Assembly (NCBI GenBank): GCA_963580285.1 | Contig: OY757026.1 | Location: forward strand, 65,349,396 to 65,413,395 | Direction of reading: 5' to 3' | Source: Lucinisca nassula | Lineage: Eukaryota; Mollusca; Bivalvia; Lucinida; Lucinidae | Length of the DNA stretch: 64,000 nucleotides | Shown: piece after piece, positions 1 through 64,000 of the stretch | How the letters are laid out: every line of letters begins with the position of its first letter | How positions within the stretch are numbered: the first letter of the stretch is position 1 | Position numbers and translations under genes: made by a program | Notes under the pieces: generated by a model | The model's input: the letters and a program-made list of their open reading frames with translations, nothing else | Database searches by the model: none | Told to the model about the DNA's origin: nothing

Positions 1-28
1 AGAGAGAGAGAGAGAGAGAGAGAGAGAG
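1..28. repeat. (AG)n microsatellite
   Basis: Fourteen uninterrupted AG units start the window and may continue beyond it. Confidence 0.95.
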
Positions 29-436
29 CACAGTAGAATCTGATAGTAGCCTTGCCCCAAAGATTCCAAGTAATCGATCAGTCAGTCAGTTAGCGAGGAG
101 GCACAGTGTGAGATAGTTTAAAAGGGTAGGGTTGAGAGAGACAAGAAAACCTCAGGAAAATTTTCAGTTTATTTAAATTAAATTAAAATAATCTGAGATT
201 TCCTGGGCGAGGTCTCAGTCCCGTCAACTTTAGAGAATGTGTTGTGATGCAAAGGTATGGCCTCATACTGCCCAAGAATACGAAAATCAATCTGAGCAAA
301 ACAAAAGTACTCGGACCCTTCCTTGTCCCTACCTTCTAAATAAAGTTGTTTCGCATTTTCCCGTCGACCCCGCCCATCGGGGCTCGGAGAAATACGAGTG
401 CATGCAGAGCTGAAACTGACCACACATGAGTACTGG
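29..436. other. Unassigned sequence
   Basis: I see no gene here. The text from about 130 (GTTGAGAGAGACAAG, then a stretch ending in TTTCAGTTTATTT) resembles 1871-1921, so it may be part of a dispersed repeat. Confidence 0.4.
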
Positions 437-735
437 TTTTTGTTTCTTTGGTTTGAGTTTTAACGTCCCCGTCAGCACTGTACAGGTCATTTTGGAGACG
501 TTGCTTCCAATTTTGTGGGACTTTTACCCGACATTGAAATGAAATGACATCTCAAGCCTTGTCGCCGAATGAAACCAATAGGGTTTATAAGCACGGACGG
601 TCCGACTCGCATCCCTTTGCCTGGGAAGGCTTAGATCCTCTAACGGTTTACCAGTATTCATGTGCGTCGGTTTCAGCTCTGTGTGGTAGCATCATGCAGC
701 CTATCTATTTCTTCAAGCCCCGGTGGGCGGGGGCC
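437..735 (-). mobile_element. SINE-C copy
   Basis: This is a near full-length copy of the commonest SINE in the window. On the minus strand it runs from a head with GCCCATCGGGGCTTG-type sequence, through GGGCTGCATGATGCTTCC, to a tail GACGGGGACGTTAAACCTC followed by an AAAC-rich end. It has no tRNA-like A and B boxes that I can recognise. Confidence 0.85.
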
Positions 736-836
736 GTTTGTTTGTTTGAGGTTTAACGTCCCCGTCAACACTGTAAAGGTCTGCGTGGAAGCATCAGGCA
801 GCCCATCTATTTCTTCAAGTCCAGATGAGCGGGGGC
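736..836 (-). mobile_element. SINE-C copy with internal deletion
   Basis: The tail and the head of SINE-C are present, but about 200 bp between them is missing. It directly abuts the copy at 437-735. Confidence 0.75.
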
Positions 837-849
837 TAGGGCGGGGGCC

Positions 850-1062
850 GTACGAGTACTGGTAAACCGCTTAAAAGGATTTAGCCTGCCTAGGCAAAGT
901 GGTGTGAGTCAGACTGTCCAATGCATATACGCCTTTTGCTTTCATTGGGCGGCCGGGCTTCAGATGTCACTTCATCCCAATATCGAGTAAAAGTCCCACA
1001 CAGTTGGAAGCACCGTCTTCAAAGTGACCTAAATAATGTTGGCGGGATGGAAAACCTCAATT
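850..1062 (+). mobile_element. SINE-C copy, 5' truncated and diverged
   Basis: It begins inside the family at GAGTACTGGTAAACCGC and runs to a decayed tail. It is in the opposite orientation to its two left neighbours. Confidence 0.75.
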
Positions 1063-1100
1063 ATACATGCAGCAGAAGTCAACACTACAATGCACATGTC

Positions 1101-1403
1101 GGCCCCGCCTATCGGGGCCTAAATAAATAGATAGGCTGCATGATCCTTCCACACAGAGCTGATTCCGACCCGTCACACGAGTACTGGTAAACCGTTAGAG
1201 GATCTAAGCCTGCCCAGGCAAAGCGGTGCGAGTCGGACCGTCCATGCTTATAAACCCTATTGGTTTCATTGGGCGACATTGCTTGAGATGTCATTTCATC
1301 TCAATGTCGGGTAAATGTCACACAAAATTGGAAGCAACGTCTCTACAATGACCTATACAGTGCTGACGGGGACGTTAAACCTCAAACCAAACAAACAAAA
1401 CAA
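1101..1403 (+). mobile_element. SINE-C copy
   Basis: A full-length copy runs from GGCCCCGCC to the AAACAAAC tail. It is the fourth SINE-C in the first 1.4 kb. Confidence 0.85.
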
Positions 1404-1693
1404 TGCACATGTGCATTGATTAACGGAATGAGACGGCTAAAAACCATAAAGAGACATAGGAGTGCGAGATTAATAGAGATTCTAATGCACTTACGTATGT
1501 AACGCGACGTCTGATTGGATAACGTCAAAAATTTGCGATAGTATATTCCACGATATACTGTCGGAAATCCGACGTCACCACGTAACGTCGTTTTTCATTG
1601 GCTGACATTTGGTTTTACGCAGCTCACAACGCCTGCCGCTTTGTGCAAAATAGTACAATTTTTAACAAAACAACCGAATAAGTGCATTAGAAT

Positions 1694-1859
1694 GGGGATA
1701 ACTGTATTGAAAATTGTCATTTGGGGAGGTAAATCGGTGGTTTTACGGTCGCAAATTCCGTTTTACGGCTCCGCTGACGCGTCGCCGTAAAACGAAATTT
1801 CCGACCGTAAAACCACCGATTTACCTCCCCAAATGACAATTTTGAATACAGTTATCCCC
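1694..1859. mobile_element. Palindromic MITE-like hairpin
   Basis: Two arms of about 75 nt are near-perfect reverse complements. They start GGGGATAACTGTATT and end AATACAGTTATCCCC, around a short GC-rich loop near 1777. No protein is encoded. The flanks (1404-1693 and 1860-2315) hold no gene that I can recognise. Confidence 0.8.
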
Positions 1860-2385
1860 TAAATCTATGATGGGGTTGAGATAGAGACAAGGAAACTTAG
1901 GCAAGTTTTCAGTTTATTTTTGCCTCATGTGAGGCTATGCCGAGCATGAGACTTCAATGAACGAAAACGAGCCTGAGATTTCCATGTCGAGGTTTCAACC
2001 CCATCATTGGTCACTTTCTCGCCCACCTACATAAACGGGTTAGGTATGCTGTGAGTGGTTAAATTTAGAATACAGAAAATCAGTATGCTAAATGGCTCAT
2101 TAACACAAATGTTACAGGGCAAAAAGGTAGAACCTTTATTACTCTTACCTTCTGAAGAAAGCTGTTAAAATGTTGTTGTTGTTTTTTTCTTCAGTGAGCT
2201 GCTCATACATTCATAAACAGTTACAACACTGCATGTACATTTCATGGCATTCGTTCTTTGACTCTTTGTTGACACACTGAATGTCCATTTTATAAAGTTA
2301 ATCCGCAAGGACATACGAGGGATGTTCGAAAAGAATTGCTTATTTCTATCTGAAGACTGCAAATTTCAAGTTAGCCCAAAAGAGC

Positions 2386-3390
2386 TCATTTCGTGCCCTC
2401 GAAGTACACCCCGTGGCTATAAATGCAAATATTCAGCCGATGTACACACTTCTTGAAGGCGTCACAGTACGATGATTTCGGTACAGTGATAAGGTACAGA
2501 TGAATGGCAGATCCAAGTGCTTGACGGGACTGGTATTTCCGCCCAGCAAGGAATGATGTCAATTTCGGAAACAAAAAGAAATCACATGGGCCAAGGTCTT
2601 GGGAATACTGGGGGTGAGACAAAACAGTTACTTTTACTTTCCTCAAAAACGCCATAACCATTGTTGAGGTATGGACGGGGCATTGTAATGTAAAAGACGG
2701 ACATGTTTAAAACCAGTGGAAGGGCGTCGTTTCTGATAATACTTCTTAAGTTTCTTCAGTACTTCGTCTGTGTAGTACTTTCCGGTGATGTTTTTGCACA
2801 TGTACTTTTATTGCAACTCCTTCACCAGAGAGGAAGATTGCATACAAAACCTTCTTTGTACCCAAAGAACGTTTGGCAATTATTGCGCGTTTGCTGTATT
2901 TAGTGGCCCAGATCTAATTGCTAACCTTTCTGACGGGCTCAAAATAATGGACCCAGGTTTCATCACCTGTGACGCCAATGGCAAACTATTTTTGTCATAT
3001 ATTGGAAACATTTGTTGCAGCTTTTTGGCCACTTTAACCCGTTATCTCTTTTGTTCATCAGTCAACAGATGTGGCACCCATCTAGCAGAAATCTTTCTGA
3101 CTTTCAAATGCTTCTTCAAAATAAGGTGAACCGTCGATAGCTGATTTCGTTTATTTTGGAAAAGATTTCTTTACGAGATGCAGATTTTGGCCTACCTGAT
3201 TTTGGTGCATTTTGTATGGACTCTACACCAGACTCAAATTTCTTTTGCCAACGCCGAACTGTGTCATTAGACACACAAGAAGGTCCATAAGCAGTAGACA
3301 TTTCAGTCATCAGCTGCTTCATATAACCAAGTTTTGAGCGAGCTTTGATGTAAGCCGGTATGTCAGCTTCTATATACCAACCATTTTTAC
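2386..3390 (-). pseudogene. Mariner transposase pseudogene
   Basis: Read on the minus strand, the helix-turn-helix part (around 3322-3116, with GPSCVSNDTVRRWQKKFESG) is followed by the catalytic region with TGDETW, and by the C-terminal part at 2661-2386 with CDFFLFPKL and AGRKYQSRQALGSA. The frame is broken several times, and there is an in-frame stop near the N-terminus. The motif usually written HDNAPAH reads HYNAP, so the second catalytic Asp is lost. The first (TGDE) and third (CDFF) acidic positions remain. It is a dead copy related to the mariner family. Confidence 0.9.
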
Positions 3391-3399
3391 TGCAGTGGT

Positions 3400-5686
3400 C
3401 AATGATTGCATGTATTAATCAAAGCGCCAAAGGCACTGAAATGACAGATTCTATGAGAAAATCATAACACTGAAAACTTACAAAAAAACTTAAAAGAGCT
3501 TAAAATTTAGAAAGGTAGTTCTGCAAATTCCAATATATGATATGTTTGCAGATGTCTATAGACCGATGGTATTATGAAACGCCATTCGATGTTTCAAATT
3601 TTTTAAAGAAACTATTTACGTGTTCAAAACCAAACATTAAAATTCAAGTTTTAACAATGCTACTGTCCATAAGTAACAGTTTTTGTCTGGTCGGTTGTGG
3701 ACACCTCTACCCAAAGATACTCTATGGGAAAGGGATCGGAGGAGAAAGGCCGGCTAGTCCAGTGCATGAATTCCATTGGCTTGAAGACATTTTTGAGTAA
3801 GAACAGCACTATGAGCCCGCTCGTAATCCTGCTGGATAAGATATCACACATTCTGAGCGTAAACAAATAAATGGAACCATGAGAGGCCGAAGCACTTGAC
3901 TGATGTAACGTCTCGCTGTTCAATCCACGTCTCAGTTATGATCTTGAGTGTTCTTAATAACACTAAGCTGCGTTCGCTAACTACACGCAATCGCTCGCCA
4001 CACAATTACGCTTATTTCACCCGATATGTCATGCTCTATTACGCACGCGTCGCCTCGGCATAGCTTACACCTATACGTCGAAACACCCGGAAACGACATC
4101 CGACATGATTCACGCTGAAGTGCGATTTGTCACTGAAACGCATATGTCAGTCGCTTAGACGCCAATTTACGTATTTCATGCACTAGCTTAAGTGTTCCGT
4201 ACTGTGTCGACGCGTTAACTTTGGTCACGACAGGGACGTCTAGCTCTCAAACGTGCATCGCATAAAGGCGACGATCAGTGTCAGTGCTTATTAGTCGGTA
4301 GTTGAGACCCCTTTTTTATCTACAGGTACAGTGTAGCAGCTGCCGGCGGAAATCTGTTTTGCATATGCGTCTGACGGTCGAATCGATCTTGATGTACGGA
4401 CGTCGGTCTTCCGCTACGTCGACGTCCACTAGCGTCTTCTGTATAAAACAAGATGTTGCTCCAATAGACGATAGATCACACACATGAGGCACCCAAAATC
4501 AGAGTCAACGTCATCCGCTTTCCGACCAGCTTCTAACTGTCCAGGGGGCACGCTTACGATCCTTTAATGAAAAATGTTGCAATACGCTCTCACTAAATGC
4601 TTTTTTGAGAACAAATTTCAGTTTCTTCTTTTCTAGGCACGACCTTACATTACACATCAAAAGTTTGATCCTGAACATGTGGTTTCTAACCGTACTGGTG
4701 TGAGGGTGGTGCACAGGATCGACGTGGCCGGACTGGTAACCAGACGTCACGGTTGATTGATTTAACCTTTTTAGCTTAAGGGCATGGTGCCTAAGCGTGT
4801 TGCAATCGTTTGGTTTCAGAATCAAAGCACTGAGAGTGTGGGTGTAGGTTGGAGAAATAGGCCTTGGCTGAGATTTAAACTGTTTCTTTTAACTCTGAAA
4901 TTCCAAACAAATAGTGAAGATTTTGATAAGAAGACGCGTTCGGCAGCGTCTGATCTTGGTCTACACTGTTTGCCGAGCTCACCCTATGATTCCAGGATAA
5001 CACTCTTCCGTCTTATGGAATACCCCGATCTCACTGCGGCTATTTTCTACAAGACAAAAAGTTATTCTGACAAGTCTGTGATAGTCACGTAGACATTTGC
5101 ACTGAAGCGCTTTTCTTGTTATCAACTTCGGGTCGAATGCCAAACAATCAACCCAAACATAGCTTTGTCAGTGTTGGGTACATGTAATTGTTATCTGTAA
5201 AATCTGCACATGAATCAAATGTTGGATCTGGCAAACAATGTAAACTCAGTTCAAAAGCCACACAACACGATGCTGATCTTGTTCTACACTTTTTTGCATT
5301 AGTTACTAACATCTTAAGTTTAAACGAATCAGTCCAAGTCCCCGTTCATGACCAGTCTGCATTTAGAGACAATCGGTAGGAGTGTTGTCAGTGCTTTGAT
5401 TTATTCACTGCCTTGTAGCTTCTGGAGTGCACTGTTCCAACTCTGAAGTGGGGCTCGTCCATTCTGCTAAATATATGGCACCTAGAATTATATCACAGGA
5501 CCTACACTAAGTGTCTGTACCGTATTCCAGGGTTCAAAGGGACAGCCTTTCTTTTCAATTTCTCCACGCAAAGTCAATATGCACCTAAGTTGTATCTGAC
5601 CTAAACTTGACCTCTAAAGTCAGAAAGAAAACCCATTAATATTCTTGTCTACAGCTGACCTGGTCCAACAGCAGGCTGGTCTTTAA
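3400..5686. other. Unassigned stretch inside the split mariner
   Basis: I find no protein with recognisable features here. The piece 3930-4470 is rich in CG dinucleotides compared with its surroundings. At about 4930-4975 there is half of the dispersed palindrome core (CAGCGTCTGATCTTGGTC, then TACACTGTTTGCC). A decayed relative lies at 5230-5300. Confidence 0.4.
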
Positions 5687-5790
5687 TGAGTGAGTTTTAC
5701 GTCCCACCAACAGCTAAGGTCATACGGAGACGGGACCTCGGTTTAAAGACTCATCCGAAAGTCTGGAAAAGCCCGGGATCGATGGTCTTT
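5687..5790 (-). mobile_element. SINE-D copy, head missing
   Basis: On the minus strand it contains the body CCAGACTTTCGGATGAG and the tail TATGACCTTAGCTGTTGG plus GGGACGTAAAACTC. The same tail occurs at 63212-63356 and, in diverged form, at 8271-8431. Confidence 0.65.
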
Positions 5791-6177
5791 AAGGATTAAA
5801 TATTGACAGCACTGATAGAAAACAGTGTTAAACCCCAGCAGACTGCTGAGCAGACGCCGCATTGATCTGGGTATACAGTCTTCGTCAAATCCGTCGCATG
5901 ATGCAGCTGATTCATATGAAATGCTGAATCGTCGAGTCGTCTGCTTCAAAAGTTTGTATTACTCTTACAGGATAACTAATACGCTTGTACAATTTTCATT
6001 ACTGCGCCGTTGAAACCGGACTACATTTTGTGCGGACTCATATTTCTATGGCGGTCAAAGCCGGAAGAAAAAGCGTGAATTATTTTAAACGTGCAGCACA
6101 GCAAGAATAGACAGTTGGAATCTGTAATTAAAAAGGCAATTTTTATGTATTACATTTAATCTAACATGTACATTAAT

Positions 6178-7010
6178 GCTATGGCCACAAAGATCGGCCG
6201 GTATCCGGGGATACGGGGTAATCGGCAGTACACGGCTGGTTTTGGCCTTTTTCCGACATCGGACAACACCGGTCAAAAAAATTTGTCACACATCATTTAC
6301 ATAAATGGCACCGTCCGGAGGCCGTGCGGAGGCCGTCCAAAGACCGTCTGGTAATCATACGGCGTCTGTTTCCAAAGATAATTTTTTGGGAGGTGGGGGC
6401 GGGGGGGGGGGGGGCTGGCGATGCGGTGAATACCGACCGAACATCTAATACTAATCGGCCGATTATCCTATGATGTCCGGGCGATTACCGGCCAATTCAC
6501 CGGACATCGTACCAATATCGCCCGAGTATCCTACGGACAACGAACAATGCTTGTACCAGGCCCGGCCGAATGTCGGGCGATTGTGTGATGTTGTACACGG
6601 CGACTAACGGGGGGGGGGGGTATATAGTCCGGCCGATGTCCGGTTCTAGCCGGCCGGTGACCGGCCGATGTCTGTAACATATCTGATCCACACCGGTTCA
6701 AGCCTATCGGACATCGGTGGATCACTTTCCAATGTGTAAACAGACATCGGCCGGATATCGGCCAATGTCCGGTCCCATATATTTCTCCTCTGAGGCTACA
6801 TACACCGGCCGATTACCGCTAGATTCCCGGCCGGATATCGGACGATACTTAAATGATGCGTAAAGGACATGTGGCCGATTATGAAAATGTACGGGACACC
6901 GGAGAAATTTTAACTTCGAGTTAAAACTCTTCGGGCACCTCCCCGATGCTGCCTGAGAGCGCCGACCACCGGCCGACCATGTCTGGTGTCCGGCCGGGGA
7001 CCACGCCAAA
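6178..7010. repeat. GC-rich block of CCGG/GGCC/CGATAT motifs
   Basis: Variants of CCGGCCGATNTCCGG recur many times in both orientations, with two poly-G runs (about 6400-6414 and 6609-6618). The composition is unlike the AT-rich flanks. I see no coding sequence; ORFs through it read only low-complexity residues. Confidence 0.6.
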
Positions 7011-7228
7011 ATGGCTAAAAATCATGCCGGGAGTACATACTAAGCCTAATCGGAAGGGGTTGTGACCAAAGCATTATATACCGTTGTGTAGGTATTGAAT
7101 AACCCTTTTCAGATATGTATTTGTTTTCATCGAGTCCCACGTGGATATCGAGCTAGAGGACAATAAGCAATTCTTTTCGAACATCCCTCATACGTTCCGC
7201 AAGGATATACGTTGAAACATTATGGATG

Positions 7229-7435
7229 TTAACCCTTATCATGCTGTTCACAAAAACCCCTATCTTTGCAAACAGTGTAGATCCAGATCAGATGGCTTCT
7301 GCCATCTGATCAGGATCTACACTGTGTGACATTCAGTTTATGAATTTGTAGGAATAAATTACATCAAGTAATCTGATTGGTTCAAAGTCTGAAATGGGTG
7401 TGGCTAAAATGGATATTCAGAAAGATAAGTGTTAA
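7229..7435. mobile_element. FB2 palindromic MITE
   Basis: It opens with TTAACCCTTATCATGCTG and closes with CAGAAAGATAAGTGTTAA, an inverted repeat. Inside lies the hairpin TGTAGATCCAGATCAGATGG / CCATCTGATCAGGATCTACA. Close copies are at 14592-14803 and 62994-63205. Confidence 0.8.
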
Positions 7436-8104
7436 AATAAACAAAGGTAGAAACAGAAAATTTGCTTACTTAATCGGATGGGTTAGAAGACAGTTTTGAA
7501 ATAAAAATAGTTCCACTGCAATGTACATGTTTTCCAATATTAAGCATTAATTGACAGGTGGGTGTTGTGGGGGAAGACTCCTGAAACCCTAGGTTGAGAC
7601 AGCAGTGTGTGACAACGAAAGGGTTGAAAGAAAAACAAATCACACACTGTCAATTGTCCCATGGGCACACACTGCCATACAAATGGATATTCTTGTCCCC
7701 TGTGTTAATCCTTACAAAGGACATTTTATTACGATGTATCCATTAGGAATAAAATAATAAAAATAGTCGACCTTATTTATATAGTCTTTCAAAACGCAGT
7801 GAGACGTGATTGCACTTTTAATTTTGGACTAGTCCGTGTTTTAGGTAAGTCGCCATCAGTTGGGATTTTACATTGGGTGATATAGTTTTACTGAGTTTCG
7901 TACTGCATCATATTAACCACTTGGCCACGACTGCTACATAATGGCATGATCAAAGAACTTATTTATAAATTTTAAAATCCTGTGAAAAAAGAAATCCGAA
8001 ACCTGCTTCCCCTAAAACATGAAATAGTCTTGTCACGCTTGAACCTTGAACTCTCAAAGGTCATTGATAAACTATAGTGGGTAACACATTTAGTACTAGT
8101 ACTA
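7436..8104. other. Unassigned sequence
   Basis: AT-rich, with no recognisable gene. The segment 7972-8104 may be the body of the SINE-like unit whose tRNA-like head follows. Confidence 0.3.
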
Positions 8105-8252
8105 ATCTTCCATGTGGCCCTCTTTTCCTGGGTAGGAAACAGTTCTTTATAGCAATGTCTCTTGCTCAAGGAAAGTCTTGCGGGGACCGAACCGGCTACC
8201 TCTCGATCTCAAATCCGATGCTTTACATGTACCACTGCACCACAACGATCCA
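8105..8252 (-). mobile_element. tRNA-headed SINE-like unit
   Basis: On the minus strand a tRNA-like head carries an A-box-like TGTGGTGCAGTGGT and a B-box-like CCGGTTCGGTCCCC. It is followed by TACCCAGGAAAAGAGGGCC. It does not fold into an acceptable tRNA gene by eye. Confidence 0.5.
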
Positions 8253-8270
8253 CTAGGAGCGCTAGGAGTA

Positions 8271-8431
8271 TCCGTTGTGTAGTGGTTATGCTAATCGCCT
8301 CATAAAGCAGGGTTTGTGGGTTCGATTCCGGGCTTTTCCAGACTTCCGGACGAGTCTTTTGAACCATATGACCCTTGCTGTTCGTGGGACGTAAAAATCA
8401 CACACACACGCACGCACGCACGCACGCACGC
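8271..8431 (+). mobile_element. SINE-D copy
   Basis: The head has the A-box-like TGTAGTGGTTATGC and a perfect B box GGTTCGATTCC. A short body leads to TGACCCTTGCTGTTCGTGGG and ACGTAAAAATC, then a CACACA/CGCACG tail. The total is about 160 bp, a small tRNA-derived SINE. Confidence 0.8.
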
Positions 8432-8491
8432 ATCCGTTTCGATAACGTACCCGTGTGCCAAAACTAGCACATTAGCCCTCATATCCCAGTA

Positions 8492-8584
8492 AGCATTCTA
8501 CATAAATCTACAGCGGGCCGTTAGCGGCCCGTCAGCTACCCTGACGGGCCGCTAACGGCCCGCTGTAGATTTATGTAGAATGCT
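8492..8584. repeat. 93-bp perfect hairpin
   Basis: Two 43-nt arms are exact reverse complements around a 7-nt loop (GCTACCC). The arms start AGCATTCTACATAAATC and contain GCGGGCCGTTAGCGGCCCG, which is itself self-complementary. Confidence 0.9.
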
Positions 8585-8596
8585 AGCAGGGTATCC

Positions 8597-8760
8597 CGCT
8601 GCTAATGACAATCCCTACCTTTGCAAACCGTGTAGATCCAGATCAGACTGTTTCTGACCAGGAGCTACACTGTCTTTGAGTTATAAAATTTGAATACATT
8701 CATCATTAAGTCAAGTAATTTGATTGGCTGGCAGCCAGAATCGATGTGGCAAAACTAATG
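8597..8760. mobile_element. Decayed FB2 MITE
   Basis: It keeps GTGTAGATCCAGATCAGAC, AGTAATTTGATTGGCTGG and the order of FB2, but the termini have decayed. Confidence 0.55.
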
Positions 8761-8849
8761 TCTTCATCAGCACAGTTCTGCTTTTTAGACACTGCTTTGA
8801 AACAGGCAATTGTTCCATTACCAATGGTGGAATATAAGAATCTTATACG

Positions 8850-9180
8850 TTTGTGAGGGTTGGATGGAAAAATCCGTCCCCAGGGTCACTGTCCGGCATC
8901 ACGAGGCTTGCCGATTGATGCCGGACAGTGACCCCGAGGGATTTCTTAGCGCGGATTTTTAATGCTGCAGTCACTTCGGTTCCCGACGTTATCGCATTTA
9001 TGAAACACGCGATTATATTCGATTTTGGGTCGGAACACCGGGGTCAGAACATAAATTTCTATCCCAGGGTAACAGCACGGATTTCCTTGTCTGGTGTGCA
9101 AGTGAATAGCCTATACTGCAGGTACAACCAACAATTTCCAAATGTATTTCGGTTGAGGTACAAAATAATGTAACAGAATG
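8850..9180. mobile_element. Foldback element, copy 1
   Basis: A hairpin (8850-8945) has arms with AATCCGTCCC and ACTGTCCGGCATCA. The adjoining sequence to about 9180 reappears, inverted, at 18680-18905 beside the second copy of the same hairpin. The hairpin and its flank therefore travel together. Confidence 0.6.
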
Positions 9181-9227
9181 AAATACCACTGTAAAGACCA
9201 GCAAAATATTTTAGTGATTAAAGGCTA

Positions 9228-10399
9228 ATTGATTCCATTGTGGAATTTTGAAAATATTTGAGGGTCACTAATGGGGCCTAAATGGCCGAAACTAGCTAGT
9301 CTGGTCAAGAAAACATGTACACTCCATATTTTCCAGTTCTGTGATGTATTCCTTGCATCCAAAGGATAACCCTTCCCAGAACATATTTAACGTCACAACA
9401 GCTGTTGTTTGGGAATGTGTGGCGGCCGTAAAAAGTCTCCCTGCCCTACATCATAGTGTAGTTGATATTTTCGTGTCCTTTGGGATCATTAATTCCATTG
9501 TGGAATTTTAAAAATATTTGAGGTCACTGATGAGGCCTAAATGGCCGAAACTAGCTAGTCTAGCCCAGAAAACATGCACACTCCATATTTTCCAGTTCTG
9601 TTGTGTATTCCTTGCTCCCGAACATAGTTAACGTCACAACAGTTGTTGTTTGGGAATGTGTGGCGGCCGTAAAAAGTCTCTCTGCCCTACATAATAGTGA
9701 AGTTTATATTTTCGTGTCATTTTGGATCATTAATTCCATTGTGGAATTTTAAAAATATTTGAGGGTCACTGATGAGGCCTAAATGGCCAAAACTAGCTAG
9801 TCTGGTCCAGAAAACATGAACACTCCATATTCTCCAGTTCTGTGGTGTGTTCCTTGCTTCCAAAGGATAACCCTTTCCTGAACATATTTAACGTCACAAC
9901 AGCTGTTGTTTGGGAATGTGTGGCGGCCGTAAAAATCTCCCTGCTCTACGTCATAGTTTATATTTTCGTGTCCTTTGGGATCATTAATTCCATTGTGGAA
10001 TTTTAAAGATATTTGAGGGTCACTGATGATGCCCTAAATGGGCGAAACTAGCTAGTCTGGCCCAGAAAACATGTACACTCCATATTTTCCAGTTCTGTGG
10101 TGTGTTCCTTGCTTCCAAAGGATAACCCTTTACGTCACTACAGCTGTTGTCTGGGAATGTGTGGCGGCCGTAAAAAGTCTCCCTGCCCTACATCATAGTG
10201 TAGTTTATATTTTCTTGTCCTTTGCGATCATTGATTCCATTGTGGAATTTTGAAAATATTTGAAGGTGATTGATGAGGCCTAAATGGCTGAAACTAGCTA
10301 GTCTGGCCCAGAAAACATGTACACTCCATATTTTCCAGTTCCGTGGTGTATTCCTTGCTTGTATCCAAAGGATAACCCTTTCTAGAACATATTTATTAT
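9228..10399. repeat. ~247-bp tandem repeat, about five units
   Basis: Units begin at ATTCCATTGTGGAATTTT (near 9230, 9488, 9728, 9980 and 10228) and share CTAGCTAGTCTGG and TGTGTGGCGGCCGTAAAAA. Spacing is 240-260 bp, and the last unit is partial. Short indels separate the units. No coding sense is conserved. Confidence 0.9.
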
Positions 10400-10411
10400 T
10401 TCTTCTTCCTT

Positions 10412-10742
10412 CTTATGCCCCCCCCCCCCCCGAGAATCTTTGATTCGCGGGGGTGGGGGGGGGGGCATATAGTAGTTGCCTTGTCTGTATGTATGTTTGT
10501 TTGTTTGTCTGTCTGTCCGTCACAAAAACTTTAACATTGATCATAATTTCAAAAGTATTTGACCTTGCCCCATGAAACTTCACACACTTATTCACCATCA
10601 CAAGGGCTACATTCTGACCAAGGGCCATGACTCTGTTATCATTTTTGGCTGAATTATCTCCTCTTTAAATTTTGCAAAAACTCAGAAACTGGCTCCAACG
10701 TGGGGATGGGGCATTGGTCACCTATAGTGACAGCTCTTGTTT
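10412..10742. mobile_element. Element with TATGCCCCC hairpin end
   Basis: It starts with a C-rich/G-rich hairpin (CCCCCGAGAATC / GATTCGCGGGGG), then TTGTCTGTCTGTC-type runs and CAAAAACTTTAACATTG, as in the element at 39390-40508. Confidence 0.6.
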
Positions 10743-10884
10743 TGTTTTCAATATCAAGTGCCCGCATGTAAGAGACCGCCTTTAGGGTTGTTTAACAGTG
10801 GGTCTCAAAAAGACCACTTTTGATCGTCTTATTATATGAATTTTACTGCAGTTGAATGTACATACATGTTACTAAACTAACTGC

Positions 10885-11100
10885 CGGCCTCGGTAGCTCA
10901 GTCGGATGCGCGTCTTACTGGTGACCAGGAGGACCTGTCGGAGTCAGCAGCATTCTTTAGTGGAGATTGGTCATTAAATCTTTTCTGCAGTGAAATAATG
11001 TTAACAGCTCACTACAAGCATGTCCAGGAAAAGTGTGGATAGGTAAACCGACTGCCTCAAAAATGACCTATCTAGTGTTGACCAAAAACCAAACCAACTA
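10885..11100 (+). mobile_element. SINE-B copy, decayed
   Basis: The tRNA-like head GGCCTCGGTAGCTCAGTCGG is followed by the family body (TTCTTTAGTGGAGATTGGTC). The B box and the tail are diverged. Confidence 0.75.
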
Positions 11101-11138
11101 TAGGAATGAACTGTAACAAATATTCAACCTCATTTCGT

Positions 11139-11443
11139 TTGTTTGATTTGAGGTTTAACGTCCCCGTCAACACTGTAAACGTCATTTTGGAGACGCTGCT
11201 TCCAATTTTGTGGGACTTTTACCCGACATCATCAAGTTGAGATGAAATGATATCTCAAGCCCTGTCGCCCAATAAAACCAATAGGGTTTATTAGCATGGG
11301 CGGTCCGACTCGTACCGCTTTGCCTGGGCAGGCTTAAATCCTCTAAGCAGTTAGCCAGTGCTTGTGTGCGGGTCGGTTTCAGCTCTGCGTGGAAGCATCA
11401 TGCAGCCCAGCTATTTCTTCAAGCCCCGATGGGCGGGGGCGGG
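11139..11443 (-). mobile_element. SINE-C copy with target-site duplication
   Basis: This full-length copy is flanked by ACCTCATTTCG at 11127-11137 and again from 11444. The 11-12 bp duplication shows that this family inserts by retroposition. Confidence 0.9.
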
Positions 11444-11575
11444 ACCTCATTTCGTGTGTGTGAACAAAACAACAGTCCCCGCAGCAGGAAATTTAACCTA
11501 TGTATGCCAATGGAATTTTCCACCTAATGAGTTTGGAGTGGTCCCTCTGCAGTTATATGGGTGTCAGGTTTGTTT

Positions 11576-11828
11576 TATGTTTGTTTGTTTGTACTGGAGA
11601 TTAACGGCCCGATCAACACTATTTTAGGTCATTTTGAGCTGGTCAGTTTACCTAGCCACACTTTCCTGGACAGACTTATACGTAAGCGGTTAGCCAGTGC
11701 AATGCACATTCTTTTGCCAGAAACTGACAACTACCCGTCTTGAATCAGCGGAAGGGAGAGAATATGACCGTAGAAAAGATTTCATGATCAATCTCCACGA
11801 AAGAATGTTGCCGACCCCGGCAGGGGCT
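11576..11828 (-). mobile_element. SINE-B copy, 5' truncated
   Basis: On the minus strand it carries GTTGATCGGGCCGTTAA at the tail side, and the body with CTCCCTTCCGCTGATTCAAG and GAGATTGATCATGAAATC. The tRNA-like head is missing. Confidence 0.8.
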
Positions 11829-11876
11829 TGTTTTGTGTGTGCATGGTAAGTCTTACAAAAACTGTACATACTTTAA

Positions 11877-11943
11877 GCAAACAGTGTAGACTCAGATCAG
11901 ACGCCGCATTCTGCGGCGTCTGATCTGGGTCTACACTGTTTGC
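11877..11943. repeat. Palindromic CAGATCAGACGCCG core
   Basis: The hairpin GCAAACAGTGTAGACTCAG ... CTGGGTCTACACTGTTTGC has a GACGCCGCA/TGCGGCGTC tip. The same core recurs at 15782-15842, 35861-35934, 50760-50825 and 51955-52055. Confidence 0.85.
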
Positions 11944-12092
11944 CCAGTGTCGCAAAAAAGGGCCGCTTGGCATATATTCGTTAAACCGGCAACGGTATTT
12001 GACTAACATTGAAGTGCACATAAAACATATTCAAAATTTAAGCCAGCCTAATATTCGTGTAGATAAGTAGGATGGGCGATTGCAGCAGGCAA

Positions 12093-12589
<497 letters not shown>

Positions 12590-12721
12590 CAGGCAAAAGT
12601 AAATCATTCATTACTTTTCAGCATTGTCTCCAAAATGGCCATTTTCTGTTGAAAAGTTGAGACATTTTCTTACTTTTTTTCTCCAAATATTGATTGTGGA
12701 TAAAACTTAGAACCGCCTCAA

Positions 12722-12986
12722 CATCACACAAACGCACCTATATAATGTTGTCCCGCGTATCCCCCACTTTTATACAGTAAAACTTGGGTTGACAGGGCTT
12801 TACATTATTTTTTCTTATTTCTGCTCAAAACATTGATTGTAGGTACTCATTAGAGCCGCCTCTATTGAGTACCCACAATCTATGTTTTGAGCAAAAATAT
12901 CGTTGAAAAGTATCAGGATTTTATATGATTTTTTAGTTGTGGTAAAATTTTACCAGTATAATTTGAATAGGCGTGTTTTCGTAATG
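12722..12986. mobile_element. FB1 palindromic MITE, inserted in another FB1
   Basis: Terminal repeats are CATCACACAAACGCACCTAT and ATAGGCGTGTTTTCGTAATG. Inside is the palindrome with ACTCATTAGAGCCGCCTC / GAGTACCCACAATC. The flanks TTAGAACCGCCTCAA (left) and GGTGGTTCTAACGAG (right) are the two arms of a second, older FB1 palindrome, so this copy landed in its loop. Confidence 0.8.
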
Positions 12987-13011
12987 ATCAGGTGGTTCTA
13001 ACGAGTTCAAA

Positions 13012-13279
13012 TGGGCTGCATGATGCTTCCACGCAGAGCTGAATCCGGCCCGCACACTAGTACTGGTAAACCGCTTAGAGGATCTAAGCCTGTCCAGGAA
13101 CCGCGGTGCGAGGCGGACCGTCCATGCTAATAAACCCTATTGGTTTCATTGGGCGACAGGGCTTGAGATGTCATTTCATCTCAATGTCGGGTAAAAGTCC
13201 CACAAAATTGGAAGCAACGTCTCCAAAATGACCTTTACAGTGCTGGCGGGGACGTTAAACCTCAAATCAAACAAACAGA
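13012..13279 (+). mobile_element. SINE-C copy, 5' truncated, CTAGTACTGG subfamily
   Basis: It lacks the first ~30 bp of the head. It shares ACACTAGTACTGG and AGGAACCGCGGTGCGAGGCG with the copies at 17846, 26015, 28988 and 41897 (the last with an internal deletion). Other copies read ACACGAGTACTGG and AGGCAAAGCGGTGCGAGTCG. Confidence 0.85.
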
Positions 13280-13439
13280 CAATCTGTGTCTTGGGGCAAG
13301 GTACAAAGTGTCTATCCTTTGTCAATCCCATTTTACTGAATATAAAGTACGGTTTTTCATGACACGGTCTTGTTATCTTTATAGTCTAATCGTTATTTTT
13401 GTTTTTTGCCTACGTGTAAAAAATATCATTAAATAGAAA

Positions 13440-13660
13440 CAAACCAATAAGAATGGCTGCCAGAGGTCATTTTCTTGTCACTGGTGACATTAATCGGAAT
13501 TTTCATCGGTTAACTCCGTAAGAAGGCGGAAATTGACAACTGTAGTACAACAGGTTGACATGTCATTGAAGAACCAATGACAGATCGCCTAGTATTGCCA
13601 CGTTGAAGTAAAGCTTCTTATCTTTTCGATAAGTACCGAGAATTCCAAATACTAGTACAC
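13440..13660 (+). promoter_or_regulatory. Putative 5' region of FKBP14 with CCAAT and CCACG
   Basis: This repeat-free stretch precedes the start codon. CCAAT (13574-13578) is followed 19 bases later by CCACG (13598-13602). An ER stress response element is CCAAT-N9-CCACG, so the parts are present but the spacing is not canonical. Another CCAAT lies near 13444. I see no clear TATA box, and the transcription start cannot be placed. Confidence 0.35.
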
Positions 13661-13869
13661 ATGTCTCTCAAAATGGCGCATCTTAAGTGCTTTTTCGGAC
13701 TCTTAGCTTTAATTTATTTGACAAATGTAGTATTTTGTGAAGAAACAGAGATGAAAATAGAAGTAACTCAAAAAGCAGAAGGCGATTGTGCAAGAAAATC
13801 TAAGAAACATGATTTAGTTACAATGCATTATACAGGAATGTTAGAAGATGGAACAAAATTTGATTCAAG
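13661..13869 (+). CDS. FKBP14: FKBP14 exon 1: signal peptide and start of FKBP domain
   Basis: Residues 1-69 plus two bases of codon 70. Two in-frame starts exist. ATG at 13661 gives MSLK before the hydrophobic segment. ATG at 13673 has A at -3 and G at +4, a better Kozak context, and still leaves a full signal peptide (HLKCFFGLLALIYLTNVVFC). The first is used here, but either gives the same mature protein. The FKBP domain begins near residue 32 with KIEVTQK. HYTG (56-59) and KFDS (66-69) are core isomerase motifs. The donor is AAG|GTAAGA, and the intron (5810 bp) is phase 2. Confidence 0.9.
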
Positions 13870-13955
13870 GTAAGAGAAATTACCATATGGAAGTGTTGAC
13901 GTCTCTAAAGATTTTCTTTAGACAAGATTAAAAAATATATGTAATTATTGTCCAT

Positions 13956-14130
13956 TTAATGTACCTCATTATATGTCAATGAAATCAATAGATCGGTGAC
14001 AGCTGTTGTTATCATCAAAACCGCAACAGCTGATTTTGCCATACTGGTTAACATGTAAAACTGCACTAGCATTGCTTTAAAATCTACAAAAGGAAACATT
14101 TGAACATAAAGAACACACTGTGTATGACAG
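13956..14130. other. Intron 1 sequence, nothing recognised
   Basis: AT-rich intron sequence between exon 1 and the first SINE, apart from a short CAGCTGTTGTTATCATC / AACCGCAACAGCTG inverted repeat near 13998-14034. Confidence 0.4.
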
Positions 14131-14430
14131 CGCCCGCACATCGGGGCTTGAAGAAAAAGATGGGCTGCATGATGCTTCCTCGCAGAGCTGAAACCGACCC
14201 GCACACGAGTACTGGTAAACCGCTTAGTAGGATATAAGCCTTCTCAGGCAAAGCGGTGCGGGTCGGCCCGTCCATGTTTATAAACTCTATAGGTTTCATT
14301 GGACGGCAGGGCTTGAGATGTCATTTCATCTCAATGTCGGGTAAAAGTCCCACCAAATTTGAAGCAATGTCTCCAAAATGACCTTTACAGTGTTGACGGG
14401 GACGTTAAACCTCAAATCAAAACAAACAAA
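14131..14430 (+). mobile_element. SINE-C copy in intron 1
   Basis: Full-length, GAGTACTGG subfamily, in the same orientation as the gene. Confidence 0.85.
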
Positions 14431-14591
14431 TATAAATTATCGTTGTTGGTTGCAGTTTATAAAGCTGAAAGTATTGAACCTCCTATGTTGCTAATTAATA
14501 TGCTTCCTTTTGTGAACCAAACATTTCTCTCTAATTTCCAAGTTGGGGTTTCCGGAGTGATCATTTGATGGTATGTGAATTGACAAGCGCA

Positions 14592-14803
14592 TTAACCCTT
14601 ATCTTGCTGTTCACGACTACCCCTATCTTTACAAACAGCGTAGATCCATATCAGATGGCTTCTGAAGAAGCCATCTGATCAGGATCTACACTGTTTGGCA
14701 TTCAGTTTATGAATTTGTAGCAATAAATTACATCAAATAATTTGATTGGTTGATAGACTTAAATGAATGTGGCTTAAATGAATATTCAGCAAGATAAGGG
14801 TTA
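14592..14803. mobile_element. FB2 palindromic MITE in intron 1
   Basis: The ends TTAACCCTTATCTTGCTG and CAGCAAGATAAGGGTTA are inverted repeats of 17 bp. The inner hairpin is CAGATGGCTTC/GAAGCCATCTG. It is the best-kept FB2 copy of the window. Confidence 0.85.
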
Positions 14804-14843
14804 GGTGGTGTGCATCTACTGAAAAGATATGTGCGACCACGCC

Positions 14844-14907
14844 GACCAGCGAAGACATAGACCAGGCTGCCATTGGGCGGGCAGCCTGGTCTCTGTCTTC
14901 GCTGGTC
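14844..14907. repeat. Hairpin GACCAGCGAAGAC
   Basis: Arms of about 28 nt (GACCAGCGAAGACATAGACC / GGTCTCTGTCTTCGCTGGTC) surround a short loop. A third, partial arm follows at 14918-14940, so the unit may have been duplicated. Confidence 0.8.
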
Positions 14908-15322
14908 TACGGCAACCTGATCTAAGTCTTCGCTGGTCTCATAAGCGTTCTGTAGAAACTTGGGCGCGTGATCAGTCTATAGTCCCTAAGACATGTTCAT
15001 CCACATAGCCTGATCGGCGTATTCACTGGTCGTATAAACAGCCGATAGTTCATTGTCTTTCCAAAAAGCGTTTCGCGACGTTTCTGACCACACCGTCCCG
15101 ATTCTAGGGCTTAGTTAAGTCTTGGTTGGCCTTATATGTCGCAAGTGTGCCCTGACCATTTATCGAAATAATATGTACCAACGCCAACAACAATAACTGA
15201 TAACAAGTTGTTAATCAGCAAAAATTACGCTGACCTATTGTGAAAAATGACATATGTTCTGAAGTTGTTTTATCAAGAGAGAGAACAACAGCAGCTGACA
15301 TTTCTAACCATTTTCAACCATA

Positions 15323-15606
15323 TCATTAGGGTAACACATCCGTGTGATATAGTGCATTTTTCCATACCTCAAAAATGGTATTTTTTATGAAATTTGTGAT
15401 AGTTTTCTTATTTATACTCTAAACATAGGTTTTGGGTACTCGTTAGAACCGCCTCAATGAGGCGGTTCTAACGAGTACCCAGAAACTATGTTTTTGAGCA
15501 GAAATAAGGAAAATGGTGTTTACCCCCGTAAACCCCAGGTTTCTCCATATAAAGTGGGGTTTAGGGGGGGAGGGGGTCTTTATTTCACGGGCTTGTTCAC
15601 GTGATG
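15323..15606. mobile_element. FB1 palindromic MITE
   Basis: It runs from CATTAGGGTAACACATCCGT to CACGGGCTTGTTCACGTGAT, with the palindrome ACTCGTTAGAACCGCCTC / GAGGCGGTTCTAACGAGT in the middle and GTAAACCCCAGGTTTCTCC beside it. Confidence 0.85.
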
Positions 15607-15781
15607 TGCGATCTATAAATGTTTTCCCTAATAGGGAATATAAAACCGATTTAATTTCCATATTTGATTATCTTAACATGTCCGGGAAATAAACACCCCT
15701 TTATGCCCTACTTAATTAGAGACAACTGGGGTTTACACGGATACTCATTATTTTTGTTTCACAAAATCATATGCTTGAAAG

Positions 15782-15842
15782 AAACAGTGTAGTCCCAGAA
15801 CAGACGCCGCGTACAAGGGCGTCTGATCTGGGTCTACACTGT
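15782..15842. repeat. Palindromic CAGACGCCG core
   Basis: Same hairpin family as 11877-11943, with a diverged tip. Confidence 0.7.
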
Positions 15843-16029
15843 ATATATCCCCCAAAATCGAACACCCGGTATTTATAGCTTAATCCCAAACTGGTAAATA
15901 TATTTTCACCGCTTTGTGTATATTTTATGACAGCTTAGTATTATATCTAAATATATCTAATGATAGTAATGATATTAAACAAGCTAAATCAGCGGTAATT
16001 TAACCGGGACTTAATCGCCTTATCACGAG

Positions 16030-16032
<3 letters not shown>

Positions 16033-16113
<81 letters not shown>
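16033..16113. repeat. (CT)n microsatellite
   Basis: About 40 uninterrupted CT units in intron 1. Confidence 0.95.
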
Positions 16114-16116
<3 letters not shown>

Positions 16117-17310
16117 AGCAATACAGTTAACGAACCACACTTTTAGTACATTTTCTCGTAATGTTAGCTGCATCTTTCTCATAATATTGGTATATTCATT
16201 AAAGCAACCCCGGTTAAGTGATTTCTTTCTCTTTGGTTTGGTTTACGGCCCTTTCAAGATTATTTCACTTACATCGAACAGATGTGTGCGATAATCGGAA
16301 TACTCGGTGATGAAAGCACCCGACATTCCGTTGTATAATCTTTGGCACGTGACCCCGAGCGAAGCTCGAATCCGCTGTTGTGAGATGAAGAGACATCGCC
16401 CTCTGAGGCACGCGCAGTCTGGTCAGGGGTCTTTGCTGATCGTTCATATCAAATTGCACCATTTCCTGTGCACAGTCTAAAATTATGTTCATTAACGGAA
16501 TTTATGAGTTATTTATGTTCTTTTGCATGAACTAGCGTCTAATATACTATGGTTCAAAATGCCATGTACCATAACTCATAATATTAAATAGTATCGAAAA
16601 GTTTGAATGATCCGTTTTTGTGATAAATATTTTAGATAGTAGTAATTTTGTGAATTATCTAATCTAACTTTGACGAGTTCTAATTTCCCAAACGAGACGA
16701 ACATCGTTAAATAAAACCGAGCCTTATATTGAATGTGTGTGTGTGTGGGTGGGGGGGGGGGGGGTGGGGGAGATCAGCATTTCTGCTGTTTCTGTTCAAA
16801 ACATGAAAAGAGAAGTGTGAAAACGCCAGATCCATGTTTTTCTTGATGGCTAAAACGAAAACAAACTGCCACGTGTACGTCGAATAAAACGTCGCCACAT
16901 TCACTATAGGAATGTTTTATTTCGTTGTCATAGTGTCAATGTCATGTACGCTCCAGTGCCCGCGGGCAAGACACATCCGTCATTCTAAATGATTAATTTT
17001 AACCGGGGCTGGAGAAAATAGTATTTATTAATTAGGCTCTGCGAAGACAAAGACGAGACTTCGAATTTGCGCAGCATTGTTCGCAAACACACGTTGCCAT
17101 TTGGGAGGCTATACAACAAAAAAGTAATTCAGGCACCAAGCAGTATTCGCGCATGCGCATTTCACTGACGTTTAAGGCGCGATGGTCCCTTTTAAAAAGT
17201 GTGAACCATTTTTATGGTGCTTTTTTCCTTCGACATTTATCAATTTAATAAATAAAATATCAGTATAAGGTCCATCTATTTGCAAAATAAATAAATAAAT
17301 ATAAACGTTT
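16114..17310. other. Intron 1 sequence, largely unassigned
   Basis: The segment 16215-16500 begins with GGTTTACGGCCCTTTCAAGA, which resembles 60655-60690 and may be a further SINE tail on the minus strand. A GTGTGTG/poly-G run lies at about 16735-16770. I see no exon. Confidence 0.35.
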
Positions 17311-17324
17311 ACCTAAGATATTCT

Positions 17325-17654
17325 ACCGGCCCCGATAGCTCAGTTGGTAGAGTGTCCGCTCCGGGGAACGGGAGGTCACGGGTTCGATCCCGAGCCGCGA
17401 CATACCAAAGTCAATAAAAATGGTACTAGCTGCTCCTCGCTTGGCACTCAGATTTACGGGGTAGAGCTAGGACTGGTCGACCCAGTGTCAGGATAATGTG
17501 ACTGGGTGTGGTATCATGTTATGTGTCTGGGACATGATACTTCAGTGAGGCAGCACTATAAAAGTGAGCATTGAGCTCCCTGTCGCAACCAGACACCGTC
17601 GTGATATGACTGAAATATTGTTGAAAGCGACGTTAAACCCGAATTCACACACAC
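17325..17654 (+). mobile_element. SINE-A copy, intact, with 14-bp duplication
   Basis: The head CCCCGATAGCTCAGTTGG (A box) and GGGTTCGATCCCGAGCC (B box) is tRNA-like. The body contains GTCAGGATAATGTGACTGGG, and the end is AAAGCGACGTTAAACCCG plus a CACACA tail. ACCTAAGATATTCT (17311-17324) and ACCTAAGATTTTCT (17655-17668) are the target-site duplication. It is a retroposon of 330 bp, not a tRNA gene. Confidence 0.92.
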
Positions 17655-17845
17655 ACCTAAGATTTTCTGAAAGGAGTAATTCTGTTTAATGAACCATGGT
17701 AATCCGGTCTAATCCTGCCCAACAATCCACCCCATTTAGAGAGCGGTTGTGGATTCTGGTAAGAATTGCCCCAGATGCTAAAGCACCTACAATCTGTACT
17801 TTGCAACACGGAGAAGATACTACTACTACTACTACAACAACAACA

Positions 17846-18095
17846 GCTGAATCCGGCCCATGCACTAGTACTGGTAAACCGCTTAGAGGATCTAAGCCTG
17901 TCCAGGAACCGCGGTGCGAGGCGGACCGTCCATGCTAATAAACCCTATTGGTTTCATTGGCGACAGGGCTTGAGATGTCATTTCATCTCAATGTCGTGTA
18001 AAAGTCCCACAAAATTGGAAGCAACGTCTCCAAAATGACCTTTACAGTGTTGACGGGGACGTTAAACCTCAAATCAAACAAACAAAAAACAACAA
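17846..18095 (+). mobile_element. SINE-C copy within trinucleotide repeats
   Basis: This 5'-truncated CTAGTACTGG-subfamily copy is flanked on the left by (TAC)n/(CAA)n and on the right by (CAA)n/(CTA)n. The matching trinucleotides on both sides may be its duplicated target. Confidence 0.8.
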
Positions 18096-18306
18096 CAACA
18101 ACTACTACTACTACTAAATTAGTGATTTATCATCATCATCATTATCATCACATTGTGATATATATGTTTTCATTGTTGCAAAATGAGTCTGGTAAAGTTC
18201 ACTGAGAAATAGTTACCCCTGGAAAAATATTGATCACTTTTATTTTGTCTGGACGTTTGGGTATTTCCTCGAAAAGAATATATTATACCTCTTTATAACT
18301 TATAAC

Positions 18307-18499
18307 CATTAGGAAAACATGTCGTTGTGAAATAATGGCGTCCAACATGGTGTCAGAAAATGACAAATATTAGGTAGAAATTGTAATATCTTTCTTGTTT
18401 TTGCTTCAACATAGATTGTGGGTGCTCGTAAACCCCATCCTTCTCTATATAAAGTGGGGTTTAGGGGGGTCTTCGTTTCACGGACTTGTTATCGTGATG
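18307..18499. mobile_element. FB1 MITE with the palindrome deleted
   Basis: The left part stops inside ATAGATTGTGGGTGCTCG and continues directly into TAAACCCCATCC. The hairpin arms are lost. The right end CACGGACTTGTTATCGTGAT is intact. Confidence 0.75.
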
Positions 18500-18679
18500 A
18501 ACTGTTAATGAGGTCCAAACCAGAAACCGTGTTAGTTAAACAACCGTGTTATATACCAAACAAAAATAGATTATATAGAAAAATTACCATAGTCTGTATA
18601 TTATTGGGATCCATCTTGAAACCACGTTGTATTCAATAACATGTTATAGCAAAACGTGTTATAACGAGGTTGTGGTGTA

Positions 18680-19085
18680 TTTTGTTTTCTTGCACACCAG
18701 ACAAGGAAATCCGTGATTTTAACCTGGGATAGAAATTTATGTTCTGACCCTGTTGTTCCGACCCCAAATCGAATATAATCGCATGTTTGATAAATGCACT
18801 AGTTGATTACAACCTCATGCGCGGCGTCGTCATGCGTGACGTCACTAAACATTTCTGTTGTGTCATCACAAAATGGCGGACGTCGGTAACCGAAGTGACA
18901 GCAGCATTAAAAATTCGCAATAGAAATGGAAGGTATGCAAGAAAAAGAATCCAATATGGGTGTGAGGGGTGGATAGATAAATCCGTCCCTCGGGATCACT
19001 GTCCGGCATCACTCGGCAAGCCTCGTGATGCCGGACAGTGTCCCTCGGGACGGATTTTTCAATCCACCCCTCACACTCATATAAG
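18680..19085. mobile_element. Foldback element, copy 2
   Basis: A 124-bp hairpin at 18957-19080 (ATGGGTGTGAGGGGTGG ... CCACCCCTCACACTCAT) has inner arms with CACTGTCCGGCATCAC. Its flank at 18680-18905 matches 8940-9180 in reverse. Confidence 0.75.
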
Positions 19086-19291
19086 ATTCTTATATTATGC
19101 TACCATATCGAAAAAAACAACAACAAAAAACAAGAACAAACAACGAAGGACATGATTTTGACAGATCCCTAAGGCAATATATATATATTTTTTTACAAAC
19201 ATATTTATGACTACAGCAAACTATACTATTGGAAATTAATTTTATAAACGACACTTTTAATCTGCAGACCAGTACAGATATTAAAGCAACT

Positions 19292-19340
19292 GGTCCTCGC
19301 ACATCGGGGCCTGGAAAAATAGATTGGGCTGCATGATGAT
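19292..19340 (+). mobile_element. SINE-C head fragment
   Basis: Only CGCACATCGGGGCCTGG and GGGCTGCATGATGAT remain. Confidence 0.6.
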
Positions 19341-19679
19341 TAGTATTAACTAAAATTAGTATAAACTAAACTAAAAGAAAAACCAAAATGGTACGTTTAG
19401 GCATTGTTAAGTATATCTCATTTTTAACATATTAACTTGATAAATTGCAAATTATAATAACATTTCATTTTCTGCGCCCATTGTCAGCTTAACGAACACG
19501 CTATTTGTGGACGATTATTGGTGGCCAGAATGTTAACTGTGAGTCAATGCAGTATCTAGTTCAGTGGTATTTTAGCTGGAAAATGCGGTGCGTTAGTTTT
19601 TCAGACCTAGTGTTAAAATCATAGATCCAATCATTGTGAAGTACGCACATCGAAAACCTTTATGTTTTGTCTTTTCCAG

Positions 19680-19825
19680 TTTTGAAAGAAACGAACCTTT
19701 CCAGTTTCAACTAGGTATAGGTCAGGTGATTAAGGGCTGGGAACAGGGATTACTAGATATGTGTCCTGGCGAAAAGAGAAAACTAACCATCCCGCCACAT
19801 ATGGCTTACGGTGAAAAGGGAGCAG
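19680..19825 (+). CDS. FKBP14: FKBP14 exon 2: core of the isomerase domain
   Basis: Residues 70-119 (codons 70 and 119 are split across introns). It encodes [20 protein letters not shown] and then [20 protein letters not shown]. The conserved pocket residues Phe77, Val86, Ile87, Trp90 and Tyr113 are present, as is Cys98, the partner of Cys43. The acceptor is CTTTTCCAG|T and the donor GCAG|GTATGA, with exit phase 1. The ORF continuing into the intron stops soon after, as expected for unspliced sequence. Confidence 0.92.
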
Positions 19826-19894
19826 GTATGAGCAATTATTCATTTCATCGTGTTAACAAGTCCATGGTATGAACATATATGAAAAAAATCCAAT

Positions 19895-20139
19895 TTATAC
19901 ATGTTATATAGAGAAAACTGGGGCTTACAGTGGAAAATACTATTTCTTTTATTTCTGCCCAAAGTCATAGGTTGTGGGTACTCGTTAGAACCGCCTCAAC
20001 GAGACGGTTCTAACAAGCACCCGCAACCTATATTTGGAGTGTAAACTGAGAAAATTTCACAGATTTTCATAGGAAACATAACCCAGGTTGAGGTATGAAA
20101 GAACGCACTATGTCACGCGGATATACTATCGAAATGTGA
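19895..20139. mobile_element. FB1 MITE in intron 2
   Basis: The palindrome is at about 19965-20035 (ACTCGTTAGAACCGCCTC / GAGACGGTTCTAACAAG), with ACTGGGGCTTACAGTGG to the left and CACGCGGATATACTATCG to the right. The ends have diverged. Confidence 0.75.
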
Positions 20140-20457
20140 TTCTGGCCATATTTGGCGTATTACAATGTCTACATATTCTTATCCAGATTCAATTCCAGAC
20201 ATTGCTGTCATATTCAAGGGCAATATGTAGTTTTGATCGCATATTCCAGTCGAAGCTACTGATCCACAAAGAGGGTTGACGCGTCATTAAACTGGAAATC
20301 ATCATCATCAAGATGATCGTAAACCTCTTCAGCCATGCAATCCAAAACAGACCCCTGTGAAAAAGTGTACACCCATACCAGATGGCTCTCATGATGAACC
20401 GTCTCATCTGGAGCTGCACCTTATACTGTTCTCTTTGTGAGGTTTGATGTTTGACTG

Positions 20458-20723
20458 CATCACGTAAACAAGTCAGTGAAATGAAAAACCTCATAAACCC
20501 CACTTTATATGGAGAAAACTGGGGTTTACGAGGGTAAACATTAATTGTTTTTATTTCTGCTCCGAGACATAGGTTGTGGAGACACTTTAGTACCGCCACA
20601 ATGAGCATCAACAACTCATGTTTTGAGCATTTATAAGAAAAATATCACGTATTTTCATCAGAAAAGTAGCCATTTTGGTGATGTGAAAAATGCTCTATGT
20701 CGTACGGGTGTGTTATCTTTATG
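20458..20723. mobile_element. FB1 MITE in intron 2
   Basis: The ends are CATCACGTAAACAAGTCAGT and ACGGGTGTGTTATCTTTATG. The central palindrome is decayed (GTACCGCCACAATGAGC). Confidence 0.75.
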
Positions 20724-20729
20724 GGACAG

Positions 20730-21545
20730 CCCCGCCCATTGGGGCTTGAGGAAATAAATGGGCTGCATGATGCGTCCACGCAGAGCTGAAACCGACCGCA
20801 CACCAATACTGGTAAATTGCTTAGAGGATCTAAACCTGCCCAGGTAAAGCGGTGCGAGTCGGGCTGTCAATGCTTATAAACCCTATTGGTTTCATTGGGC
20901 GACAGGGCTTGAGATGTCATTTCATCTCAGTGTCGGGTAAAAGTCCCACACAATTGGAAGAAACGTCTCCAAAATGACATATATAGTGTTGACGGAGACG
21001 TTAAACCTAAAACTAAACAAACAAAACAAATCTCAACAGGAACCTCTGTTTGCATCAATGATTATGTCCAAATTCAGAAAAGGAATATCCCGCTTGAGAA
21101 ACTCATTAGTTTTGTAAACTGCAGCTCGATTATTGGTCCCCGCCCGTCGGGGCTTGAAGAAATATATGGGCTGCATGGTGCTCCCACGCAGAGCTGAAAC
21201 CTACCCGCACACGAGTACTGGTAAACCGCTTAGAGGATCTAAGCCTGCCCAGGCAAAGCAGTGCGAGTCGGCCCGTCCATGCTTATAAACCCTATTGTTT
21301 TCATTGGGCGGCAGGGCTTGAGATGTCATTTCATCTCAATGTCGGGTAAAAGTCCCACAAAATTGGAAGCGACGTCTCCAAAATGACATTTACAGTGTTG
21401 ACGGGGACGTTAAACCCGTCAAATCAAACAAACAAGGAATCTCTGTTTGCAACAATGATTATGTCCGAATTCAGAAAAGGATTATCCCGATTGATAAACT
21501 CATTTATGAAAAGATAACAGTTTTGTAAACTGCAGCTAGATTATC
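20730..21545 (+). repeat. Tandem duplication of SINE-C plus ~100 bp
   Basis: SINE-C copies at 20730-21028 and 21137-21437 are each followed by the same ~100 bp (TCTGTTTGCAWCAATGATTA ... TTTTGTAAACTGCAGCT). This is best read as a ~405-bp segmental duplication in intron 2, rather than two insertions. Confidence 0.75.
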
Positions 21546-21648
21546 GAAATATATTCATTTGGCACTTTCAGGCTTACAGAATTCAAGTTTGTTTATTTGT
21601 TGTCATCGCAAATTAGTTATATCAGCCTTTAAACAAACTTATTTCCAG

Positions 21649-21779
21649 GCGACACTATTCCACCCGATTCCACACTTGTATTTGACGTGGAACTAGTACA
21701 GGTACAAGACGGAGAAGTTCCCCCAAATGTATTTAAAGAGATCGATACCGACGGAAACAAGGAATTGACACATGCCGAA
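21649..21779 (+). CDS. FKBP14: FKBP14 exon 3a (alternative)
   Basis: It completes codon 119 and encodes residues 120-162: DTIPPDSTLVFDVELVQV, a linker, then NVFKEIDTDGNKELTHAE. It supplies the last strands of the FKBP fold and the whole first EF-hand loop (Asp151, Asp153, Asn155, Thr159, Glu162). The strand FDVEL is the usual FKBP form, so 3a is probably closer to the ancestral exon. The acceptor is TTATTTCCAG|GC and the donor GAA|GTAAGT, a strong site. Length is 131 nt, entry phase 1, exit phase 0, the same as exon 3b. Confidence 0.9.
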
Positions 21780-21833
21780 GTAAGTACGCTGGCAAGCGGA
21801 TGAATACCAAGTTCAAAGATGGCGCCTTATTTG

Positions 21834-21967
21834 CATTATCTGCTGGTTCCTAGTCTGAAGATTATCAGTGTTGGGAAAACAGGTAACCAGACCCCCCCCC
21901 CCCCCCATGGGGGTTACCTGTTTTTCCAATATTGATAATGTGTAAGCTGGGAGCCAGCAAATAATAC
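21834..21967. repeat. Hairpin in the intron between exons 3a and 3b
   Basis: The arms begin ATTATCTGCTGGTTCCTAG and end CTGGGAGCCAGCAAATAAT, with a C/G-rich tip (ACAGGTAACC ... GGTTACCTG around a run of 14 C). It starts 55 nt after the exon 3a donor. It may be a MITE or an RNA structure; the sequence does not decide. Confidence 0.7.
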
Positions 21968-22553
21968 AAAAATGATGAATATTAATTTGGACAAAGATTT
22001 TTAACTGCAGTCAAATGAAAAACTGAAAACGTTTTGGAACTAGAAAGATAGAAAATTTAGATGTATTCTTTCAGTAGGAAGCGCTGTTACACATTGAAAA
22101 TGAAACAAAAATTGCCAAAAAAAAAAACAACAAAAAAAAAAAAAAAAAAACAAAAAAAAAATGTGGTTTGAAAATTTCTTTGTTCAAATTATGAAAGGGT
22201 AATTATATGTTGTGTCGACAGCAAATTTTAATGACTACCTTTGACGGAAAAGTCTGCATTTATGCAGAGTTCTAAATTTTCTTTTGAAGATAACTAACCA
22301 TTAAATCAGGAAACATGATTGCCCAACAGACGGCATTCAGTTTCTTGAAAATAAGGCTTCCATATGAACGGTCTACTTGGCATTGTGGCAGTCTTATTTT
22401 CTGCATAAAACTGAATAATGTTGTCTGCCAAATTTTGATTTGTGTTGGAAGGGTTAAAAAAATAACACAACATGTAATTATGTATCAAGCATTTTTCGCT
22501 TCATCAAATTTTATGTTCACATTTCCTTTCAATCCCATTCCTTTCTTTTCAAG

Positions 22554-22684
22554 GTGATATTATTCCGGGTAACGCTACCCTTGTTTTTGAATTGACATGC
22601 GTCCATATTGCGGATGGACCTATTCCACCAAATGTGTTCAAACTTATTGACACGGACAAGGATAAGAAAATAACTAAAGAGGAG
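22554..22684 (+). CDS. FKBP14: FKBP14 exon 3b (alternative)
   Basis: It is a second version of exon 3, 774 bp downstream of 3a. It encodes DIIPGNATLVFELTCVHI, a linker, then NVFKLIDTDKDKKITKEE. It is identical to 3a at 23 of 43 residues with no gap. EF-hand ligands Asp151, Asp153, Asp155, Thr159 and Glu162 are intact, so it is under selection, not decayed. Differences include Ile121 for Thr, Gly124 for Pro, a sequon Asn125-Ala-Thr127 and Cys134. The acceptor is TTCTTTTCAAG|GT and the donor GAG|GTAACT, weaker than that of 3a. Splicing 3a to 3b shifts the frame and meets TGA at 22593. Confidence 0.88.
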
Positions 22685-22814
22685 GTAACTCTTATGGTTT
22701 TGGGGCTGCTACATTTAATTATTGAATAAACGCTTTACCTTTCCAAGTTATCAGAAGTTGCAAAGAATATATTATAGTAGAGAAGGTATTTAGTTTTACA
22801 AAAAATACTTTCCA

Positions 22815-23063
22815 TTTACGAAATACCACCAAAAAAATACACATTTTTGATTCAAAAAAAAAGATATGTTTTTTATTTCTGCTCAAAATATAGATTGTGG
22901 GTACTCGTTAGAACCGCCTCATCGAGGCGGTTCTAACGAGTACCCACACTCCATATTTTAGAGCAGAAATAAGAAAAATAAGGTTTACCCCTGTAATCCC
23001 CAGTTTTACTACATAAAGTGGGATTCAAAGGGGTCAAAATTATATAGGCGTGTTTTCGTGATA
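22815..23063. mobile_element. FB1 MITE in intron 3
   Basis: Palindrome at about 22877-22968; right end ATATAGGCGTGTTTTCGTGA. The left terminus has diverged. Confidence 0.75.
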
Positions 23064-23526
23064 GCTGCAAGATTCTAGGACAGAAAACAAATATATTTGA
23101 AGTACAGTTCAAATTTGTTTGCCTTAAATAACCAACAAAGAAGCAGAACTTTCAAGTTTTCAAATGAAATTTTGGTCTTTCTCGCGCAAACCCCCCTGGT
23201 CTAGTGGTTAAACAAGATAATGCTTGAAGATACTAATCGTATGAACACTGTAAACGAAATAGATTTTGCTAAACAGATAGATAAAAAAGAAAAAAAAAGA
23301 GAGAACTTTTAAAGGGATATATAGATATAATTTCAGACAAGGCAATTTAAATATTTTGCCTCCTTTAAATCGACAGGGATCTCGTCCTTTAAGAGTATCG
23401 CCTTTTTCTTGGTGTTGGGCGTACTTAAGGGTATGGGAACACTTGTCACATTTTTCCGCCATTTTTCAAAGGGACACAACTTTCGGGACTTCCTGTTCGC
23501 TTTTCTATAAGCCATGTCACACTGAA

Positions 23527-23645
23527 AAGGGGGTCTACTCTTAAAGTAAAGAATTTGCTCCTCGGGAGCAAATGCTCTTAAGTCTACTCTTAAAGGAAAG
23601 AATTTGCTCCTCAGGAGCAAATTCTGTTCTTTAAGAGTAGACCCC
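23527..23645. repeat. Hairpin cluster GAATTTGCTCC
   Basis: GGGTCTACTCTTAAAGTAAA and its reverse complement TTTAAGAGTAGACCC bracket two inner GAATTTGCTCCTC/GAGGAGCAAATTC-type palindromes. Confidence 0.75.
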
Positions 23646-23760
23646 TATTGACATGGGAGACAAAAATACTTTTGCAGGAGTTGCCTCCCCTGAAGATGTT
23701 CCCATTCCCCTTAAAAACTATCAGGTAGTCACAAAGTGGACTATATGTATTCCTATTTTG

Positions 23761-24025
23761 CATCACGTGAACAAGTCCGTGAAATGAACACCCCCTTACA
23801 CCCCACTTTATATAGAGAAAACTGGGGTTTACGGGGGTAAACAATATTTTTCTTATTTCTGCTCCAAGACATAGGTTGTGGGTACTCGTTAGAACCGCCT
23901 CAATGAGGCGGTTCTAACGAGTACCCACAACCTATGTTTGAAGTATAAATAATAAAAATATCACAGATTTTCGTCAGAAAAGTAGCCATTTTGGAGATGT
24001 ACCGCACGGGTGTGTTATCGTAATG
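23761..24025. mobile_element. FB1 MITE in intron 3
   Basis: Ends CATCACGTGAACAAGTCCGT and ACGGGTGTGTTATCGTAATG. The centre is a long perfect palindrome around AACCGCCTCAATGAGGCGGT. Confidence 0.88.
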
Positions 24026-24502
24026 GAAAAGCCCCTTTTTGAAAAATGGTTCACATAGGGAAATAGCTTTTCAAATGATCCTACGTCATTTTGATTCTTT
24101 ACAACTTCTGATTTTGAGGGTGGTGTTTTATTGTGCTATCCATTTGTGTCCGTACGTCACCTTACGTATCTCCCAATTGCTATTGTGATTTTAGGCCCTC
24201 ACGTTGGCTTTTCACCGCCATTGGCAGACTTACTTTCCCTCAAATGCATCACGTGAACCTTTAGCACATGGGATTCCCTTTCAGATTCGATCCTTCCCTC
24301 CTTCCCTCTACAGAAGTTGCAGACGACAATGTAGTGGAGTCTGTCTCTCTAGCGACACCCGGGGACTAATCTGCCATGACACATGTCCTAGGGAATCATT
24401 GTCCTTCGTCGTGTGGTCGTGTCACCAGTAACGGTTGGAGACTGATTATTGAGCGCTGACACCTAGTTGGATGAGATGGCTTCGTCGGCTGCACAGTTCT
24501 GA

Positions 24503-25228
24503 CTAAACTCCGTTCAGAAAATCTGAATCATCGATTTTTTCGTTTCTTCCTTTAAATACTCATTTTAGCCCATACATCTCTGTGGGAAGGTTTTAGACCT
24601 GACCCTCCGCCGACTTCTCCAACATGTCATATGCCTCTGCGACAGTCAGGGAAGGCTGAGATTATTTGGAGAAAATTGCAAAACAAAGAAATGAGACCAC
24701 AGACTAAGTCCATTTAACGATGATTGTCAGGTAAAATAATAAATATTCAAATCCATGTGATGCACTTTATAAATAGACATGCAGTTACGACACACCTTAC
24801 ATTCGAATGGCTAGATAGAGGCTCACTAGGAACGGGGAGCCACTAGCGTAATGTGCCGTCAACAGTGGTCAAAAAGAAATATACCGATATTGGATGTGGT
24901 GTCACAGCTAATGATTTTCCATGAAGTGATCGTGCAAATAAAACATATACGCCCTTGTAATTTACAAGAATAGTAGCCACTTCTATATATGGTTTAAAAG
25001 GGTGTGTCGAACCTGTCAGAATGTCAGTCTGTGGAAGAAAATTTAGATTTTGCACTTTTCTCCAAATAATCACAGACTTTCCTGGCTATCGCAGAGGCAT
25101 ACGAATTGCTGGAGAAATCGGCGGAGGGTGAGGTCTAAAACTCTCCCATAGTGATGTATGGGCTAAAATGAGTATTAAACGCGGGAATCGAAAAAATCGA
25201 TGATTCAGATTTTCTGAACGGAGTTTAG
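24503..25228. mobile_element. DNA element with ~190-bp inverted ends
   Basis: CTAAACTCCGTTCAGAAAAT at 24503 has its reverse complement ending at 25228. The similarity continues inward for about 190 bp on each side (GCCCATACATCWCTRTGGG, TTATTTGGAGAAAA), around a ~350-bp unrelated centre. There is no transposase. Confidence 0.8.
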
Positions 25229-25686
25229 TGTTCATGTGGTCGAGGGTTCGAGTCTCATAGGGTCTGGCACCATTCATTGTTTCATTGAGATCGCTGTTAA
25301 AGTATTTTCTATTGTCATCCCCACCCCACCTACTACCACCCCACCACCCCAGCACTTCTGATGTTTTGAGAAGGACAGTTGCCTGTTACTGGCGAAAGAA
25401 TATTATGAACCGTACTGGTAATGTGTCGGTAGGTAAAATAACCGACACGATAATATTGTTTTCTGGGCCGTGAACAAAACCATACGTATAATATATTGCA
25501 TAGTCATAGGAGACAGTTTATATTTTTCAACAATTCGATTTGCACGCTACTTCATTTACAGTGTATTTTAACAATTACCATATGTTGTTTTTCAAACGAT
25601 TGGATAAAGTTTAAGTCATTTTATTACTTTCTTGCACCTGTAAGTATATATTATATTATTGCACCTTTTCTACATGGTACTTGTGT

Positions 25687-25931
25687 TTAACTCATAAAAA
25701 TGCCATTCACGACAACTGTCGCCTGTTTTGTCGTCTGCCGGTTACTTTAAAAGTCATTTTGCATACAGTGTGGACCCGGATCAGACTGCTCCTGTAGGAG
25801 CAGTCTGATCTGGGACCACTCTGTTTGCCTGTATGCAAAAATATTTTAAAAAGTTTGCAAAAAGAATCAGCAGATGACATAAGCAGACGACATTTTCAGC
25901 TGTATTTTTTCTCGGCGACTTAAGGGTTTAA
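25687..25931. mobile_element. FB3 palindromic MITE
   Basis: It opens TTAACTCATAAAAATGCC and closes GGCGACTTAAGGGTTTAA. The hairpin GGATCAGACTGCTCCTG / CAGGAGCAGTCTGATC-type core lies in the middle. Related copies are at 62154-62385, about 61763-61990 and 32142-32215. Confidence 0.75.
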
Positions 25932-26014
25932 TGTTTACTGGGGTAAAGAATATTTAATTTTATTTTTTATTTCATTTGTATTGATCCACAAAAAAAAAAG
26001 ATTTGATTGATTGA

Positions 26015-26303
26015 TTGATTTGAGGTTTAACGTCCCCGTAAACACTGTAAAGGTCATTTTGGAGACGTTGCTTCCAATTTTGTGCGACTTTTACCCGACA
26101 TTGAGATGAAATGACATCTCAAGCCCTGTCGCCCAATGAAACCAATAGGGTTTATAAGCATGGAGCTCCGCCTTGCACCGCGGTTCCTGGACAGGCTTAG
26201 ATCCTCTAATCGGTTTACCAGTACTAGTGTGCGGGCCGGATTCAGCTCTGCGTGGAAGCATCATGCAGCCCATATATTTCTTCAAGCCCCTATGGGCGGG
26301 GCC
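26015..26303 (-). mobile_element. SINE-C copy, CTAGTACTGG subfamily
   Basis: Near full length on the minus strand; its tail side has become (GATT)n. Confidence 0.85.
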
Positions 26304-26436
26304 ACCATAAAAAAGAAATATATAAAAACATTAGTACAAATAAATGTAATCGAGAAGAAGGTCATGAGACTTTTATAGAATCTGCACTACATAACGATTA
26401 TTTATTTAAGAAATAAGTTTTATTTTTCTGCTGTTC

Positions 26437-26717
26437 CATTTCGAACACACGCTTATACAAATACATTTTCAATTTTACCGCCAAAAAAACAAAGATTTTA
26501 AGATGAAAAATTGTGATAATTTTCTTATTTCTGCTCAAAATATAGATTGTGGGCACACGTTAGAACCGCCTCATCGAGGCGGTTCTAACGAGTACACACA
26601 ATCTAGGATTTTAGAGCAGAAATAAGAAAAATAAGGTTTACCCCTTTTAACCCCAGTTTTACCATATAAAACTGGGGTTCAAGGGGGTCAGAATTATATA
26701 GGCGTGATTTCGTGATG
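26437..26717. mobile_element. FB1 MITE in intron 3
   Basis: Ends CATTTCGAACACACGCTTAT and ATAGGCGTGATTTCGTGATG; palindrome around AACCGCCTCATCGAGGCGGT. Confidence 0.85.
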
Positions 26718-27075
26718 ATGAAAGTATGTACGCAGTCGGTCGCGTGTAAAGTGAAGGGGTTCATGTAAACTTTGCTAACGACCCGCTGTGGTTCATACTT
26801 TCATGAAAAGCAGAAAAAAATATAAGTTTATTTTTTATATTTACATTCTTTGCGAAATTAAATGCTTATAGGGCAAACTTTTAAAGCGGAAAAACTTTTA
26901 CACGCTGTTTTTCTACAAAGAGCGGAACAGCATTGACGTCACATACGCCAGTAGAGAGTCATGGTTTAGACTGACGTCACTTGACATCACTGAAAATCAT
27001 GCGACTCGGTGCACTCATGGAAGTATTAACTACGTTGTTTTCTACAGGTTTACGTTAGACTTTACACTGAAAATG
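26718..27075. repeat. Dispersed repeat shared with 61080-61400
   Basis: TTCATGTAAACTTTGCTAAC, GCTTATAGGGCAAACTTTTA and TTTACACTGAAAATGTAAAT recur in the same order at 61080-61400. No coding sense is visible. Confidence 0.65.
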
Positions 27076-27602
27076 TAAATATTTAACAATTAATTTTATA
27101 AAATTAATAGCATTTTCTTTTTCTCCTGGAAAATTATCTACATATATTGCAATCAAACTTCGATAACTGGTTGGTTACATCAAAGTATCAGAAAATATTT
27201 ATTTACCTGAAGAAACTTAGAGGATTTTATCACTACGCGAGTTCATATGGACTTTATGAAACGAGAAGTTTCATATATACGAAATGGCGACGAGGGTGAG
27301 AGTCTGGTAATCATAAAGCGCTTTTAAATCGAATTTTCATTGTCGAAGAATTTCAGAAGGAAAATAGGGTTGTCACGGACATCGTCTTGACGTTTCGCGC
27401 CACTAACTTTTATTACACGTGTGGTCATAGCATTATATGACTTGACGTTCTCCACCAATTTACAGCGACGTTATATGATTAATAGAGAATACCATGTTCG
27501 TGTCTTTTGATATTAAGTTTATCAGGCAAGGCTTCGAGAACGCTTTTACTACGGAATCTCGAGGCATGCCGAGCGATTCTACATGCGTTCTCGAAGCCGA
27601 GT

Positions 27603-27840
27603 TTATACCTTGTAAACTCTTTAAATTGGCAATTTACGATCACTTACAGATTGTCCTTAGTGCGTCCCAACATTCCGGTGCGGCGATAATCGATCAGTAT
27701 ATTTACTATCATCTGACTGTCAGTTTATAACTTGTAAAATCTTTAGATTGGCAATTTACGATCACTTACCGATTGTCCTTAGTGCGTCCCAACATTCCGG
27801 TGCGGCGATAATCGATCAGTATATTTACTATCATCTGACC
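27603..27840. repeat. 120-bp tandem duplication
   Basis: Two copies with the shared block TTGTCCTTAGTGCGTCCCAA and CGGCGATAATCGATCAGTAT differ at only a few bases. Confidence 0.85.
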
Positions 27841-28049
27841 GTTATTTTCTTTTGATAATTTGTAAAGAATTTTTTCCGATTTTTCTAGTAATAATAACAT
27901 TTTGGCCATTTTTTCCGGTTGTCCGGTTCATTCAAAAAGGTTCATTCAATGTCCCGTTGACGTGATAAAGCTCACTTGTCCTGAGATAGCATATCTTTAT
28001 CAGGTCAATGTGTTACAATGCACTATATATAGGGAGTAACTGATAAATA

Positions 28050-28330
28050 GAGCGTCTTACACGAGTGGTCATTTGATATGAAATTTATGAAACGAGCCTT
28101 GGGCGGGTTTCATAAATTTTATATGAAATGACCACGAATGTAAGATTCTGTTTATCATATGACCACTTTAAACTGGATTTCATCGCCTTTGAATTTGAGT
28201 TTTTCCACAAAAAATACTTGGTTGACATGGACGTCGTCATGACGTTACTTAATCCCGCCAAAGTTTCATTGCTCTCCTTCGGCGAGTTTCATAAATTTCA
28301 TATGAAATGACCACGAGTGTAAGATCCTTT
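28050..28330. repeat. Hairpin pair TTTCATATGAAATGACCACG
   Basis: GTGGTCATTTGATATGAAAT and its reverse complement form one hairpin at about 28062-28137. A third arm follows at about 28283-28320. A related hairpin is at 36105-36190. Confidence 0.7.
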
Positions 28331-28542
28331 TTGTATCAGATATTTAGATGAAACCTCATAAAAATGTAAAGCGTCATAACAGGCGGTTCAGATTGAAACA
28401 ATAAAGATGAAACCTTGAATATTTTTTATCAAAACTGATCCATGTACATGCATTAATAATGATGCAAGGACTAATATAGCGTCCCTTTGACTACATTATT
28501 TTGACACACATCACATGTTTGATGTATGTGCAGTTGCTATGG

Positions 28543-28845
28543 CCCCCGCCCATCGCGGCTTGAAGAAATAGATGGGCTGCATGATGCTTCCACGCAGAGC
28601 TGAAACCGATCCGCACACGAGTAGTGGTAAACCACTTGGAGGATCTAAGCCTGCCCAGGCAAAGCGGTGCGAGTGCGAGACCATCCATGCTTATAAACCC
28701 TATTGGTTTCATTGGGCGACAGGGCTTGAGATGTCATTTCATCTCAATGTCGGGTAAAAGTCCCACAAAATTGGAAGCAACGTCTCCAAAATGACCTTTG
28801 AAGAGTGTTGACGGGGACTTTAAACCTCAAAACAAACAAACAAAA
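28543..28845 (+). mobile_element. SINE-C copy in intron 3
   Basis: Full-length, GAGTAGTGG variant of the main subfamily. Confidence 0.85.
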
Positions 28846-28987
28846 TGTGTAGTGGCGGGGCATCATGCAGTGCTTGCAGCGCCTTTATTTTGCACGCCTA
28901 TTGCTGATGAAATATGGTGAGTAGGTTAAATATCGTTAAATCAGTCAGCAAATCAGACTAGGTTAATCAGTCTTTACAACTAAAAAG

Positions 28988-29265
28988 GGCCCATAGGGGC
29001 TTGAAGAAATATATGGGCTGCAGGATGCTTCCACGCAGAGCTGAATCCGGCCCGCACACTAGTACTGGTAAACCGCTTAGAGGATCTAAGCCTGTCCGGG
29101 AACCGCGGTGCGAGGCGGACCGTCCATGCTAATAAACCCTATTGGTTTCATTGGGCGACAGGGCTTGAGATGTAATTTCATCTCAATGTCGGGTAAAAGT
29201 CCCACAAAATTGGAAGCAACGTTTCCAAAATGACCTTTACATTGTTGGCGGGGACGTTAAACCTC
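28988..29265 (+). mobile_element. SINE-C copy, CTAGTACTGG subfamily
   Basis: Near full length. The tail reads GGCGGGGACGTTAAACCTC and passes straight into the foldback duplication at 29268. Confidence 0.85.
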
Positions 29266-29267
29266 AA

Positions 29268-30227
29268 TTCTAACACAGCGCGCCTATATAGCCAATGGAA
29301 AGGAACTGTGAATTATTATGCAACAAATCACACCTCAGAAGAGCGTGATAGGTGACGTCATTAAAAACTCCAAATTTATTACGTCACTAGTCGATTTCCT
29401 TGACGTTAGACGGTGTAACGTCATTTTCTCGCATCGAAAACGTTTGAAAATGATATAAATGCATGTGTTCCAGTCGACAATTTTAGCGGGATTTCTTCTT
29501 ACAATGGCGAAAAGTTGTGAGATTTTGAAGGAAACAACAACATTATTGCCGATTTTCAGCCTGTTAGAATCGAAATAGATCAGCTCTAGCCAGTGATTTG
29601 TTGGGTAATAAATCACAGTTTGTCGGTCAGTTGTAAGTAGACAAATCACGCGCGCTACGCGCTTGTGATTTGTCTACTTTACAACTGACCTCCAAACTGT
29701 GATTTATTACACAACAAATCACAGCTAGAGCTGATCTATTTCTTAATTCTAACACAGCGCGCCTATATAGTCAATGGAAAATAACTGTGTTTTATTCTGC
29801 AACAAATCACAGCTCGGAAGAGCGTGACGACTGACGTCATTAAAAACTGCAAATTTATGACGTCACTAGTCGATTTCCTTGACGTTAGACGGTGTAACGT
29901 CATATTCCCGCATCGAAAACGTTAGAAAAGGATATAAATACTTGCGTTTCAGTCGATAATTTTAGCGGGATTTCTTTTAACAATGGCGAAAAAGTTGTGA
30001 GAATTTGAAGGAAACAACAGCCTTATTGCCGAGTTTCAGCGTGTTAGAATCGAAATAGATCAGCTCTAGCCAGTGATTTGTTGGGTAATAAATCACAGTT
30101 TGTCGGTCAGTTGTAAGTAGACAAATCACGCGCGCTACGAGCTCGTGATTTGTCTGCTTTACAACTGACCTCCAAACTGTGATTTATTACACAACAAATC
30201 AAAGCTAGATCTGATCTATTTCTTAAA
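29268..30227. repeat. Tandem ~480-bp foldback unit, two copies
   Basis: Units at 29268-29752 and 29753-30227 start ATTCTAACACAGCGCGCC. Each ends in an imperfect palindrome of about 165 bp (AAATAGATCAGCTCTAGC ... GCTAGAGCTGATCTATTT). A non-palindromic part holds GACGTCA and GACGTTAGACGGTGTAACGT. The copies differ by scattered substitutions. Confidence 0.85.
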
Positions 30228-30341
30228 TCAAACAAACATTTCATCTACATATGACTTTTTCCGTGTATGCCACCTTGTCTCGTATTTTGATTTTTTGTCG
30301 AGCCTAATTTTAGCATAATGCGCTGTTGGAAAGCAGTTTTC

Positions 30342-31012
30342 TACGGAACCCGGGAAGGGACATGATTTTTTTTTTATTTTATAAGTTGTTCGCACAAGAT
30401 AATATCTTGTGCGGACAAGATATTATCTTGTGCGGACAAGATATTATCTTGTGCGGACAAGATATTATCTTGTGCGGACAACATATTATCTTGTCCGCAC
30501 AAGATAATATCTTGTCCGCACAACATAATATCTTGTCCGCACAAGATAATATCTTGTGCGGACAACATATTATCTTGTGCAGACAAGATATTATCTTGTC
30601 TGCACAAGATATTAAGTTATGCGAACAAGATATTATCGTGTCCGCATAAGATAATATCTTGTCTGCACAACATAGATCTTATGCGCACAAGATATTATCT
30701 TGTCCGCACAAGATATGATCTTGTCTGCACAAGATAATATCTTGTCCGCACAACTTCCCAAGATCTATGTTGTGCAAACAAGATAATATGTTGTGCGGAC
30801 AAGATATTATCTTGTGCGGACAAGATATTATCTTGTGCGGACAAGATATTATGTTGTTCGCACAAGATAATATCTTGTGCGAACAAGATAATATCTTGTG
30901 CGAACAAGATAATATCTTGTCCGCACAAGATAATATGTTGTCCGAACAAGATAATATCTTGTCCGCACTCCATAATACAAATAAAAAATCATGTCCCTTC
31001 TCGGGTTCCGTA
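30342..31012. mobile_element. Inverted-repeat element with hairpin minisatellite core
   Basis: The ends CTACGGAACCCGGGAAGGGA + CATGATTTTTT (from 30342) and the reverse complement ending at 31012 are near-identical ~32-bp inverted repeats. Between them, about 27 units of 21 bp fill 30391-30970. Each unit holds the 17-nt palindrome ACAAGATATTATCTTGT joined by CGG/CCG spacers. Near the middle the units are replaced by CATAGATCTTATG and CAAGATCTATGTTG, which mirror each other. Six-frame ORFs such as ILCGQD repeats on both strands are a by-product. Confidence 0.85.
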
Positions 31013-31193
31013 GTTTTCCGTCCATTTATTCTTTCATTCGTGAATTCGTTCGTGCGTTCGGCCATCGACTTTTGCAACAACCCTAGCATTCACCTTAATG
31101 CCTTGTTCCATTTCTCAATAACTGTCTCAGCTTCATTCATGACAGTCAGTACAAACTCGCATCTTTGGACGGTGACTTTATTTAAAGCATCTA

Positions 31194-31541
31194 CAGTCGA
31201 ACTTCAATGGCTCGAACACCTTTGGGACCTCGAAAATCTGTTCGAGACATGGGTAGTTTGAGCCACAGAGGCTTAGTGCCAGGAGGCATACCGAGGTACT
31301 TTGTGACATATTTTCGGTGTCCTGTAATGAAAATGTATGCTGTGTGTACTAAATTAGAATCGCCTCATCGAGGCGATTCTAATGAGTACATACAGCATAC
31401 ATTTGCAAGATAAAAGACGAAAGTCTCCTAAATTATCTCGCACCATTTCTTATGTAGAGGGCTCCCCTAGGGGCTAAAGAATGGGTTCGACTCAGTCATG
31501 GTAAACGAGCCATCGGTGTTCGAGCCATCGAAGTTCTACTG
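31194..31541. mobile_element. Tc1/mariner-type MITE
   Basis: CAGTCGAACTTCAATGGCTC and its reverse complement (ending GAAGTTCTACTG) are terminal repeats, with TA on each side. An inner palindrome ATTAGAATCGCCTC / GAGGCGATTCTAAT lies near 31349-31390. A second copy is at 40678-41285. Confidence 0.82.
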
Positions 31542-31689
31542 TATATACTTTGTCAAATATTGTGCAAACTTCAGTAGCGCATACTGATCTGTCAATGCCC
31601 ATTTCTCAATAAACAATTTGAGCTACACCAGTGGGTCATGACACAAACCTTCGTCTAGGGAAGACTACTTTAATCCATTTATTTACTGA

Positions 31690-31743
31690 CCTAAAATCGT
31701 GTTGACTGGGCCGTTAAACTCCAATTCAAACAAACAAACAAAA
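31690..31743 (+). mobile_element. SINE-B tail fragment
   Basis: GTTGACTGGGCCGTTAAACT plus (CAAA)n. Confidence 0.6.
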
Positions 31744-32141
31744 CCAATATATGATAATCGAAGCTTCCATCTAGTAAGTTTGAAGTGGCCCATTTCCAAT
31801 AATAGGGGTGTCAGATTTGTTAATTTTACAAAAATGAATGTGCTTTAAGCAAACATCAAAAAACGCCGCGAAAATCTACATCTGAAAATGTCGTCTACTT
31901 ATGTCACGGCTGGTAAACTCGTAAGGGGTAAACGCCGGTTATGCACTCAAAATCCTTACGGGAACTCCCGGTTATGACTTCCGAGGCCACAAACATGTCA
32001 ACAAACATGTGAGTGTTCCCGATACATGATTTGTAGTCATTTTGTAAACATATTTTGAGAAATCGGGCAACGCTATTCTCAACAACTTTCATTTCGTCTG
32101 CTGAATTTCTTGCAAACTTAAGAACTTAAGAATATTTTGCA

Positions 32142-32215
32142 TACATGCAAACCGTGTGAACCCAGATCAGACTGCTCCTGGAGGAGTAGTCTGATCTGGG
32201 CCCACACTGTTTGCA
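32142..32215. repeat. FB3-type hairpin core
   Basis: The hairpin CAGATCAGACTGCTCC / GGAGTAGTCTGATCTGGG lies in a broken FB3 copy. Other FB3 pieces (TCTGAAAATGTCGTCTACTT at 31881 and TTTCGTCTGCTGAATTTC at 32093) are separated from it by unrelated sequence. Confidence 0.65.
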
Positions 32216-32459
32216 AAAATGAGTTTTAAAGTAACCCCAATACCCACCATCAACCCCTTTATATACCAAAACAAATCTAACCTCAATCAATAGGGATTGA
32301 AAATATAAAGCTGAAACGACCCACCAAATCAAGGCGAAACGAGCGGACCAAATGTTACAGCTGAATTCACACAGTTTACCTCTTTCTTAATAGAACATTC
32401 CAAGGCAGGTGCAAACGATAGCTCCGCCTAGTCAATTTTATCTGCGACTACAATACCAA

Positions 32460-32738
32460 CACCGCCCCCGCCCATCGGGGCTTGAAGAAATGGATGGGCT
32501 GCATGATGTTTCCACGCAGAGCTGAAACCGACCCGCACACAAGTACTGTTAAACCGCTTAGAGGATCTAAGCCTGCCCAAACAAAGCGGTGCGAGTCGGA
32601 CCGTCCATGCTGGTTTCGTTGGTCGGCAGGGCTTGAGATGTCATTGCATCTCAAAGTTGGAAACAGCGTCTCCAAAATGACCTTAACAGTGTTGACGGGG
32701 ACGTTAAACCTCAAATCAAACAAACAAACAAACAAACA
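32460..32738 (+). mobile_element. SINE-C copy just upstream of the last exon
   Basis: The copy has an internal deletion and a (CAAA)n tail. It ends 59 nt before the exon 4 acceptor, close to where the branch point should be. Confidence 0.85.
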
Positions 32739-32797
32739 GTACCCACAATTTACAGATATGCCATTGTAATCGTAATGTTCTGTTAATTATTTTTCAG

Positions 32798-32965
32798 ATT
32801 TCAGCCTATTTAGTCAAACAGTCAGAGGAGCATGGACAGAAAATGGACAAAGACTCCAAGGAACATCTCGAGATAATTGAAAATATATTTGCTCATGAAG
32901 ATAAAGATAAAGATGGGGTTATCTCCCATGATGAATTCAGTGGTCCCAAACATGACGAATTATAA
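32798..32965 (+). CDS. FKBP14: FKBP14 exon 4: second EF-hand and HDEL
   Basis: Residues 163-217 and the stop TAA. It begins ISAYLVKQSEEHG, the outgoing helix of EF-hand 1. The second EF-hand loop DKDKDGVISHDE (197-208) is canonical, with Asp at 1, 3 and 5, Gly at 6, Ser at 9 and Glu at 12. The protein ends GPKHDEL, the KDEL-receptor retrieval signal found in this family. The acceptor is TTTTTCAG|ATT, entry phase 0, which fits either version of exon 3. Confidence 0.93.
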   Translation: MSAYLVKQSEEHGQKMDKDSKEHLEIIENIFAHEDKDKDGVISHDEFSGPKHDEL

Positions 32966-33207
32966 TGAAAAAAAAAAAACAAAAAAAAAAAAAAACATTA
33001 ATAGACATTTTAAAGAAATGTTGGGATGTAATACTCGTAAGCCTTTTCCACTCTCTAGGCTATTTCAGCAGAAGACAAAGTGTTTATATTTTTCTCTTTT
33101 TTTTTCCAGAAAACAGGATTTGGCATCCCATGCAAAATGTCTCTATAAGGGACTAATTACATGAAATGTCGAATCCTGTTTGATCGGAAATTAAAAAAAA
33201 AAATAAA
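32966..33207 (+). terminator. FKBP14 3' UTR and candidate poly(A) signals
   Basis: A-rich runs follow the stop. ATTAAA (33190-33195) and AATAAA (33202-33207) are candidate polyadenylation signals just before the FB1 element at 33209. Whether transcripts end here cannot be seen without RNA data. Confidence 0.4.
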
Positions 33208-33208
33208 T

Positions 33209-33486
33209 ATCACGATAACAAGTCCATGAAACGAAGACCCCTCTAAACCCCATTTTATATAGGGAAAAGTGGGGTGTAAGGGGGTAAACATTATCTGCCT
33301 TATTTTTGCTCCAAACCATAGATTGTGGGTACTCGTTAGAACCGCCTCATTGAGGCGGTTCTAACGTGCACCCACAATCTATGCCGAAAGCAGAAATTAG
33401 AAAGATGTTATCATTTTTATCTAATATATGTAACTTCTGACACCATGTTGGACGCCATTATTTCACACGGCCATGTTTTCCTAATG
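33209..33486. mobile_element. FB1 MITE after the FKBP14 stop
   Basis: Ends ATCACGATAACAAGTCCATG and GGCCATGTTTTCCTAATG; palindrome AACCGCCTCATTGAGGCGGT. It may be transcribed as 3' UTR if the signals at 33190-33207 are not used. Confidence 0.8.
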
Positions 33487-33923
33487 TAAAAATATCACCT
33501 ACTGAAAAACATACCCAGTATGCGGATCGTTAGAAATATGCAAATGAATTTGGGCATAAATTCAAATGAAGGGCATTGCATACATCTCCAAGTTTTCACA
33601 ATTTTTCAAACGGAATCTCTTGGAAAAGGGAAGAACTCACTCAACAGTGAAGATATTTTTGGAACGTGGTGGTTAGCTGAGACGAAAGCGTCGTGTATCT
33701 TGGGTCACTTTGGCGTCCAACTTGTATCGGCTTGTAGCTGGACAAAGCCTGTTGTCCTTAAAGCAGATAAGGGTAGAGTGGGAATGTTGTTATTTCTTCA
33801 GTTTCTACTCTTCCATTCATTTTCCTCTTTCTATCCTGTCCCTCACTTTCATCCCCTCTACTGTCTCGTCTCTCCCTTTCTCTGGGAGGCGACACAAAAT
33901 GACACATAAGGAATGACGTGTCG
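33487..33923. other. Unassigned sequence with a 129-codon ORF
   Basis: An ORF at 33520-33909 has no motif I recognise and a TC-rich 3' half. I do not call it a gene. Confidence 0.3.
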
Positions 33924-33927
33924 TTAA

Positions 33928-35709
33928 GGTTCCTCAATACAGTTACTTAGCTATATTTGAGGTACTGAAAAAATCATATTTGCAAATAATTACCCAAAAA
34001 GATTTTTCATCAGATGGTAGTCCATGTAAATGTAAGAATATGGAAGCCAAAGATTTTTATTCAAAAGTCAACATTTTAGTAATTTATTGCATTTTTCCTT
34101 GGTTTTGCAAAAAATGATATCTCATTCCACAGAACCACAATGTGTAAAATACTAGAAATGTGGCTCAAGGTTGCCTTTAGGTACTGCAACAGAGAAATTT
34201 CAAGTAAAATACCTAAATAGTACTGAAAATTAATGATTCCCAAAAATTAAAAAAAATTAATTATCTCACATGGTACTATTTTAAATTCAGTGTATGGTAG
34301 CCAAAAATGACCAGTTCTACCAATTTGGCAACAAGCTCATTGATTGGGTTGAGGTGTTGAAATCTCTTGCATTTAGCTTGTAAAATGATTGCCCTTCTTT
34401 GGTGCTTTCAGTTATTCATTTTATATATTTCAGTCATGCAATTTATAACAATTCATACAATCACTGCACCAAAGTTTCACTGTGTTACTGATTGTGTTTA
34501 CAGGATGGGTGATTTGATACTTGATAAATCAAAAACAAAAAATTGAAATTAAGAGCAGCCAACAGTCTAACCCCATGTTTGAACTGAAGGACTGAAAGCA
34601 GCCTGTTCAGCACCAGGAACTTTGTGCAACTGCAAATAACTGCAATGGTATAGAAATGATTTTTACCCATTGGTTTGTTACATCGGTTCACATGAGCCAC
34701 CATAAACAAATCAGTGATTTTTTGACAGGTGAACTTCTGGTTCACACAAAGGTTATATTTATCTAATCTATTAAATGAGCTGTTGTGTCACCTACTTACC
34801 AATGTGTAGGCTGGTTAAAACTCACAGAAGCCCAATGCATGTTATATGTTTTGATGAAAAAAGCATGAATTTTTTTTTTCAATGTGTTTACTTGAAGCTG
34901 GACCGACCAACACAATCAGGACAATGTTACACATAAAAAATAGTTCGGAAAATGAATGCATACTTTTCATAAAGTAACAAACAAATTATGTTAGAAAGTA
35001 CCTGAAATTAGTTGCAAGACAGTTTCAAATATGAATATTACGTTTTAAATAAAAACAATGGTGTACCATTGTTATTTTTGGTAAATTAGTTCCAAGGCGT
35101 ATGAATACAATTTTAGTTGGCAAGATGGATAGCTCCTCAATTTGACAGCTACAATAATTTATCAGTGATGACAGGCTTCCAAGATAGGCGATGTCATAAT
35201 GCTGTATGCAGGGAGAAGGCTACATAGCTGAATTTTCAAGGTATATTCATTGATGATGGGCAAAATTAAATGTGGAATGCATAAATGATGAGCATTCTGA
35301 GCATTCAGATTTACCGCAAAAAAAGATGGCGGCGCCCATGAAGAAAAACATGTCAAAGTTTTTTTTTCTGGTTTTCAATTAAGGTAGGCTTTTTGATAGA
35401 AAGCTTGGTCCTAGTCGCTAGTATTTGATGTGAACTATTGATCTGCAGCTGTTTTAGTAACTTGTAAAAAGGCTAGAAAGCAGTTTCATTTTTTTCCTGG
35501 TAAAAGTGAAAATACAGAATTGCATTTATTTTCAAAGGCACAGAGATGTAGCTATTACAATAAAGTACTTGCTGTAATAACCGTTGGTATCTCCAGACCT
35601 TTTTCTTCTAGGACAGGCACTTTAAAAGGAAATCAGGAGCATATTTTGGGGAAAAATAACATGCAAATCTCACACCTATATTTTTCTTGTGCAAATGTAT
35701 TGAGGAACC
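33928..35709. mobile_element. TTAA-flanked DNA element, non-autonomous
   Basis: TTAA (33924-33927) precedes GGTTCCTCAATACA, and TGTATTGAGGAACC precedes TTAA (35710-35713). The exact 14-bp terminal repeat and the TTAA duplication fit the piggyBac or Kolobok superfamilies. No ORF in its 1782 bp resembles a transposase. The interior is AT-rich and not seen elsewhere in the window. Confidence 0.8.
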
Positions 35710-35860
35710 TTAAACCCAACACAATTTATCAATTTCTTTTGGGGTGGTCACAACGAATAAGAAGACATTCTTTTTTAGTATTGGAGATACATGAATTGCC
35801 TTTCAAATGTATTGGTTCCCTTAACCCATTTAGTACCGGAAACCCCAAAACGGGTACCAG

Positions 35861-35934
35861 GGCAAACAGTGCAGGCCCAGATCAGACGCCGCAGAACGCG
35901 GCATCTGATCAGGGCCTCCACTGTTTGCGAAAAG
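35861..35934. repeat. Palindromic CAGATCAGACGCCG core
   Basis: GCAAACAGTGCAGGCCCAG / AGGGCCTCCACTGTTTGC hairpin with a GACGCCGCAGAACGCGGC tip. It lies within 35820-36050, which resembles other units with GGGTCAAAG ends. Confidence 0.75.
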
Positions 35935-36089
35935 TTTAGCCATTTTCCAGATAAATTTTGAAGAAAAAACAACCTGACACCCCTAAATTTTGAAATGGAC
36001 TCCTGCTATATATAAGGAGGAAGATTCCATTTGGTACTAAAAGGGTCAAAGTGATAGATATTTCCAAAGCAATCACGATAACCTATTCG

Positions 36090-36200
36090 TAGAATATATA
36101 GAGGATCTTTCACGATATGCCATTTCATATGGAATTTATGAAGCAAGCCTCAGGCGAGTTTAATAACTTTCATTTGAAATGTCGCGGGTGTAAGATTCTG
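36090..36200. repeat. Hairpin ATTTCATATGGAATTTATGA
   Basis: Same family as 28050-28330. Its 3' continuation (TGTTTATCATATAAC) resumes at 36439 after the inserted MITE. Confidence 0.7.
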
Positions 36201-36437
36201 GGTCCAGTTGTCCAGTTGTTCAAAATTAACGTCGTCGTTAGTTAACGTATCGTTAAAACTTTGATCATTTAATTTAGCAAATATGCTCGTATTTTTGCTG
36301 AAAAAAGGCGAGAAGCTTGCTGCTCGCATTTTTTTCAGCAAAAATACCAGAATTTTAGATATTGTACTTGCTAAAACAGTTAACAATATGACCCTTAACG
36401 AGCTCGTTAAGGTAACGATGCTTTGAACAAATGGACC
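36201..36437. mobile_element. 237-bp MITE with 3-bp duplication CTG
   Basis: GGTCCAGTTGTCCAGTTGTT and the reverse complement TTTGAACAAATGGACC are its ends. CTG at 36198-36200 and 36438-36440 is duplicated. Inner palindrome TTTTTGCTGAAAAAAGGCGA / TTTTTTTCAGCAAAAA. The 3-bp duplication suggests a Harbinger-type mobiliser. Confidence 0.75.
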
Positions 36438-36440
36438 CTG

Positions 36441-37404
36441 TTTATCATATAACAATTTCAAATAGGATGTTATTGCCGAAGAAGATCAGATGAACTTCAA
36501 TTGAAAACACCGAGTTGTCAAGTACTTCGTGATGACGTTACGCGCCAGTAACCACGAAACCAGCAGTTTGGCAATAAGACTTCACCCCGTCGCACCCTGA
36601 AGCTGTTTGCAACGAAAATCAAAGACGCGCCAAAAGCTTTGTCGCACCGTGTTGATCTTTCTATCATGTGCTTTGAGATGACTGACAACGTGGACGGAAC
36701 GATTAGTTTAGTCTAGTTTAATCATATTTTATTGCAACAACAAAGCAAATAGGTCGGGCCACAAGTTCTCACAACATTAGTTACGGCCCTCCGCATACAA
36801 GGCTGACACTAATACATGTAGAACATATGAACATGACTATTTGATAATCTTTATATATGAACAAGTAGGACACATTCAAGCAAACTACATAAAACGCAGA
36901 TTTATATCAGATAAATAAATCAACAACTTATAATAAATAAATTGCTAATTGCGGAACGATTGCATAGTTAGTTCTTCTCAGTTAAATGGCCGAAACTTGG
37001 CAGACAACTGACGTAATGTTAATACACGTAACATTTTTGTATGCAGCGCAAATCTGAAGAAAGCTCCGCCCCCACTTCCTGTGTGAAGGGGAATTTACAG
37101 TCGTTCAATATCCTGAATATGGATCATGGGTTCTTTGTACTTTGATAAACATGTCACTTTTGACGCAGATTCTTCTACGGCGTGTCATTGTGTTTTTACG
37201 TATTTACACATTAGTGAACCGACCACAGCTGTCGTATGCTAAACTGCTGGTTGCACGGTTGTGTATTTTACGCGTAGTCATACCATTCGTTATGACATGA
37301 CGATATCTACTAAATAACAGCGATGTTATATGATAAAAGACTCCCTTTTATGGATATAAGAAATGGCAATTTTGAGTTAAATTTATTGTTGTATTTTCCA
37401 TTTC
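36441..37404. other. Unassigned sequence
   Basis: No recognisable gene. The part 37245-37340 resembles 27400-27480 (TTACAGCGACGTTATATGAT-like), so it is part of a dispersed repeat. Confidence 0.35.
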
Positions 37405-37500
37405 CATACTGCAGACATAGATTGCCAGTGCTCGTTAAAACCGCCTCATTGAGGTGGTTTTAACGAGTACTGGCAATCTATGGCTTGGAGTAGACATATG
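37405..37500. mobile_element. FB1 palindrome, diverged
   Basis: ATAGATTGCCAGTGCTCGTT and its complement surround AAACCGCCTCATTGAGGTGG; the outer parts of the element are hard to define. Confidence 0.7.
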
Positions 37501-37780
37501 CAAAACAATGCTTAACGTGGAAAACTCAACTTGTTTCTATGCAAAGTGAGTTCTTCCATGGTGTTCATTATACGGACTCGTTGACGTAATAAAACCTCCA
37601 TTTATTGCAAGGTTACGTGTAGTAGCCTGAAATATTAAATGAAGCATATAATCAAAATTCTTTCCACCTGTGACGTCTTTATAGTTATTTTAAACATATT
37701 GCATACACCATTTTCATGTGGGTTATGAATGAATTCAATTAAAGTTGTTGCAAATATCAGGATGTGTTTTTAGAATCATT

Positions 37781-37923
37781 AGCAGGCACGTGACGTAATT
37801 ATAACGTCACAACAACCCCGGGACAACGTCATGGCGTTTATGCAACGTCACATCTACGTCGGTTCAACGGCATGACGCTGCACCAACGTTGAGTTGACGT
37901 TGTCCTAGCGACGTGTGCCTGCT
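37781..37923. mobile_element. Short MITE rich in ACGTCA-type motifs
   Basis: AGCAGGCACGTGACGT and GACGTGTGCCTGCT are terminal inverted repeats. Between them TGACGT, ACGTCA, AACGTC and GACGTT occur repeatedly on both strands. Confidence 0.7.
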
Positions 37924-38155
37924 GAGATAATGCTTGATTGCTAGAATTTATACATCACTTTTCTGTTTTTGCAGGTTTATTATGATATTTATAAAATAAA
38001 GTCTATCATCTATATACTGTGTTAAAATGAATGTGTGAAATCGTATGTCTGACATGTGTATGCCTAATGTGAGTTTCTGGGCAGCTCATTGTCTGAGCAG
38101 TCTGTGTGGACGAGAGTTTTCACTATTACATATTCCGCAAATGTCGTTTCAACCC

Positions 38156-38345
38156 GTATCCTGCTGAACATGATAATCCCTACCTTTGAAAACAGTGTAG
38201 ATCCTACCAGATGGCAACCAGTGTGAATCCTGATCAGATGGCTTCCATCTGATCAAGATCTATACTGTTTGCCCATCAGCTGGTCAATTTGAATGAGAAA
38301 CGGATCACGGTGACAAAATGAATTTATTCAGCAGGCCAATAGTTA
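38156..38345. mobile_element. Diverged FB2 MITE
   Basis: It keeps ATCCTGCTGAACATGATAAT at the left, the CAGATGGCTTCCATCTGATC hairpin and ATTTATTCAGCAGG at the right. Confidence 0.65.
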
Positions 38346-38481
38346 AGCCATGTATTGAATTAACTAGTAATCGAACAGTACATCGTTGCGGCATACTATA
38401 ATATATACTAGCGGAAAAAAGAAACTGTGCATGTATAAAAAAATAAATTTTCTATAATTCTTATCTAAAATCCATTTATGC

Positions 38482-38959
38482 TTAAAACTTTACACAAACA
38501 TTATGTGTATACCCCTTAACAATATTGACTGGTAAATAAGGTCCTTGTACGTGCATTTCGTTGTCCTTGTGCAAGTGCAAGATTAAGCATATTCGTCGCT
38601 GTAGGACTGGGCGGATTGCTGGACACCGAAGGCGAATGTTCCGTTCACGCAAGCGGTTTCTTACGGATCTTGGACTAATGTTCCTCAAGCCAGGAATGTT
38701 TCTAGCCGTCAAAACAGCAGTTTGAAATCGGTTACGAAGATGCGTCACATGGATGTAAGTGTCTTGACGTATTTGACGTCACACGTGGAGGTCCCGATCT
38801 GCGATGGTCCCTGGTGTTACCAGATTGCTGATTACATCTCCATAAAGCAGAAATCGTGTTCCTATACACGCCAAACCGTCTGCTAACCTCATTTTGGGAT
38901 ACACCAGCCCGAATCATGTCAACCGCTTGGTTGTGCTGTGCTTCGTTGAGTCTAGGCAT
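38482..38959 (-). pseudogene. Tc1-like transposase remnant
   Basis: The start MPRLNEAQHNQAVDMIRAGV and the helix-turn-helix SQNEVSRRFGVYRNTISALW are typical of Tc1 family N-termini. A second piece (THLRNRFQTA, then RSVRNRLRERN) is in another frame, so there is a frameshift near 38740. The DDE catalytic domain is missing. Confidence 0.88.
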
Positions 38960-39389
38960 TGCTTATACGTCGGTCGGTGTGTGCTCGGAGGGGGATGTGT
39001 TGTGTTTGCCGGGTCTTATCCATCATCCGTTTCGGTTTCAAAACTTTGGGGTTTAGACACACTGATGAAGATTAAATATCAGAAAGGCCTCTGTGTCACT
39101 AAATTTGGTATAGTTACGCATTAATTACCAGCACATTCAGGAGGAATAAAGTTGTTTTTTCTGTTTCTCTTGGATAAAACGGTTTTACACAAGTCAAAAA
39201 GATTGTCATGACGTTCACAATTTAATTGCTAGCCACGAATGTGCTTAATCCTTCACTTGCACAAGAACAACGAAATACACGTGCAAGGACCTTATTTACC
39301 AATCAATATTGTTAAGGAGTATACACATCATGTTTGTGTAAAGTTTCAAGTATAAATGAATTTTAGAATTATAGAAAATGTATTTTTAT

Positions 39390-40508
39390 GCCCCCGGAAT
39401 CTAAGAGATTCGGGGGCATATAGTTTTTGGTCTGTCTGTCTGTTTGTCTGTCTACAAAAACCTTAACATTGGGCATAACTTTTGAATGGTAATAGATAGA
39501 GCTTTCATATTTCACATGTGTATACCTTATCTCAAGACCTTTCCAGTGGTACCATAATTTTTGATCTCGTGACCTTGAACTTGACCTTTGACCTATTTTT
39601 TTTCAACTTTTTTTTGTCCGTTTGTCTGTTTGTCTGTCTACAAAAACCTTAACATTGGGCATAACTTTTGAATGGTAATAGATAGAGCTTTCATATTTCA
39701 CATGTGTATACCTAATCACAAGACCTTTCCAGTGGTACCATAATTTTTGATCTCGTGACCTTGAACTTGACCTTTGACCTATTTTTTTTTCAAAATTTTT
39801 AAAAACATTGGCCATAACTTTCGATTGGTAAGTGATAGGGCTTTCATATTTCATATGTGCATTCATTGTCACAAGACCTTTCTAGTGGTACCATAATTTT
39901 TGACCTTGTACCTTGACCGTGATGTTTGACCTACTTTTTAAAAACTTTAACATTGGCCATAACTTTCGATTGGTAAGTGGTAGGGCTTTCATATTTCACA
40001 TGTGCACTCCTTGTCACAAGACCTTTCTAGTGGTACCATAATTTTTGACCTCGTGACCTTGACCTTGACGTTTGACCTACTTTTATAAACTTTAACATTG
40101 GCCATAACTTTCGATTGGTAAGTAGTAGGGCTTTCATATTTCACACGTGCACTCCTTGTCACAAGACCTTTCTAGTGGTACCATAATTTTTGTCCATCCA
40201 GACACCCCCCCTCAAGGTCAAGGGCACTGTGGCTATTTTTAGAAAAACTTTGTCATCGCTCTAGCGCCAACATTTCTTTACTGATTTCAATATAACTTCA
40301 CACAAATGTTCCTTATGACAATATCTCGAGCGAGTTCGACTTTCAAGGTCATGACCTCAAGGTCAAGGTCACTGTGGCTATTTTGAGAAAAACTTTGTCA
40401 TCGCTCTAGTGCCTACATTCCTTGGCCATACCTTTTGATTGCTTAGTGATACTGCTTTCTTATTTAACATGCGCTGTCCGGGGGCATCAGTGTTTCACAA
40501 ACACATCT
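39390..40508. mobile_element. Tandem-repeat element with CCCCCGGAATCT hairpin end
   Basis: It starts with the hairpin GCCCCCGGAATCT / AGATTCGGGGGC and then has about five repeats of ACATTGGSCATAACTTTYGA and CAAGACCTTTCYAGTGGTAC. It sits inside the Tc1-like right arm. Its hairpin terminus and internal repeats resemble 10412-10742 and 55834-57707. Confidence 0.7.
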
Positions 40509-40677
40509 TGTTTATCCATGCAAAGTTTCTTTTTTCCGCTAGTATACTTTTGAAATGAGTCGCACCAAGGAAAATGTTCCATAAGACTGTATGCGCACTG
40601 CAAAGACTAAGATCAGCCTGTGAGTTTGTGCAGTTTGACCAAATTCTTCCCTTAGGTCTTTCTGTCTTCAAGGTGTG

Positions 40678-41285
40678 CAGTGAAACTTCTATAACTCGAA
40701 TACCTTGGTGGTGGCGCTGAATATTTGTTCGAGATATGGGTAATTTGAACTACCGATGATTTATCATAGCGCGAGGGGAAGACCTAGGGATAGGTTTCGA
40801 ACTTCTGTAAAATAAAGGGGCGAGGCGATTCTAATGAGTGGACACAACATACCTTTGCTGGCCTCGGTAGCTCAGTCGGATGCGAGTCTGACTTGTGATC
40901 AAGAGGATGCGGGTTCGATACCTGCCGGGGTCGGCAACATTCTTTCGTGGAGATTGATCATGAAATCTTTTCTATGGCCATTCTCTCCCTTCCGCTGATT
41001 CAAGAAGGGCAGGTGTCAGTTTGTGGCGGAAGAATGTGCACTGTACTGGTTAACCGCTTACGTATTAGCCTGCCCAGGAAAAGTGTGGATATGTACACTG
41101 ACCGGCTCAAAAATGACCTTAAAGTGTTGACCGGGCCGTTAAACTCCAATACAAACAAACAAACAAACAGCATACCTTTGCAAGACAAACTCCAGAAATA
41201 TCTTAAATGTACGAAATTTTCAGAACGAGTTCGCATTAGCCATGGTAAACGAGCCATCCATGTTTCCGTTATTGAAGTGACACTG
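40678..41285. mobile_element. Tc1/mariner-type MITE carrying a SINE-B
   Basis: Same family as 31194-31541 (CAGTGAAACTTCTATAACTC ... GTTATTGAAGTGACACTG). It is split by the SINE-B at 40859-41170. Confidence 0.78.
40859..41170 (+). mobile_element. SINE-B copy, intact, with duplication
   Basis: The tRNA-like head has TAGCTCAGTCGG (A box) and GGGTTCGATACC (B box). The body contains TTCCGCTGATTCAAGAAGGG, and the tail is TTGACCGGGCCGTTAAACTC plus (CAAA)n. CATACCTTTG precedes it (40848-40857) and follows it (41171-41180). It is the reference copy for this family here. Confidence 0.92.
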
Positions 41286-41440
41286 TAGGTATGATAATAA
41301 TGTGTTTAAACATTTTTGCACCCACCAGTGTATATTTTCGTATGCTAATGACTGCCATAAAGATATATTTATTAACACATGTTTGTGTTGTTTATTTAGT
41401 TTACCCGGAAATATCTGCAGGTAAGAATGGTGACAGTTTT

Positions 41441-41619
41441 TAGCTCACCAGAGCCGAAGGCTCCGGGTGAGCTTATGGGATAGGCAGCTGTCCGTCGTCG
41501 TCTGCGCCTTCGCCCGTCAACACTTTCAAACGACATCTCTGAAACCACTGGGCCGACTGGGCCAAAATTCAAATATAGCATCGTTGATCTGGTGGATTGA
41601 AAGTTAATGTTTTTGTGTG

Positions 41620-41672
<53 letters not shown>

Positions 41673-41690
41673 TTTTTTTTGCTAAATTCG
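41441..41690 (-). mobile_element. Helitron-like 3' terminus with microsatellite
   Basis: On the minus strand it ends in the hairpin GCTCACCCGGAGCC / GGCTCTGGTGAGC followed by CTAAAA, as in the pearl-like elements. (GT)n and poly-T follow at 41612-41680. Confidence 0.55.
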
Positions 41691-41896
41691 GCTCATTAGT
41701 TTGGTTTCTATAGGACAATTGACGTGACGTCACTTCCGCTGAGGTCCGCCATTTTCGGAGGTGTAAACAAAGGTATTCTGCTATATGACCTTAACAAATG
41801 TGCACAAGAAATATTTTAAATCAGTCCCATACCTCCGACAAAGACTTACTCCATATTATTGTTTCGTATATTTCCCTTTTATTTCTGATGATTGTC

Positions 41897-42140
41897 TTGT
41901 TTGTTTGTTTGATTTGAGGTTTAACGTCCCCGTCAACTCTGTAAAGGTCATTTTGGAGACGTTGCTTCCAATTTTGTGGGACTTTGACCCGACATTGAGA
42001 TGAAATGACATTTCAAGCCCTGTCGCCCGATGAAACCAATATGGTTTACCAGTACTAGTGTGTGGGCCGGATTCAGCTCTGCGTGGAAGCATAATGCAGC
42101 CCATTTATTTCTTCAAGCTCCTATGGGCGGGGGCCGTTTG
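41897..42140 (-). mobile_element. SINE-C copy with 10-bp duplication
   Basis: GATGATTGTC occurs at 41887-41896 and 42141-42150. The copy has an internal deletion (about 55 bp) and belongs to the CTAGTACTGG subfamily. Confidence 0.9.
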
Positions 42141-42169
42141 GATGATTGTCTATAAATTAATCAGACATA

Positions 42170-42800
42170 TTCTGCTTTAAAAACTGTTTAAAAATGGTCA
42201 AATTTTAGCGATAAAAACCGAAGCTTTCAACTCCACCAAATGAGAAAAATGACGGGAAAGAACGCCGTTCTTTGTTTCTTTTTACTGAAGAGTTCCCTGC
42301 CGACTGTTCTTATGGCAACTTTCCATAGACATATAATTGGGAAAATTGAAGAATGACATTATCTGCCAAGCCTTCGCAGATATTTTGAAATAACATTCAT
42401 AGAAATGTTAGGCCTACTGCTCATTTTAATTGGTTGCCATGGCAACCAAAATTCAAAACATAGAAAAATACTTAAAAAAATCCTCTCCTCAGAAACCATA
42501 GGCTGTATGAGGCTGAGACTTTACATATTTGCCTCAATAGATTTTGTGTGTTGTGTTTTTTTTATGGAATTCTGCTCTTTAGTTTGGTTGCCATAGCAAT
42601 TTACAGTTTCCATTGACTTGTAAATGGAAGAATTGAAAAATGGCCTTTACTGCCAAGCCTTTGCAGATATTTTCACAAAACTTTCATAGAAATACTCTTA
42701 ATGCAGTCATCTATCTGCCATAGGATTTAGTCAAACTGCTGACTTTTATTGGTTACCATGGAAACCAAAATGCCAAAAATAGAAAAAAAAATACTTAAAA
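42170..42800. repeat. Diverged tandem units with X-box palindromes
   Basis: Units share TTTCATAGAAATRYT and GGTTRCCATGGMAACCAAAAT. The sequence GTTGCCATGGCAAC at 42433-42446 is a perfect palindrome of the RFX X-box type. Confidence 0.55.
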
Positions 42801-43044
42801 AATCATCTGATTAATTTGCAGGAATAAATTGCATCAAGTATTTTGATTGGTAGATAGACAGAAACGGGCGTGGTAAAAGTAATTTATTCAGTAGGACAAG
42901 GGATAAATATGACAAGACAGTACCAGATGAAGTTAAAACGACACTCATAAATCAGGGTTGACAAATCAACACTATTCTGACGTAGAAAACAGACGGTCAA
43001 ACCCTGGACATAGAACATCGCGCTATCTCTGAAACATTTTTACC

Positions 43045-43255
43045 CTTATCCTGTTGAATAAAAAAAAATGGATCCAAATCAGATGTCTTATTCAGAAACC
43101 ATCTGAGCAGGATATACACTGTTCACCATGCAGTTTAAAATGGAATGAATACAATCATTTATATAAAATGTATAATACATTTTATAAAGCGATTTAATTG
43201 GCTGATTTTCAGAAATGGGCGTGAAAAAATTAATTTATTCAGTATTATGTTAAGA
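43045..43255. mobile_element. FB2 MITE, diverged
   Basis: TACCCTTATCCTGTTGAAT at the left, a CAGAAACCATCTGAGC hairpin remnant, and AATTTATTCAGTATTATGTT at the right. A related right end stands alone at 42800-42905. Confidence 0.6.
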
Positions 43256-43272
43256 CAACGCCATACAGAAAA

Positions 43273-43552
43273 CATCACAAAAACATGCCTATATAATTAT
43301 GACCCCCATAAACCCCACTTTTATATAGTAAAATTGGGGTTTACAGGGGTTTACATTATTGTTTTATTATTTCTGCTCAAAAACATAGCTTGCGGGTACT
43401 CTTTAGAACCGCCTCGTCGAGGCGGTTCTAACGAGTACCACAATCTATGTTTTGAGCTGAATTGTGAATAATATGATTTTTTTTATCTGAAATTCTTCAT
43501 TTTTGGTGGTAAAATTTTACCAATATATTTTAATAGGCGCGTTTTTGTAATG
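43273..43552. mobile_element. FB1 MITE
   Basis: Ends CATCACAAAAACATGCCTAT and ATAGGCGCGTTTTTGTAATG; centre AACCGCCTCGTCGAGGCGGT. Confidence 0.87.
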
Positions 43553-43639
43553 GGTAAAACTGATCAATTATCAGGGCTGACTTCTTTATACTCCTGGATA
43601 TTCCCAGACCAAACTCAGGACATAGAACAACGAGCTATC

Positions 43640-43845
43640 TTAACCCTTGACCTGCTGAATATTTATATATGCCACACCCACTACCGATTATCAACCAATC
43701 AGATTACTTGATGCAAATTATTGCAACAAATTCACAATCTGAACGGCAAACAATGTAGATCATCTTGATCAGATGCCATCTGATCTGGATCTTCATTCTT
43801 TGGAAAATAAGGCATATCCGAGCTCAGCAGGACAAGGGTTAAACG
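43640..43845. mobile_element. FB2 MITE
   Basis: TTAACCCTTGACCTGCTGAA and CAGCAGGACAAGGGTTAA are clear inverted termini. Confidence 0.8.
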
Positions 43846-43854
43846 TTTTTACCT

Positions 43855-45982
43855 TTAGCAGGCTGAACGCCACACCCCCTACCTTTGTAAAGAGTTGTTC
43901 CAGATCAGACGAAGCCATCTAATGAGGATCTTCACTGTTGGGCATGCAGTTTGTGAATTGAATAAATACATTAGATCAAGTACATGTAATTTGATTGGTT
44001 GGAAGTAAAACAAGAGGGCCATGATGGCCCTGGATCGCTCACCTGATCCATAGAGTATCAAGACTGGGCCCCGGGGAGGCCTATATTGACCCCAGGGCTA
44101 TAATGTGCATAATGTTGAGGGAGGTCTAAAAATGTGAAGCATCATACCAAATATCAGCAAAGGCTATAATTTGAACAATCCTGGCAAAGGTCCACTAGAT
44201 GAAGCTCCACACCAAATATCAAAGGATTGGACCATGCGGTTTCAGAAAAGATATTCCCTACATAAGCCTATGTAAAACCAAATGGCCCCAGGGCAGTGGC
44301 ATTTTTGGCCTCAGGGCTATAATTTAAACAATCTTGATAGAAGTCCACTAGATGAAGCTTCACATCAAATATCAAAGACCTGGGCCTTGCTGTTTCAGAG
44401 AAAAAGATTTTCTAAGATTATCTCGATATAAGTCTATGTAAAACCAAAGGGCCCAGGGGCAGGGGCATTTGTGGCCCGAGGGCTATATTTTTAACAATCT
44501 TGGAAGAGGTTCACTAGATGAAGCTCCATACCAAATATCAAAGATTATTAAACCAGTGGGCCCCCGTGTGGGGCCATTTCTGGCCCCAGGGTTGTAATTT
44601 GAACAATTTTCATAGCGGTCCACTAGATGAAGCTTCATACCAAATATCAAAGACCTGGGCCTGCTGGTTTCAGACAAGAAGATTTTCAAAAGAGTTCCCT
44701 ATATAAGCCTATGTAAAGCAAGTGGGCTCTGGCGCGGGGACATTTTTTGGCCCCAGGGCTATAACTTGAACAATCTTGGTAGAGGTCCACTAGATGAAGC
44801 TTCATACCAAATATCAAAGACCTGGGCCTTGTAGTTTCAGAGAAGAAGATTTTTAAAGATTTCCCTTTATAAGTCTATGTAAAACCAAAGGGTCTCGGGG
44901 CAGGGGCATTTTTGACCCCAGTGCTATAATTTGAACAATCTTGATAGAGGTCCACTAGATGAAATTTCACACTAAATATCAAAGACCTAGGCCTTGTGGT
45001 TTCACAGAAGAAGATTTTTAAGGATTTTCCCTATTTAAGTCTATGTAAAACTAAGGGGCCCCAGAGTGGGGGGCATTTTTGGCCCCAGGGCTATAATTTG
45101 AACAATCTCGGTAGAGGTCCACAGGATGAAGCTTCATACCAAATATCAAAGACCTGGGCCTTGTGGTTTCAGAAGAGAAGATTTTTAAAGGTTTTCCCTA
45201 TATAACCCTATGTAAAACAAAAGGGCCCCGGGGCGGGGGCATTTTTGGCCCAAGCACTATAATTTGAACAATCTTGGTAGGGGTCCACTAGATGAAGCAT
45301 CATACCAAATATCAAAGACCTGGGCCTTGCGGTTTCATAGAAGAAGATTTTTAAAGATTTTCCCTATATAAGCCTATCTAAAACCAAAGGGCCCTGGGGC
45401 GGGGGCATTTTTGGCCCCAGCACTATAATTTGAACAATCTTGGAAGGGGTCCACTAGATGAAGCTTCATACCAAATATCAAAGACCTGGGCTTTGCGGTT
45501 TCAGAGAAGAAGATTTTTAAATATTTTCTCTATATAATCCTATGTAAAACCAAAGGGACCCGGGGCGGCGGCATTTTTGACCCCAGCACTATAATTTGAA
45601 CAATCTTGGTAGGGGTCCACTAGATGAAGCTTAATACCAAATATCAAAGACCTGGGCATTGTGGTTTCAGAGAAGATTTTTTAAATTTTAGGTGAAAAAT
45701 CTATTTTTGGCTCCTGTGACCTAGATGTGAAACGGACTGGAACCATTTGAACAACTTTGAAAGGGGACCACCTAAGGATCAATCCTGTGAAGTTTGGTCA
45801 AAATCTGATCAGTGGTTTAGGAGGAGTTGTCGTTTGAAGAAAAAGTTTACGCACGCACGGACGCACGGAGGGACGCACGACGGACGACGGACGAAAAGTG
45901 ATCCCAAAAGCTCACCTCGTCACTACGTGACAGGTGAGCTAAAAATGGGTGTGTACAACTTAATTTATTGAGCATGATACTT
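43855..45982. mobile_element. FB2 MITE split by a pearl-like element
   Basis: The left piece (43855-44010) runs through the core to TTTGATTGGTTGGAAGTAAAA. The right piece resumes at 45940 with AAATGGGTGTGTACAACTTA and ATTTATTGAGCATG. Together they have the order of an FB2 copy. Confidence 0.7.
44011..45939 (+). mobile_element. Pearl-like tandem-repeat element 1
   Basis: It starts CAAGAGGGCCATGATGGCCC and TGGATCGCTCACC, and ends with the hairpin AGCTCACCTCGTCACTACGT + GACAGGTGAGC. TAAAA flanks both sides. Inside are about ten units of ~165 bp (CCACTAGATGAAGCTTCATA, CAAAGACCTGGGCCTTG) and an ACGG-rich microsatellite near 45855-45890. This layout matches pearl/HINE elements of bivalves, which are thought to be non-autonomous Helitron relatives. 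The 3' CTAA after the hairpin fits that. Confidence 0.82.
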
Positions 45983-45984
45983 TT

Positions 45985-48611
45985 GCTTAGATTGGTCGCC
46001 ACAGAGTTCATAGTCTGGCCCAATTACTCTGTGATTTCTACTACATACCGGGGAGACAGACTCACCATCCTGTGAGACTTCAATGCTAGGGTGGGCACAT
46101 ACCACCAAACCTTGGAAGGAGTGACTGGGAATGAAGGAGTAGGAAAGTGCAATAGCAGTGGCCCCCATCCTTTTCAAGAAGTGTGCAGAGCATGAACTGC
46201 TGATCACCAACATAGTCTTCCGTCTGCCAACTCGCAATAAGACTTTATAGACGCATCATCGCTCCAAACACTGGCATCTCATTGATTATGTCATTGTTAG
46301 AAGGAAGGACAGACAGGATGTCAGAGTGACAAGGACTGTGTGTGGTGCGGACTGCTGGACAGATCATAGGCTTGTTGTCAGCAAACTCAAAATGCGTATC
46401 CAGCCTGCATGGCGACCAAAAGGCAAGAAAGTTTGCAAGAGACTGAATGTCTCTAAGCTGATACAAGACAGCAAGAGCAAGCCTTCACCCATGACATCTG
46501 CAGCAGACTAGATGCAATGGAATTCAGTTCAGACGATCCTGAAGAGAACTGGAAAGTCTTCAGAAACACTGCTCACTCTTGAGCAATGGACACTCTAGGT
46601 CCAGTAGACCGGTTTGACGAAAATGAGGAAGAAATCCAGGGACTCCTTGAAGAGAAGCACTTAAACACAGGACATACCTCAGTGATACCAGCTCAGTACC
46701 TAACAAGGCGGCCTATTCAGATATACGCAAGACAATCCAAACAACACTCGGAGACATGTAAGACTCCTGGCTAAACAACAAAGCTGATGAAACCCAGTCC
46801 TTTGCAGACAGAAAGGATATATAGAAGTTCTTTGATGCACTAAAGACAGGTTATGGTCTCCAGAGCTCAGAAACCACTCCTCTCTTCACTGCAGACGGAA
46901 CTAGTCTTCTGACTGACAAAGAGGCTATCTTGAAAAAGATGAGCTGAGCACTTTGATAGTGTCCTTAATAGACCATCCTCTATCAATGATGATGCTATCA
47001 ACAGCCTACCACATGTTGAATGTAATCTGCTGTTTGATAAGTTCTCAACAGTTACTGAAACAGTGCAAGCAATAAAACTGGCCTCTGGCAAGGCCGCAGG
47101 ACCAGATGCAATACCTGCTGAGATTTACAAAGCAGGAGGTACTCCAGTGCAAAGAAGATGACAGAATTATTTCACATTATATAGAGAAAAGCAGCCATCC
47201 CTCAAGAGGTCAAGCATGCGTCAATTATCCATCTATTCAAACGAAAAGGGAACCCTCAGATCTGTGACAATCCCCGCGGCATCTCTTTGTTGTCAATTGC
47301 TGGGAAAGTCCCTGCAAGAGTCCTTCTAAACCGACTGAATGAACACCTTGAACAGTCAGGGCTTCTACCAGAATGCCAGTGTGGGTTTAGGAAAGACAAG
47401 GAACAATTGACATGATCTTCACAGCAAGGCAGCTGCAAGAGAAATGCCAGGAACAGAACATGGACCTATACATGACCTTTGTTGACCTCACCAAAGCATT
47501 TGACACAGTCAGTCTTGAGGGCCTTTGGAAGATCATTGTGTAGTTTGGATGTCCAACCAGGTTCATAGCAATGGTGGGACAGTTGCACGATGGTATGCTT
47601 GCACGGGTCCAAAATGACTCTGAGTTTTCAGATCCATTCCCTTTAACAAACGGATTCAAGTATGGCTGTGTGTTAGCCCAACACTGTTCAGCAAGATGTT
47701 TTCTGCCATGCTCGCAGATGCTTTCCAGGATGGTGACAATGGCATAACTATGATCGCTTTTATGGGAAGTTTTTCAATCTGAGGAGGTTGCAAGCCAAAT
47801 CCATGGTGCAGTAGAGTTCCTCTTTGCTGTTTACATGACAAAAGGTGTTCCATCAGAGAGAAGATGCAAAAAGTATAGATCAAGTATCTGACTTCTGTGA
47901 TAGATATAGCCTCACAATCAGCATAAAAAAGACTGAGGTTGTCTATCAGCCAGCACCTGGCAAGCCATACAAAGAGCCCAGCATCACAGTGAACGGTCTA
48001 ATATTGCAAGTGGCTGACACGTTCACCTACCTTGGGAGCACACTGTCAAGAGCCGTGCAGTCAATGCCAGGATTGCCAAAGCTAGTGCAGCATTTGGCCG
48101 ACTGCGTGGTAGTGTCTGGGATCGAAGTGGAATCAGACTTGACACAGAACGGAAAGTGCAGAGAGGTGTGGTGCTGCCAACACTAATATATGCATGTAAA
48201 ACACGGACAGTTTACCAACGGCACGCCAAAGACTGAACCACTTCCATACAAGCTGTCTTAGAAAACTTTTAAAGATTAATTGGCAAGACAGGATTCCAAA
48301 CACGGAAGTCCTGAACAGGACATGGATTCAAAGTGTACATACTCTTCTGAAATTAGCACATTTAAGATGGACACGCCATGTTACCATAATGCCTTATAAA
48401 ATTTTATATGGAGAACTAGAAATGGGCAAACGCTCCCAACGCGGTTAGAAGAAGCGCTACAAGGACACCCTCAAAGCCTCCCTCAGGGACTTCAACATTC
48501 CAACAGAGTCGTGTGAACAAATTGCCCAGGACAGAGCAAACTGGCGAGGTCTAATCAGAAGGGGTGCCAGTGAATACGAGGCAAAAAGAATCAGGGAATC
48601 TGAGCAGAAAC
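45985..48611 (+). pseudogene. Decayed non-LTR retrotransposon (endonuclease and RT)
   Basis: Pieces in changing frames follow the order of a LINE ORF2. An endonuclease end has a DFNARVGT motif near 46080 and CWTDHRLVVSKLKMRIQP near 46340-46410. The RT has GPDAIPAEIYKAGG (near 47100), HASIIHLFKRKGNP, GFRKDK, TFVDLTKAFDTVSLEGLW (near 47480) and DTFTYLGSTLSRAV (near 48020). The C-terminal RRGASEYEAKRIRESEQKRA ends near 48610. Many stops and frameshifts; the catalytic FADD-type motif is not readable. The motifs suggest an RTE- or Jockey-like clade, which I cannot fix. Confidence 0.85.
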
Positions 48612-48614
48612 GCG

Positions 48615-48759
48615 CAATGAGGCAGTTCTAAGGAGAACCCACAACCTATGTTTTGAGCATTGATAAGAAAAATACATGTATCACAGACTTTCATCAGAAA
48701 AGTTGCCATTTTGGAGAAATGAAAAATGCATTATGTCACACGGGTGAGTTACCGTAATG
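48615..48759. mobile_element. Half FB1 MITE
   Basis: It begins in the palindrome centre (AATGAGGCAGTTCTAAGG) and runs to CGGGTGAGTTACCGTAATG. The left half is absent where the LINE ends. Confidence 0.75.
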
Positions 48760-48762
48760 AAA

Positions 48763-49825
48763 TTAATTCGAAATCCATCCACTGGTTAAGCAGGAGAAGT
48801 TATTTAAAAGCTTGTCTATTATTAGCTCTATTGGCCAGCTTTCTCATCCCAGCAGAATTGTTTGAACAATTTTAATAGAGGGTCACCCAAGAAACATTCC
48901 TGTGCAATTATTTTGAAATCCATCTACTGGTTAAGGAGAGGAAGTCGTTTAAAGGTTTTTTTCTATTTTTAACTCTGAAGGCCATCTTGGTCATCCGAGC
49001 AGAACAGTTTGAGCAATTTTGGTATGAGGTCACCTTAGAAACATTCCTGTGAAATTATTTCCAAACCCATCCACTGGTTAAGATAAAGGTTTTTGTATTT
49101 TTAGCTCTGGTGGCCATCTTGTTAATCAGAGTAGAGTGGTTTGAACAATTTTAAAAGAGGGTCACCCAAGAAACATTCCTGTGCAATTATTTTGAAATCC
49201 ATCCACTGGTTAAGGAGAGGAAGTCGTTTAAAAGTTTTTTTTTCTATTTTTAGCTCTGGAGGCCATCTTGGTCATCCGAGCAGAACGCTTTGAGGAATTT
49301 TGGTATGAGGTCACCTTAGAAACATTCCTGTGACATTATTTCCAAATCCTTCCACTGGTTAAGATGAATGTTTTTGTATTTTTAGCTCTGGTAGCCCTCT
49401 TGTTAATCAGAGTGGAATGGTTTGAACAATTTTAAACGAAGGTCACCAAAGAAACATTCCTGTGCAGTTACTTTGAAATCCATCCACTGGTTAAGGAGAG
49501 GAAGTCGTTTAAAGGTTTTTTCTATTTTTAGCTCTGGAGGCCATCTTGGTCATCCGAGCAGAAAGCTTTAGGCAATTTTGGAATGAGGTCACCTTAGAAA
49601 CATTCCTGTGAAATTATTTTGAAATCCATCCACTGGTTAAGGAGAAGTCTTTTAAAGGTTTTTCTATTTTTAGCTCTGGTGACCATCTTGTTCATCCAAG
49701 TGGAACGGTTTGAGCAATTTTGGTAGAGAGTCACTCAAGGAACAGTCCTGTGAAATTATATCGAAATTCATCCTCTGGTTAAGGAGCAGAAGTCGTTTAT
49801 TTCTTTTTCTATTTTAGCCCTGGTA
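48763..49825. repeat. ~145-bp tandem array, left part
   Basis: Eight units share AAATCCATCCACTGGTTAAG and TATTTTTAGCTCTGGNGGCC. The array resumes at 57853. The two parts flank the 8-kb transposon. Confidence 0.85.
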
Positions 49826-50927
49826 GGCGAACTCTAATGTCTAGGAATTGTCAGGGAAATGTCCGGGAAATGGGGGCTAGTGGTGCGTTATCCCTAATAT
49901 CTCCACTTTGGATGGTCAGAAATTAATAAAATTAGTATCAAATAAAATTTTAAGCTCCATTCTAAAAGATTATTAAAAATTATTTTCCATTTTTAACATT
50001 TTAAGGGTCCATTTCTGAAGTTAATTTGTCCGGGAAATTCCCGGATTGTGACATGAATGTTGGGGTAGTGGTGCGTAAACCCTAATATCTCCACTTCGGG
50101 TGGTCAGAAATTAACACAATTACTATCAAATAAAATTTTAAGCTCCATTCTAAAAGATTATTAAAAATTATTTTTCATTTTTAACATTTTAAGGGTCCAT
50201 TTCTGAAGTTAATTTGTCCGGGAAATTCCCGGATTGTGACCTGGATGTTGGGGTAGTGGTGCGTTATCCCTAATATCTCCACTTCGGATGGTAAGAAATT
50301 AATAAAAAATAGTATCAAATAAAAACTTTAGCTCCATTCTAAAAAAATATTAAAATTTATGTTTCATTTTTAATATTTTAGGGGTCCGTTTTTTTTTTAA
50401 GTTGATTTGTCCGGGAAATTCCCGGATTGTGTCCTGGATGTTGTGGGTAGTGGTGCCTTATCCCTAATATCTCCACTTCGGGTCGTCAGAAATTAATGGA
50501 ATTAGTATCAAATAATGATAATAATAAGTGATCTTTAAAATTACGGCTCAAGACCTACTTGGCAAACAGTGTAGAGCTTGACCAAAGATTCAAACCATAT
50601 ATGCCTAGCGTCCCATTGGTGGGACATTGGCAAACAGTGTAGATCTTGATCAAAGGTTTAACCCATATATGCCTAGAGTCCCATTTGTGGGACATTGGCA
50701 AACAGTGTAGATCCAGATCAGATATTTAACCCATATATGCCTAGCGTTCTATTTGTGGGACATTGGCAGACAGTGTAGACCCAAATGATCAGACGCTACA
50801 AAACGTGGCGTCTCAGTGATCTGGGCCGCAAAATGCTGGCGATAAATTAGGTGTACGGACTTTGAATGATTTTACGGACCATTATCAATACACTCAGGCA
50901 TTTTGCAGAAGCACCAGACTGGAATTT

Positions 50928-51179
50928 TTACGATTTTACAAGTGAAGGAATGAAGTTTAAGCCTGCCTGTATTTTTTTCTTTCGTAAACGCTGACATTTT
51001 TCATTTTCCAAACATTCAACTCTCATTTTTGACACGTCGAATATTATTCTAGTGTTAAATGAGTCCGGAGCAAAATAAAGCTCTACCACGGTTGCTATTG
51101 CAAAAAGACCACAATCAATAGAATTCGGTTGTTGTTGAACAGGGGTATACATTTGTTCCTTATTTCTTCTCAAAAACAT
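50928..51179 (-). pseudogene. Ulp1/SENP-type cysteine protease fragment
   Basis: The minus-strand ORF contains QQQPNSIDCGLFAIATVVEL, the Gln...Cys-Gly catalytic motif of the C48 family, followed by about 50 residues ending in a basic stretch. The His and Asp of the triad would lie upstream, where FB1 sequence now begins (about 51135). The first ~15 codons of the ORF are FB1-derived. It is the 3' end of a transposon gene, not a host SUMO protease. Confidence 0.82.
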
Positions 51180-51405
51180 AGGTTGTGGGTACTCGTTGAA
51201 ACCGTCTCGCCGTTCTATGGAGTTCGTATACTCTCTGTTTAGAGCAGAAATATGAAAAAAATAAGGGATTTTTGTTTTATCTGAATTTCATTTTAGCGTT
51301 GCTAAATGCTTAAAACGTACAGTATGGTTAGCCGTCAGAACAGCTTCCGTGAGGTGATTCTAAAAAGTACCCACAATCGATTTTTAGCAGAAATAAGGAA
51401 AATAA
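51141..51405. mobile_element. FB1 MITE, diverged, inside the Ulp1 gene
   Basis: TTCTCAAAAACATAGGTTGTGG and ACTCGTTGAAACCGTCTC are recognisable; a broken second arm lies near 51345-51390. Confidence 0.6.
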
Positions 51406-51409
51406 TAAT

Positions 51410-51635
51410 AAACTACATTTTATACGAAGAAAACTGGGTTCATGGGGGTATACATTATTTTTCCTATTTTTGACCAAAGACATAAGTTGTTGTTACTCGT
51501 TAGAACCGCCTCAACGAGGATGTTCTAACGAGCAACCACAAGCTATGTTTGCAATATAAATAAGAAAAATATGACGAACTTTTATCAGAAAAAAAAAAAC
51601 ATTTTGGAAATGTGAAAAATGTACTATATCTCGAA
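51410..51635. mobile_element. FB1 MITE
   Basis: The palindrome GTTACTCGTTAGAACCGCCT / GATGTTCTAACGAGCAAC is in the middle, with the CATTTTGGAAATGTGAAAAA right part. Confidence 0.75.
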
Positions 51636-51639
51636 ATGT

Positions 51640-51735
51640 TAAGTCCTACAAAATTGGAATGCGAAGTCTTCAAAATGACAAAAATAGTGTTGTCGGTGAT
51701 GTTTAATCTCAATTCAGACAAACAAAATAACAGCA
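51640..51735 (+). mobile_element. SINE-C tail fragment
   Basis: AAGTCCTACAAAATTGGAAT to GATGTTTAATCTCAATTCAG followed by ACAAAC; diverged. Confidence 0.7.
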
Positions 51736-51884
51736 TAAATGCAAAATATCAATTGGAAACAACTTTTGTGGAAGTCACTTTCTACTATTTCAATCCATGT
51801 ATGCAGCACACGTCAACTTATTATGAGTTAAAGCAATTTACTTAACACGTTTAATCTCGTTAGAAAATGAATGGCCCGTAAAAT

Positions 51885-52262
51885 CGCTCAAAGTCCGTAC
51901 ACTTAATTCATCGCCAGCAAGAAATGGATGTGGCTCAATTTCTTCGTTGTTTAAGCAAACAGTGAAGAACCAGATCAGATGCCACATTTTGCGGCCCAGA
52001 TCAGACGCCACGTTTTGCAGCGTCTGATCATTTGGGTCTACACTGTTTGCCAATGTCCCACAAATGGGACGCTAGGCATATATGGGTTAAATATCTGATC
52101 TGGATCTACACTGTTTGCCAATGTCCCACAAATGGGACTCTAGGCATATATGGGTCAAACCTTTGATCAAGATCTACACTGTTTACAAATGTCCCAACAA
52201 TGGGACGCTATCCCGCCAATGGGACGCTAGGCATATATAGGTTAAACCTTTGATCAAGTTCT
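51885..52262. repeat. Right inner arm of the 8-kb transposon
   Basis: It is the inverse of 50567-50880: units with TGTCCCACAAATGGGACGCT and AGGCATATATGGGTTAAA, and the hairpin CAGATCAGACGCCACG. The LINE at 52263 interrupts it. Confidence 0.8.
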
Positions 52263-53285
52263 TCTTCTTCTTCCAGTAGTAGGACCGGGAACACTAGAAG
52301 GAACTTAATTGGTCCTGCGGGACATGAGCATGGCTGATATAAAACAGCTGTCCCGAAGCGTTGGAAAAAGGTTAAAACTATTTACAATCAGGGCTGTGTA
52401 TATGTTGGCTGGTGGTCTAGGCAGGGCTTAGCGTGGCAAGTAGACTAGCCCTGAATCCATCAAATGTTGGAGACGAGGTCACATCGCTTGGCAGTACATT
52501 CCATTCCCGAATGGTTCTGGGGAAGAATGAGTGGAGGTAAGCCTTGTTGTTTATACGCTCCTGGAAGAAAACAGACTGATTTCTTGTGAGCCTGTCACTT
52601 GGCATCAGGTACGTAGCAGCGTTGATGTCCACCAAGCCATTCTGGATCTTGTATAGAAGGCTGTGTCTGGCCACATAGTGACGATCTTCCAAGTTTTCCC
52701 GGTCAAGTCCTTTAATCATGTCTGTGACACAACCAGAGGTACGCGAAGTGTAGTCATTGTTGACGTATCTGGAGGCACGGTGTTGCATTACGATAACACA
52801 TCCGTGTGATATAGTGCAATTTTCAAACCTCAAAAAAGGTATTTTTTCTGATGAAAATTTGTGATATTTTCCTTATTTCTGCTCCAAACATAGGTTTTGG
52901 GTGCTCGTAAGAACCGCCTCATTGAGGCGGTTCTAACGAGTACCCACAACCTATGTCTTGGAGCAGAAATAAGGAAAATAATGTTTACCCCCGTAAACCC
53001 CAGTTTTCTCTATATAAACTGGGGTTTAGGGGGGTCTTTATTTTACGGACTTGTTCACGTGATGGGACTTGTTCTAGGGCCTTTATGTCAGCCTGTCTAT
53101 GCGGGTCCCATACTGGAGATGCATACTCTAAAACTGGCCGGACAACTGTAGTATAGGAAGTTGCCTTGACCCGTTTGGAGCAATCTTTGAAGTCTCAGGA
53201 AACCCAGTGACCGGTTGGCTTTGCTGGCTGTCTCAGAGATGTGTTTTGTCCATGATAAGTCCTCAGAAACTGTCACGCCCAGTGA
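52263..53285 (-). pseudogene. LINE 3' end (CR1-like RT C-terminus)
   Basis: On the minus strand: LGVTVSEDLSWTKHISETAS (near 53285-53220), the FB1 insertion at 52786-53064, then QHRASRYVNNDYTSRTSGCV, ARHSLLYKIQNGLVDINAAT and HSFFPRTIREWNVLPSDV to a stop near 52417, and a (GAA)n tail. This is the C-terminal region of a non-LTR retrotransposon RT protein. CAAGTTCT at 52255-52262 and 53286-53293 is the target-site duplication. It is 5' truncated. Confidence 0.9.
52786..53064. mobile_element. FB1 MITE inside the LINE
   Basis: Ends CATTACGATAACACATCCGT and TACGGACTTGTTCACGTGAT; centre AACCGCCTCATTGAGGCGGT. The LINE reading frame on its two sides is contiguous, so the insertion point is known closely. 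Confidence 0.9.
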
Positions 53286-53293
53286 CAAGTTCT

Positions 53294-53774
53294 ACACTGT
53301 TTGCCAAGTAGGTCTTGTGCCGTTATTAAAGATCACTTATTATATCTTTGTGATCTTCTATAAAATTAAGTCATGTTGTGTGCACTCATTAGAATCGCCT
53401 CAGTGAGGCGCTTATAATGAGCACACGACATACATTATTATCATTTTCTGACACTAATTTCATTAATTTCTGACGACCGGAAGTGGAGATATTGGGGATA
53501 AGGCACCACTGCCCATAACATCCAGGACACAATCCGGGAATTTCCCGGACAAATCAACAAAAAAACGGACCCCTAAATTATTAAAAATGAAAAATAATCT
53601 TTAATAATCTTTTAGAATGGAGCTAAAGTTTTTATTTGATACTAGTTTTTCATTAATTTCTTACCAACCGAAGTCGAGATATTAGGGTTAACGCACCACT
53701 ACTCCAACATCCAGGTCACAATCCGGGAATTTCCCGGACAGATTAACTTCAGAAATGGACCCTTAAAATGTTAA
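53294..53774. repeat. Right arm of the 8-kb transposon, middle part
   Basis: It is the inverse of 49990-50570 (TTTGCCAAGTAGGTCTTG, then GGGAATTTCCCGGACAAAT units). It also holds a small palindrome ATTAGAATCGCCTCAGTGAG at 53388-53425. Confidence 0.8.
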
Positions 53775-55812
53775 CAAGAGGGCCCAATGGCCCTATATCG
53801 CTCACCCGTGTACCAGAAAATCATAAGTGTAGGAGACTACTTGACATTGTTACATACTAAATATCTGAGCTCTGGGCCTTATAGCTTTGGAGAAGAAGAT
53901 TTTTTTTTTCAGTATAAGTCCATAGGTCAATTTTGACCCAAAGGGCATGGTTGGCAGGATTTATGTCGGCGACCATTTTATGTTGCTATATACTGATTGT
54001 CTACGGTCCGTACTCCATGGTTTCAGAGAAGAAGAGTTTTAAAGTTTTTTTTTTTTCATTATAAGTTTATTGGAGTTAAGAAGCCACAGGATTTGGCCAA
54101 TTTGAACCCCAGGGCAAGACTCAGGCAGGATTCATGTAGGCAACCACTCCATGTTGCTACATGCCAAATACCTAAGCTCTGGGCCTTATGGTTTCAAAGA
54201 AGAATATTTTTGAAGTTTTTTTTCCATTTTAAGTTGTTTTTTTTTTTCCATTTTAAGTCCATCCATGGTAGCTAATGGGCCATGGGTGTGGCCAATTCTG
54301 GCCCAAGGGGCATGATTGGCAGGATTTATGTAGGTGACCTGGCCCCTGTGGTTTCAGAGAAGAAGATTTTTGAAGCTTTCTTACATTAGAAGTCTATGGG
54401 AGCTAAAGGGCCCCGGGGCGTGGCCCATTTGGACCCCAGGGGCATGATTGGCAGGATTTATGTAGGTGACCACTTGTCGTTGCTACCTGCTTGATATCTA
54501 AGCTCTGGGCCCTGTGGTTTCAGAGGAGAAGATGTTTGAAGCTTTTCTCCATTAGGAGTCTATGGGAGCTAAGGGGCCCCGGGGCGTGGCCCATTTGGAC
54601 TTCAGGGGCATGATTGGCAGGATTTATGTAGGTGACCACTTGCCGTTGCTACATGCTAAATATCTAAGCTCTGGGCCCTGTGGTTTCAGAGGAGAAGATT
54701 TTTGAAGCTTTTCTCCATTAGGAGTCTATGGGAGATAAGGGGCCCTGGGGCGTGGCCCATTTGCACCCCAGGGGCATGATTGGCGGGATTTATGTAGGTT
54801 ACCACTTGCCGTTGCTACATGCTAAATATCTAAGCTCTGGGCTCTGTGGTTTCAGAGGAGAAGATTTTTGAAGCTTTTTCCATTAGGAGTCTATGGGAGC
54901 TAAGGGGCCCCGGGGCGTGGCCCATTTGAAACCCAGGGGCATGATTGGCAGGAATTACGTAGGTGACCTCTTGCTGTTGCTACATGCTAAATTTCTAAGC
55001 TCTGGGCCCTGTGGTTTCAGAGAAGAAGATTTTTGAAACTGTTTTTTTTCCATTATTAGTCTATGGGAGCTAAGGGGCCTTGGGGCGTGGCCCATTTGGA
55101 CCCCAGGGGCATGATTGGCAGGATTTATGTAGGTTACCACTTGCCATTCCTACATGCTAAATATCTCAGCTCTGGGCCCTGTGGTTTCAGAGAAGAAGAT
55201 TTTCGAACCATTTTTCCATTAGGAGTTTATGGGAGTGAAGGGGCCCTGGGGCGTGACCCATTTTGAACCCAGGGGCGTGATTGGCAGGAATTATGTAGGT
55301 GACCACTTGCCGTTGCTACATGCTAAATATCTAAGCTCTGGGCACTGTGGTTTCAGAGAAGAAGATTTTTGAAACTTTTTTTCCATTATGAGTCTATTGG
55401 AGCTAAGGGGCCCCGGGGTGTGACAAATTTGGACCCCAGGGGCATTATTGGCAGGATTTACGTAGGTGACCACTTAACATTGTTACAAGCTAAATATCTA
55501 AGCTCTGGGCCCTGTGGTTTCATGAAGAAGATTGTTTTAAATTTTTTCCCTTTATAAGTCTATGGGAGCTATATGTTGCCATGGCAACCAGAATTCCAAT
55601 CTGATCAGCCCAAAAACCTTATGCAGCCTTTCCCCCTACCTGATGATGTTTCACATGAAATTTGATCAAGATTGGCCATGGGGTGTTAGAGATATACTTA
55701 TTTGAAATTGTTTATGGACACACACATGGGCGGACGGACACAGGCACGCACTACAGACAACGGACAAAATGAGATCACAAAAGCTCACCTTGTCACTACA
55801 TGACAGGTGAGC
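53775..55812 (+). mobile_element. Pearl-like tandem-repeat element 2
   Basis: CAAGAGGGCCCAATGGCCC and ATCGCTCACC at the start, AGCTCACCTTGTCACTACAT + GACAGGTGAGC at the end, as in element 1. About ten ~165-bp units share GGGCATGATTGGCAGGATTT and TAAGCTCTGGGCCCTGTGGT, different from the units of element 1. TTAA lies before it and TAAAA after it. GTTGCCATGGCAAC recurs at 55575-55588. Confidence 0.82.
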
Positions 55813-55833
55813 TAAAAATGAAAAATAATTTTT

Positions 55834-57707
55834 AACTAGAATTTGTTTTTCTACAAAAACACAGATGTCTCCCCCGTTTTTGACCTCTAAGTGTGACCTT
55901 GACATTGGAGGTATTGAGCTGGGTCTTGTGTGCAATACATCATCTAATGAAGATGAACATTTCTGCAAAGTAACTTTAAAAATGTTCATAGAGAAATAAA
56001 AAAGTTATTGGCCGTACACAAAAAAAGCCCTTTTTTACCTTTGACCTCTAAGTATGGCCTTGACCTTTGAGGTACGACACATCGTCTCATGATGGTTAAC
56101 ATTTCTGCCAAGTAATTTCATAATCCATCAAAGAATAAGGAAGTTATTGACGGTCCCTTTTTTTACCTTTGACCTCTAGGTATGACCTTGACATTGGAGG
56201 TATGGACCTTGGTCTTGCACATGACTCATGGTCTAATGACGGTGAACATTTCTGCATGGTTACTTTAAAAAGTCCATCCAGAAAAAAAAAAAGTTATTGA
56301 CTGGACACACACAAAAAAAAACTTTTTTTACCTCTGACCTCTTAGTATGACCTTGATCTTGGAGGTACCGACCTTGGTCTAGTGTGCACCACATCGTCTC
56401 ATGATGGTTAACATTTCTGCGAAGTAATTTCAAAATCTATCCAGGAATAAGAAAGTTATTGACTGAACACTAAAAAAGGCCCCTTTTTGTCCTTTGACCT
56501 CTTAGTACGACCTGACATTTGAGGTACCAACTTGGGTCATGCACGCAACACATCGTCTCATGGTGGTTAACATTTCTGCCAAGTAATTTCAAAATCCATC
56601 AAAAATAATAAAGTAATGAAAAAACAGAACATAAAAAGGCCCCTTTTTTACATTTAAACTCTATGTATGACCTTGACCTTTCAGGTACCAAACTGGGTCA
56701 TGCGTGCAACAAATCATCTCATGGTGGTTAACATTTCCGCCAAGCAATTTCAAAATCCATCTAAAAATAAGAAAGTTATTGACCAAACACGAAAAAAGGC
56801 ACCTTTTTTACCTTTGACCTCTATGTATGACCTTGACATTTGAGGTACCAAACTTAATCATGCATGAAACACATCGTCTCATGATGGTTAACATTTTTGC
56901 CAAGTAACTTCAAATTCTATCTAAAAATAAGCAAGTTATTGACAAAACCCGAAAAAGCCCCCTTTTTTACCTTTGACCTCTAAGTATGACCTTGACCTTT
57001 GAGGTACCAACCTGGGTCATGCACCCAACACATTGTCTTATATTGGTTAACATTTCTGCTGAGTGATTTCAAAAATCCATCTCAAAATAAGTTATTGACC
57101 AAACAAGAAAAAAGGCCCCTTTTTGACCTTTGACCTCTAAGTATGACCTTGACCTTTGAGGTACTGACCTGGGTAATGCACCCAACACATTGTCTTATAT
57201 TGGTTAACATTTCTGCTGAGTGATTTTAAAAATCCATCTCAAAATAAGAGAGTTATTGACCAAACACAAAAAGGCCCCTTCTTGACCTTTGATCTCTAAG
57301 TATGACCGTGACCTTTGAGGTACCGACCTGCCTCATGCGCGCCACACATTGCCTCATGGTTGTTAATATTTCTGCCAAGTAATTTTAAAATCTATCTGAA
57401 AATAAGAAAGTTATTGACCGGTCAAGATTTGCCCATACATTTGTACACACCAACAAACTTCCAAGGGAGATACTTCAAAAAGTATAAATGCGAGAATTAT
57501 AGTTCTTGCGCACTGCATGTCGTCTAATGCTGATTAATATTTATATGAAGTTTCGTGAAGATAGCTCGAACGGTTTTCAAGTTATAGAGCGGACACGAAT
57601 GTGTGACAGACGGACAGACAGACAAACGGACAGACAGACAGACAGACAGACGCCTGGGGGAAAAACAATATGTCTCTCCGAAAAAAAAAATTTCGGGGGA
57701 GACATAA
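55834..57707. mobile_element. Tandem-repeat element with GATGTCTCCCCCG ends
   Basis: GATGTCTCCCCCG near the left end and CGGGGGAGACATA at the right are inverted. Ten or so units of ~165 bp share TTTGACCTCTAAGTATGACC and TGGTTAACATTTCTGCCAAG. An ACAG-type microsatellite precedes the right end (57603-57650). It interrupts the right arm of the 8-kb transposon. Confidence 0.78.
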
Positions 57708-57852
57708 TAATCTTTAGAATGGAGCTTAAAAATTTATTTGGTACTAATTTTATTAATTTCTGACCACCTGAAGTGGAGATATTAGGGATAACACACCACT
57801 ACCCCCCATTTCCCGGACAATTCCCATACATTTTCCGGACATTAGTGTTCGC

Positions 57853-58121
57853 TGCCCTGGCGGCCATCTTGTTGATCCGAGCAGAGCAGTTTAAGCAAGT
57901 TTGGTAGAAGGCCACCCAAGGAACATTCTTGTGCAGTGATTTCAAAATCCATCTAATAGTTAAGGAAGAGAGGTCTTGTAAAGATTTTACTATTTTTAGC
58001 TCTGGCGGCCATCTGGTTCATATGAGCGGGACATTTTAGCAATTTTGGTTGAGGGTCACTCAAGGAACATTCCTGTGAAATTATTTTGAAATCCATCCGC
58101 TGGTTAAGGAGAAGAAGTCAT
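57853..58121. repeat. ~145-bp tandem array, middle part
   Basis: It continues the array of 48763-49825 (GGCGGCCATCTTGTTGATCC, AAATCCATCCGCTGGTTAAG). Confidence 0.85.
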
Positions 58122-58125
58122 TTAA

Positions 58126-58747
58126 CCCTTTACCACTCAGCGATTTGGTGAATTTCGCTGATTTTCACAGTGTTGCACCTGACAGCAACTTCAACTACCC
58201 ATTATTTCATAATGGATGGTCTGTTTTACACCAAACTCAATATGAATGTTCATTGGGCAGTAGCCTTTCAAATGCAGCCTTTCATGACTTGATCATTGTT
58301 GTCATGGTAAAGAGGGGGCATCTCAAATGTGCCAAAAAGTGTGTTTTCACATGAATTTTTGACCACATTTTAATCTTCACACAGTTGTCAAGGCAACAAT
58401 TAAGGTGTTTGGCACTGGCCATTTTCACTGTTTGCAGCATGTTTTATCAGCATCAATTTTCAGGCATTTTTGACCCCAGACACCCTCAGATATAAATTTT
58501 AGCGGCCTGTTGGGCCATACACCCAAAATTTTTCGGGATGTGAGGGGGGCGTTGCCCCCCTTCAATCCCCCCTAGAACATTTTTAGTGGGGAGGCGCGCG
58601 AAAAAACAGGTCACTTTTTTTGCCCAACAAATCCTAAAGCAAACATAACTATCCAGGGGTAGAAATGCAGATTTTAGGTGCTTCTGGGGCTTAAAATAGG
58701 GGGGGGGGGTGCAGACACGTAAAAACACGTATCTGAGTGGTAAAGGG
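58126..58747. mobile_element. piggyBac-like MITE, copy 1
   Basis: TTAA (58122-58125), then CCCTTTACCACTCAG, and at the other end CTGAGTGGTAAAGGG and TTAA (58748-58751). The CCCTTT terminus and TTAA duplication are those of the piggyBac group. A 69-codon ORF at 58145 is kept in both copies, but the copies differ too little for this to mean selection. Confidence 0.85.
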
Positions 58748-59117
58748 TTAACTGAAATCTGGGAACATACTGAATTTTAGTCTAAAATGCATTAATTATA
58801 TCTGAAATATTGTTTCTTGCAAAAAAAATGATGAAAAAACATTATTTTGGTCAGTTTGGATTTTCTTCATTAACTGAAATCTGGGAACATACTGAATTTT
58901 AGTCTAAAATGCATTAATTATATCTGAAATATTGTTTCTTGCAAAAAAAATGATGAAAAAACATTATTTTGGTCAGTTTGGATTTTCTTCATTAACTGAA
59001 ATCTGGGAACATACTGAATTTTAGTCTAAAATGCATTAATTATATCTGAAATATTGTTTCTTGCAAAAAAAATGATGAAAAAACATTATTTTGGTCAGTT
59101 TGGATTTTCTTCATTAA
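58748..59117. repeat. Three exact 122-bp repeats bounded by TTAA
   Basis: TTAA occurs at 58748, 58870, 58992 and 59114, exactly 122 bp apart. The three units (CTGAAATCTGGGAACATACT ... GGTCAGTTTGGATTTTCTTC + A) look identical. Confidence 0.9.
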
Positions 59118-59736
59118 CCCTTTACCACTCAGCGATTTGGTGAATTTCGCTGATTTTCACAGTGTTGCACCTGACAGCAACTTCAACTACCCATTGTTTC
59201 ATAATGGATGGTCTGTTTTACACCAAACTCAATATGAATGTTCATTGGGCAGTAGCCTTTCAAATGCAACCTTTCATGACTTGATCATTGTTGTCATGGT
59301 AAAGAGGGGGCATCTCAAATGTGCCAAAAAGTGTGTTTTCACATGAATTTTTGACCACATTTTAATCTTCACACAGCTGTCAAGGCAACAATTAAGATGT
59401 TTGGCACTGGCCATTTTCACTGTTTGCAGCATGTTTTATCAGCATCAATTTTCAGGCATTTTTGACCCCAGACACCCTCAGATATAAATTTTAGCGGCCT
59501 GTTGGGCCATACACCCAAAATTTTTCGGGATGTGAGGGGGGCGCTGCCCCCTTCAATCCCCCCCCCTAGAATATTTTTAGTGGGGAGGCGCGCGAAAAAA
59601 CAGGTCACTTTTTTTGCCCAACAAATCCTAAAGCAAACATAACTATCCAAGGGTAGAAATGCAGATTTTAGGTGCTTCTGGGGCTTAAAATAGGGGGGTG
59701 CAGACACGTAAAAACACGTATCTGAGTGGTAAAGGG
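59118..59736. mobile_element. piggyBac-like MITE, copy 2
   Basis: Same orientation as copy 1, with a few substitutions and short length changes in G/C runs. TTAA follows at 59737-59740, and the host array resumes directly with AGGTTTTTCTATTTTTAGC. Confidence 0.85.
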
Positions 59737-59740
59737 TTAA

Positions 59741-60285
59741 AGGTTTTTCTATTTTTAGCTCTGGTGGCCATCTTGTTCATCTGAGCATAATGGTTTGAGC
59801 AATTGTGGTTGCGGGTCACCCAAGGAACATTCCTGTGAAATTATTTTGATATCCATTCACTGGTTAATGAGAATAAGTCGATAAGAGGTTTTTCTATTTT
59901 TAGCTCTGGCGGCCATCTTGTTCATCCGAGCGGAATGGTTTGAGCACTTTTGGTAGAGGGTCAGCCAAGGAATCTTCCTGTGAAATTATTTCAAAACCCA
60001 TGCACTGGTTAAGCAGAAGTCATTTAAAGGTTTTTCTATTTTTAGCTCTGGCAGGCATCTTGTTCACCCAAGCAGAATGATTTGAGCAATTTTGGTAGAG
60101 GGTCACCCAAGGAAGATTCCTATGAAATTATTTGAAAATCTGTCCAGCACTTTTGGAAAAGAAGTCGTTTAGAGCAAAAGTTGACGACGGATGGATGCAC
60201 GCACTCACACACGGACGGACGGCGGCGAACGGACAAATACCGACCACAATAGCTCACCTTCAGCACTTCCTGATCAGATGAGCTA
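59741..60285 (+). repeat. ~145-bp tandem array, right end with Helitron-like terminus
   Basis: Three more units, then an ACGG microsatellite (60187-60225), AGCTCACCTTCAGCACTTCC and TGATCAGATGAGCTAAAG. The array is thus a third pearl-like element whose right end is here. Confidence 0.75.
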
Positions 60286-60394
60286 AAGAGCAGACCCTCT
60301 ACTGTGGATAAATCCTTATTAGATTTTCATCCTCTATAAATCATACTTTGGATAGGCTGTATAAACGTCTGGTTTTGTTTGTGTGTTTGCTCGA

Positions 60395-60612
60395 GCCAGT
60401 CAACATTTAAAAATATAGAACCGGTCAGTTTACCTCACCACACTTGGTCTTGGCATGCTTATACAGAAGCGGTTAACTGGCCCAGTGTGAAACTGACATC
60501 TGTCCTCTTGAATTAGCGGAAGAGAGAGAACGGCTATAGTAGAGATTTTTTTATCAATTTCAACGATTGAATCTCGTCGGTCAGGTATCAAACCAATGAC
60601 CCTGATCACCAT
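60395..60612 (-). mobile_element. SINE-B copy, diverged
   Basis: On the minus strand it has GGTCATTGGTTTGATACCTG near the head, CTCTTCCGCTAATTCAAGAG and AGTTAACCGCTTCTGTATAA in the body. Confidence 0.75.
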
Positions 60613-60639
60613 TTAGTCTTGCTTTCACCTTTTTAGGCC

Positions 60640-61079
60640 AAATGAAATGTGATTTGAACGACCCTTTCAAGAGTATTTCACTTATATCGAGCCGGTCGTA
60701 GATCACTGGAGTACCCAGAGAAAAACCACCTAATTTTCCATTGCAGAGCTTGGCTAAAGCTTATTTTAACTGCCCTTATGAAATACCAGCCAATAAATGA
60801 GTTATCTAGTTATCTGTCAACTATAACATTTAGTGTAGTTTCTCTAAAGCAGTTATCCAATTAATGGTATCACAGTAAGGTACCCAAGTTCTAACTATGA
60901 ATGCTCTGTGATACATGCCTGTCGAGATATAAGATTTGAAAAACTTTAATGCACTATTACAAAGGTGCTCTAGATTTTGACACTTAGCCCCAACCCCGGG
61001 CATGATCACTTGAAACCAGGTACCCAATTGCCAAATTGAATGCTCTGTGATGAGTGACTGTTTATTTTTCCGGCTGTTC
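60640..61079. other. Possible SINE tail, otherwise unassigned
   Basis: GAACGACCCTTTCAAGAGTA and TTTCACTTATATCGA match 16240-16280. Beyond about 60790 I see no gene or repeat. Confidence 0.35.
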
Positions 61080-61400
61080 ATGAAAGTATCAACACAATGG
61101 GTCGTGTGCAAAGTAAATGAAACCAAAAGGGGTGTGCAAAGTAATGAACCCCAAAGGAATTCATGTAAACTGTGCTAGCGACCTGCTGTCATTCATACTA
61201 ATGAAAAGCAGAAAAATTAAGTTTATATTTACATTCTTTGCCCCTCATCACTGAGTGAAAAAAATGCTTATAGGGCAAACTTTTAAAGCTGAAAAAACAT
61301 TTACACACTGTTTTCCTACAAAACGCTGAACAGCGTTGACGTATGTACTGCAGTGTTTTCTATAGGTTTACAGCAGACTTTACACTGGAAATGTAAATAT
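61080..61400. repeat. Dispersed repeat shared with 26718-27075
   Basis: TTCATGTAAACTGTGCTAGC, GCTTATAGGGCAAACTTTTA and TTTACACTGGAAATGTAAAT recur in order. Confidence 0.65.
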
Positions 61401-61589
61401 AAGCATTTGAAAAACTTGAACGCAGCATGATTGGAACGAAAATGCATATAAGACAACAAAGCAGATGACAATTGTTGTGACTGGTATTTGAAGGGTTAAA
61501 AAATAACAGACCACATGTTTAGAGCTAATGTGGCATGTGTGATAACCAGCCGTTTGCCGAATGATTGATTTACATGGTGATTACTTGTT

Positions 61590-61990
61590 TAATTCTTAAG
61601 ATGCCAATCACAACAATTGTTGGCTGCTTTGACGTCTACTGGATACTTTAACAGTCCTTGTTACAAATAGTGTGGTCCCAGATTAGACTGCTCCTCTAGG
61701 ATCTGATCAGGGTCCACACTGTTTGATCATGTTTCTATATAATCTGAACATTTTGAATTGGCATAACCCTTAAGACGCCGAATAAAACTACATCTGAAAA
61801 TTTCGTCTGCTTATGTCGTCTGCTGAATCTTCTTGCAAACTGTTTAAAAATATGTTTGCACACAGGCACACAGTGGACCCAGATCAGACTGCTCCTAGAG
61901 GAGCAGTCTGATCTGGGTCCATACTGTTTGCAAAAAAAACAACTATTTTTAAAGTACTTGGCAGACGATAAAGCAGACAACAGGCCCTTG
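61590..61990. mobile_element. Two broken FB3 MITEs
   Basis: A left copy (TTAAGATGCCAATCACAACA, hairpin remnant at 61675-61735) is followed by a copy starting TAACCCTTAAGACGCCG (61763) with the hairpin CAGATCAGACTGCTCCTAGA near 61880-61930. The right end is unclear. Confidence 0.6.
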
Positions 61991-62153
61991 CCCTGTTGAA
62001 GCCAATGCACTGAAAGCTACACAGCACCTACACACAAACCAAACCTTTTTCCATTAATGATTAAAAGCAAGCTGTTTTCATACATGTACTGTGGTTTGGA
62101 AATGGTGAGAATCCACATAAATTTATGCTTGCTGCAAAATCTGTAACTACATG

Positions 62154-62385
62154 TTAACCCACAAAATGCCAATCATGACAATTGTCATCTGCTTTGTCGT
62201 CTGCAAAGTACTTTAAAATTAGTTTTTTGCGAACAGTGTGGACCCAGATCAGAGGAGCAGTCTAATCTGGGTCCACACTGTTTGCCTGTATGTAAAAATA
62301 TTTTTAAAGTTTGCAAGTAGATTCAGCAGATGACATAAGCAGACGACATTTTCAGATGTAGTTTTTCTCGGCGTCTTAAGGGTTA
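62154..62385. mobile_element. FB3 palindromic MITE
   Basis: TTAACCCACAAAATGCC and GGCGTCTTAAGGGTTAA are the ends; the hairpin core is GTGTGGACCCAGATCAGAGG / AGTCTAATCTGGGTCCACAC. Confidence 0.8.
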
Positions 62386-62540
62386 AGCCAATTCAAAATG
62401 TTCAGATTATATAGAAAAATGATCATCTATGACCGCCATTTTTTCTGTATACATGTAGGCTGTACATTTTGTCATCAAGTTTCCAGTTCTGTTATGTCCA
62501 AAAGCATGAACAAAGAACATTATTCTAAATATTTCTAGTT

Positions 62541-62848
62541 TTTTTTTTAATTGGGGTTTTACATGCCCATCAACACTATTTGGGTCATTCTGGAGATGTT
62601 GCTTCCAATTTTGTGGGACTTTTACCCGACATTGAGATGAATTGATATAGCAAGTCCTGCCGCCTAATGAAACCAATAAGGTTTATATGCAAATAAGCCA
62701 ATAGGATGGTTCGACTCGCACAACTTCACCTGGGCAGGCTTAGCCCTTGAAAGCGGCTTACCAAAACTAGTGCGTAGTCGGTTTCAGCTCTGCACAGAAG
62801 CACCATGCAGCCCAATCTATTTCTACATGCCCCAAAGGGCAGGGGCCA
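62541..62848 (-). mobile_element. SINE-C copy with 14-bp duplication
   Basis: AAATATTTCTAGTT is at 62527-62540 and 62849-62862. It is full length but diverged from the main subfamilies. Confidence 0.9.
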
Positions 62849-62993
62849 AAATATTTCTAGTTGATTGACTGATGTTCAATCAAACATCAATGATCAATCA
62901 ATCATCAGTCACTTGCATAAGCTGATAATCGATAAAATTTTAGCCAGGTCCAACCACTGCTAACAACAGATAATAACTAAGAAGAGGTCTTTA

Positions 62994-63205
62994 AAACCCT
63001 TTTCCTGCTGAATACATTAATTTAGCCACACCCATTTCTTACTTTCCACCAACCAAATTACTTGATATGATGTAATCATTCAGTTCACAAACTGCATGAC
63101 AAACAGTGTAGATCCTGATCAGATGGCTTCTTTAGAAGCCATCTGATCTGGATCTACACTGTTTGCAAAGAAAGAGGTTGTCATATTCAGCAGAGTAAGT
63201 GTTAA
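62994..63205. mobile_element. FB2 palindromic MITE
   Basis: AACCCTTTTCCTGCTGAATA and ATTCAGCAGAGTAAGTGTTA are the ends; the core is CAGATGGCTTCTTTAGAAGC + CATCTG. Confidence 0.8.
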
Positions 63206-63211
63206 GTGTAA

Positions 63212-63356
63212 ATGAGGTGTTTTATACCTCACCAACTGCTAAGGTCATACAGAGACAGGACTTCGGTGTAAAGATTCATCCCATAGTCTGGAGAAGCTCG
63301 GAATCCATCCTACCACCCCTGATTAACAAGACGAGTAGCATAACCACTACCCTATT
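63212..63356 (-). mobile_element. SINE-D copy
   Basis: On the minus strand: GGGTAGTGGTTATGCTACTC (A-box region), a mutated B box GGATGGATTCC, CTTCTCCAGACTATGGGATG, and the tail TATGACCTTAGCAGTTGGTG. Confidence 0.75.
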
Positions 63357-63630
63357 GAGGCTTCAAAATCCGGTATTGATGCTGTATTTGAACAGGAAAA
63401 CAGATACAACGAAATTTTCATATATATATGTGATTTTGTCTTTATTCAATGACCAGCACACCCTGGATAACACAGGCTATTCAATTAACAAATTATTTAA
63501 CAAAAAAAACAAGCGTGCAATAACATTAACGCAGTAACATGGTATATTAGGTAATAAACATATATGTATATATAGCACTGTGTGATAGAGTCCTTCAGAA
63601 ATGTCACACTGAAATGATATATGTACAGTG

Positions 63631-63959
63631 TGTGTGTATGTGTGAAATCGGGTTTAACGTCGCTTTCAACAATTTTTCAGTAATATCACGACGGTGTCTG
63701 GTTGCGACAGGGAGCTCAATGCTCATGTTTATAGTGCTGCCTCACTGAAGTATCATGTCCCAGACACATTACATGATACCACACCCAGTCACATTATCCT
63801 GACACTGGATCGACCAGTCCTAGCTCTACCCCGTAAATCCAAGTGCCAAGCGAGGAGCAGCTAGTGCCATTTTTAACGACTTTGGCATGTCGCGGCCCGG
63901 GATCGAACCCGAGACCTCCCGTTCCCCAGAGCGGACACTCTACCAACTGAGCTATCGGG
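63631..63959 (-). mobile_element. SINE-A copy with 14-bp duplication
   Basis: Head (CCCGATAGCTCAGTTGG on the minus strand) near 63955, tail GACGTTAAACCCGATTTCAC with a short (AC)n. ATATATGTACAGTG (63617-63630) and ATATACGTACAGTG (63960-63973) flank it. Confidence 0.9.
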
Positions 63960-64000
63960 ATATACGTACAGTGAAATTCTGCTATTAAGACCACCTAAAA

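Follow-up and report, generated by a model that had tools for sequence, protein, structure and literature searches.

One gene of the clam Lucinisca nassula probably gives rise to two ER isomerases of the FKBP14 type, each 217 amino acids (aa) long, by way of an old tandem pair of exons 3 of which one or the other is spliced in, with the reading frame enforcing the choice. The gene lies in a stretch of 64,000 nucleotides (hereafter the window). Its comparison with related sequences suggests that both versions of the exon are old and conserved and that they are probably used singly, so that one gene would make two forms of the enzyme.

The gene is complete and covers positions 13661-32965 of the + strand, with four coding exons plus the alternative exon 3. 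Its features are listed below (slashes mark exon borders; intron letters are in lower case).

13661..13869, + strand: exon 1, with the ATG, a hydrophobic signal-like N-terminus and the start of the FKBP domain (to FDS); from tblastn and reading frame, donor AAG/gtaaga.
19680..19825, + strand: exon 2, core of the FKBP domain; from the FKBP_C match and the splice sites ttccag/ and CAG/gtatga.
21649..21779, + strand: exon 3a, end of the FKBP domain and EF-hand 1 up to the last loop residue; 131 nt, /GCGAC...GAA/gtaagt, 3a-type VQVQDGE; resembles the exon in the open reading frames (ORFs) P0121-P0123.
21780..22553, + strand: intron between 3a and 3b, 774 nt; contains a hairpin with 59-nt arms at 21830-21970.
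22554..22684, + strand: exon 3b, the alternative exon 3; 131 nt, /GTGAT...GAG/gtaact, 3b-type VHIADGP; clusters with the exon-3 segments of Mya, Mercenaria, Dreissena and Mactra.
22593..22595, + strand: TGA reached if both 3a and 3b are included, 89 nt upstream of the end of 3b.
32798..32965, + strand: exon 4, the last coding exon, with EF-hand 2, HDEL and the TAA stop; from tblastn and frame, acceptor ttttcag/.
32878..32880, + strand: TGA reached when exon 2 is joined to exon 4, inside the last exon.

Both predicted isoforms contain the FKBP domain (PF00254; E 2e-40 with 3a, 9e-38 with 3b) and an EF-hand pair over the cut-off (PF13499), and both have HDEL, an ER retention signal, as their C-terminus. 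The N-terminus is hydrophobic, as judged by eye. The mature part of the protein aligned from end to end with human FKBP14 (FKBP22; PDB 4MSP) at E 5e-44, and the order of FKBP domain, two EF-hands and HDEL is the same in the two proteins. The identification of an FKBP14-type ER isomerase, previously made from the letters of the window, is therefore upheld by a full gene model with all of these parts.

Every figure that the sequence-only reading had given for two equal-length versions of exon 3 was reproduced. Both are 131 nt long, enter in phase 1 and leave in phase 0, are separated by 774 nt and agree, aligned ungapped, at 23 of the 43 residues. At the nucleotide level, 76 of the 131 positions are identical, and the splice sites of both exons are intact, with AG before and GT after each. 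Either 3a or 3b would be joined between exons 2 and 4. A protein of 217 aa is predicted whichever is used, and the two predicted isoforms share 197 of their 217 residues; their differences would be confined to the final FKBP strand, the linker and EF-hand 1. Inclusion of both exons runs into the TGA at 22593 and skipping of both into the TGA at 32878, the latter with a predicted product of 145 aa that lacks EF-hand 2 and HDEL. Hence, it is correct that a full protein needs one of the two exons, as had been claimed, and from this frame we infer that 3a and 3b exclude each other.

For a chance test, we collected all stretches of 131 nt between an AG and a GT on both strands of the window (n = 428), 52 of which were open in the phase of exon 3. 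Scored against the 3a peptide, 3b reached 124, whereas the best of the other 50 open stretches reached -9 (mean -46, SD 14). A tblastn search of the window with 3a found 3b at E 8e-14. No further copies of exons 2, 3 or 4, and no second exon 4 of the oyster type described below, were found in the window by tblastn.

The differences between 3a and 3b are unevenly distributed over the codon positions. First positions are identical in 27 of 43 codons, second positions in 34 and third positions in 14 (second versus third position, Fisher test, p 3e-5). The non-synonymous distance was 0.38 and the synonymous distance was not computable, as saturation would predict, while the two segments with 200 nt of flanks per side aligned in short words only. 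Because third positions have been randomised and second positions retained, the pattern indicates that 3a and 3b have each been maintained by selection at the protein level over a long time.

When proteins were searched with isoform a, 7992 candidates were scored and 7957 matches obtained, of which the best 120 were taken. Related loci in bacterial genome contigs (two) and viral contigs (six) are microbial or viral records and were left out of the comparison. The nearest full-length named proteins among the best 120 came from Mya, Mercenaria, Dreissena and Mactra, with 66-71% identity. Mya and Mercenaria belong to the Imparidentia in the NCBI taxonomy, and we take Dreissena and Mactra to belong there as well. 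By its protein, the window thus most likely comes from a heterodont, imparidentian-like clam. Mercenaria has two FKBP14-like loci, P0009 (LOC123538911) and the more diverged P0018 (LOC123526289), each with an exon 3 of the 3b type. The exon-3 segment was extracted from 98 of the 120 proteins (length <= 260 aa). The motif VHT-x-x-GPVPP, near the VHIADGPIPP of 3b, occurred in nine of the best 120 proteins, namely those of Mya, Mercenaria (two), Dreissena and Mactra and four others. Moreover, the full ORFs P0005, P0010, P0011 and P0014, on contigs of 947-1571 bp, show a 3b-type exon spliced to exon 4. Since such contigs are too short for an intron structure of this kind, they are probably spliced cDNA, possibly retrocopies. 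A looser version of the 3a motif, V/L-x-V/I-QDG, was present in 12 of the best 120 proteins, including those of oysters, Haliotis and Patella, for which reason 3a would be called the more ancestral-like sequence and 3b the derived type of several clam families.

A protein search confined to the 3b region gave no candidate; this does not count as absence, since P0009 has four 5-residue words in common with that region and the word filter of the search must have been stricter. A search with two 57-aa exon-3 peptides yielded three proteins from four candidates.

P0121: 90 aa, on three contigs of up to 7.4 kb; 37 of 44 residues identical to 3a.
P0122: 53 aa, on an 894-kb contig; 33 of 44 residues identical to 3a.
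P0123: 96 aa, on a 3.1-Mb contig; 35 of 44 residues identical to 3a.

A run of 22 consecutive residues, ending VQVQDGEVPPNVFKEIDTD, is identical in 3a and these three sequences. All three enter the exon via LFPG, and the acceptor region of 3a in the window reads TNLFPG, in common with P0121 and P0122. They leave it via E-V-S, which is the reading of GAA/gtaagt in the window. Hence, they are best read as genomic ORFs through an unannotated exon of the 3a type with its splice sites, not as transcripts, and we infer that their hosts are clams. The previous interpretation as a tandem alternative exon of FKBP14 is strengthened by the 3b-type relatives and 3a-type ORFs found elsewhere, as regards both the identity of the gene and the pair, but its emphasis on the EF-hand loop needs changing (see below).

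The duplication of exon 3 is probably older than the split of several clam lineages, as judged from a tree of 33 exon-3 segments. These comprised 28 chosen from the 98 extracted segments, P0121-P0123 and the window pair; the 70 others (without species name, from arthropods or, in some cases, from molluscs) were left out. Window 3b formed one group with the nine clam-type proteins at support 100/98 (33 rows and 23 rows), and window 3a was nearest to P0121. Forcing the four 3a types together cost 3.4 log-likelihood units in each row set (p 0.263 and 0.043). The 3a types may be a paraphyletic remainder, which is expected if 3a retains the older sequence. Given its 44 columns, the tree provides indications rather than proof. 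Six of these columns (18, 19, 20, 23, 39 and 42) separate the three 3a-type from the nine 3b-type sequences when the window rows are left aside. Window 3a has the 3a-type residue at columns 18, 19, 20 and 23 but carries residues restricted to the 3b type at columns 39 and 42. Window 3b has a 3b-type residue at columns 18, 20, 23 and 39 and matches neither type at 19 and 42; it has the 3a-type residue nowhere among the six. Columns 39 and 42 thus run against a clean division between 3a and 3b.

A duplication private to this lineage, with 3b resembling other clams through convergence or by chance on a long branch, would account for some of these data, and we consider it unlikely rather than far-fetched. 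The 3b branch is indeed long (1.08 and 0.83), the tree has only 44 columns, and a clade of 3a with 3b was not firmly rejected, since forcing the two together cost 6.5 log-likelihood units with 33 rows (p 0.129) and 7.4 with 23 rows (p 0.041). The sharing of 3b-type residues by 3a at two of the six separating columns points the same way. However, the third codon positions are saturated (14/43), 3b has the 3b-type residue at four of the six columns and the 3a type at zero of six, and forcing 3b with all 3a types cost 9.8 log-likelihood units (p 0.047). Even a private duplication would leave the one-of-two reading unchanged.

Exon 3a could instead be a relic that is no longer spliced in, leaving 3b as the working exon. 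All nine listed full-length relatives of the clam type are of the 3b type, the 3a motif VQVQDG occurred in none of the best 120 listed proteins, and the acceptor of 3a is weak, with pyrimidines at 10 of 17 positions versus 16 of 17 in the acceptor of 3b. The absence of the motif may mean that 3a is uncommon, restricted to certain tissues, concealed by clustering or not used. The protein database was clustered at 90% identity, and isoform pairs may share one cluster, which weakens arguments from absence; the near-identical P0033 and P0037 nevertheless stand as separate entries. Against a relic stand the open frame of 3a, its two splice sites and the 37 residues in common with P0121, and 3a shares not only the 22-residue run of the four sequences but also the intronic acceptor stretch TNLFP with two of P0121-P0123. 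A reading frame kept over such distances is unexpected for a dead exon, and we regard the relic as improbable. The weak, purine-broken acceptor of 3a seems to be partly conserved itself, as a regulated site would look. Exon 3a would then be an expressed exon.

One-of-two splicing, which we prefer to a relic, would call for an active choice in which regulatory proteins probably act on the weak acceptor of 3a, with the frame as the only enforcement seen. The donors of 3a and 3b tie, with seven of nine consensus letters each. In combination with the stronger 3b acceptor, this means that the sites alone give no bar to joining 3a to 3b, and the acceptors would even favour that junction. All sites are GT-AG and, by eye, of the U2 type without a U12 look. 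The AG-free stretch upstream of 3b is merely about 64 nt long and hence gives no sign of a distant branch point. Neither at the 3a/3b sites nor in the 774-nt intron was there any sign of mechanical enforcement by a U2/U12 clash, a too-short intron or a distant branch point. In the available parts of a survey of human mutually exclusive exon clusters (PMC5740500), the limit for steric interference is an intron of 50 nt, which the 774-nt intron far exceeds. A U2/U12 clash is given there for 5 of 629 clusters and a too-short intron for 57 of 629, whereas 377 clusters (60%) contain lengths not divisible by three. The exons 4a and 4b of OGDH resemble the clam pair as alternatively used duplicates with differences in a calcium-linked motif. 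In OGDH, according to the parts of the source at hand, exclusion depends on distant branch points that lie close to the donor of a short intron (PMC7969005), in contrast to the longer clam intron with no such sign.

Folding of the 774-nt intron was better than that of 20 out of 20 shuffles (z -8), partly via the element-like hairpin at 21830-21970. The 59-nt arms of this hairpin are 80% complementary. It looks like a mobile element, and blastn found no second copy in the window. Region 19826-24000 contains 23 pairs of inverted repeats, many of which are palindromic elements able to fold on themselves. One 21-nt pair (20674-20694 and 22488-22508) would loop out 3a and would be a candidate for a competing RNA structure, but it is just one of many inverted repeats in this region.

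Repeats are widespread in the window. A family of near-perfect palindromes with the core CGTTAGAACCGCCTC was found at 19966-20031, 22885-22959, 23869-23937, 26558-26590 and other positions. The core has 13 matches on the + strand and 14 on the - strand (up to two mismatches), and in the palindrome at 23869-23937 the 34-bp arms pair without a mismatch. These palindromes look like a mobile hairpin element. A dispersed, SINE-like repeat with the core TGAGATGTCATTTCATCTCAATGTCG (8 + and 3 - matches), frequently with the tail GACGTTAAACCTCAAATCAAACAAAC (5 + and 3 - matches; up to two mismatches), occurs at 1284, 13164, 17971, 20910, 21319, 26096, 28727, 41990 and elsewhere. The intron between 3b and exon 4 includes a tandem array of 27.5 copies of a 21-bp unit (TTGTGCGCACAAGATAATATC) at 30386-30968. 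Further downstream, arrays of 159-166-bp units (44162-45676, 54339-55571 and 56155-57419) occur along with arrays of 132-145-bp units (39642-40192, 48958-49828 and 59737-60138); they are reminiscent of bivalve satellite families of about 160 bp. An ORF fragment on the - strand (50928-51287) has a weak match to an Ulp1-type peptidase below the cut-off (PF02902, E 0.0012) and is perhaps part of a mobile element. ARAGORN indicated a tRNA-Thr (tgt) at 40859-40935 (+) and a tRNA-Pro (ggg) at 63887-63962 (-). Rfam gave no match at curated thresholds in the window, and hence the two may be tRNA-derived repeats.

As a rule, transcripts are subject to nonsense-mediated decay if their stop codon lies more than 50-55 nt before the last exon junction. 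Inclusion of both 3a and 3b would shift the frame so that translation stops 89 nt upstream of that junction, making these transcripts an expected target of decay. Skipping of both would also shift the frame, and the resulting stop lies in the last exon, where it may escape decay and yield the 145-aa product. The first of these outcomes could also be the purpose of 3a, as a poison exon whose joint inclusion with 3b reduces the amount of protein. The position of the stop and the stronger acceptor of 3b agree with such a role. However, conservation of the protein sequence is not required of a poison exon, whereas 3a is conserved as a segment of FKBP domain and EF-hand whose phase fits exon 4. We consider it quite improbable that 3a acts as a poison exon instead of a coding one, although the two roles could coexist. 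Least probable is that 3b serves as an alternative last exon ending in the following intron, for the AATAAA at 22725-22730 and the in-frame read-through stop at 22727 just downstream of 3b stand against relatives whose 3b-type exon runs on into exon 4 and a KDEL-like end, and against a background of 16 AATAAA or ATTAAA words in the 11 kb scanned. Under one-of-two splicing, the choice is most likely enforced by the frame in combination with presumed regulatory proteins.

The effect of the exon swap on the protein was assessed with a structure model of the Mya protein (mean pLDDT 87.5, pTM 0.63). The best PDB match of this model was 4MSP, with a poor overall rmsd of 14 A that may reflect a different angle between the domains. 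The part encoded by exon 3 corresponds to Mya residues 112-155. These take in the final strand of the FKBP domain (121-132), the linker, helix 1 of EF-hand 1 (139-143) and the calcium loop, whose last residue is included. Glycine is usual at position 6 of an EF-hand loop. The sequence-only reading had held that both exons keep a complete EF-hand loop. This applies to positions 1, 3, 5, 9 and 12, which are D, D, N/D, T and E in 3a and 3b, but position 6 is K in EF-hand 1 of both and not glycine. Ligand-type residues at loop positions 1, 3, 5 and 12 were retained in 14 of the 14 sequences compared. Columns 18-23 correspond to Mya residues 129-134, the end of the strand and the start of the linker. 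It is thus the terminal part of that strand and the linker to EF-hand 1, and not the calcium ligands, that carry the run of type-separating differences followed by both window exons. For this reason, the swap is likely to alter the coupling and orientation of the EF-hand part rather than calcium binding.

The two window exons also differ in charge (-9 for 3a, -3 for 3b). A charge switch as a general feature of the pair was ruled out, since the 3b types of the nine relatives range from -5 to -10. The likely purpose of the swap would be a different joining of the EF-hand pair to the isomerase, here combined with a different surface charge, and through this a tissue-specific choice of substrates such as collagens. 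In the available parts of one study, EF-hand 1 is named as the better of two candidates for contact with collagen, with local charge as a determinant (PMC10607241). Disruption of the EF-hands of human FKBP14, as described in the available parts of the sources, left isomerase and chaperone activity in vitro unchanged (PMC10607241, PMC6965642), and for this reason a role in the choice of collagens is only a guess.

Alternatively used EF-hand exons are established in alpha-actinin. The exons 19a and 19b of ACTN1 and ACTN4 are tandem, alternatively chosen exons for EF-hand 1 in an otherwise identical protein, according to the portions of the sources at hand (PMC4435478, PMC9741552). Alpha-actinin is, however, another protein in another compartment than FKBP14. 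One of its versions does not bind calcium, as described in these portions, whereas 3a and 3b both keep ligand-type residues at positions 1, 3, 5, 9 and 12; a calcium switch of the alpha-actinin type, in which one version loses its ligands, was thus not found here. Furthermore, inclusion of both exons gives the brain isoform of alpha-actinin 1 in the accessible part of that report (PMC4435478), while in the clam gene joining the two breaks the frame. For human FKBP14, the part of the source at hand describes an exon exclusion responsive to loss of Argonaute, which is skipping, and mentions no tandem pair (PMC8370746). FKBP is not mentioned in the main text of two surveys of human tandem exons. 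The sequence-only reading knew of no published report of such an exon pair for FKBP14. This agrees with the open-access literature searched, including the available parts of PMC8370746, PMC9830730, PMC9741552 and PMC5740500, in which we found skipping of a human FKBP14 exon but no tandem or mutually exclusive pair. FKBP14 would be a new gene for such pairs.

A related case exists in oysters. The gene-model isoforms X1 (P0071) and X2 (P0021) of Saccostrea LOC134251605 likewise show a bivalve FKBP14 with two versions of one EF-hand. Their first 156 residues are identical, followed by two different C-terminal parts that both end in GPKHDEL, and the matching boundary suggests two last exons. In contrast to the window, which has a single exon 4, the swapped part in Saccostrea is the C-terminal one (EF-hand 2 and HDEL), while the exon-3 segment is the same. 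The X1 form is also found in Crassostrea (P0033, P0037, P0046 and P0055), and the X2 form in the close relative P0020. The exon for EF-hand 2 appears to have been doubled here in a separate bivalve line. We give roughly even chances to a wider scenario in which the exon-3 pair arose before the main imparidentian lineages split, with both copies kept by selection, while the other EF-hand exon was duplicated independently in oysters.

Two natural isoforms whose differences fall exactly in the EF-hand part, both under selection, offer a direct route to the role of that part. The nine listed full-length relatives of the clam type show 3b only, which suggests that half of the pair is missed where a single protein is annotated for each gene. 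If the wider scenario is true, the EF-hand cassette would be a repeatedly used splice switch of bivalves that alters the coupling between the calcium part and the isomerase, and this switch would govern the set of secreted proteins folded in each tissue.
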